A stretch of 38,537 nt of DNA from contig JAFSZO010000065.1 of assembly GCA_017455605.1 (NCBI GenBank), positions 1 through 38,537 on the forward strand. The letters are read 5' to 3'. The notes below the pieces were generated by a model. The model was not told the DNA's origin, did no database searches, and saw only the letters and a list, made by a program, of their open reading frames with translations. Of the stretch, positions 1 through 38,537 are shown one piece after another. Position 1 is the first letter of the stretch, and each line of letters opens with the position of its first letter. A program made the translations under genes and the position numbers. Source of the DNA: Clostridia bacterium. Lineage in GTDB: Bacteria; Bacillota; Clostridia; Christensenellales; CAG-1252.

Positions 1-3000
1 CGAGTTCGTGACAACGTGGCGGCGGATTATCGCCTGTACGTTGAGTATAATATCTCGGGTTCCTTCACCCTCGACGCGGCGACTGCGACCGCGGCGATCG
101 GCGACGAGGATCATCCTTTCCGCGGGGCGATCAACGGCAACGGATACATCGTGACGATGAATTCCGCCTCGGCGATGCACTCTTTCGTCGGCGTGCTCGG
201 CGAAGAGGGGGATGAGCATCGTTACTCCCGCATCAGTAACCTGCGCTTGGTCGTTCAGTCGGGCACCAAGATCGTCGAGAGCGGAACGGACAAGGCGCGC
301 GGCTACCTGACCGACTGCAACTACGGCACGATCTCCGGCGTCGATCTGACCGTGCGCGGATATATGAAGAATGCGGGCGGCTCGCTCGGCGCGGTCGCGG
401 GCGTGAACTACGGCGTGGTCGCTTCGGCGGCGGTGACGTACGAATTCGCCAATTACCTCGGTACGGACGGCTACGGCGCCCTGATCGGCAAGGTGGTCGG
501 CGGCGCGGTCGGCGTGAACTATGGGACGATCGGCAACGGCAAGGCGAATGCGATCGACGTCACGATCAAAAAGAACGCGACGCACGACGCCGTGCTGTAC
601 GGCAGCGAGATCGTCGGCGGTGTGGTCGGCACGAATATGACGGGCGGCGTCGTCGGCTCCGCCAACGTCCTCCTGAGCGGTACGTTGGTCGGCGGCAAGG
701 CTTCGGCGCTCGTCGGCGTGAATCAGGGCGGTCTCATCAAGGACGGTTCGGTCGTCGTGGACTCCGACGCGACCTATTTCGGCACGGTCTCTTACGGCAT
801 GATCGCCGCGGAGAACGATGGTGAGATCGGCGTAGAAGCGAGCGATCACACCTCCGTACTCAAGGCATATTCTTACGCGGCGCCGACCTTCGGCTCCGCG
901 CTTACTCTGAAGCTCGGCACCGAGACCCTCGCCACGACGGCGGCGGCGTCCACCGTGATCGCGGGCGGCGCGGTCGGCGTCAACAAGGCGGAGAGGATCG
1001 TCACCTCGGTCTCTGTCGAACTGCACGCACCTCTCTACGCCACGCAGAAGGCGGGCGGCTTGGTGGGTGACAACGCGGGCGCTCTGTCCGCCTCCACCCT
1101 CCTGACCACCGCGAATGCCGCCATCCTGTCCGAAACGGCGGGCGGCGTGGTCGGCACGAACGACGAAGTCGCGACGATCATTTTGACCTTCGCGACCATC
1201 CGCGGTGCGGTCGGTTCTCTCTCCGCTGTCGGCTCGGTCCCCGCGGCATCGCTCGCAGGTGGTTTTGCGGCGCGCAACGACGGCGGCGTTTCCACTTCCG
1301 TCGTGACGATGTACTCGGACGTCTACGGTGAGACGGTCGGTCTGGCGGCGGGAGCCGTCTCCGCTTCAGCGCAGGCGGCTAACTCTTGGGTGCAGATCTG
1401 CAACCGTTCGTTGACTCCCGTCTGCCCCGACGAAGGCTCCGGGTTCAACGCGATCCGCGTCGTGAACGAGACGTTGCTTGCGGTGAACGTGGACTACGAC
1501 AGGGAATACATCTCCTTCGAGTCGTTGATCGGCGTGAAGAACTGGTATACCGACATCTCCGCTTGGACGGAGGATTACGGCATCTTGACCGAAGGGGTAA
1601 ATAAGAGCAAGATCCTCTATACGCCTTCCGTCGATCTCAGGGGGGTAGAATACTACGTTTGCTACGACAACCTGACCATTCGCGATCTGACGAGTTTCCG
1701 CAATCTCGCGACGATCATCAACAGTCGTGACTATTACAACGGCGTGCTCTTCCGCCTCGGAGCAAACATCACCGTTCCCTCGGGGACGCTCCTGCGCCCG
1801 ATCGGTACGGAGGAGAACCCCTTCAACGGTATTTTGGACGGCGCGTTCCATCGCATCACGCTAAGGAAAGGCAGCGGCATCAGCGGTTCGGAGTATGCGG
1901 GTATCTTCGGCTACACCGAGTCGTTGAGCTGCATCGAGAACCTGATCCTCGTCCTTGAGCAGGGCGCCACGATCGGCAGTGTGAACAGCAAAGAGATCGG
2001 CGCGCTCGTCGGCAGGAACGGAGGCAGGATCGAGAACGTCTTCGTCAACCTCTCCGCACGCCTCACCTACAACTCCGCAAAGCGTTACGCGGGCGCCATG
2101 ATCGGTCACCAAGCCGAGGGCGCTCCCGACGTCTATAACTCTTGGATCAGCATCCTGAACGGTGCGGAACCCGCCGTCGGCAACGGCACGGATTTGAACC
2201 TCTTCGGCGTGAACTACATCGGCGTGCTCGGCAACGGTGCGACCGAGGTCGACTTCGCGCGTGAGTACGAGGTCGGCACAGAGGAGACCATCCTCTTCCG
2301 CTGTTACGTTCCGACCGGTCTCGGCGGCAGCGCGGTACAACAAGCCAACGGCGTCGGTTACTTCAGCCGTTTCGGCGGTTGGTTCTCCGACATCAAGCTC
2401 GGAACGCAGGTGACGGGCGAGAATGGGCGTGCGGACTTAGATGGTCTCGGCTCCTTCGTTTTCATCATTCCCCAAAATCCCGAGGATCCCGAGGATCGCC
2501 CCGATCGCGAGATCTCCTTCACGCCGTACGGCGGCGTCTCGGGGAAGCATATCTCCCTCTCCTTCATTCGCTTCACGATCGAGAACGAAGGGCAGTTCCG
2601 TGACTTTGCGGACAACGTGAATACTTACGGCGATCAAGGCGCGATTTTTACCCTCTTGAACGACATCACGGTCGACTTGACCTACTGCGCTTCGATCGGT
2701 ACGGCGGAGAGCCCCTTCACCGGCACCTTCCGCGGCGATGGGAACAAGATCACCGTCACGGGCAAGGCGGTCGAACGGGAGTACGCGGGCGTCTTCGGAT
2801 ACGTGGGCGTGGGCGGTCTCGTCGAAGATCTCTTGATCGACGCTTCGGGCGCGACCTTCGGCGACGGCAAAGCGCTGTATTCCGGCATCGCGGTCGCGTT
2901 GCTCTTCGGCGAGATCAAGAACGTGGTCGCCGAGGCGGACGCCTCTACCGTGGTCTACACCACCCAGGGTCTCGCCTCTTCGGGCGGTATCGTGGGCAGA

Positions 3001-6000
3001 GCGGGCAAGGTCAGCGAGACGCTCGGGGTGGAAGATATCTCTTATAAGATCGACAACTGCTGGCTCGTGCTCGCGGAGGGGGCGACGGTCACCAATCCCG
3101 TCGGCGAAGACCCCGATCTCACCCATCCGGACTACTATCGCACGAACAAAGCGGTCTGCGGCGAAGGCAGAAAGATGCAGATCGTCGGCGAAGGCGAGCT
3201 GCGCATTTACAAGGAGATAGACGGCAACGGCATCGTCTTTGACTCGGTCGCCAACGGCTCCAAGTTCTACGGCTTCATCGACAATGCGCAGAGCAGCGAA
3301 GATAAGATGATCCCCATCCACGACGCCGGTAACGACAACGAATGGACGGTCCGCGAGGGCGATAAAGACAAAGCGGGTAACGCTACGAGTCCCGATATGC
3401 TCTGCGTCATCGTCAACAAGTACGTTTCCTCTCTCGCCGACCTCGTCGAAGTGTCCGAGAACGTCAGCAAGGGCAGGAACTATCGAGGCATCATCTACCT
3501 CCTCACGGCAGACATCGAGATCGGTGCGGAGTGGGACGATCCGACGGATGACACGGACGAGCTCGTACCCTTCACTTACGCTCCGATCGGCGGAGAGGTG
3601 GTGATCGGCTCCGCGGGCGGCGGCGAATATACCAACTATATCGAGCGTGATTTCATCGGCGGCTTCGACGGACAGGGTCACACGATCCGCTTTAAGCAAG
3701 GCGCGTCTGTTACGGCGCGTTACGCGGGCTTGTTCGGCAGACTGGGCGAAAGCGCGAGGGTCCGCAATCTGGTCGTGGAGTCTGACTGCGCCATCGGTTA
3801 CGATACGGGCGTGAATACGACTCGTACGCTCTATGCGGGCGTGCTCGCGGGCTATGCCCTCGGCGGCAAGTATGAGAACGTCGTCGTGATGATGAACAAA
3901 CACACGTCGCTCTACGGCTCGGTCGGCACGGGGCGCGCCTTCGGCTACCTCCCGAGGACGGTCGGCAACGTCTGCTCGAATTGCTGGACGGTATCTTACA
4001 ACAGCAGAGAGAATTACGAACTCAACGCAGCCGAGCTCCTCTATAACGCGGCGTTCGATCCCGTCGCCTTCGAGGCGAGCGGCGCGACGCCGACCGTCGG
4101 CAGCAACCAAGGCGGCTTCAATAACCTGATGGTCGTCGCGGCAGGGGAGATCAGACTGAACGTGCCGACGCCGTCTGCCTATTACTTCAGCTACGACAAG
4201 TCCTACTGGTACGCGCTCAACGACTTTGACGGCGCCTACACGGAGAAGGCGACGGGCTCCTACCATCCCGCTGCGGACGCGAAGAGGCTCGGCTACAACG
4301 TCAGCTTCCTCAAGAGCACGATCGACACCTTGTCCGAACTGCGTGACTATGCGCAGAATATCAACGAGGGCTACAACTTCTACAACCTGACCTTCAAGTT
4401 GACCACCGACCTCACGATCGACACCGAATGGGACGATCCCACCGACGGGATCGACGACCTCGTTCCCTTCCGCTACGATCCGATCGGCGCGCGTGATTCC
4501 GGCGTCAACGGCACCTTCGACGGGCAGGGTCATACGATCACGCTGAAAGAGGGCGTCCGCCTGACGGGCGAATACGCGGGTATCTTCGGTCACGTCTCCG
4601 CGGACGGCACGATCTGCAATCTCCGCATCGTCGTCAAGGGCACGCTCGGCAGGAACAATTACACCGTTGAAGACGCCGCGCTCGGCTATCAAAACACGCT
4701 GTATGCCGGTGCGATCGCCTACAACGAGGGCAAGATCGAGAACGTGATCGTGATCGCGGACGGCGCTTCGCTCGTGACGCGCAACGGCGTGTCGGGTATC
4801 GCGATCGCCTACGACAAGACCAACCTCGTAAAGAACGTGTGGGCGCTCGTGGACGCCTCCTCTTTCCTCGATACGGTGGGCAGATCCGCCGCGGGCGATA
4901 CCGGCGTCAATACGATGAAGATCATCGGTATCGGCACCGTGAACGCCACCTTTGAGAATGCCGCGTCGAACGATTATCGCGTGCGCTTCCTCTCCACCTC
5001 CTCCGTCCCCGTGATGGGCTGGTACAAGTCTTTTGAAAAGAATCAGCAGATCTCTTCCGCGATGATCACGGGCGGCAGCCTCGCGAACGGCGTCGGCGGA
5101 CATCTGCTCTCCCCGACCGATCAGTTCGGCGTGACATACGAGGTCGCGGTCATCAAGACGAGCGTCACCTCGCCGCACGATCTTATCGCGATCGCCGGCG
5201 ACGTCAACGTCGGTGGTTATACTTTCGAGAGTATCACCTTCTCCCTCGATGCGGACGTTGCGATCCCGACGGCGGAGAGCGCGCTCGGCTACCTGTCCAT
5301 CGGTACGACGGATCATCCCTTTAAGGGCACATTCCTCGGGTCTCCGTCCTACAAGATCACGGTCAAGTCGGGATATGCGATCTACGGCGTGTTCGGCTGT
5401 AACGCGGGCACCGTTCGCGGGCTGAACGTCGTCGTGAACGGCGTCGTGGGCGAGGATTCCGGCACGTCCGACAGAATGTACGGCGCTCTCGCCGCCGTGA
5501 ATAAAGGCACGATCGAGAGCTGCTTCGCGGAGATCGCGGAGGGCGGTCGCGTGATCGGCTATACGGTCGGCGGTCTCGTGGGCAGGAACCTCGGCACCAT
5601 CCGCGACTGCGTGGTGGTCGTGCGAGGCGGTATCTATGCGGAGACCGCTTCGGGCAACGTCGTCAGCGCGGGCGGTATCGTCGGCGTGAACGAGGGCACC
5701 GTGGAAGGCACGACCGACTTCACCGCTTGGCGCGCGAGCGGGCTGCTCCCGACCGCGGCGACCCCCTACGTCTTCGAGGCGAATCTGTATCTCTTCGGGT
5801 TGGTCTCCGCTTCTGCCGATTCTGCCGCGGACGCGAATGCGGGCGGCGCGATCGGCAATCATTACACGGGAACGGCGTCTTCCCTGATCGTCTATCAGAC
5901 GGCGACGGGTGAGATCACCGCCTCCTCCTTGCGGACGAATGCGGCGCGTGCCGGCGGCTTCGTCGGGTACGGACGCGCTTCCGTCAACCACAGCGCCGTC

Positions 6001-9000
6001 TTCTCCTTCGGTACGATCACCTCTACCTCCTACGCAGGCGGTACGGCGGGGTACCTCGAAGGGGTGACCGCGTACAACACCTGGCAGGTCACGATGGGGG
6101 TGACCATGGCGACGGTCGGCGGCGGCTCCCGCTCGGTGAACCGTTTGACCATCAAAGGCAACGGCAGGCTCAAAGCGTCTGTGGACGCCAATCACAATTT
6201 GATGTTTGTCAATATCACCGAGGCGGACGGCTCCGAGATCGACGGATGGTACGTCGCGCCCACCATTGCGGTGGATGCCGATACGGGCAACGTCGGCGAG
6301 AACCTCGGCACCTTCCTGCCGCTCACGCGCGTTCAAAATAAGTCGGTCACCGTGATCTTCGTCAACACCGAGATCTACACGGCGTACGACCTCGTCGATA
6401 TGGCGTCTTCGGTCAGCGGCGGCTTGTCGGGTGAACACATCGAATTCACGCTGATGAACGATATCACGGTGGATGCGGGCGTGCTCGTCTCTACCATCGG
6501 TACGGCGGAATATCCCTTCCACAACGTCTTCAACGGGCAGGGACACAAGATCATCTTGAAGGACGGCGCCCTCTCGATGGGCGAATACGTCGGACTCTTC
6601 GGTTACGTCGCCGCCGACGGCGCGATCCGTGATCTGACCATCGTTGCGGAAGGTCCGACGGCAGGGGCTGCCCTCGGCTTCGGCGGCGCTACGAGCGAAC
6701 GTACGGCGCTTCTCGCGGCGTACAGCGAAGGCTCGATACGGGACGTCACCGTCACCGTGAACGAGGGCGCGCGCGTCGTCGGACAGACAGCGGCTGCTCT
6801 CGTCGCGACTTCGTTCGGACCGATTTCGGGCGTGAGTGCAACAGTCGCGGGCGAGATCCTGTCCTCGAGTGACAATACCGCGATCACGGGCGGCGTCATC
6901 GGCGCGAACGACGGCATGCTGTCGGGTGTGACCGTGACGATAGCGGATACCGCCGTGATCGCCGCAGAGAATGCGACGACGGTCTACGCCGGCGCGGTGG
7001 CGGGCGAAAACTACAAGGCGATCTCCTCCGTGACCGTCACCTTCGGCGGCAAGCTGACCGCAGACGGCAAGATGACCGCCTATTCCGGCGTCGTCACCGG
7101 TCTGAACCTCGGCTACGTCGACAGGGCGTACGTCGAGATCGCGGAGAGCGCGCTCTTCGACAAGGGCGTCTCGGGCGGATTGGTCGGCAACAACGTGAAC
7201 AGTTTGACGACGGCGCTGGTCAAGGCGGTCGGCGTCTCCTTCGGCAACGGAGAGGGCGCGAACGGCGGCTCGGACGGCGCGATCGGCGTGACGAGATCGA
7301 CCGATCCCGCCAAGATCAACAACGTGTGGGTCTATTCCGACCGCATCGTGAACGTTTCCGCCGTGACCTACGTGAACGGAATGTTCTACGAAGCGGGCAG
7401 GGTGCTTTCCTGTCCCACTGCGGAACAGGTGCTCGCGGGCAAGATCTCCTTCTCCTCCGCACTCACGACGGACGGCGAACATTTCGACCTCTTTGCGAGG
7501 GTAGCGGACGGCGTGATCGCGGCGGGCACGGGCGCGGCGATCGACAACGTGGAGTATGCGGGCGGCAAGATCACCTATGTGGCTTACGATACGGTCGCTG
7601 CGGAGGCTGTCGTCAGGGCGGTCGCGGGCGTGCGCGTCTGCCTCGTGTCGCGGGCGCTGATCTCGAGCGGCGAAGAGCTGTATGCCTTCTCGCTCGCCGT
7701 GAACAGCGGCGAATACACCTTTGACGCGGCGAACGTGACCTTGGGCGCGGACTTTGTCCTCCCCGAGCGTGCTTTCCCCGCGATCGATCTCCCCTCGTCC
7801 GTCACGGTGAACGGCGCGCATCACGTCGTTACGGTCGGAGAGGCGACCATTGCAGGCGGCGTCTTCGGTGAGAACAACGGCAGGATCGAGGATCTCGGTC
7901 TGCGTCTGACCAAGGCGGAGACCTCCGCCCCGATCGCTGTGAATCGCGGCGTGATCCGCAACGTCGTCGTCTATCTCGAGAGCGGCGCTTCGGTGGCGGG
8001 CGGCAAGTATTTCGCGGCGACGAACGAAGGCACGGCGGAGAACTCCTGGCTGATCGTCAGGGCGGCGACCGAGCTCGGACAGGGCGCAGTGCCGTATGCG
8101 ATCCTCCGTATCAACGGCGTCGGCTCCCTCACGCAGGGCGGCGCGGACGGCAAACTGACCTTTACCGCTTCGACCGACGCGGAAGAGGGTATGATCTTCG
8201 TCGGCTATACGGCGGCGGGCGCGCTCGCCTCGGCGGATGAGCTCTTTGACACCGCAGGCAAGGCGCAGGCGATCTATACCGCGGAGTTCCTCTCCACGCG
8301 CCTCGACAGCGATTACAAACTGCAAGTTTTGAGCGACGTCACGCTCCTCGGCTATACGGGCGAGGGAACGACCTTCACCTTGTACGAGGACCTCACGACG
8401 ACCGCCTCTCTCTTCGGCAACGCCACCGATCCCTTCCTCGGGACGATCGACGGCAACGGACACAAACTCACCGCGAGCGCGGGCGTACCCGTCAGCGTGC
8501 TCGGCACCTTTGCGGGCGAGATCAAGGGCCTCGTGATCGACCTCACCGCTCTGTCCGCGACGGAGGTCAACCTCTTTGCGGGTACGACGGGAGTCAAGTT
8601 GACGCGCGTCGTGATCGAGGAGGAGAGGGCTCTCCTGCATATCGGCGCTGCGTCCGTCACGGCGACCTCGGTGTGGATCGAGAGCGAGAACGACAAGCTC
8701 AAGGAAGCCTTTATGACCTCTTCGGGGTATGCCTCGTACTCTCTCCTCTATAAGAACGGCGCGGCAAGCTATACCTTCGGCGAGAAGATCACGGTGACCG
8801 CCGCGGACGGCGCGGAGCAGGTCTTCGCCGGATACTTCGGCGAGAAGGGTGCGGTCGCTGACACCGTCGGCAGGGAGAAGGCGTACGTCTTGACCCCGGC
8901 GGCGGGATGCGTCGTCACCTTGAATTACATCAATCGCACCCTCGCCTCGGCGAACGATCTCGCTCGTTTGGCGAGCGGCGTCGCGGGCGGATTCGATTTC

Positions 9001-12000
9001 CGAGACGTGACCTTTGACGTAAAGGACGGCGGCTTCGTGGTCGACGAGTCTCTCGCGACGATCGGTGACGCGGATCACGCCTTTAGGGGCAGCGTCCGCG
9101 GCGGCGTCGGTTCTCAGATCACCTTTGCTGCTTACGGCGCCGGTGACACCTTCGTCGTCCGTCCTCTCTTCGACAAGCTGTACGGCACCCTTTCCGACGT
9201 GCTCTTCCTCTATCAGGCGGGCGCAGTCTTTGAGGGGGACGCAACTCTCGTGCGCGAGAACGTCGGCAAGATGTCGGCGGTGGTCGTCCGCACCGAGAAC
9301 GCCGCGCTCTTTGCGGGCGGCGCGGGCTTGAGTCTCCGCAACGACGGCGAGACGGTCAACTGCTGGCTCGTGACCCGCGGCGAGGACGTCGCGGTCAAGG
9401 AGGGTAGTCTCGTCGGCGTGAACGAACTGCGCGTTCCCTACGAGCAGGTGGAGGAGACTCGCCTGTCCGTCGACCTCGTCGTCGGCTTCAACAAGACCTC
9501 GCAGGGCACCAAGGTGAACTTTAAGACGACGGCGACGACGGGACGTTTCGTCTGCTATTACGACTTTGACGGCAAGGTCGTATTCCCGGGCAATTACAAT
9601 TACGAGACCTTCCTCTACACCGCGCCCGCGACCTCGTCCGGCGTCAGGATCACGGTGCGTGATGTCAATACGATCACGATGGAGGACGAGCTGGTCTACC
9701 TCGGGTATCAATGTCTGACGGGGACGAACCTTGCCTCCGGCAGCGTCATCACCCTCGCGAAGGATCTCACCGTCGAGCGCCATCTGAACACCTTGAACTT
9801 CGACGGTTGCGTCTTTGACCTCGCGGGTCACTCGCTGACTCTGGCGGCGACCGCCGGGGAGAAAGAGGTGGTCTTCGGCAAAAAGGCGACCCCCGGCAGG
9901 ATCGTGAACGGCTCGGTCTACCTGCGCAACGGCTATTACGGCATCGCCGCGGCAGGCACCGCTGTCAAGAACGTTACCTTCTTCTTCGAGGACGATGGGA
10001 TCACGCTCCCCGACTATGCGGTCGAGGACTCCGTCGTCGTCACGACGGGTGCGGTCGCGCTTTCCGCCGCGAGCGGGGAGTACCGCTTCCTGTATTCGCC
10101 CAAGGGAGCTCTCCTCCGCGCCGAGTATCGGTACGTGCTCGACGAAGAGACGAAGCAGCCCCTCAAGGACGGGGACGGCGATTATCGGATGGATCGTACT
10201 TTCGTCGGCGAAGACAACGAGCTCTACTATTTCGGCGGCATCGAGGACGGTGCGAATCCCTTGATCGAGGAGATCGCTCGCTTCGCGCCCGCCGTCATTC
10301 GCACCGCGGAGGATTACGACGCCTTCCTGCGTGCGGCGAACCGCGACGACGAATCGCTCGCGCGTGCCGAGATCACCCTCGCGGCGGACATCGCCGTCGA
10401 CGGGACCAAGGCGCCGAAGCAGGTGACCTACGCAGGCACGCTCGCGGCGGGCGGACACACCGTGACCGTCACGGGAGGCACCTATGAAGGGGTATATCTG
10501 ACCGTGGCGGAGGGCGGCAAGGTCACGGACCTCGCGCTCGCCTTCAAGTCCGCGACGATCTCTGCGGAGCGTCTGATCTCGGCGGCGGAGACGGGCAACC
10601 GTATCGCCATCGTCGTCTATCAGTCCGGTACGGAGAAACAGGAGGAGACCGACGCGCTCGTCGTCAACGTGTACGGCGAGGGTGAGATCGAGGTCGACTT
10701 CGGCGAGACCGTCCGCTTCACCGCGCGTGAAAGCGGCAATTACGCTCTGCGCGAATGGAAGGATGCGGCGGGCGAGAGCCTCGGTAACGACCACGTCTAC
10801 GCGGGAGCGGGCGCCGCTTCGGCGCATTTCGAACTGCGCTACCTCGTGACCGTGGAGTTCACGGGCGTCGAGGAGGAGATCCTGCAAAAGAACGCAGGCA
10901 ATTTGCCGAGGTTCAAGGGCACGGGCATCTATTTTGCGAGCGATATCGAAGGGGCGCACGCGCCGATCTCGATCAAGATCGAGAACATCGGCGAAGGGTT
11001 CCTCTTCCGCTCTCTGACCGCGGCGAGCGCGGGCGCCACCGTACTTGCTAACGCGAGCGACGCGTGGGACTTCACGGTGAACTGGACCATCCATTCCTAC
11101 GAGATCGTTCTCCGCGCGGAGATCAAGTACGTCGAAATGATCTGGGCAAAGGCGCAATACGACGCCACGGCGCACGGCGGGGACGATCTGGACGACATCC
11201 TCGCTTCGGTGGGCTTGACCGTTGCGGAGACGCTTAGTTCGACTCACGTCCGCACCACGGACGGTCTGGACGTTTACTACACCTACACGCCGCTCGGAGC
11301 GACCCCCTTCCTCGTGAATAACGCTCCCTATCACGCGGGCACCTATCTCGTCGCCTTCGACGTCTTCTCCTCGGCGGCGAGCGGATCGAAAAAACTGTGC
11401 AGCGCGTACTGCGGTCTCGAGATCGCGCCCGCCGTGCTGACCTTCCGTACCTTGCTCGTCAAGGATAAGGTCTACGACGGCACCACTGCGGCGGAGCTCG
11501 TGGACGGCAGTCTCGCCCTCGACGGCTTCTTCGGGACGGATGGCGATTACGTTTCGCTGGAGGGCTTGACCTTCGCCTTTGCGGACGCGAATGCGGAGCA
11601 GGGCAAGCCGATCTACGTCGGCGGCGACGCCTACCTGTCCTACGATCCCACGCAGGATGAGAACGGCGAACATCGCTACGCTTATCTGGATTACACCTTC
11701 GATCCCGCGTCCATTGTGGCGAAGGAAGGCGGCGCGATCCGCGCGAACATCGAACGCAGATCGCTGAAACTTACCGTGGATTCCATCAAGGTGGAGTACC
11801 TCGATCAGTTCGACGCCAAGGGCGATCCGTTGCCTCTCGTCTTCCGTCCCAATCAGGCGGAGGACAGCGGACTGGTCGCCGCGGACGAAGAGGCGTTCAA
11901 CGCCCTCGCTTCCGCCCTCATTACGCGCGAGAACGCGAATTGCTACGACGTCGGCTATTACCGCATCATCGTGGGTGACAGCCTCGCTCTCGCGAACTAC

Positions 12001-14550
12001 AACGTCGTCCTCTCGGGCAAGGAAGCCTACTACGTCGTTGAGCCTTCTCTCGTGAAGGTGGTCTTCGACCAAGACGATACGACCTACGGCACCAAGAATC
12101 ACACGCCCGCCTACCACTTGTTCGTCGGCACCGAGGGCGGCAGGACCTATCGCGATCTACGTAAGGGGGACGAGATCTTCTTCTCCGAGGTCGTGTACAA
12201 CGAGGGCAAGGAGATGTTGCCGAGCGAGGATCGCTATTCCTTCACCTGCTACTTCTCCGCCGAGAACGTGAACTACAAGACCGAGTCCGACGCCTACGGT
12301 GCGATCGGCGGCAATCGTTTGCCCGTCCTCACGGGAGAGAAGACCCTCAAGGTCCTGCCGAAGAGATTGACCGTCGTTGCGGACGACGAGCGCAACGTCA
12401 AGCGTATGGGCAAGAGGACCGAGACCCTCTACGCCTCGCTCAAATCGGGCGAATCCTTCGTGGAGAGAGATCACGTGCTCGTCGTTTCGAGGGTGAGGGG
12501 CGAAAAGGTCGGCAGCTATCCGCTCTCCTTCTCCGTGCGAAACGGAGCGGGCGAGGACGTCACGAGTCGCTACGAGCTCGTTCCCGAGAGGGAGGAAGGT
12601 TACTCTTTCCGCATCACGCGCGTCGTGATCCGCATCAAGCCGAATAAGACGTCGGTGGTCTACGGGACTCCCGTCGGCGTCATCAAGTACGGCGCTTCCG
12701 TCGAGGGCGGCGGCATCACGCTCGCCGACCTGTACTACGCGATGACCGGCACCGAGAAAGCGGACGCGGGTCTCGCGGATATCGGTGTCTCGATCGCGCT
12801 CGGTTACGACGCGACGACCGTGCTCCCCGTCGGCGAGTACGACGCGGCGTTCTCCTACTCCTTCACGACCGATGACGCCGGGCTTTCGATCTCGGACGTG
12901 ACGGTCTCCAATACGCACAATATGATCGTGGTGCAGAAGCGCTACCTCACCGTCACCATCTCGGATTCCACCAAGACCTACGACGGTGTAAGCGACTTCA
13001 ACGAATCCAAAGTGAAGTTCACGGTGTCGGGTCTGCTGCCTGAGGACGAGAAGGTCGTGACCGTGAAGAGGAAGAACTATCGACTGATCGGTGACGGCGT
13101 CTCGGTCGGTGTGTACAAGATCGACGGCGAGTTCGAGATCCAGTCCTCCGATCCGACGATGGAGAACAACTACTACGTGACGATCGTGCAGGGCAATCTG
13201 ACCGTTAATCCGTCCTCCATCAAGATCCGCGCGCAGGTCGGCTACTTCGACGAGAACGGCGACTTCAAGCCCGCAACCATCACGCAGGGCGGTGAAGCGG
13301 TCGAGAACACCATCTATTACGGCGACGCCAAGGCGACGCTCCGCTTTATGGTCGAGTCGGGCGGCAAGTTCCTCAAGATCCCCGAGAACGGGACGGATAA
13401 GGAGAAGTCCGACTACGTCGAGAAGACGCTCCGCATCTCGTACAACCGTCTGAACAAGCTCTTGCCCTTCTATTACGACGGCAAGACGACGCCGGCGGTG
13501 CTGGGCTTGATCGCCGCGAACAACAACGTGGACGCGACCTTCCTGCCGCCGTATATCTCCATCGAAGCGGTCGCCTTGACCATCCGCGTCCTCTCCTCCG
13601 TGAAGACCATCGGCGATCCCGATCCCGAGATCAAGTACGAGATCATCGCGAAGGATCCGAGCGACGGCTACCGTGTGATCGAGGGCTATCAGGAGATGTG
13701 CGAAGGCACCTTCAGCGTGACGATCACCGCGGACAGGGCAAAGGGCGAGACGCTCGGCGCTTACACCTACGAGAACGTCAAGATCGACATCGTGAACGTC
13801 TACGCGGGCGAGTCTCTCCTCGACGAATCCACCGAGACGGGATCGCTCTTCAGCGACTCGGTCACCTCGGACGTGCCGGAGGATGCGGGTCTCTCCATCG
13901 AGCAGAAAGCCTTCCTGAAGACTACGCTCGGCAAGATCCTCGTCTACGGAGGCTCTCTGCTGCTCCTGCTCGTCGCCGTGATCCTGCTCCTGATCTTCGG
14001 CCCCCGCATTCATCGCAAGAGACGCGCGAAGAAGGCGGCGAAAGTCAGCGCGCACGACCTGTGGAACGAGGGAGAAGAAGCTCCCGCCGAGACGCCCGAT
14101 GACTCCGCCGAAGCCTCGGACGCGCCCTCGGAGCAAGAGGAAGCACCCGCAGAGGGAGAACCTTCCGCCGAAGCCTCAGACGCCCCCGCGTCACCGGCAG
14201 AGGGAACGGCAACTCCCGAGGCGAAGCCTTCGACGGAAAGCCCCGTGAGTGAGAGCCCCGTCGAGACCTCCGAAACTCCCGCTGAGCAGCCGACGACCGA
14301 ACCGTCTGCGGATCCCGCGCCCGAAACGCCTGTCGAGAGTCCCGTGAGTGAGGCTCCCGCGCAAACTGCCGATCCTGCGGTCGAAGCGACGGCGTCCGAG
14401 CCTTCCGCGTCGGATCTCTTGTCCGACGAACCGTCGACCGTGAACGTGTCGGAGGCGGCGCCTGCAGCCCCTGCCGAGGCAGAGACGGCGGAACCCCTTT
14501 CGACCGACCACCTCTTCTCGGACGAGAATCCGAACGGCGGAAATCAGTAA
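1..14550 (+). CDS. Giant GLUG/MBG-repeat surface protein, C-terminally membrane anchored (5' partial)
   Basis: The frame is open from base 1 with no stop, so the 5' end is missing; the GTG at 16 has no ribosome binding site and is not the likely start. About 4,849 residues are visible. From 1 to about 11,000 there are some 12 units. Each begins with a helix-like DL..A..V stretch, then a PIGT..PF.G.F.G.GH motif, YAGLFGYV-like and GLUG-type glycine-rich repeats, an N-x-W motif, and a small beta domain with a GWY/GYF-like motif resembling InlB B-repeats. From about 11,100 to 13,840 there are MBG/YDG-type domains (VYDGTT near 11,470, KTYDGVS near 12,970). One hydrophobic helix (13936-14001) is followed by a basic stop-transfer stretch and a tail of about 180 residues rich in E, P, A and S. 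Inferred role: adhesin or surface-layer-like protein, outside except for the tail. There is no LPXTG motif. Exact ligand unknown. Confidence 0.9.
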   Translation, partial: RVRDNVAADYRLYVEYNISGSFTLDAATATAAIGDEDHPFRGAINGNGYIVTMNSASAMHSFVGVLGEEGDEHRYSRISNLRLVVQSGTKIVESGTDKARGYLTDCNYGTISGVDLTVRGYMKNAGGSLGAVAGVNYGVVASAAVTYEFANYLGTDGYGALIGKVVGGAVGVNYGTIGNGKANAIDVTIKKNATHDAVLYGSEIVGGVVGTNMTGGVVGSANVLLSGTLVGGKASALVGVNQGGLIKDGSVVVDSDATYFGTVSYGMIAAENDGEIGVEASDHTSVLKAYSYAAPTFGSALTLKLGTETLATTAAASTVIAGGAVGVNKAERIVTSVSVELHAPLYATQKAGGLVGDNAGALSASTLLTTANAAILSETAGGVVGTNDEVATIILTFATIRGAVGSLSAVGSVPAASLAGGFAARNDGGVSTSVVTMYSDVYGETVGLAAGAVSASAQAANSWVQICNRSLTPVCPDEGSGFNAIRVVNETLLAVNVDYDREYISFESLIGVKNWYTDISAWTEDYGILTEGVNKSKILYTPSVDLRGVEYYVCYDNLTIRDLTSFRNLATIINSRDYYNGVLFRLGANITVPSGTLLRPIGTEENPFNGILDGAFHRITLRKGSGISGSEYAGIFGYTESLSCIENLILVLEQGATIGSVNSKEIGALVGRNGGRIENVFVNLSARLTYNSAKRYAGAMIGHQAEGAPDVYNSWISILNGAEPAVGNGTDLNLFGVNYIGVLGNGATEVDFAREYEVGTEETILFRCYVPTGLGGSAVQQANGVGYFSRFGGWFSDIKLGTQVTGENGRADLDGLGSFVFIIPQNPEDPEDRPDREISFTPYGGVSGKHISLSFIRFTIENEGQFRDFADNVNTYGDQGAIFTLLNDITVDLTYCASIGTAESPFTGTFRGDGNKITVTGKAVEREYAGVFGYVGVGGLVEDLLIDASGATFGDGKALYSGIAVALLFGEIKNVVAEADASTVVYTTQGLASSGGIVGRAGKVSETLGVEDISYKIDNCWLVLAEGATVTNPVGEDPDLTHPDYYRTNKAVCGEGRKMQIVGEGELRIYKEIDGNGIVFDSVANGSKFYGFIDNAQSSEDKMIPIHDAGNDNEWTVREGDKDKAGNATSPDMLCVIVNKYVSSLADLVEVSENVSKGRNYRGIIYLLTADIEIGAEWDDPTDDTDELVPFTYAPIGGEVVIGSAGGGEYTNYIERDFIGGFDGQGHTIRFKQGASVTARYAGLFGRLGESARVRNLVVESDCAIGYDTGVNTTRTLYAGVLAGYALGGKYENVVVMMNKHTSLYGSVGTGRAFGYLPRTVGNVCSNCWTVSYNSRENYELNAAELLYNAAFDPVAFEASGATPTVGSNQGGFNNLMVVAAGEIRLNVPTPSAYYFSYDKSYWYALNDFDGAYTEKATGSYHPAADAKRLGYNVSFLKSTIDTLSELRDYAQNINEGYNFYNLTFKLTTDLTIDTEWDDPTDGIDDLVPFRYDPIGARDSGVNGTFDGQGHTITLKEGVRLTGEYAGIFGHVSADGTICNLRIVVKGTLGRNNYTVEDAALGYQNTLYAGAIAYNEGKIENVIVIADGASLVTRNGVSGIAIAYDKTNLVKNVWALVDASSFLDTVGRSAAGDTGVNTMKIIGIGTVNATFENAASNDYRVRFLSTSSVPVMGWYKSFEKNQQISSAMITGGSLANGVGGHLLSPTDQFGVTYEVAVIKTSVTSPHDLIAIAGDVNVGGYTFESITFSLDADVAIPTAESALGYLSIGTTDHPFKGTFLGSPSYKITVKSGYAIYGVFGCNAGTVRGLNVVVNGVVGEDSGTSDRMYGALAAVNKGTIESCFAEIAEGGRVIGYTVGGLVGRNLGTIRDCVVVVRGGIYAETASGNVVSAGGIVGVNEGTVEGTTDFTAWRASGLLPTAATPYVFEANLYLFGLVSASADSAADANAGGAIGNHYTGTASSLIVYQTATGEITASSLRTNAARAGGFVGYGRASVNHSAVFSFGTITSTSYAGGTAGYLEGVTAYNTWQVTMGVTMATVGGGSRSVNRLTIKGNGRLKASVDANHNLMFVNITEADGSEIDGWYVAPTIAVDADTGNVGENLGTFLPLTRVQNKSVTVIFVNTEIYTAYDLVDMASSVSGGLSGEHIEFTLMNDITVDAGVLVSTIGTAEYPFHNVFNGQGHKIILKDGALSMGEYVGLFGYVAADGAIRDLTIVAEGPTAGAALGFGGATSERTALLAAYSEGSIRDVTVTVNEGARVVGQTAAALVATSFGPISGVSATVAGEILSSSDNTAITGGVIGANDGMLSGVTVTIADTAVIAAENATTVYAGAVAGENYKAISSVTVTFGGKLTADGKMTAYSGVVTGLNLGYVDRAYVEIAESALFDKGVSGGLVGNNVNSLTTALVKAVGVSFGNGEGANGGSDGAIGVTRSTDPAKINNVWVYSDRIVNVSAVTYVNGMFYEAGRVLSCPTAEQVLAGKISFSSALTTDGEHFDLFARVADGVIAAGTGAAIDNVEYAGGKITYVAYDTVAAEAVVRAVAGVRVCLVSRALISSGEELYAFSLAVNSGEYTFDAANVTLGADFVLPERAFPAIDLPSSVTVNGAHHVVTVGEATIAGGVFGENNGRIEDLGLRLTKAETSAPIAVNRGVIRNVVVYLESGASVAGGKYFAATNEGTAENSWLIVRAATELGQGAVPYAILRINGVGSLTQGGADGKLTFTASTDAEEGMIFVGYTAAGALASADELFDTAGKAQAIYTAEFLSTRLDSDYKLQVLSDVTLLGYTGEGTTFTLYEDLTTTASLFGNATDPFLGTIDGNGHKLTASAGVPVSVLGTFAGEIKGLVIDLTALSATEVNLFAGTTGVKLTRVVIEEERALLHIGAASVTATSVWIESENDKLKEAFMTSSGYASYSLLYKNGAASYTFGEKITVTAADGAEQVFAGYFGEKGAVADTVGREKAYVLTPAAGCVVTLNYINRTLASANDLARLASGVAGGFDFRDVTFDVKDGGFVVDESLATIGDADHAFRGSVRGGVGSQITFAAYGAGDTFVVRPLFDKLYGTLSDVLFLYQAGAVFEGDATLVRENVGKMSAVVVRTENAALFAGGAGLSLRNDGETVNCWLVTRGEDVAVKEGSLVGVNELRVPYEQVEETRLSVDLVVGFNKTSQGTKVNFKTTATTGRFVCYYDFDGKVVFPGNYNYETFLYTAPATSSGVRITVRDVNTITMEDELVYLGYQCLTGTNLASGSVITLAKDLTVERHLNTLNFDGCVFDLAGHSLTLAATAGEKEVVFGKKATPGRIVNGSVYLRNGYYGIAAAGTAVKNVTFFFEDDGITLPDYAVEDSVVVTTGAVALSAASGEYRFLYSPKGALLRAEYRYVLDEETKQPLKDGDGDYRMDRTFVGEDNELYYFGGIEDGANPLIEEIARFAPAVIRTAEDYDAFLRAANRDDESLARAEITLAADIAVDGTKAPKQVTYAGTLAAGGHTVTVTGGTYEGVYLTVAEGGKVTDLALAFKSATISAERLISAAETGNRIAIVVYQSGTEKQEETDALVVNVYGEGEIEVDFGETVRFTARESGNYALREWKDAAGESLGNDHVYAGAGAASAHFELRYLVTVEFTGVEEEILQKNAGNLPRFKGTGIYFASDIEGAHAPISIKIENIGEGFLFRSLTAASAGATVLANASDAWDFTVNWTIHSYEIVLRAEIKYVEMIWAKAQYDATAHGGDDLDDILASVGLTVAETLSSTHVRTTDGLDVYYTYTPLGATPFLVNNAPYHAGTYLVAFDVFSSAASGSKKLCSAYCGLEIAPAVLTFRTLLVKDKVYDGTTAAELVDGSLALDGFFGTDGDYVSLEGLTFAFADANAEQGKPIYVGGDAYLSYDPTQDENGEHRYAYLDYTFDPASIVAKEGGAIRANIERRSLKLTVDSIKVEYLDQFDAKGDPLPLVFRPNQAEDSGLVAADEEAFNALASALITRENANCYDVGYYRIIVGDSLALANYNVVLSGKEAYYVVEPSLVKVVFDQDDTTYGTKNHTPAYHLFVGTEGGRTYRDLRKGDEIFFSEVVYNEGKEMLPSEDRYSFTCYFSAENVNYKTESDAYGAIGGNRLPVLTGEKTLKVLPKRLTVVADDERNVKRMGKRTETLYASLKSGESFVERDHVLVVSRVRGEKVGSYPLSFSVRNGAGEDVTSRYELVPEREEGYSFRITRVVIRIKPNKTSVVYGTPVGVIKYGASVEGGGITLADLYYAMTGTEKADAGLADIGVSIALGYDATTVLPVGEYDAAFSYSFTTDDAGLSISDVTVSNTHNMIVVQKRYLTVTISDSTKTYDGVSDFNESKVKFTVSGLLPEDEKVVTVKRKNYRLIGDGVSVGVYKIDGEFEIQSSDPTMENNYYVTIVQGNLTVNPSSIKIRAQVGYFDENGDFKPATITQGGEAVENTIYYGDAKATLRFMVESGGKFLKIPENGTDKEKSDYVEKTLRISYNRLNKLLPFYYDGKTTPAVLGLIAANNNVDATFLPPYISIEAVALTIRVLSSVKTIGDPDPEIKYEIIAKDPSDGYRVIEGYQEMCEGTFSVTITADRAKGETLGAYTYENVKIDIVNVYAGESLLDESTETGSLFSDSVTSDVPEDAGLSIEQKAFLKTTLGKILVYGGSLLLLLVAVILLLIFGPRIHRKRRAKKAAKVSAHDLWNEGEEAPAETPDDSAEASDAPSEQEEAPAEGEPSAEASDAPASPAEGTATPEAKPSTESPVSESPVETSETPAEQPTTEPSADPAPETPVESPVSEAPAQTADPAVEATASEPSASDLLSDEPSTVNVSEAAPAAPAEAETAEPLSTDHLFSDENPNGGNQ
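13936..14001 (+). other. Predicted single transmembrane helix of the giant surface protein
   Basis: Twenty-two uninterrupted hydrophobic residues (ILVYGGSLLLLLVAVILLLI plus FG) are followed at once by PRIHRKRRAKKAAK, a strongly basic stop-transfer signal. By the positive-inside rule the repeats are outside and the acidic tail (14002-14547) is cytoplasmic. Confidence 0.85.
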
Positions 14551-14559
14551 CAAAGTATA

Positions 14560-14585
14560 GCGGGGGAGGGTGATCCCACCCCCGC
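14560..14585 (+). terminator. Strong GC hairpin after the giant gene (no U-tract)
   Basis: GCGGGGGAGGG, loop TGAT, then CCCACCCCCGC: an 11-bp stem with one A/A mismatch, starting 9 nt after the TAA stop. No T-run follows, so it is not a classical intrinsic terminator. It may protect the 3' end of the transcript, pause polymerase or attenuate read-through into the ECF gene 28 nt further on. Confidence 0.5.
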
Positions 14586-14612
14586 GCATGAATAGGAGTG
14601 ACACACAACGAA

Positions 14613-15356
14613 ATGACTATGAGACCTGTAAAAATCAAAACGCATGACATCGCGATCGCAGCGATATTCCTTTCCCTGATCCTGATCTTCGTGTTGGTGC
14701 CGATGCCGACGCCGCTCGGAGTCAGTATGGCGTTCATTCCCTTGATCGCCGTGATCCTTGCGGCGGACGTCGTGGGACTCGGAATGGGGATCTTTGCGGG
14801 AGCGTCCTTCGGTATCGCCTCCCTCATCAACGCCTTTCTGCATCCGACGCTGCTCGCGCCGATGTTTTACAACCCGCTCGTCTCCATCGTGCCGCGCGTC
14901 CTCATCCCCGTCACGACCTATTACACCTTCCGCTTGATGAAGAAGTTGCTTCGCCGTCGCAGCGACGACGCGAGCACCTATATCGCCTGCACGGTCTCCT
15001 CGATCGTCGGCGTCGTGACCAATACCGCGCTCGTCCTGTCTATGATGGCGGCGTTCAATTTCGGCAAGACCTTCGGAGAGACGATGATCAACGGGGCGTT
15101 CTTCGGCGGGCTCCTCGGCGTGAATTTCCTCTTCGAGGTCGCGATCTGCGCCTTTGTCGCCCCCATCGTCACGACGGGACTTCGCATCGCCATCGGCGTC
15201 GACAAGCGGGGCAGGAAAGCGGACGAGTCCCAAACGGCAACGGCACTCCCCGAGGACCTTTCTGCGAAAGAGGAGATCGGAGAAGAGCCCGAGTCACCCA
15301 TCGGGGAGAACGCGGACGACCTACCTCCTTCGGATGGCGCGAACGGCGACGATTGA
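14613..15356 (+). CDS. ECF transporter S component (substrate-specific membrane subunit)
   Basis: A 247-residue polytopic protein with about six membrane helices (roughly residues 12-31, 36-55, 57-76, 90-110, 123-145, 160-195). Its pattern resembles the PF12822-type S components (FolT/PanT-like) that bind a vitamin or similar micronutrient and dock on the EcfAA'T energising module. The module is not in this window, which is normal for group II ECF systems. The substrate cannot be assigned. The start is uncertain: AGGAG at 14594-14598 lies 14 nt from ATG 14613, and an in-frame GTG at 14598 overlaps that motif. An acidic tail of about 45 residues follows the last helix, which is unusual for this family. 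Family assignment is by eye. Confidence 0.75.
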   Translation: MTMRPVKIKTHDIAIAAIFLSLILIFVLVPMPTPLGVSMAFIPLIAVILAADVVGLGMGIFAGASFGIASLINAFLHPTLLAPMFYNPLVSIVPRVLIPVTTYYTFRLMKKLLRRRSDDASTYIACTVSSIVGVVTNTALVLSMMAAFNFGKTFGETMINGAFFGGLLGVNFLFEVAICAFVAPIVTTGLRIAIGVDKRGRKADESQTATALPEDLSAKEEIGEEPESPIGENADDLPPSDGANGDD

Positions 15357-15407
15357 CCCCTCTGAAAAACTCTCAAAAAAAGAAAAGAATATTTCTCAAA
15401 AAAACGC

Positions 15408-15436
15408 TTGCAATTTATTCGGCACGGTGATATGCT
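15408..15436 (+). promoter_or_regulatory. Predicted sigma-A promoter for the dgt-dnaG-rpoD operon
   Basis: TTGCAA (15408-15413), a 17-nt spacer and TATGCT (15431-15436), preceded by TG one base upstream (extended -10). The surrounding DNA is A/T-rich. Transcription would start near 15443, giving a 5' leader of roughly 40-60 nt before dgt. Confidence 0.7.
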
Positions 15437-15503
15437 ATAAAAGCCTAATTATAATCGGGTGTTATTTTTTCCGTGCGGGATGGCTCTTTCCGAATCGGAG
15501 AAA

Positions 15504-16550
15504 ATGCCGAAATATCGGGACAAAACAGGGTGCGCTGCATCCTCGGAGCAGGAATTGAAAGAGAGATATCTGGCGCTGGAAAAACAGTTTTTATCCAAGT
15601 ACGCGACCTTGTCGGATTCGACCCGCGGGCGGGAGACCCCCACGGAGCCTTGTCCTCTGCGTACCGAGTTTCAGCGTGACAGGGATCGCATCATCCACAG
15701 CAAGGCGTTTCGTCGCCTGAAGCACAAGACGCAGGTCTTCATCTCTCCCGAGGGCGACCATTACCGCACCCGTTTGACCCATACGCTCGAGGTCACGCAG
15801 ATCGCGCGCACCGTATCGACGGGGCTCTGTCTGAATCCCGATCTGACCGAGGCGATCGCGCTCGGACACGACGTCGGGCATACTCCCTTCGGACACGCGG
15901 GCGAGGAGGTCTTCAGCCGTTTGCTCGGCGTGCCGTTCCGCCACAACGAGCAGAGTCGTCGCGTCGTGGAACGGCTCGAGAACGACGGCAAAGGGCTCAA
16001 TCTGACCTGGGAGGTGCGCGACGGCATCGAGAATCACAAGCTGTCTCTGAAACCCGCGACCCTCGAGGCGCGCGTGGTCAGTTACTGCGACCGCATCGCC
16101 TACATCAATCACGACATCGACGACGCCGTGATGGCGGGCGTCATCACCGAGGAGATGATCCCCTCGGACTTGGTCGCGGTGCTTGGCAACAGCAAGAGCG
16201 CGCGTGTCAATACCCTCGTGCTGGATATGGTGAATTTCAGCTACGACAAACCCGTCGTGGGGCTTTCGCGCGAGGTGCAGTACGCGATGGACAAGCTCTA
16301 CGACTTCATGAACGAGAAGGTCTATGCCTACCACGCGCAGAAGGGCGAGGAGGCGAAGGCGAAAAAGTTGCTCGAGACGCTCTTCGACTACTATATGGGC
16401 CACTTCGAGGAGGTCCCCGATCCTTACCAAGCGATGTCCGCCGAATGCGGCAGGGCGAGGTCGGTCTGCGACTACCTCGCGAGTATGACGGATCGCTACG
16501 CCGTGTCGACCTACGAGCGGCTCTTTATCCCCAACGACTGGAGGTCGTGA
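15504..16550 (+). CDS. dgt: Deoxyguanosinetriphosphate triphosphohydrolase-like HD-domain protein
   Basis: Predicted to hydrolyse dGTP or other dNTPs to deoxynucleoside plus triphosphate, affecting dNTP pools in the cytoplasm. From ATG 15504 it is 348 residues. The family signature RTEFQRDRDRIIHSKAFRRL is near residues 53-72, followed by KTQVF. The HD metal site is visible as H93 (RLTHTLE) and H122-D123 (LGHDVGHTPFGH), with a later aspartate in YCDRIAYINHDIDD. Length fits the clostridial short dGTPase-like family. Start is uncertain: ATG 15504 has GGAG only 3 nt upstream; ATG 15480 and GTG 15459 are in-frame alternatives with no clear ribosome site. The stop overlaps the dnaG start by one base, so the two are probably translationally coupled. 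Confidence 0.9.
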   Translation: MPKYRDKTGCAASSEQELKERYLALEKQFLSKYATLSDSTRGRETPTEPCPLRTEFQRDRDRIIHSKAFRRLKHKTQVFISPEGDHYRTRLTHTLEVTQIARTVSTGLCLNPDLTEAIALGHDVGHTPFGHAGEEVFSRLLGVPFRHNEQSRRVVERLENDGKGLNLTWEVRDGIENHKLSLKPATLEARVVSYCDRIAYINHDIDDAVMAGVITEEMIPSDLVAVLGNSKSARVNTLVLDMVNFSYDKPVVGLSREVQYAMDKLYDFMNEKVYAYHAQKGEEAKAKKLLETLFDYYMGHFEEVPDPYQAMSAECGRARSVCDYLASMTDRYAVSTYERLFIPNDWRS

Positions 16551-18307
16551 TGCAGGTCAGAGGAATGGACGGCAATTTCATCGAAGAGCTCAAGGGTCGT
16601 TCCGACATCGTGGACGTGATCTCTTCCTACGTGCCTTCGCTGAACAAAAAGGGGAGCAAGTATTGGGGCTGCTGTCCCTTTCATCACGAGAAAACGCCCT
16701 CCTTCACGGTGGACCGCGAGCAGGGTTTTTACAAGTGTTTCGGTTGCGGCAAGGGCGGCGACGTGATCACTTTCGTGATGGAGGCAGAAGGGCTCGGCTT
16801 TTACGACGCGGTCAAACTGCTCGCCGAGCGCGCCCATCTCGAGATGCCCAAGACCCTCTCGACGGATAACGGCGAATTTCGCAAGGTGAAGGAACGCCTC
16901 GTCGCCTTGATGAAGGACGCGGCGCGTATCTACCACGCGAATCTCGAGGATTCCGCGGCGGCGCCCGCACGCGAATACATCGCCAAGAGGGGGATCACCC
17001 CCGCGATGGTGCGTCGGTTCGGACTCGGCTATTCCATCGGCTATACGGGCATCGCGGATGCCTTGAAGTCCCTTGGATACAGGCGGGACGAGATGCTGAA
17101 AGCGGGCGTCTTGCAGGAACGCGACGGCAAGATCTTCGACGCGATGGCGAACCGCTTGATCTTCCCGATCATCGACGCCTTCGGCAACGTGATCGCCTTT
17201 GGCGGCAGGGTGCTCGGCAAGACCGACTTCGCGAAATATAAAAACACCGACAACACCGTTCTGTTCGTAAAGAACAAGAATCTGTACGGTTTGAACCTCA
17301 TCAAAAAGCTCCGCCTCAAGACGCGGGTCAACGACCTCATCATGGTGGAAGGCTATATGGATACGCTCGCGCTCGTGCAGGCGGGCGTGGAGAACGTCGT
17401 GGCGAGCATGGGCACCTCTCTCACCGAGGAGCAGGCGAAGCTGGCGCGTCGCTACGTCGAGGACATCTACATCTGCTATGACGGCGACTCCGCGGGGCAA
17501 AACGCGACCTTGCGCGGGCTGGATATCCTGAAACGTCACGGGCTCAAGGTCCGCGTCATCTCCCTCCCGAACGGGGAGGATCCCGACGAGATCATCAAGC
17601 GTGCGGGCGTCGAGGAGTTTTTGAAGTACAAAAACGCCGCTGTCGAACTGACGGAATACAAGCTCCTTCGTCTGAAGGGGGATCACGATCTGTCCGATCC
17701 CTTCGGCAGGGCGAGCTACGCCAAAGAGTCCGCCAAGATCATCGCGGAACTGCCGAGCGAGATGGAGCGGGAGATCTACGAGAACTACGTCGCGAAACTG
17801 ACGGGGATCAATCCGTCGGTCGTAAAGGCGGAGATCGCGGCGTTGTCCGCGGGCAAGGTCTCGGAAGAAGTGCTGACCTCGGGCGTCGAGGCGACGACCG
17901 CCAACGAACAGGCGGCGCGCTACGTCCTGCATCGCACGATCATGGGACTGGAAAAATGGGAGAATTTCGCCGACTTGATGCCTACCGAGGCATTGCGCAA
18001 GGCGGCGGATTATATGAATGAATGCCAACTCGCCGGCAAGGCGCCGGACGTCGGCACGTTATATCACGTTACGAGCGAGGAGGAAGCGGGAGCGATCATC
18101 GATTTCGACGAGGAGAGGTACAAAGGATCCGAAGAGACCGCCTATAGGGACTGCTTGAACCTTCTGAGGAAGGAATTCGCGAAGAGCAGATTGGCGGAGT
18201 TGAATGAGAAATATAAGATGTGTACCACCGACGAAGAGAGAAATGACGTGATGCGACTGATCGCGGAAACGGAGGCCACCTATAGGAGGTATTATGGAAA
18301 TCAGTGA
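16550..18307 (+). CDS. dnaG: DNA primase
   Basis: Synthesises RNA primers for chromosome replication at the fork with the DnaB-type helicase. It has 585 residues, close to the usual 580-630. The N-terminal zinc-binding domain shows C42, H45, C63 and C66 ([19 protein letters not shown]). The catalytic TOPRIM core shows E267 in VEGYMD and the metal pair in YDGDSAGQ (D311, D313). The C-terminal helical part (about 430-585) should be the helicase-interacting region. ATG 16550 is chosen because GGAGG (16540-16544) is 5 nt upstream and it overlaps the dgt TGA as TGATG. The 3' end overlaps rpoD by 14 nt. This is the conserved macromolecular-synthesis gene order. Confidence 0.98.
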
Positions 18308-19370
18308 AGAAAAGCGTGCATTGGTAAAAGGCGTGGTGGACAAGCTCGTTGACGCTTTCAAGCGGAAAGGAGTGATCCCCGAGGAGGAACTGATGGTGCG
18401 TTTGCAAAAGCTCGACATCGGATCCGAAGAAATGGAGTACGCTTATGATGAGATCGAGAGGGCGGGACTGAAGGTCACCGCATCCGCAGCCGAAGAGGCG
18501 CAAAAGCCCGACGCGATCAGCAAGATGCTGACCGACGTCAGCGTGGACGACTCCGTCAAACTCTACCTCCGTGATATCGGTAGGCAACCTTTGCTTACCG
18601 CGGAAGAAGAGGTCGAGCTCGCCAAGAGAACGGCGGAGGGCGACAAGGCGGCGAAGAACAAGCTCGCGGAGGCGAACCTGCGTCTTGTGGTCAACATCGC
18701 GAAGAAGTACATCTCTCGCGGGATGACTTTCCTCGACCTCATTCAGGAAGGCAACACCGGCTTAATGAAAGCCGTCGAGAAATTCGATTACACCAAGGGC
18801 TTCAAGTTCAGCACCTATGCGACCTGGTGGATCCGTCAGGCGATCACCCGTGCGATCGCGGATCAAGCGCGCACGATCCGTCTGCCCGTCCACATGGTCG
18901 AGACCATCAACAAGACGTCGCGCGTAACGCGCACGTTGACCCAGCAACTCGGACGCGACCCGACCGAGGAGGAGATCGCCGAGGCGCTCGGTTTCACCGT
19001 CGAGCGTGTCAGAGAGATCCAGCGTACCGCACAGGATCCTGTCTCTCTCGAGACGCCGATCGGCGAGGAGGGCGACAGCAACCTCGGTGACTTCATTGAG
19101 GATACCGCCATCGCGCCCCCCGCGGAAAAGGCGGAGCAGAGCATGGTGCGTGAGCAGATCATGCAGGTCCTCGCCACCTTGACTCCTCGCGAGCAGATGG
19201 TCATCAGACTGCGCTACGGCTTGGACGACAACCGTCAGCGTACCCTCGAAGAGGTCGGACAGGCGTTCGGCGTCACCCGTGAGCGTATCCGTCAGATCGA
19301 GGCGAAGGCGCTCCGCAAATTGCGTCAGCCCAAGCGCAAGGAAAAGCTGCGCGGTTACGTAGACAGGTGA
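18294..19370 (+). CDS. rpoD: RNA polymerase primary sigma factor (SigA/RpoD)
   Basis: Directs RNA polymerase to -10/-35 promoters of housekeeping genes. It has 358 residues, the short Firmicute type. Region 1.1 is brief (about 1-80). Region 1.2 contains [16 protein letters not shown] (87-102). Region 2 contains [20 protein letters not shown] and the -10-recognising [20 protein letters not shown] stretch (about 168-187). Region 3 covers about 198-275. Region 4.2 carries the -35 helix-turn-helix [20 protein letters not shown] (317-336). The start at 18294 has AGGAGG a few bases upstream inside dnaG, with which it overlaps by 14 nt. It ends in a TGA overlapping the next gene's GTG. All key regions look intact. 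Confidence 0.98.
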
Positions 19371-19993
19371 AACCCTTAAAAGACGCGAGACTTCGCACGC
19401 TCCTCTCTCTCATAGAGGGGGGCGTTACCCTCGCGGACGTCGGTACGGATCACGGCAAATTGCCCGTTGCTGCTCTGCTCTCGGGGAGAGCGTCTGCGGC
19501 GATCGCCATCGACGTCAGCGAGGCGAGTCTCGCCAAAGCGCGCGCACTCGCCGCCGAGGAAGGCGTGCGGATGCGCTCGATCCACGGTGACGGTCTGACC
19601 CCTCTCAAGGCAGGGGAGGCGGACGTCGTCGTGATCGCAGGTATCGGCGCGGCGGAGACGATCAAGATCCTCGAGGAGGCGCCTTGCACCTTCCCGCGGT
19701 ACCTGTTCGTTCCGCACAAAAATGCCCCTCTGCTGAGGAGGTATCTGAAAGAGAAAAACGCCCGTATCATCCGCGATATTGCGGTGAAAGAGGGCAAGCA
19801 TTTTTACTTCGTGATCGAGGCGGACTTCTCCCTCCCATGGCAGGAGCACAGCGTCTACTTCGGCACGGAGGGCGAGGCGCTTGCGGAGTATCGCACCCAT
19901 CGGTTGCAGAGGCTCTCCGAGCTGATCGCGCTCGGCGGCGATCCGTCGCTTGCGGAGGAAAAGGAGGAACTCATCCATGCCGAAACTCACTGA
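19367..19993 (+). CDS. trmK: tRNA (adenine(22)-N1)-methyltransferase, TrmK family
   Basis: Predicted SAM-dependent enzyme placing m1A at position 22 of tRNA. It has 208 residues with a Rossmann-fold start: motif [14 protein letters not shown] (22-34), [13 protein letters not shown] (46-58) and VVIAGIGA (88-95, where family members usually read AGMGG). The GTG start overlaps the rpoD stop and has no clear ribosome site of its own, suggesting coupling to rpoD translation. This gene commonly follows rpoD and precedes the Nif3-like gene in Clostridia and Bacilli, which supports the call. Confidence 0.88.
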
Positions 19994-20741
19994 GATCGTG
20001 AGCGCGCTCGCCGCGGAATATCCCTTCGAGACCGCCTGTTCGTATGACAACGTCGGACTGTTGGTCGGCCGTTCGGATCGGGAGATACGCAAGGTGCTCG
20101 TCGTCCTCGACGTGACCTCGGCGGTCGTGCGCGAGGCGAAAGAGATCGGCGCGGACCTCATCCTCTCCCATCACCCCGTGATCTTTCGCGAGGTAAAGCG
20201 CGTTACCGACGAGAGCTATACGGGCGGGTTGCTGCTCGAGCTGATCGAAGCGGGGCTCGCCGCCGTCGCCGTGCATACGAATTTCGACCGTGCGGAGCGG
20301 GGCAATAACGACGCGCTCGCCCATGCCCTCGGCGCAGGCGCGTACGAGCGCCTCGAGGACGGCTTCGCGACGGAGTTTACCCTCGCGAACGAAATGACTT
20401 TGGCAGACTTCGCGGAAGAGGTGAAGACCCGCCTCGGCGACGCCGTCGTGCGTTTGATCGGAGAGGGCAGGGTCTCCCGCGTGATCGCCGCTTGCGGCGC
20501 AGGCATCTCGGAAGAGCTGATCTTTCGCGCGAAAGAGACGGGTGCGGTCATCGTGACCGCGGATGTCAAGCATAATTACGCCTCGATGGCGAGAGATCTC
20601 GGCGTCAGGCTGGTGGAGACCACCCATTACGGCAGTGAATGGAGCACCTTCACCGATCGCATCGTTACCTATCTGACGGGCGCGTTCGACGACCTCGAAC
20701 TCGTCGTCGGGAAATCTAATATCAATCCTTACGACGAGTAG
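19977..20741 (+). CDS. Nif3-like dinuclear metal center family protein (YqfO/YbgI type)
   Basis: A 254-residue protein of the Nif3/DUF34 family, often labelled 'GTP cyclohydrolase 1 type 2' although the role is unsettled. Metal-site features are present: H65-H66 in LSHHP, HTNFD (H100, D104) and the C-terminal HYGSE (H217, E221). The length is that of the short form lacking the central PII-like insert found in B. subtilis YqfO. ATG 19977 is chosen over the upstream in-frame start at 19950 because AAGGAGGA (19961-19968) sits 8 nt before it. It overlaps trmK by 17 nt. Confidence 0.9.
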   Translation: MPKLTEIVSALAAEYPFETACSYDNVGLLVGRSDREIRKVLVVLDVTSAVVREAKEIGADLILSHHPVIFREVKRVTDESYTGGLLLELIEAGLAAVAVHTNFDRAERGNNDALAHALGAGAYERLEDGFATEFTLANEMTLADFAEEVKTRLGDAVVRLIGEGRVSRVIAACGAGISEELIFRAKETGAVIVTADVKHNYASMARDLGVRLVETTHYGSEWSTFTDRIVTYLTGAFDDLELVVGKSNINPYDE

Positions 20742-20763
20742 TCGCGAGGGAAGGAGCGAAACT

Positions 20764-21462
20764 ATGGAATTATCCTCTATGCTGGCTTATCAGGAGATCG
20801 ACAAAGAACGGTCCAAGCTCGAAAGCGAATTCATGCAGACGGAATGTGTGCGTGAATACAATGCGGCGAAAAAGACGTTGCAGAGCGCCACGGAGCAGGT
20901 CGTTTCGCAGAACGCCGCCGCAGGAGAGCTCGTCAAACAGATGCAGACCTTGATCGCCGAATACGACGCGCTCGAGAAGGAGCTCAAAGAGGCGGAAAGC
21001 GCCCTCCCCGAGGTGGAAGACCTCGACGGCGCGGAGTTTTTCTCCCGCAACGTGCAGAAACTGTTGCAACAGCTCAAAACGCTCGCGGGCGAGATCAACA
21101 AGGTCAGCACCAAGATCGTCGAGCTCAATCAGGCGCACGCGGCGACGATGGCAGCCGGCAAGAACGCGAAGCAAAAGGTCGCCTCGACCAAAGAGGCGTA
21201 TATGGCGGAGAGAGAAAAGGTGATGCCTGCCGTAGAGGCGCTGAAAAAGAAGCTCGAGGAGGCGGCGAAATCCTGCTCGGAGAAGTTCATCGCCGAGTAC
21301 CAGCGACTCAAACAGGCGAAGAAGACGCCCGTCCTCGTGCCGTTGTCCGGCTACAATTGCGGGGGATGCTTTATGGAGCTTTCCGGCGATGCTCTCACGG
21401 TCTTGGACAACAGTCCGTACGTCATTTGTCCGAACTGCGGCAGGATCGTTTACAGGGGATAA
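20764..21462 (+). CDS. C4-type zinc-ribbon coiled-coil protein (COG1579 family)
   Basis: A 232-residue cytoplasmic protein. A long charged antiparallel coiled-coil hairpin covers about residues 10-185. It ends in a zinc ribbon with C199-x2-C202 and C222-x2-C225 (CGGC, CPNC). Members of this family are frequent neighbours of nif3 and are thought to act as nucleic-acid or protein tethers; the exact role is unknown. AAGGAG (20751-20756) is 7 nt from the ATG, and the gap to nif3 is 22 nt. Confidence 0.9.
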   Translation: MELSSMLAYQEIDKERSKLESEFMQTECVREYNAAKKTLQSATEQVVSQNAAAGELVKQMQTLIAEYDALEKELKEAESALPEVEDLDGAEFFSRNVQKLLQQLKTLAGEINKVSTKIVELNQAHAATMAAGKNAKQKVASTKEAYMAEREKVMPAVEALKKKLEEAAKSCSEKFIAEYQRLKQAKKTPVLVPLSGYNCGGCFMELSGDALTVLDNSPYVICPNCGRIVYRG

Positions 21463-21480
21463 CTTAGGAGGAAAAGAGTA

Positions 21481-23148
21481 ATGAATGGATTGATAGCATC
21501 GGTTGAAGCCGGGAACGTCGTTGCGTTCGTATTGTACTTTTTGTTGGTCCTCGGCGTCGGCGTTTTCTTCTTTATCAAAAACAGATCCGACACCGGCGAA
21601 AAGGGCTTCTTTCTCGGCGGCAGAAAGATGAACGGATTTGTCTCCGCTCTCAGCGCGGGCGCGTCGGATATGAGCGCGTGGGTGCTGATGGGACTCCCCG
21701 GCGCGATCTACGTATCGGGTCTCGGGCAGGTGTGGATCTCGATCGGTCTCGCGATCGGCACGGTGCTGGCATGGATCTTCCTCGCGCCGCGTCTCAGGAG
21801 ATATTCCATTCTCGCGAACGACAGCATCACCATCCCGCAGTATCTGACCAACCGCTTCAAGAGTAAGAGGAAGGAATTGCAGGTCATCTGTGCGGTGATC
21901 TTCGTGCTCGTTTACTGCGTGTACGGCGCTTCCAGCATCAAGGCGGCGGGCACCCTATTCAATCAGATTTTCGGGTTGGACGAGCGCATCGCGATGCTGA
22001 TCAGTATGGTCATTATCATCGCCTATCTCTTCCTCGGCGGTTTCAATGCGGTGTGCTGGACCGACTTCTTCCAGGGAATGATCATGCTCCTTGCGTTGAT
22101 GCTCCTGCCCATCGTTTCGGTCGCGGTGCTCAAGGTGCCCGAGACGGCGTCGGCATTGCCCGCCAACTTCTATAATATGTTCAAGATCGCAGACACCCCG
22201 TGGTCCTGCGTCGCCACCATCCTGACCGGTCTCGGCTGGGGCCTCGGCTACTTCGGTATGCCGCATATCGTGGTTCGTTATATGTCCATCAAATCCGAGA
22301 AGGAGATGAAAAAGTCACAGATCGTAGGCAGCACCTGGACCATCTTGATCTTGGCGTTCGCTACCGTTGTGGCGCTCGTGGGCAGGAAGTACCTCGGTGA
22401 TTCGCTCGAGGGGGCATCCTCCACTATCTTCATCACCCTCGCGCAGAAGGCGTTCCCCGTCTTTATCGGCGGGTTGGTCATCACCGCGATCTTGGCGGCT
22501 TCGATGAGCACGGCAGATTCGCAGCTTCTCGCTTCTTCTTCCGCCTTCGCTTCGGATATCTACAAGACGACCATCCGTGAGAAAGCTTCGGACAAGGAGA
22601 TCGTGTGGGTGGGTAGGATCGTGGTCATCGTGGCGTCGATCGTCGCCTTCTTTATCGCGTTCCTCGGCTTCGGTGACGAACCGATCGTTCCCGCATTCTC
22701 CACCATCATGTCGTTGGTCTCGGCGGCGTGGGCTGCTTTCGGCGCGGCGTTCGGTCCCGTGCTGTTGCTCTCGCTGTACAATCGCAGGATGAACTACAAG
22801 GGCGCCACCGCGGCGATCGTGGTCGGTTTCGTCGTGGATATCCTGTGGATGATCTTCTTCAATATGGAGTACTACGGTATGAAGAGCGTGATCTACAACA
22901 CCGAACTCTACGAGATCATCCCGGGCTTTATCGCGGGTCTCGTTACGATGATCGTCGTCAGTATGCTGACCGAGAAGCCTTCCGCGGAGGAGCTCGCGCT
23001 TTTCGACAAAGCCACCCGCGTGAAGAGCGTCGAGGTCGACTCGGACGGCACGCCGATCCTCGACGGCGTCAGAGACGAGGCGGCGGAGGTCTCCGAGGAA
23101 GAGGGCATCACCCTCTCCGAAGAATCCGAAACGATCACGAAGGCTTGA
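21481..23148 (+). CDS. putP: Sodium/proline symporter (SSS family)
   Basis: Imports L-proline with Na+ across the cytoplasmic membrane. It has 555 residues and about 12-13 hydrophobic helices. The PutP signature GGRKMNGFVSALSAGASD is at about 46-63, followed by MSAWVLMGLPGA. The sodium-site helix ILAASMSTADSQLL (337-350) contains the A..ST residues equivalent to E. coli PutP A337, S340 and T341. The ribosome site AGGAGG lies just before ATG 21481, only 18 nt after the zinc-ribbon gene, so it is probably the last gene of the operon. About 40 residues at the C-terminus are acidic and probably disordered. A strong terminator follows. Confidence 0.93.
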   Translation: MNGLIASVEAGNVVAFVLYFLLVLGVGVFFFIKNRSDTGEKGFFLGGRKMNGFVSALSAGASDMSAWVLMGLPGAIYVSGLGQVWISIGLAIGTVLAWIFLAPRLRRYSILANDSITIPQYLTNRFKSKRKELQVICAVIFVLVYCVYGASSIKAAGTLFNQIFGLDERIAMLISMVIIIAYLFLGGFNAVCWTDFFQGMIMLLALMLLPIVSVAVLKVPETASALPANFYNMFKIADTPWSCVATILTGLGWGLGYFGMPHIVVRYMSIKSEKEMKKSQIVGSTWTILILAFATVVALVGRKYLGDSLEGASSTIFITLAQKAFPVFIGGLVITAILAASMSTADSQLLASSSAFASDIYKTTIREKASDKEIVWVGRIVVIVASIVAFFIAFLGFGDEPIVPAFSTIMSLVSAAWAAFGAAFGPVLLLSLYNRRMNYKGATAAIVVGFVVDILWMIFFNMEYYGMKSVIYNTELYEIIPGFIAGLVTMIVVSMLTEKPSAEELALFDKATRVKSVEVDSDGTPILDGVRDEAAEVSEEEGITLSEESETITKA

Positions 23149-23167
23149 GCTTTTTCAGATCATCATC

Positions 23168-23204
23168 GAGGCGGTCGGGGCAATCCCCGATCGCCTCTTT
23201 TTTT
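23168..23204 (+). terminator. Rho-independent terminator after putP
   Basis: A 13-bp stem GAGGCGGTCGGGG / CCCCGATCGCCTC (one G-U pair) with loop CAAT at 23168-23197, followed by seven T (23198-23204). It ends the housekeeping operon 20 nt after the putP stop and insulates the accessory operon downstream. Confidence 0.92.
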
Positions 23205-23388
23205 CGTTTCGATCGGGGGATCGGCTGCCGCGGCGTGAGCCGGGGAAGGGTCGCGTCTCCCGCGACGCCGAGCGATCGCAGTCGTGGGAAAGTGTGGTTG
23301 CGAAGTTGACGATCTTCCCCTGTCGCGGGAACCTTTCGTGCTCGGGTTTTTATATAATAAAAAAGCACTTGAAATCAGTAAGAAGCTA

Positions 23389-23417
23389 TTGACAGATAGT
23401 GTCGAAAATGGTAAAAT
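23389..23417 (+). promoter_or_regulatory. Near-consensus sigma-A promoter of the accessory operon
   Basis: TTGACA (23389-23394, perfect -35), exactly 17 nt spacer, TAAAAT (23412-23417, 5 of 6 match). Predicted start of transcription is near 23424, about 90 nt before the Hsp70-like start codon. It suggests substantial basal transcription unless a regulator intervenes; no clear operator palindrome was seen over the elements. Confidence 0.82.
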
Positions 23418-23513
23418 CAAATAAACAAAACAGCTTTTATGTGGCGTTCGTCGCATTCTTCGTTGGCGGACGGGTCGCAAGACCGCTTTATCACATTCAT
23501 CGGGAGTCTCTGC

Positions 23514-25562
23514 ATGAAAAACAAAAAAACGGATTTTATCAGCGTATCGATCGACCTCGGTGCGGATACGACCAAGGTCGCGTGCGCGTATCGCGACGTG
23601 GACGGTAGCTACGCTTACGAGTTGCTTTTCAACGGCGGAGAGGGCGCCCCTTCGATGGCGTATTACGATCCCGACGCGCAGAAATGGGTCTTCGCCAAGG
23701 AGGAGATCCTACGTTACGCCAAAAAGTCCTTTAAGTACCTCGTCCGTATCAAGGACCTCCTGGATCTTTTCTATACGCGCGCGGAGGACGGTCTGTACAA
23801 CGGGCGCATTTACAAGAACTATCACTATCCGCCCAGAGCGAACGAGTCCTACCGGGGAGCGATCGAGAGCGGCGACTGTTTTGAGGCGATGACGACGCCG
23901 AGGAACGTGGTGGCGCTCTTCGTCAAATACGTTTTGAACAAGGCGAAGGCGGAGGTCCGCCGTAAGTTCGGCGAGGTCAGGATCCGTTACGTTGTGGTCT
24001 ATCCCGCGAATGCTTCGATGGACTACATCAACGAGCTCGTCTCCTTCGTCAGGGAAAGCAAAGAGGAAGACGACGATATTTACGTCATCTCTTCCGCGAG
24101 AGCGGTCGGTGTGTCGGCTCGGGAGTTCGGCATCATCAACAAGGAGAAGAACGTGCTGATCTTCAACATCGGCGAGGACGAGACGTCCGTCGTCAAGGTG
24201 CGCTTTGACGACTCCAACATTTCCGCCTACGCCGCGGACGGGCACAACGATTCCGTGCGCCTGGGCGGCAGGAATATCGACGTCGCTTTGGCGTGCCGCC
24301 TCTTCGAGCTCGCGGGGACGGTCCCCTCCTTCGGCGGCATCGGCGGACAGGCGGAGCGGGGCAGCTACTACGACCAGTATCGGATGCAGGAAGGGATCAA
24401 GATCGGCAAAAAGATGTTCCCTCAATGGATCGCTTCCTATCCGACGGAGGGATACCCTTTCCCGATGTATCGCGAGATGGTCATGACTTTCAAGCTGGAC
24501 AAAGACGAGTTCCTCAAGTGTTGCGAACCCACGTTCGGTCGCATTTGGGACTACGTGGCGGAAGAGCTCGGCAGATCCGAGAACAAAGGATCGGTGGATG
24601 CGATCCTCTTCTCGGGCGGTGCTGCGGATACTTTCGGTCTGGACAAACACGTGGAGAAGCGTTTGAAAGAGAAGTATAAGAAGGTCAAGTTCCTCGACTT
24701 CAGCCCCGCGAACGAACAAAGCGGCTTCGACGACGTCCTGTGCGCCGCGAAGGATACCGTGCCCATCGGTGCAGCACTCTTCGGTGCGGAGAAGTACGAC
24801 TTCAAGATCCTGACCTCCTTTTCCTACGGCACTTGGACGGGCAGAATGGGCGATTTCGTCGGGAGCAGGGCGCCGGGAAAATACCGCTATATGGAACTAC
24901 TGAAGAAGGAAGTGAATATCCCCCTTGAAGGCACTCCGGACTTTCGCCGGATCGTGATGGGGGCCAAGTCATACTCCGGCGGTCCTCACGTCGAGAACGG
25001 CGGGTGGGTCGTAAACAACGAGTATTACAGCTGCGATACGGACGTCTTTCTTGAGGAGACGAGATTCGATCCGAATAAGAGCGAATTCATGATCGTTCTT
25101 CCCCCGGAATACTCGCTCAACTCCCCGACCAAAAAGTCCGCCATCCGCGGGGAAGGCTACTATCGAGTCAACGAGAAATCGAAGGATGCGATCCCGGTCG
25201 GCAAGATAGATCTGAAGCGGATCGGTTCGGGGTTCAAGATCGTCTACGAATTGCCTTTGGGCTGTGACAAGGATTTCCTCTATTCCTTGGCGGTGAGGAT
25301 CCAGCGAAGGAAGCCTCCCGAGGAGAAAGTCGATCTCAAAGACGGCGCGGGGTCCATCGACTTCTATTGGTCCATCGTGCTAGGCGAGATCAGGATGAAA
25401 GAAGGGTTTGAATTCGATTTCGAGGGGAGACCGACTCCCGTCGTGAAGAACGTCAGTAAAGAATGGTTCGGTGACCCCAAGAATTACGGCAAAGTGTACG
25501 ATCCCGTTTACGACAAGGTCATACTCCGTATCGAGACGAACGGCAATCGGGTCAGGTTTTAA
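23514..25562 (+). CDS. Hsp70/DnaK-like protein with altered catalytic residues
   Basis: 682 residues from ATG 23514 (GGAG 7 nt upstream); an in-frame ATG at 23439 has no ribosome site and lies only about 15 nt into the predicted transcript. The Hsp70/actin nucleotide-binding fold spans about 1-430: phosphate-1 IDLGADTTKV (13-22), VVVYPANAS (160-168) matching the DnaK VTVPAYF strand, phosphate-2 IFNIGEDETSV (216-226), LGGRNID (250-256), the adenosine motif ILFSGGAAD (364-372) and PIGAALFGA (417-425). By-eye alignment puts S194 and N218 where DnaK has catalytic E171 and D194, so hydrolysis may be weak or lost. Residues 430-682 look beta-rich and do not resemble the DnaK substrate-binding domain or lid. 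First gene of a six-gene operon, 15 nt before the helicase. No J-protein or GrpE is nearby. Probably cytoplasmic; partner unknown. Confidence 0.85.
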   Translation: MKNKKTDFISVSIDLGADTTKVACAYRDVDGSYAYELLFNGGEGAPSMAYYDPDAQKWVFAKEEILRYAKKSFKYLVRIKDLLDLFYTRAEDGLYNGRIYKNYHYPPRANESYRGAIESGDCFEAMTTPRNVVALFVKYVLNKAKAEVRRKFGEVRIRYVVVYPANASMDYINELVSFVRESKEEDDDIYVISSARAVGVSAREFGIINKEKNVLIFNIGEDETSVVKVRFDDSNISAYAADGHNDSVRLGGRNIDVALACRLFELAGTVPSFGGIGGQAERGSYYDQYRMQEGIKIGKKMFPQWIASYPTEGYPFPMYREMVMTFKLDKDEFLKCCEPTFGRIWDYVAEELGRSENKGSVDAILFSGGAADTFGLDKHVEKRLKEKYKKVKFLDFSPANEQSGFDDVLCAAKDTVPIGAALFGAEKYDFKILTSFSYGTWTGRMGDFVGSRAPGKYRYMELLKKEVNIPLEGTPDFRRIVMGAKSYSGGPHVENGGWVVNNEYYSCDTDVFLEETRFDPNKSEFMIVLPPEYSLNSPTKKSAIRGEGYYRVNEKSKDAIPVGKIDLKRIGSGFKIVYELPLGCDKDFLYSLAVRIQRRKPPEEKVDLKDGAGSIDFYWSIVLGEIRMKEGFEFDFEGRPTPVVKNVSKEWFGDPKNYGKVYDPVYDKVILRIETNGNRVRF

Positions 25563-25577
25563 GGAGAGGGAGAATAT

Positions 25578-28500
25578 ATGGCAAAGTACAAGATCAAATC
25601 CGCGGACAATCTGGAGTATTCGAGAAATACCCAAACGGCAACGACCGACGACGGTACCAACGGCGGCGGACAAGGCGACCTGAACAGCAGAAAGCCCAAT
25701 CCTCTGACCGGAGAAAAAATGAATGAGGTCAAACAGGTCGAGACGTTGGCGCGTTACGACGATTTTGCGGATCTGAGGATCAAGATGCCTTTTTACGCAC
25801 AGCGCGGCAAATACGGCATCCCCTTCAAACCGTCGGTCCATAGGAACGAGTCGAATCCGAGGATCCGAGACTATCAGGAGCAGGCGGCGAGACTGTTTCT
25901 TTCAGACTTGCGCGGGTTCGGTCTCCTGGCTGACTGCGTGGGCAGCGGCAAGACCTACGAGGCGTGTGTCGTCATCAGCGAGCTCGCCGTACGCGGCATC
26001 GTCGAGAATATGCTGCTCATCGTCCCCGATCCTTTGTGTGAGAAATGGAAAAGGGTCTTCGAGTTGGAATTCGGTTTCGGCGCAGGGAAACTGCAGCTGA
26101 TCAAGGATATAGGAGATATCAAAAAGATCGAGACGACCGAGGGTGGATTCAGGAGGCCGGTAGGCGCCTTTATAATGACTTATTCCGCCTTTAAGGACAT
26201 TCGCAATACCGAGATCGAAAGCTACCTCTTCGATCTCATCGTAGTAGACGAAGCGCACAACCTCTGCGAACAACGGGACGGCACCCCCGACTCGATGTAT
26301 CGTTTGTCCAAGATGATGCAGATCAAGAAGCGTGCGGAGAAAGCGTATTGCTTGCTCTTGACCGCGACGCCGCATTCCGGTAATTTGGCGAACATGTTCA
26401 ACCTGTGGTATTTCATCCGCCGCAAGGGCGGCATCCCCGAGTGTTTCAAGAAGGACGGCAGACCGACGGAGCGGGAAAAGGCGGAATACAACAAGGAGAA
26501 GAAGTATTACTTCGAGACCGTCTGCAAAGGAGCGACGACCGTCGCCGAGTACGTGGCAAAGGCGGAATGCGAGTTCCTCGAAGGGATGGAGGGCACGCAC
26601 AGCGACGTCCGCGACAAGTACCTTTCCCCGTTCGAGGTGACCATCGACGCGGGGGATCGCGGCAGGCGTATCCGCAAGCCCGGTTTGACTTGGGAAGAGT
26701 ACAAGAAACTGAAGGACTGCGAGAAGCGATCGCGCGCACAGGCTTTCCTGCGTTGGTGCGAACGACATGGTCCTGGGTCGCCGGAGTATCAGATAAAACA
26801 GAATGCGATCGACGCCGTCAACCGCTTCTATACCAATACCGTGATGCGGTCCATCATGGTTCGCAGAAGAAATTCGTTCGTATTGGTTCGCAATGCGTTC
26901 AGCTATTTCTTCCTGCCTGTCAAAGAGCGCGTTTCTTTCCCCGTGCAACCTCCGGTCGGCGGATCGACACCGTTCCTCAAGGTGGACGGCTCGTGTTACT
27001 ACACGTTGGAAGGGGTGGATTCCTTTTTCTCTCAGACTCGGGCGGTTCGTGCGCTTTTTGATGATAATCCTTATTTCCGAGACAGGAACAGCCTGGGAGA
27101 GGAAGGGTTCTCCGATTACTACGACGTCACGATCAAAAGCATCTTAGCCAACGCCGCTTCGCTCAGGGATTTCATCCGCGTCGAGCAGGTCCCGTGTGGG
27201 AGCGATGCGGAGATGGAGGAGGCTGTCTTCCGTGCGAAATGCGAACGTTTCGTCTCCTTGCTTCGGGAGATCCGCGGCAGAAAAAAAAGCTCGCAGGACG
27301 AACAGGAGCCGCAAAAGAGAGTGATCGTTTTCTTCGATTACGAAAAGGCGGAAAATGAAGAGGCGGGCAATGAGAATTCCACGGGGAAGAGGCTGCTTCG
27401 GTATTTGAACGAAAACGCGACGGATCTTGCCGCGGACGTCATCGAAGGTCGTTCCGATATGGGTGTACTGCCGCAGGTCTTCATCGAAAAGTATTCGCAA
27501 AACCCAAATGGTATCCTCTTTGCGGAGGATCAGACCTTCACGGAAGGTCTCGATCTGCAGAACGGCAACGTCGTGATCAATTTCGAGGTGCCCATCGATC
27601 CCTTGGCGGTGGATCAGAGGATCGGGCGCGTGTACAGAATGGGGCAGGCGGCGAAACAGGTGGAGATCTATTCCTTCGCCAACATGACGAGGCTGGACGG
27701 ATACTGCTTGGGCTATTTCGCCCGTATCGGCATATTGAGCGACGTGCAAGGAGATGCGACGATCCTGTCCGGATGCAACAGCGACAGCATGGTGGTCGTG
27801 CGGTGTCCCTCCTGCAACGAGGTGTCGATGATGCTCGAGAGCGACTATGAGGAGAGTCTGCGTACCTGCGAGCAATGCGGTGGCAGAATGGTCCCGACTC
27901 GCGTCTCCGATTCCGATTCTTCTTGGGAAGAATGCTACGTCTGTACGAAAAATCCCACGCACCGCGTCAAGGTCGAAAAGAACAATCCGCTCCGTTGCGA
28001 ACTATGTGAAGACGCCCCCGTTCGTGAATTGATCACGTTCAGCGAATTCGTTTGTCCGCAAAACAAGTTGCATCGGATCCGTAGGTCCAAAGAGAACGAT
28101 TACGCCTATCTCTGCATGTCGAGAGAAAAGAAGATCATGTGGCGCGATTCCGATTGCAAGACGACGAATCTGGTCGGCTGTTCCAAACTCTGCGCGGTGA
28201 AGAACTGTCGGCAAAAGCCCTCCGATTGCCTGATCACCGAGGAGACCGACGAGGGGAATGCGAGAGTCATCTGCCTCTCTTGCAGGCACAGGGACAATTG
28301 CATGTGCAACACCAAGATCTCCGTCGCGAACAGTTGCATGGATTGTAATTGCAGTTCGAGTTTCAGATGCGGCACGAAACCCTACGTGATCGATTTCGGT
28401 GCGGACTACAAGTCCGGAAAGTGCCCGTACTGCGGGGTGAACCTCTTGCAGATCAAACCGAATTCCTTCGAGACTTTCATACGTGAGAGATACGAGCGCG

Positions 28501-28583
28501 ACCGCTGCTTTGCGAAGAACTTCCTCGGAGAAGCGCAAAACACGCTCACCATCAAGGAAATCATCAAATTCAATAACGACTGA
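25578..28583 (+). CDS. RapA/SNF2-like superfamily 2 helicase with cysteine-rich C-terminal region
   Basis: 1001 residues. Predicted ATP-driven DNA translocase. Residues 15-45 are low-complexity. Motif I is LLADCVGSGKTYEA (116-129), close to the RapA form LLADEVGLGKT. Motif II is VVDEAHNL (222-229) and motif III LLTATPHSGN (260-269). Motif V is around EGLDL (656-660) and motif VI QRIGRVYRMGQ (680-690), characteristic of SNF2/RapA proteins. A long charged segment (about 290-580) separates the two lobes. Residues 743-977 carry about 25 cysteines, many as CxxC pairs (743/746, 764/767, 786/789, 807/810, 949/952), indicating several zinc ribbons. GGGAG lies 5 nt before the ATG. RapA/SNF2-like helicases occur in DNA repair, transcription recycling and defence systems such as DISARM (DrmD), but no methylase or DISARM partner is visible here. 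Confidence 0.88.
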   Translation: MAKYKIKSADNLEYSRNTQTATTDDGTNGGGQGDLNSRKPNPLTGEKMNEVKQVETLARYDDFADLRIKMPFYAQRGKYGIPFKPSVHRNESNPRIRDYQEQAARLFLSDLRGFGLLADCVGSGKTYEACVVISELAVRGIVENMLLIVPDPLCEKWKRVFELEFGFGAGKLQLIKDIGDIKKIETTEGGFRRPVGAFIMTYSAFKDIRNTEIESYLFDLIVVDEAHNLCEQRDGTPDSMYRLSKMMQIKKRAEKAYCLLLTATPHSGNLANMFNLWYFIRRKGGIPECFKKDGRPTEREKAEYNKEKKYYFETVCKGATTVAEYVAKAECEFLEGMEGTHSDVRDKYLSPFEVTIDAGDRGRRIRKPGLTWEEYKKLKDCEKRSRAQAFLRWCERHGPGSPEYQIKQNAIDAVNRFYTNTVMRSIMVRRRNSFVLVRNAFSYFFLPVKERVSFPVQPPVGGSTPFLKVDGSCYYTLEGVDSFFSQTRAVRALFDDNPYFRDRNSLGEEGFSDYYDVTIKSILANAASLRDFIRVEQVPCGSDAEMEEAVFRAKCERFVSLLREIRGRKKSSQDEQEPQKRVIVFFDYEKAENEEAGNENSTGKRLLRYLNENATDLAADVIEGRSDMGVLPQVFIEKYSQNPNGILFAEDQTFTEGLDLQNGNVVINFEVPIDPLAVDQRIGRVYRMGQAAKQVEIYSFANMTRLDGYCLGYFARIGILSDVQGDATILSGCNSDSMVVVRCPSCNEVSMMLESDYEESLRTCEQCGGRMVPTRVSDSDSSWEECYVCTKNPTHRVKVEKNNPLRCELCEDAPVRELITFSEFVCPQNKLHRIRRSKENDYAYLCMSREKKIMWRDSDCKTTNLVGCSKLCAVKNCRQKPSDCLITEETDEGNARVICLSCRHRDNCMCNTKISVANSCMDCNCSSSFRCGTKPYVIDFGADYKSGKCPYCGVNLLQIKPNSFETFIRERYERDRCFAKNFLGEAQNTLTIKEIIKFNND

Positions 28584-28597
28584 TAAGGGGATAGACT

Positions 28598-30355
28598 ATG
28601 GCAAGAATCACTTATTCCATTAAGGACGAGGACGGAAAGCTGTTTCCGACCATCAAAAACTTGATCATCTCTTTTACGCAGTCGCACGAGCACGAGAGCT
28701 TTCCTTTCCGCGTGGAGGGGGACTCCGTCATCTACGCGGATGGCTCTAACGAGTATTGGTATTCCCTCGGAGGACGATCCGCGACCGGTCAAGGTGAACA
28801 GGTGTACATGGACGCGAACGGCGCGTCTTGGTTCAAGACGATGCGTGGCGACGGTGATCCGGATGATTCGGTCAAGGCATCCAATCATTGGCAGATCCTG
28901 ATCAGGAAACTCAGTGAGACCTTTTACGCGAACAATTTCTTCTTCTATTGCGACCTCACGAGCGAGCGCATCAACGAGATAAACGACATCGAGGCGGAGA
29001 ATAACATCGGGCGCTTCGTGGAAACCTGTTTCGGAGAGAAGCTCGAGGATATCGAACTGAGAAAGGTCGACACGACCGACCAATACGTTTACGCAGCGAG
29101 TTTTCGCTTTGAGGTGAGCAAATCCATCGGCGCTCCGCAACCCGTCTTGGGCAGGGTGTATTACCTCAACAAATCCGACGGTACGACGGAACTGCTCAGC
29201 GTGCAGGATGCAACGGAACTCGATAGGAGCCTCGAGTCCTTTGAGAGAGACAGCAACGACGCCGTGACCGAGGAAAAAAACATCAATACGACGATCGACC
29301 ATCTGATCGAGAACATCAAAAGCCGAGATCATTTGGAGAAGAACATTGTCTTTAACGAGGACAACCAAGCCGTGATCAAGAGGATCGTCGATCCTTCCTT
29401 TGCGGGGAGCGGTGACCCGAACGCGATGAAATCCGAGGAGATACAGATCGACATCAAGAAGGCGACCGTCAATACGATCTTTAAGATCAAGGTGAACGCC
29501 AAAACCTACGAGGTCTACTATAAGCGCTTTACCGAGCGTAGGACGCCCGTACTGCGCGTCGACATCCTGTTTAACAAGATCTCGATGCGCTGCCTCTCCT
29601 GCAACGAGGACATCGTCGTCGGCAACGTCATCGAATACTGCTCGGCAGGTGAGACGCAAAGGAAGCGCGCAGAACTCTCGTTTGAAAGCGACGCGATCAC
29701 CTTCCGCGATCCGACCGACTCTCAGAAGACCTCGGAGGATATCCTGTACGAACTCAAGGAGAGCGTATTCTCCGAGCATCTCTATCCCGTGAGCGGTTGT
29801 CCCACTCGCATCGGCCGTGGCAATTGCTTCGGTTACGTTTGCAGGAACGATCAGATCGCGGTCAAGGATATCGAAACGGGGGAGAAGATTATCCGTTGCA
29901 AAAAGTGTCCTTTCCCCGAGAGTTTCGTCATCGTGGACGGCGGGGCTTACACGACGAGCAGCGTCTTCTTCGACGTGAACGAGCGCCGTCTCCGACTCAA
30001 AAAAGACGAGCACGGCGAGTGCGCTTTCTGTTCCACCTGCGGGAGACGATTCTATCAAAACGCAGACGAATGGGGTGAGCAGTGCGCGTTGTGTGCTTCC
30101 CTCTCCGATGGGGACGTAGCGGTGACTAACAGACAAAAAGAGACCTATCGGGCGTATCGCGGTTTCCTGCCGATCCGTTTGCGCTTGGCGGGTCGCAAAC
30201 GTTGCGCGGAGGATGAATCCGCCATCACGTTTAAGATCGGCGACAAATACTACTCCTTCAACAAGATCGACGCGATCCTGTCAGGGGAGCGTTCTCTCGA
30301 AGAAAAGCGCGAGAAAGAGAAGCGCTTGAGGAAAGAACGCAGACGCGGAAAGTAA
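28598..30355 (+). CDS. Cysteine-rich protein of unknown family (zinc-ribbon-like)
   Basis: 585 residues, not recognised as a known family. No signal peptide or membrane helix is apparent, so it is probably cytoplasmic. Residues 1-320 are mixed alpha/beta without obvious motifs. From about 330 there are clustered cysteines: C332/C335 with C348, C401/C410/C415, C434/C437, C475/C478/C481 and C496/C499, suggesting two to four zinc sites. The last 25 residues are highly basic and helical (K, R and E rich). AAGGGG is 7 nt before the start and the gene begins 14 nt after the helicase. Cysteine richness like that of the helicase tail suggests the two products may bind each other or the same nucleic acid; that is inference. 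Confidence 0.8.
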   Translation: MARITYSIKDEDGKLFPTIKNLIISFTQSHEHESFPFRVEGDSVIYADGSNEYWYSLGGRSATGQGEQVYMDANGASWFKTMRGDGDPDDSVKASNHWQILIRKLSETFYANNFFFYCDLTSERINEINDIEAENNIGRFVETCFGEKLEDIELRKVDTTDQYVYAASFRFEVSKSIGAPQPVLGRVYYLNKSDGTTELLSVQDATELDRSLESFERDSNDAVTEEKNINTTIDHLIENIKSRDHLEKNIVFNEDNQAVIKRIVDPSFAGSGDPNAMKSEEIQIDIKKATVNTIFKIKVNAKTYEVYYKRFTERRTPVLRVDILFNKISMRCLSCNEDIVVGNVIEYCSAGETQRKRAELSFESDAITFRDPTDSQKTSEDILYELKESVFSEHLYPVSGCPTRIGRGNCFGYVCRNDQIAVKDIETGEKIIRCKKCPFPESFVIVDGGAYTTSSVFFDVNERRLRLKKDEHGECAFCSTCGRRFYQNADEWGEQCALCASLSDGDVAVTNRQKETYRAYRGFLPIRLRLAGRKRCAEDESAITFKIGDKYYSFNKIDAILSGERSLEEKREKEKRLRKERRRGK

Positions 30356-30367
30356 GAGAGGTGCAGA

Positions 30368-33300
30368 ATGAGTAAAACCATCGATTTTTATAACGGAACG
30401 GATCTCGCCAAGAAAGATCATTCCGACAATACGAAAAAACTCTTTTTCGATCGCAAGATCGGACTGGTGACCGCCTTGCTCGCCGCCTTCGTCGCCGACG
30501 TGTTCGTTTTGGTTGCGATGATCTTGACGACGGGGCAGGCGAGGTACTACGTTTCCCCGATCTTGCTGGTCGCAGTCGACCTCCTGTTCTTGGTGTTCGT
30601 ATTTCTCGGCAACTTGAATCAGAAGTATATGAAGCGTCATTTGACCCTCTACTTCTTATCGTCGATCGCTCTCGTGCTCGCGACGGTCCTCGTCCCGACT
30701 TTGGATGCGACCTGCCGCAGTATGACCTATCTCGCCCTCGGGGCATTCGTCCTGACGCAGCTCCTGAAGGGGATCTTCGTCGGCTTGCTCTTCCGCATCG
30801 ACAAGGATCGCGACGTCACGATCCGCCATTTCGTGCGGAACGTCGTGCTTTGTGCGCTGTTGATCCTCGTCTTGTTGGTCTACTGCTCTTGGGGGTTCGC
30901 GGGAGGCGTTATGGGTCAACGTGTGCCTCTCACCGGCAAGAATAGCACCCTCGTCTATCGCCTAAACGAAAAGAATCAATACGAGGTCGTAGGGGCGTTT
31001 GCGGACGGCAACGTGATCGACGTGCCCGAGACCTTCAACGGGAAGCCTGTCGTCGCTTTGGACTGCGGCATTCTGGATGCCTCGATCGACAAAGTCAAGC
31101 TGTCTCGAAAGGACGTCCGATTGGAAAACACCACGCATCTCTCCCCCTTGAGCGAGGATTTCGTCATTGAGGTACGGAAAGAACTCCTCGACGACGTTCG
31201 TTTGGGCCTTTTTTATAAGCAGTGGGACTCTGCGGGCAATCCTACGGGGGCAAATCGGCTCTTCGCTAAGGTGACCCCCTCCGACCTCGAAGACGGGGAG
31301 ATCTACTATAACGTCTCGTACGAGAACGCGGAAACGGGTAGTTCGATCGGTTACGTTCCCACGATCTATAAAAAGGGAGTCGCCGCGATTACGATGGACG
31401 ACCTGAAGGAAAGGATCGATCCCGAGAAGAAGAAACTCATCGAGCATTCCGATTTCAACAGTCAGACCGATCTGGCGTATTGTTTCGAGCATAACGACGG
31501 GATGATCCTGACTAAGGGCGATTCCGCCGCGAACGACCTGCATTTGAGCCTCGAGAAGATCTATCGCTTCACGATCGGAACGCAAGGAGCGGATCACCAC
31601 GGCAACGACCTGAAATGGGCGCCCGAGGAATCAGAGCGCGTCAGATATGCGGTGCGTTCCAATTTGACCGATTGTTTCGACTCTCTTCCCGCGAGGAACG
31701 GGTTTACCGTCACCTGGGCTATGAATGCCGAGAACGGTCCGAACCACGCGATCGGTACCGATGCAGAGTTCCGTCTCGCCGTCGATACGGAGGTCAGCTC
31801 CACTACCTTCGATCTCGAACCGCAATGGACGTTGATCCCGCCCTCGATCGAGTCGGTCGCCGCTTCGAGCGTCACGATCACTTACGGTGAGAACGCCGAG
31901 TTTGCGATCTCGACGAGTTGTGCCTTCCCGGTGCAGTACACTTTGAAAAAGGGCACCGAGACCCTTTCCGTAGGGGACGCGCAGCCCGGTAGTTGGCATT
32001 ACGCGATGGATGGCAAGGTACCTGCGGACAGCGGGGAGTACCTCCTCTCGATGGCGGCGCATCCCGATGCCGCGATCACCTCGCTCGCATTTTCCGAGCC
32101 CGTCGACCAGAGCTATTCCTTTACGGTTAATAAAAAGGAGCTCCACCTCAATTGGACCCTCCCCGGCGGAGTGTTCACCAATGCGGCGCAGCCCGTCCTC
32201 TTGTCCTACGAGGAGAGCGATCGTGTCGGCTCCGACGAGATCGAGATCACCAAGGATATGGATTCCGCGACCAACGCCGGCAAGTACGTCGTGAACGCTA
32301 CGATGGACGACGCCTCCGCCGCGAAGTACTTCTTCCCCACGGAGGGAGAGTACGCCGCCACGCGCACTTTCTCGATCGACAAAAAGCCGCTCGTCATCGT
32401 TTGGGACGATCTGACCTACGTCTATAACGGGCAAGCGCAGTCCCCGATCGCGACGACACAGGCATTCGGCGTGTCCGAGCGACTGGTCGTCACCGGCGCG
32501 GGAACCCACGCGGGTCATTACGAAGTGACTGCGACCGCGTGTGAGGTCGAGGAGAACGACAATGGCGTGACCATCAACGCGGATAACTACGTGATCGCGG
32601 AGAACGTCACCAAAGGATACGACATTTCGAAGAAGGTTTTGGCGGTCGCCCATTGGTCTACCGACTCGTTTGTCTACGACGGTACCGCTCATACGGTCAC
32701 GGTCGCGGAGCTGTTCGGCTACGTCAGCGGAGAAGGGGAGACGGCGCTCGCCGATCTGCTCTACGAGAACAACGTGGAAATCAATGCCGCCGATTACGCT
32801 TTGACCGCCACCTTCTGCGAGGAGAGCGACTACACCTTCGGCGATGGCGAAGCCGCTTCGGTCGAAAAGGCGTTCGTCATCGAACCCAAGCCGGTCGGAT
32901 ACACTTGGGGCGTGACGACCTTTGATTACAACAAGACGCCGCAACGTCCGACGGCTGTCGTGCGCGTCGCCGATCTGTGCGGTACGGACGATTGCTATTT
33001 CCTGTACGAAGGCGAGCAGACCGACGCCGGCGAGTACGAGGTGACCGTCACGGACGTGACCAACCCGAATTATCGGCTGGAGGACGGGACGCACACCCAA
33101 GCCTTCACGATCAACAAGATCCGGCGCCCCGAGTTGACGATCACTTATGCCGATCGCGTGTACGGGGCGGCGGCTCCGACGCCCGTCTTGGGCGGCAACG
33201 AGGAAGAGGGGACAGCGACCTACCTTTATCGCATCAACGATCCGGAATCTCCCTACGTCGCGACGGCCCCGACGACTCGAGGCTCCTATGTGGTGCAGGT

Positions 33301-36118
33301 CACGACCGCCGAAACCAAGAACTATCTGGAGACGGCGGCGGAGACCGCCTACAAGATCGATCCGAGACCTGTCGAGGTGGCGTGGGGGACGATCGATCCC
33401 GTCTACTCCAAGAGCGCGAAGCTACCCATCGCGACCGTGAAGAACAAGGTCGGCGAGGATGTAGTGACCCTTACCGTCAAGGTCAAAGAGGGAATGGATA
33501 ACGTGAACGTAGGCAACGTCGAGTACGTAGTCGGTCAAATCGTCGATAACGCGAACTATACCCTCGTCGGTGGCAAGAACGTTGCCAGCGCTCCCTACGA
33601 GATCACGCCTTACGAGATCACGTTGCTTTGGGACGATCTCGATGCCTCCGCGCTCGTCTATTCCCGCACCGCGAAGGTGGTTAGCGCGACGGCGCAAGCC
33701 CTGTTCCCCGGTGATACGTGCGAGGTCACGACCGCGCTCACCACGGGGAAGGACAACGTGAACGTCGGCAAATTCACCTTTACGGAGACGGCTCTTTCCA
33801 ACCCGAATTACAAGGTCGCCAAAGCCGAGAGTGAAGAATATACGATCACGCAAAAACCCCTCACGGTAACGGCGGAGGACGTCATCGGTCTCGTGTACGG
33901 CGCTCCGATCCCCTCCTTTGCCAACGACGTCGTCGGGTTGATCGAGGGAGACTCTCTTGCGGGTACCGCGATCTATCATACTACTTACGATCCCACCGAT
34001 GCGGAGAAGCGCGGAGTAGGGGAGTACGAAGTGACGGTCGAGGGACTCTTGAACGCGAACTACGCCATCTCCTTCGAAAAGGGCACGTTGACCGTGACGC
34101 AGAGGATCGTGACCGTCTCGTGGGATTTCCACACCTGTGTCTATGACGGTGATTCCCATTTGCCGAGCGCGACGGTCACCGATCTCGCCTATAGCGGTGA
34201 CGAGCTCCTCCTGTCCTACGACACCGACGATGAAAAGGTGAACGTCGGGGAGTATTCGCGCAAGATCGAATCCTTGAGCGGCGCCCAAAAAGGCAACTAC
34301 ACCTTGGAGAGCGGCGCGGGTTACCTGCAGGCATGGAGCATCACGGACGCCACCCTGGAGGGCGACCTCGCACAATTGAACGCTCTGACCTACGACGGCA
34401 CGGCACAAACGCCCGAGGCGACGACGTTGACATCGGTGAATTGGCAGACGATCACCTACACCTACAGCGAGACTGTGAACGGCGTCTACGGCGCGATGCC
34501 CGCCTATACGAACGCGGGCGAGCATACCCTCTATTACAAGGCGAACGCCGCCAACCATAGCGAAAAAACGGGTCAATTCACCGTAGCCGTCTTGAAGAGG
34601 GCGCTTACGATCACGGCGGACAGCGCCGAGAAGGTCTACGACGGCACTGCGCTCACGAAAAATACCTATACGATCAGCAGCGGCACTCTTGCCACCGGAG
34701 ACGCGATCGAGAGCGTTACCCTCACCGGCACGCAGGCGGAGGTAGGCTTTGGCGACAACGTTCCTTCCTCGGCGGTGATCAAGCGCTCGGGCGTCAACGT
34801 GACGACAAACTATGCGATCACCTATGTGAAAGGTGTTTTGGAGGTCACTCCCGCGACCCTCGAAGGTACGCTTGGGCAGGAAGGGGCGCTCATCTATACG
34901 GGCGAGCCGCAGGCGGCGTCCGTGAACACCCTGAGCTCGGTGTACGGACAGCAGATCACCTACACCTACAGCAAGACGCAGAACGGCTCGTACGGCACGA
35001 TGCCTACCTTTACGGAAGCGGGCGAGCATACTGTCTATTACGAGGCGACCGCTCCGAATCATAACAAAAAGACGGATAGCTTCGTCGTGACGATCGGAAA
35101 GGCGAGTATTACGGGTGCGCTCGGGCAGGAAGGGGCGCTCACCTATACGGGTGCGGCGCAGGCGGCGTCCGTGAGCGGACTTGCCGCAGTGGACGGAGCA
35201 AATATCGATTATACGTTCAGTTCGGAAGCGGAGGGGGCGTACGGCGCGATGCCCGCCTATACGAACGCGGGCGAATATACCCTCTATTACAAGGCGAACG
35301 TCGCCAACCATAGCGAAAAAACAGGTCAATTCACTGTGACCGTCGCGAGGAAGGCGCTCACGATCACGGCGGACAGCGCCGAGAAGGTCTACGACGGCAC
35401 TGCGCTCACGAAAAATACCTATACGATCAGCAGCGGTACTCTTGCCACCGGAGACGCGATCGAGAGCGTTACCCTCACCGGCACACAGACGGAGGCAGGT
35501 TCTGCCTACAACGTACCCTCCGCAGTCGTGATCAAACGCGCGGACGTCAACGTTACGACAAACTATGCGATCACCTATGTGAAAGGTGTTTTGGCGGTCA
35601 TTCCCGCGACCCTCGACGGCACACTCGCACAGTCGAGCTCGCTCATCTATACGGGCGAGCCGCAGGCGGCGTCCGTGAGCGGACTCGCCGCAGTGGACGG
35701 AGCAAATATCGATTATACGTTCAGTACGGAAGCGGAGGGCGTCTACGGCGCAATGCCCGCCTTTACGGATGCGGGTGAGTATCTCGTCTATTACAAGGCG
35801 AACGCCGCCAACCATAGCGAAAAAACGGGTCAATTCACCGTGACGATCGGCAAGGCTTCTCGCGCCGCAGTGACGGTCTCGATCGAAGGGTGGGCGGTCG
35901 GCGATGCTCCGAACGATCCCGAAACGAGTGAGATCAAGGAGAGCGGAGAGACTACGGTGACGTATCTCTATTACGCCGAGAGCGAGACCGCCGACGATGC
36001 GACCGAGGACGTTCCGACCGAAGCGGGGACCTACTACGTATTCGCTGAGGTGTCGGCGTCGTCAAATTATCTCGAAACGCGATCCGACTATTGTCAATTC
36101 GTGATATATGATGTATAA
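30368..36118 (+). CDS. Polytopic membrane protein with giant extracellular MBG-type repeat region
   Basis: 1916 residues. Five predicted helices (about 31-54, 60-81, 91-111, 118-142, 153-175). Basic residues flank the loops so that the N-terminus is inside and everything after residue ~176 is outside. Residues ~190-500 begin with a stretch reminiscent of BspA-type repeats (NVIDVPETFNGKPVVAL) and otherwise match nothing I recognise. From ~500 to ~1860 there are a dozen or more MBG/YDG-like beta domains, each marked by a YDG, YNG or YGA turn and a DAGEY/NVGEY-like strand. The last copies are near-identical at DNA level. There is no sortase signal or second anchor at the C-terminus. GAGG is 6 nt before the ATG. 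Role inferred: surface sensor, adhesin or scaffold tied to the cytoplasmic products of the same operon. Confidence 0.87.
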   Translation: MSKTIDFYNGTDLAKKDHSDNTKKLFFDRKIGLVTALLAAFVADVFVLVAMILTTGQARYYVSPILLVAVDLLFLVFVFLGNLNQKYMKRHLTLYFLSSIALVLATVLVPTLDATCRSMTYLALGAFVLTQLLKGIFVGLLFRIDKDRDVTIRHFVRNVVLCALLILVLLVYCSWGFAGGVMGQRVPLTGKNSTLVYRLNEKNQYEVVGAFADGNVIDVPETFNGKPVVALDCGILDASIDKVKLSRKDVRLENTTHLSPLSEDFVIEVRKELLDDVRLGLFYKQWDSAGNPTGANRLFAKVTPSDLEDGEIYYNVSYENAETGSSIGYVPTIYKKGVAAITMDDLKERIDPEKKKLIEHSDFNSQTDLAYCFEHNDGMILTKGDSAANDLHLSLEKIYRFTIGTQGADHHGNDLKWAPEESERVRYAVRSNLTDCFDSLPARNGFTVTWAMNAENGPNHAIGTDAEFRLAVDTEVSSTTFDLEPQWTLIPPSIESVAASSVTITYGENAEFAISTSCAFPVQYTLKKGTETLSVGDAQPGSWHYAMDGKVPADSGEYLLSMAAHPDAAITSLAFSEPVDQSYSFTVNKKELHLNWTLPGGVFTNAAQPVLLSYEESDRVGSDEIEITKDMDSATNAGKYVVNATMDDASAAKYFFPTEGEYAATRTFSIDKKPLVIVWDDLTYVYNGQAQSPIATTQAFGVSERLVVTGAGTHAGHYEVTATACEVEENDNGVTINADNYVIAENVTKGYDISKKVLAVAHWSTDSFVYDGTAHTVTVAELFGYVSGEGETALADLLYENNVEINAADYALTATFCEESDYTFGDGEAASVEKAFVIEPKPVGYTWGVTTFDYNKTPQRPTAVVRVADLCGTDDCYFLYEGEQTDAGEYEVTVTDVTNPNYRLEDGTHTQAFTINKIRRPELTITYADRVYGAAAPTPVLGGNEEEGTATYLYRINDPESPYVATAPTTRGSYVVQVTTAETKNYLETAAETAYKIDPRPVEVAWGTIDPVYSKSAKLPIATVKNKVGEDVVTLTVKVKEGMDNVNVGNVEYVVGQIVDNANYTLVGGKNVASAPYEITPYEITLLWDDLDASALVYSRTAKVVSATAQALFPGDTCEVTTALTTGKDNVNVGKFTFTETALSNPNYKVAKAESEEYTITQKPLTVTAEDVIGLVYGAPIPSFANDVVGLIEGDSLAGTAIYHTTYDPTDAEKRGVGEYEVTVEGLLNANYAISFEKGTLTVTQRIVTVSWDFHTCVYDGDSHLPSATVTDLAYSGDELLLSYDTDDEKVNVGEYSRKIESLSGAQKGNYTLESGAGYLQAWSITDATLEGDLAQLNALTYDGTAQTPEATTLTSVNWQTITYTYSETVNGVYGAMPAYTNAGEHTLYYKANAANHSEKTGQFTVAVLKRALTITADSAEKVYDGTALTKNTYTISSGTLATGDAIESVTLTGTQAEVGFGDNVPSSAVIKRSGVNVTTNYAITYVKGVLEVTPATLEGTLGQEGALIYTGEPQAASVNTLSSVYGQQITYTYSKTQNGSYGTMPTFTEAGEHTVYYEATAPNHNKKTDSFVVTIGKASITGALGQEGALTYTGAAQAASVSGLAAVDGANIDYTFSSEAEGAYGAMPAYTNAGEYTLYYKANVANHSEKTGQFTVTVARKALTITADSAEKVYDGTALTKNTYTISSGTLATGDAIESVTLTGTQTEAGSAYNVPSAVVIKRADVNVTTNYAITYVKGVLAVIPATLDGTLAQSSSLIYTGEPQAASVSGLAAVDGANIDYTFSTEAEGVYGAMPAFTDAGEYLVYYKANAANHSEKTGQFTVTIGKASRAAVTVSIEGWAVGDAPNDPETSEIKESGETTVTYLYYAESETADDATEDVPTEAGTYYVFAEVSASSNYLETRSDYCQFVIYDV
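34352..35857 (+). repeat. 753-bp tandem duplication of MBG domains
   Basis: Two direct copies (34352-35104 and 35105-35857), 251 codons each, in frame. Each holds three MBG-type domains in the order A-B-A'. Constant-offset identity is strongest in 34487-34872 versus 35240-35625; within it, 34601-34731 and 35354-35484 differ at only two of 131 positions, both silent. A second identity run with a 504-bp offset (near 35159 and 35663) shows exchange between A-type domains inside the array. Confidence 0.9.
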
Positions 36119-36133
36119 TAATGAGGAAACAGT

Positions 36134-37171
36134 ATGAAAAAGAACGATAACCTCGAGTTTAAATGTTTGCTGTGCGAGGGTACGATCCGTCCGCTTACTT
36201 TTTTCGACGGTTCCGTTTGGTGTCCGCAATGCGGTAAAGAATTGTTCGCCGAACTGAAAGCTCGTTCCGAGAGGTGGACTCGCGCCTCCGATGCCGACGA
36301 CTCTTTCTCCCTGTCGCAGGAATTGTTCGCACGTTATTTGGACGAGAGTTATTCGCCGAAAATTCGGGCGGCGGCGCTCAGAAATGCGATCTACTATTGC
36401 CGCAAGGCGGCGTACGGGTGCGATCCATACGCACTCTTGAACCTCGGCTATTATTACGGCCTCGGTTACGACGATTCCGTTCATATGGAGACGGGTCGTT
36501 CCTTCGCGAAACTGTGTTTTGATTTGGCGAGGGATCATGCGCCGTCGGACGATCAGGATTTTATCGATCTGGTGAACAACAACGAATGCGCTCTGAATGC
36601 GCCGATCGAGAAGAGTACCCTCAACGATGAGGAGTATTTGACCCATTTGCTGAGCAGGATGGATTCGGCGGATCCCTTCACCGCCCCGCGCCTCGGCGTC
36701 TTTTGCATCGACAAGAGCTCATTGACCTGCTTTCAAGGGAGACCCGATGGGGAGGATACCGTATTGTCCTCGCTCAAGAGGCTGTTCGTCAAGGCGGATC
36801 TGTGGATGCTCAGTTTTACCGATCCGTGGTTTGCCGCGATCAATAACGAGAACATGATCAAGAATTGTTTTAACATGGGTGATCGCGTTTGGTTCTTCTA
36901 TTGCCGAAAGGGGGTCCCGCTCGGCAAGTTTAAAAGCAGGATCGTCGTGTCGTTGCGAAACGAAGCGGAATGGAAGCAGAACATCCCTCAGATCCGCGAT
37001 CTCGCGGAGAGTAGGGGAAATCGAAACGCGGATTTCTCCGATCAGGACCTCGTGATCTGCTCCTTCATCAAAAAGCACGAAGAGGAGTCGCAGAGTTACG
37101 ATCGGAGGAGCGACGACAAGGTCGATTCCGCATTGGATTGTTTGAAAAACGCATACGAGAAAAGGGCTTGA
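36134..37171 (+). CDS. Zinc-ribbon protein with Sel1-like repeat region
   Basis: 345 residues, predicted cytoplasmic. The N-terminus is a compact zinc ribbon with C11-x2-C14 and C30-x2-C33 (CLLC, CPQC). Residues ~78-135 resemble Sel1/TPR-like helical repeats (RNAIYYCRKAAYGCDPYALL, then LGYYYGLGY), which usually bind proteins. The C-terminal ~165 residues (LGVFCID, ADLWMLSFTDPWF, GDRVWFFYCRKGVPLG) are alpha/beta and not recognised. GAGGAAA precedes the ATG; the gap to the membrane protein is 15 nt. It could be an adaptor between the ribbon-rich proteins of the operon; that is inference. Confidence 0.78.
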   Translation: MKKNDNLEFKCLLCEGTIRPLTFFDGSVWCPQCGKELFAELKARSERWTRASDADDSFSLSQELFARYLDESYSPKIRAAALRNAIYYCRKAAYGCDPYALLNLGYYYGLGYDDSVHMETGRSFAKLCFDLARDHAPSDDQDFIDLVNNNECALNAPIEKSTLNDEEYLTHLLSRMDSADPFTAPRLGVFCIDKSSLTCFQGRPDGEDTVLSSLKRLFVKADLWMLSFTDPWFAAINNENMIKNCFNMGDRVWFFYCRKGVPLGKFKSRIVVSLRNEAEWKQNIPQIRDLAESRGNRNADFSDQDLVICSFIKKHEEESQSYDRRSDDKVDSALDCLKNAYEKRA

Positions 37172-37198
37172 TGCGGATAGAAAAGGAGAAAAGAACGG

Positions 37199-38537
37199 AT
37201 GAGCTTGGATTGGGAACTGATCAACAGGGTCGCGGCATATTACGAGTTTTCCGGAGGCAGCCTCGGAAGAGATTTTTGCGAATTCAGAAGAGGCGGGATC
37301 GCCGATTACTACGACGAAGGGAATCGGCAGATCGGCGAACAGAGGCTGATGCCGCTGGTTCGTAACTATCTCAGGTACGGCATCAGTCGCTCGGACAGAA
37401 AAGAGGTCGGGGCGCTTCTCGACTTTTTGGTCGATCTGACGAAGAAACCGAATACCAAGCTGAGACGTTACGACGGTTCGCGCGAAATGAAGAAATATCT
37501 ATTGAAAGGAGAAGGAGGAAGCAACATCATGGAAAGGAATTACGATAACTGTTGGTTTATAAGGAGTCTCGACAACGTGATCGAGGGGTTGCGTGTCAGC
37601 GTCAATTATTTGACCTCTCTTAAAGAGGGCTTGACGATGGATAGTGCCCGCTCGGATGCGGATGTCTTGATCGGCAGATACGAGGCGCTGATCGGCAGGG
37701 TCGAAGCGCTGAAAGACGCTCCGCCCGAGACGCAGACCGCCGTCACCGAGGAACTCAAGCCTGTGATCGCTGAACTCACCCGGGAGCATAATGAGAATCT
37801 TCGCCTCAGGCATTTGTCTCCCTCTCTGTCCGGTCCCGGGGAGCAGAACGTCTTCAACAGGATCGAGCCGAAACTGAAGAGTGCGGAGTCGGCGGCGGTC
37901 ACCTTGAGGAGGGGCAGCAAAAGACCGAACGCCGATGGCGTTGCCGCCGCGACGATCAGTCGCGGCAACTGGGAGGAGCTGCAGGCCCTTGCCGACGTCA
38001 GGCAGTATCGCGCGCTTTGCAACGCTTTGAAGGCGGAGATCGAGGAGACCTTGAGGAGAAAAGAGGAATACTTGAACAGAGAGCGCACCTCTTCCGATCT
38101 GACGGACAGAATGATCGAAGAGAAACAAGCCGCCAAGAAGAAGCTGGAAGAAAAAGCCGCGAAGCTCGCGCTCGACTATGAGAACGGGTTGATCGACGAC
38201 AAAGCTATCTCTGCGGAAGCGGATAGCATCGAGTCCGAGATGATGGATCTGGAGGATGCTCTCGAAGACCTTTACGAAGTAAAGAGGAACAGACCTACCG
38301 ATAACCTTGCCACCGAAAAAGCCTTTTTCGAGCAGACTCGTCTGTATTGGGATCGCATCTGCGTTTGCTTCGGCGGATTGCTGGAGGATACGACGTCGGA
38401 TCGCAGGATGGTCGAGCATTTCGAAGGGATCAGTGCCGGATTGCGTACCTTTGCGGCATACTTGAACGATTTCGACGACAACGGACACAGCCTCGATCTG
38501 AACGGCTTGAACGCCACGATGGAGAGCATCACGGAGC
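37199..38537 (+). CDS. Coiled-coil protein of unknown function (3' partial)
   Basis: Open reading frame from ATG 37199 to the window edge with no stop; 446 residues are visible. AAGGAG (37183-37188) is 10 nt upstream, and the gene starts 27 nt after the zinc-ribbon/Sel1-like gene, so it belongs to the same operon. Residues 1-100 form a small mixed domain (GGSLGRDFCEFRRGG, YLRYGISRSDRKEVGALLDF). The segment about 112-235 is helical. A strongly charged coiled coil covers about 272-362 (NALKAEIEETLRRKEEYL, EEKQAAKKKLEEKAAKLA). No membrane helix or signal peptide is seen, and no family was recognised. An in-frame ATG at 37529 with a strong ribosome site could produce a shorter form starting at residue 111. 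Confidence 0.82.
   Translation, partial: MSLDWELINRVAAYYEFSGGSLGRDFCEFRRGGIADYYDEGNRQIGEQRLMPLVRNYLRYGISRSDRKEVGALLDFLVDLTKKPNTKLRRYDGSREMKKYLLKGEGGSNIMERNYDNCWFIRSLDNVIEGLRVSVNYLTSLKEGLTMDSARSDADVLIGRYEALIGRVEALKDAPPETQTAVTEELKPVIAELTREHNENLRLRHLSPSLSGPGEQNVFNRIEPKLKSAESAAVTLRRGSKRPNADGVAAATISRGNWEELQALADVRQYRALCNALKAEIEETLRRKEEYLNRERTSSDLTDRMIEEKQAAKKKLEEKAAKLALDYENGLIDDKAISAEADSIESEMMDLEDALEDLYEVKRNRPTDNLATEKAFFEQTRLYWDRICVCFGGLLEDTTSDRRMVEHFEGISAGLRTFAAYLNDFDDNGHSLDLNGLNATMESITE
37505..37531 (+). promoter_or_regulatory. Possible internal ribosome binding site and start within the coiled-coil gene
   Basis: AAAGGAGAAGGAGGAAG (37505-37521) resembles two overlapping Shine-Dalgarno sequences, about 10 nt before the in-frame ATG at 37529-37531. 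In the full-length protein this stretch encodes LKGEGG, a plausible linker between the N-terminal domain and the helical part. Confidence 0.4.

What the first reader, a model, noticed from the sequence alone, without database searches (positions are those of the whole stretch)
23389..38537. Six-gene operon joining an Hsp70-like protein, SNF2/RapA-like helicase, cysteine-rich proteins and a giant surface repeat protein
Seen: one near-consensus promoter after a strong terminator, six same-strand genes with gaps of 12-27 nt and individual ribosome sites. Known: Hsp70-fold proteins and SNF2 helicases each occur in bacterial conflict and repair loci, but I know of no described system that also includes a five-helix protein with ~1700 residues of extracellular MBG repeats. 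Inferred: an outside-to-inside device in which the membrane protein senses or binds something and the cytoplasmic products act on nucleic acid. The operon continues beyond the right edge, so effector genes may be missing from view.
Basis: partly seen in the sequence, partly recalled or inferred. Interest (0 to 1): 0.82.

Follow-up and report, generated by a model that had tools for sequence, protein, structure and literature searches.

The report
Conserved ten-gene membrane-anchored NTPase operon
The window shows the first six genes of a ten-gene unit, conserved in order across one bacterial order but present in only about 8% of its genomes, that joins a giant cell-surface protein to several ATP-driven machines; it matches no described system and is most likely a new kind of anti-virus or conflict machine, which has not been tested.

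Summary
One conserved promoter drives six genes with gaps of 12-27 nt (A Hsp70-like, B RapA/SNF2-type helicase, C Zn protein, D five-helix surface protein with MBG repeats, E Zn-ribbon protein, F coiled coil). The contig breaks inside F. The rest lies on another contig of the same genome: G (HExxH metallopeptidase), H (DUF4011-UPF1-type helicase with a nuclease-dead C-terminal domain), I (small helical protein), J (CDC48/CdvC-type AAA+ ATPase). The order A-B-C-D-E-F-(G-H)-I-J recurs in 7 families of one order (30 of 396 genomes); A-E alone is the smallest form. In the same genus the unit sits between two genes that are 63-106 bp apart in non-carriers, so it is a discrete cassette. I found no such gene set in the class or phylum samples, PADLOC, or the literature searched. 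My best guess is a membrane-tethered conflict (anti-phage/anti-mobile-element) machine that remodels nucleoprotein, from helicase relatives of defence systems, patchy distribution and signs of transfer. Against it: flanks are mostly housekeeping and no active nuclease was recognised.

The parts
23168..23197 (+). intrinsic terminator of the upstream sodium:solute symporter gene
   Evidence: 13-bp stem, 10 G-C pairs, T-run; follows the symporter stop at 23148
23389..23417 (+). operon promoter TTGACA-N17-TAAAAT with conserved TCGAAAATGG in the spacer, a possible operator
   Evidence: 11/12 to consensus; found without mismatch only upstream of the operon in G000, G003, G005, and in G012 with an 18-nt spacer
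23514..25562 (+). gene A, Hsp70/ASKHA-fold ATPase, 682 aa (an ATG at 23439 is possible but lacks a ribosome site)
   Evidence: profile hits DnaK at E 0.005; DxGxDxxK, phosphate-2 and SGG motifs conserved, with phosphate-2 Asp replaced by Asn in family f1
25578..28583 (+). gene B, RapA/SNF2-type SF2 helicase with C-terminal cysteine clusters, 1001 aa
   Evidence: ResIII, SNF2 and Helicase_C; best PADLOC/NCBIfam matches BrxH, DrmD, DpdE, far below cut-offs; Walker A, DEAH, motif VI and many Cys invariant
28598..30355 (+). gene C, zinc-cluster protein of no known family, 585 aa
   Evidence: 11 invariant Cys in 22 sequences; model pLDDT 76, no Foldseek match at E<=0.001
30368..36118 (+). gene D, five-helix membrane protein with about 1700-residue MBG-repeat ectodomain, 1916 aa
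   Evidence: MBG_2 x5; five hydrophobic segments at 34-177 and positive-inside loops, same in 23/23 relatives, total length 920-2226 aa
36134..37171 (+). gene E, N-terminal zinc ribbon plus helical (Sel1-like pattern) protein, 345 aa
   Evidence: CxxC...CxxC invariant in 19 sequences
37199..38537 (+). gene F, coiled-coil protein, cut by the contig end (446 aa seen); C-terminal 124 aa and genes G-J follow on contig G000:C116 (locus L099)
   Evidence: alignment with relatives; continuation contig

Best explanation
SHOWN: this is one discrete chromosomal cassette with signs of horizontal transfer, preceded by one conserved promoter, whose core is A-E and whose full form is A-J. INFERRED: it is a membrane-tethered, multi-NTPase conflict (most likely anti-phage or anti-mobile-element) machine. 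D anchors it in the membrane and exposes a long repeat stalk outside. Inside, the Hsp70-like switch A, the RapA-type translocase B and the zinc proteins C and E form the core. F and I act as helical adaptors whose disordered C-terminal tails (ending like IDDIV) recruit the CDC48/CdvC-type unfoldase J. When present, G (metallopeptidase) and H (UPF1-type helicase with a dead nuclease domain) are a matched effector pair. The likely action is ATP-driven stripping, unfolding and proteolysis of foreign nucleoprotein at the membrane, not DNA cutting.
For: Unit: A and B occur in the same 5 of 20 family genomes; fixed gene order in 7 families; empty sites in the genus; conserved operon promoter. Defence-like: present in only 30 of 396 genomes of the order; the B tree does not follow families f3, f6, f32 (starred branches force 2 changes for f6 and f32); B is nearest to BrxH/DrmD/DpdE; H is nearest to the phage-defence candidate PDC-S37 (E 1e-113 to 1e-119) and Hhe (1e-53), J to IetA (6e-33) among PADLOC models. 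H has the MTES_1575 fold with Pro at the catalytic Asp position in 11/11; inactivated Vsr C-termini of defence helicases have precedent in Druantia (PMC12458937). G has HExxH plus a downstream Glu in 11/11. G-H are absent together in three genus-g74 genomes and both present in most other loci with enough sequence; G326 shows neither in the stretch read. Tails of I and F.
Against: Flanking genes are mostly housekeeping; only single matches to DpnII-type restriction, MzaA, PDC-S26 and HEC-06 among 138 flanking proteins. No active nuclease was recognised in any subunit. All genus carriers have the unit at the same place beside the symporter, which also fits old vertical inheritance with loss. No integrase or target-site repeat was noticed at the site. 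No functional data.
Confidence: 0.45

Rival explanations
1. A surface-contact or adhesion apparatus: D is an adhesin-like stalk, and the cytoplasmic NTPases assemble, turn over or energise it, with no role in immunity.
For: D is the largest subunit and always present, with a variable-length ectodomain in 23/23 loci; flanks are housekeeping; MBG/YDG surface proteins occur elsewhere in this genome (window 1-14550).
Against: Two nucleic-acid helicases with nearest relatives in defence systems are hard to explain in an adhesion device; distribution is patchy and mixed across families.
Confidence: 0.25
2. A membrane-tethered stress or quality-control machine (protein or RNA remodelling): Hsp70-like, CDC48-like AAA+, metallopeptidase and UPF1-type helicase act on stalled or damaged complexes.
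For: J is closest to CDC48 and CdvC; A is Hsp70-like; G is a predicted peptidase; in G021 the A-E form lies just upstream of hrcA-grpE-dnaK-dnaJ.
Against: A quality-control function would be expected in most genomes, but it is in 30 of 396; the chaperone neighbourhood is seen in one genome only; this view gives no role to the giant ectodomain.
Confidence: 0.18
3. A divergent member of an already described system (DISARM, BREX, Dpd, Druantia/ARMADA or CoCoNuT).
For: B is RapA-like as in DISARM/BREX/ARMADA; Hsp70-like, UPF1-like helicase, coiled-coil and AAA+ parts resemble type III CoCoNuTs (PMC11090510).
Against: No methyltransferase, PglZ, DrmA/DrmB, YprA helicase, McrB GTPase or McrC was recognised among operon proteins A-J; model scores are far below curated cut-offs.
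Confidence: 0.05
4. Artefact of metagenome binning or chance gene adjacency.
For: Most carriers are fragmented metagenome bins, and the window contig breaks inside F.
Against: Same order in contigs of 20-290 kb, and C found in 24 of 329 high-quality genomes of the order; exact empty sites in eight relatives.
Confidence: 0.01

Closest known systems
DISARM DrmD, BREX BrxHI/BrxHII, Dpd DpdE and ARMADA ArmA (RapA/Swi2-Snf2-type helicases)
   Same: Same SF2 helicase type as B, with conserved motifs (PMC12458937 for ArmA)
   Different: No methyltransferase, PglZ, DrmA/B or YprA partner; B has its own cysteine-rich C-terminus and scores far below cut-off (112 against 610 bits for DrmD)
CoCoNuT type III (CnuD Hsp70-like, CnuH UPF1-like, coiled coils)
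   Same: Hsp70-like protein, UPF1-like SF1 helicase, coiled coils, zinc ribbons, AAA+ partner; degenerate Hsp70 phosphate motif reported there (PMC11090510) and Asp to Asn in the window's family here
   Different: No McrB GTPase, McrC, HEPN or TerY-P genes found; has a five-helix surface MBG protein instead
PDC-S37 and Hhe (single-gene candidate and known phage-defence helicases)
   Same: H shares DUF4011, SF1 helicase and MTES_1575/Vsr-like architecture
   Different: H is one subunit of a ten-gene unit and its nuclease domain lacks the catalytic Asp in 11/11
IetAS (IetA AAA ATPase plus a protease partner)
   Same: J matches IetA at 6e-33, and an AAA ATPase and a peptidase share one operon
   Different: Peptidase G is an HExxH metallopeptidase (IetS is a serine protease, from general knowledge), and eight further genes are present
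ESCRT-III/Vps4 (CdvB/CdvC)
   Same: J matches CdvC over nearly full length; I is helical with a disordered linker and a short C-terminal motif; its top Foldseek match is Asgard ESCRT-IIIB
   Different: That match is not significant (E 1.1, model pLDDT 60); no Snf7 or MIT match among the families listed; J is scored higher by CDC48 than by CdvC

Membership tests
DISARM | DrmD helicase at curated score | tested here: not met
   112 bits against cut-off 610
DISARM | DrmA, DrmB and a methyltransferase in the operon | tested here: not met
   none recognised among A-J; DrmA-model matches of B are to its helicase core only
BREX | PglZ and PglX with BrxC | tested here: not met
   no such match in any operon protein
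CoCoNuT | McrB-like GTPase (NxD) and McrC/DUF2357 protein | tested here: not met
   no McrB or McrC match to A-J in the libraries used
CoCoNuT | Hsp70-like protein and UPF1-like SF1 helicase in the operon | tested here: met
   A, H
Hhe / DUF4011-helicase-Vsr | DUF4011 + SF1 helicase + Vsr/MTES_1575 domains | tested here: met
   DUF4011 35.7 bits (above cut-off), MTES_1575 29.8 bits (below cut-off 38.2) in H of G309
Hhe / DUF4011-helicase-Vsr | intact nuclease catalytic residues | tested here: not met
   Pro at the Asp position in 11/11; the expected Asp is from general knowledge of the family
ESCRT-III/Vps4 | Vps4/CdvC-type AAA ATPase | tested here: inconclusive
   CdvC 131 bits, cut-off 650; CDC48 150 bits
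ESCRT-III/Vps4 | ESCRT-III fold partner | tested here: inconclusive
   I: low-confidence helical model, top Foldseek hit Asgard ESCRT-IIIB at E 1.1; VIA Z 5-6 for several ESCRT-III/PspA chains, but unrelated helical proteins score the same or higher
ESCRT-III/Vps4 | MIT domain on the ATPase and MIM on the partner | tested here: inconclusive
   no MIT match in Pfam for G005 J; I ends in a conserved acidic-hydrophobic tail
Hsp70/DnaK superfamily (A) | ASKHA nucleotide-binding motifs | tested here: met
   conserved DLGxDxxK, (D/N)xGE, SGG; DnaK profile match E 0.005
HExxH metallopeptidase (G) | HExxH plus third ligand | tested here: met
   H573, E574, H577 and E631 invariant in 11 sequences; activity not tested
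defence system in general | location in defence islands | tested here: not met
   138 flanking proteins mostly housekeeping
defence system in general | protects a host from phage or plasmid | not testable with these tools
   needs experiment

The most novel reading that the evidence does not exclude
A new class of bacterial immune machine that spans the membrane: a repeat-stalk surface protein physically coupled to an Hsp70-like switch, two helicases and an unfoldase/peptidase, possibly with an ESCRT-like adaptor (I, F) and CDC48/CdvC-type ATPase (J) remodelling membrane or nucleoprotein at the site of phage or DNA entry.
Probability: 0.2. Interest if true: 0.93.

Novelty: categorically new. 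Interest (0 to 1): 0.76.

Why it matters
If the reading holds, this is a large multi-subunit system in uncultured Clostridia (one carrier is from water-buffalo rumen) that couples an outward-facing surface protein to ATP-driven nucleic-acid and protein remodelling, a combination I could not find in PADLOC models or in the papers searched. Three of the five core proteins (C, the membrane part of D, E) belong to no characterised family. The cassette boundaries, the minimal form (A-E) and the optional G-H module make it directly testable. The label 'categorically new' refers to the gene set and architecture, not to a demonstrated function.

Tried and rejected
Phage, plasmid or viral carriage: tblastn of B against phages and plasmids gave only generic RapA-type hits, at most 41% coverage and about 27% identity among the best places; a viral-contig scan found no relative. 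Membership in DISARM/BREX/CoCoNuT: rejected on missing hallmark genes. ESCRT-III identity of I: looked attractive from C-terminal tails and J, but sequence and fold give no significant support, so it is kept only as the novel case. Known fold for C: none found at E<=0.001, and absence of a match is no proof of a new fold. Wider taxonomic spread: 1 weak partial match outside the order in 391 class genomes and none in a phylum sample of 398 with the B profile at E<=1e-60; the two probes differ and the samples are limited. Alignment-based viral search with C failed for lack of conserved stretches. Literature searches found no description of this gene set; the library omits many journals.
Full report
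WHAT IS THERE. The window is contig C28 (1-38537, whole contig) of a 1.26-Mb, 75%-complete metagenome genome. A related carrier contig is titled 'Clostridia bacterium ... Water_buffalos_Rumen'. Downstream of the sodium:solute symporter gene (21481-23148) and its terminator (23168-23197) a promoter at 23389-23417 is followed by six same-strand genes: A 23514-25562, B 25578-28583, C 28598-30355, D 30368-36118, E 36134-37171, F 37199 to beyond the edge, with gaps of 15, 14, 12, 15 and 27 nt.

CONSERVATION. B is in 7 of 61 relatives, and A and B are in exactly the same five of 20 family genomes. A profile of C, which has no known family, finds 30 of 396 genomes of the order, in 7 families and 13 genera. 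Reading the neighbourhoods of 23 loci (F by position and alignment) gives A-B-C-D-E-F-(G-H)-I-J on one strand. The whole set A-J is on a single contig in G005, G024, G309, G379, G140, G264 and G269. Three genomes of genus g74 have A-F, I, J without G-H. G021 and G219 stop after E, and no G or J was found elsewhere in them. One contig (G306) has a J fragment upstream of A, an exception in order. Several other loci are cut by contig ends.

THE MISSING HALF. In the window's own genome, J and G lie on contig C116. That contig (L099) begins with the last 124 residues of an F-like reading frame and then carries G, H, I and J. The two contigs do not overlap, so the junction is inferred from gene order, which is the same in relatives, and from the genes that follow J. 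J there has an in-frame TGA near codon 26 where a relative has Trp: either a real break or an assembly error.

EMPTY SITES. All 13 genomes of the genus have the symporter. In eight non-carriers it is followed after 63-106 bp by the minus-strand genes that follow J in the carriers; in the ninth the contig ends. The operon is therefore a discrete unit gained or lost as a whole, about 23 kb in G005. No integrase or target repeat was noticed.

PROMOTER. TTGACA, then 7-8 nt, then TCGAAAATGGTAAAAT precedes the operon in G000, G003, G005 and G012. Genome searches found no perfect copy elsewhere in the genomes searched. The conserved spacer suggests an operator for an unknown regulator (inference).

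PARTS. A: Hsp70/ASKHA motifs and a weak DnaK match. In the window's family the phosphate-2 Asp is Asn. B: SF2 helicase with all main motifs and many invariant cysteines, nearest to BrxH, DrmD and DpdE but far below cut-offs. C: 11 invariant cysteines, model pLDDT 76, no fold match. D: five N-terminal hydrophobic helices in 23 of 23, positive-inside pattern consistent with N-in/C-out, total length 920-2226 aa, MBG-type repeats in many. E: N-terminal zinc ribbon invariant in 19. F: coiled coil. G: HExxH and a later Glu invariant in 11. H: DUF4011, SF1 helicase, MTES_1575 domain with Pro at the position of the catalytic Asp in 11 of 11; PADLOC best PDC-S37, then Hhe. I: helical, with a disordered tail ending in a DDI-like motif in most. 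J: classical AAA ATPase, best CDC48, then CdvC, PADLOC best IetA. F and, more loosely, G also end in short acidic-hydrophobic tails.

HISTORY. The tree of B keeps family f1 together but mixes f3, f6 and f32, and well-supported branches force at least two changes for f6 and f32. With the patchy distribution this points to horizontal transfer, though old duplication with loss is not excluded; two long branches (G326, G219) are unsure.

MECHANISM. Shown: gene content, order, co-inheritance, conserved catalytic motifs; predicted: membrane topology. Inferred: a complex at the membrane, D outside, A-C and E as core, F/I as adaptors for J, G-H as an optional effector pair. The absence of a recognised active nuclease and the presence of an unfoldase and a peptidase argue for remodelling and proteolysis rather than restriction. 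I give the conflict/defence reading 0.45, because the helicase and ATPase relatives, patchiness and transfer favour it, while the flanks do not.

COMPARISON. DISARM, BREX and CoCoNuT membership fails on hallmark genes. H meets the domain layout of Hhe-like proteins but not the intact nuclease. Resemblance to type III CoCoNuTs (Hsp70-like, UPF1-like helicase, coiled coils; PMC11090510) is of composition, not membership. ESCRT-like action of I and J is a lead only.

VERDICT. A real, conserved and, as far as I could search, undescribed ten-gene system, with function unproven. Interest 0.76.

Noticed in passing
window 1-14550 (+): A 4849-residue reading frame open at the left edge, with a YDG/MBG-type domain near residue 3810: another giant surface-type protein not adjacent to the operon.
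   Followed up: partly
L099 (G000:C116), start of gene J: In-frame TGA near codon 26 of J in the window's own genome where a relative has Trp; either a break or an assembly error.
   Followed up: partly
G021, loci L025/L016: The A-E-only form lies directly upstream of hrcA-grpE-dnaK-dnaJ.
   Followed up: no
L023:11929-15753: Gene G is duplicated in tandem in G024 (644 and 627 aa, both with HExxH).
   Followed up: no
C-termini of I, F and (more loosely) G in many loci: Unrelated operon proteins share short acidic-hydrophobic C-terminal tails (IDDIV, IDDIIF, VDLT), as if read by one partner such as J.
   Followed up: partly
L068 (G306): A J fragment and a 275-aa ORF lie upstream of A, and a 206-aa ORF lies between A and B: an altered gene order.
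   Followed up: no
L086 (G629:C71:5380-5790): Weak partial match to the zinc region of C outside the order (E 5e-8, two TGA inside).
   Followed up: no
window 36091-36119 (+): Promoter-like TTGTCA-17-TATAAT (11/12) at the end of D, before E; could be an internal promoter or chance.
   Followed up: no
window 14598-21462: Left of the operon: HD-domain protein, DnaG primase, sigma-70 factor, TrmK, DUF34/NIF3 and a zinc-ribbon protein (housekeeping).
   Followed up: yes
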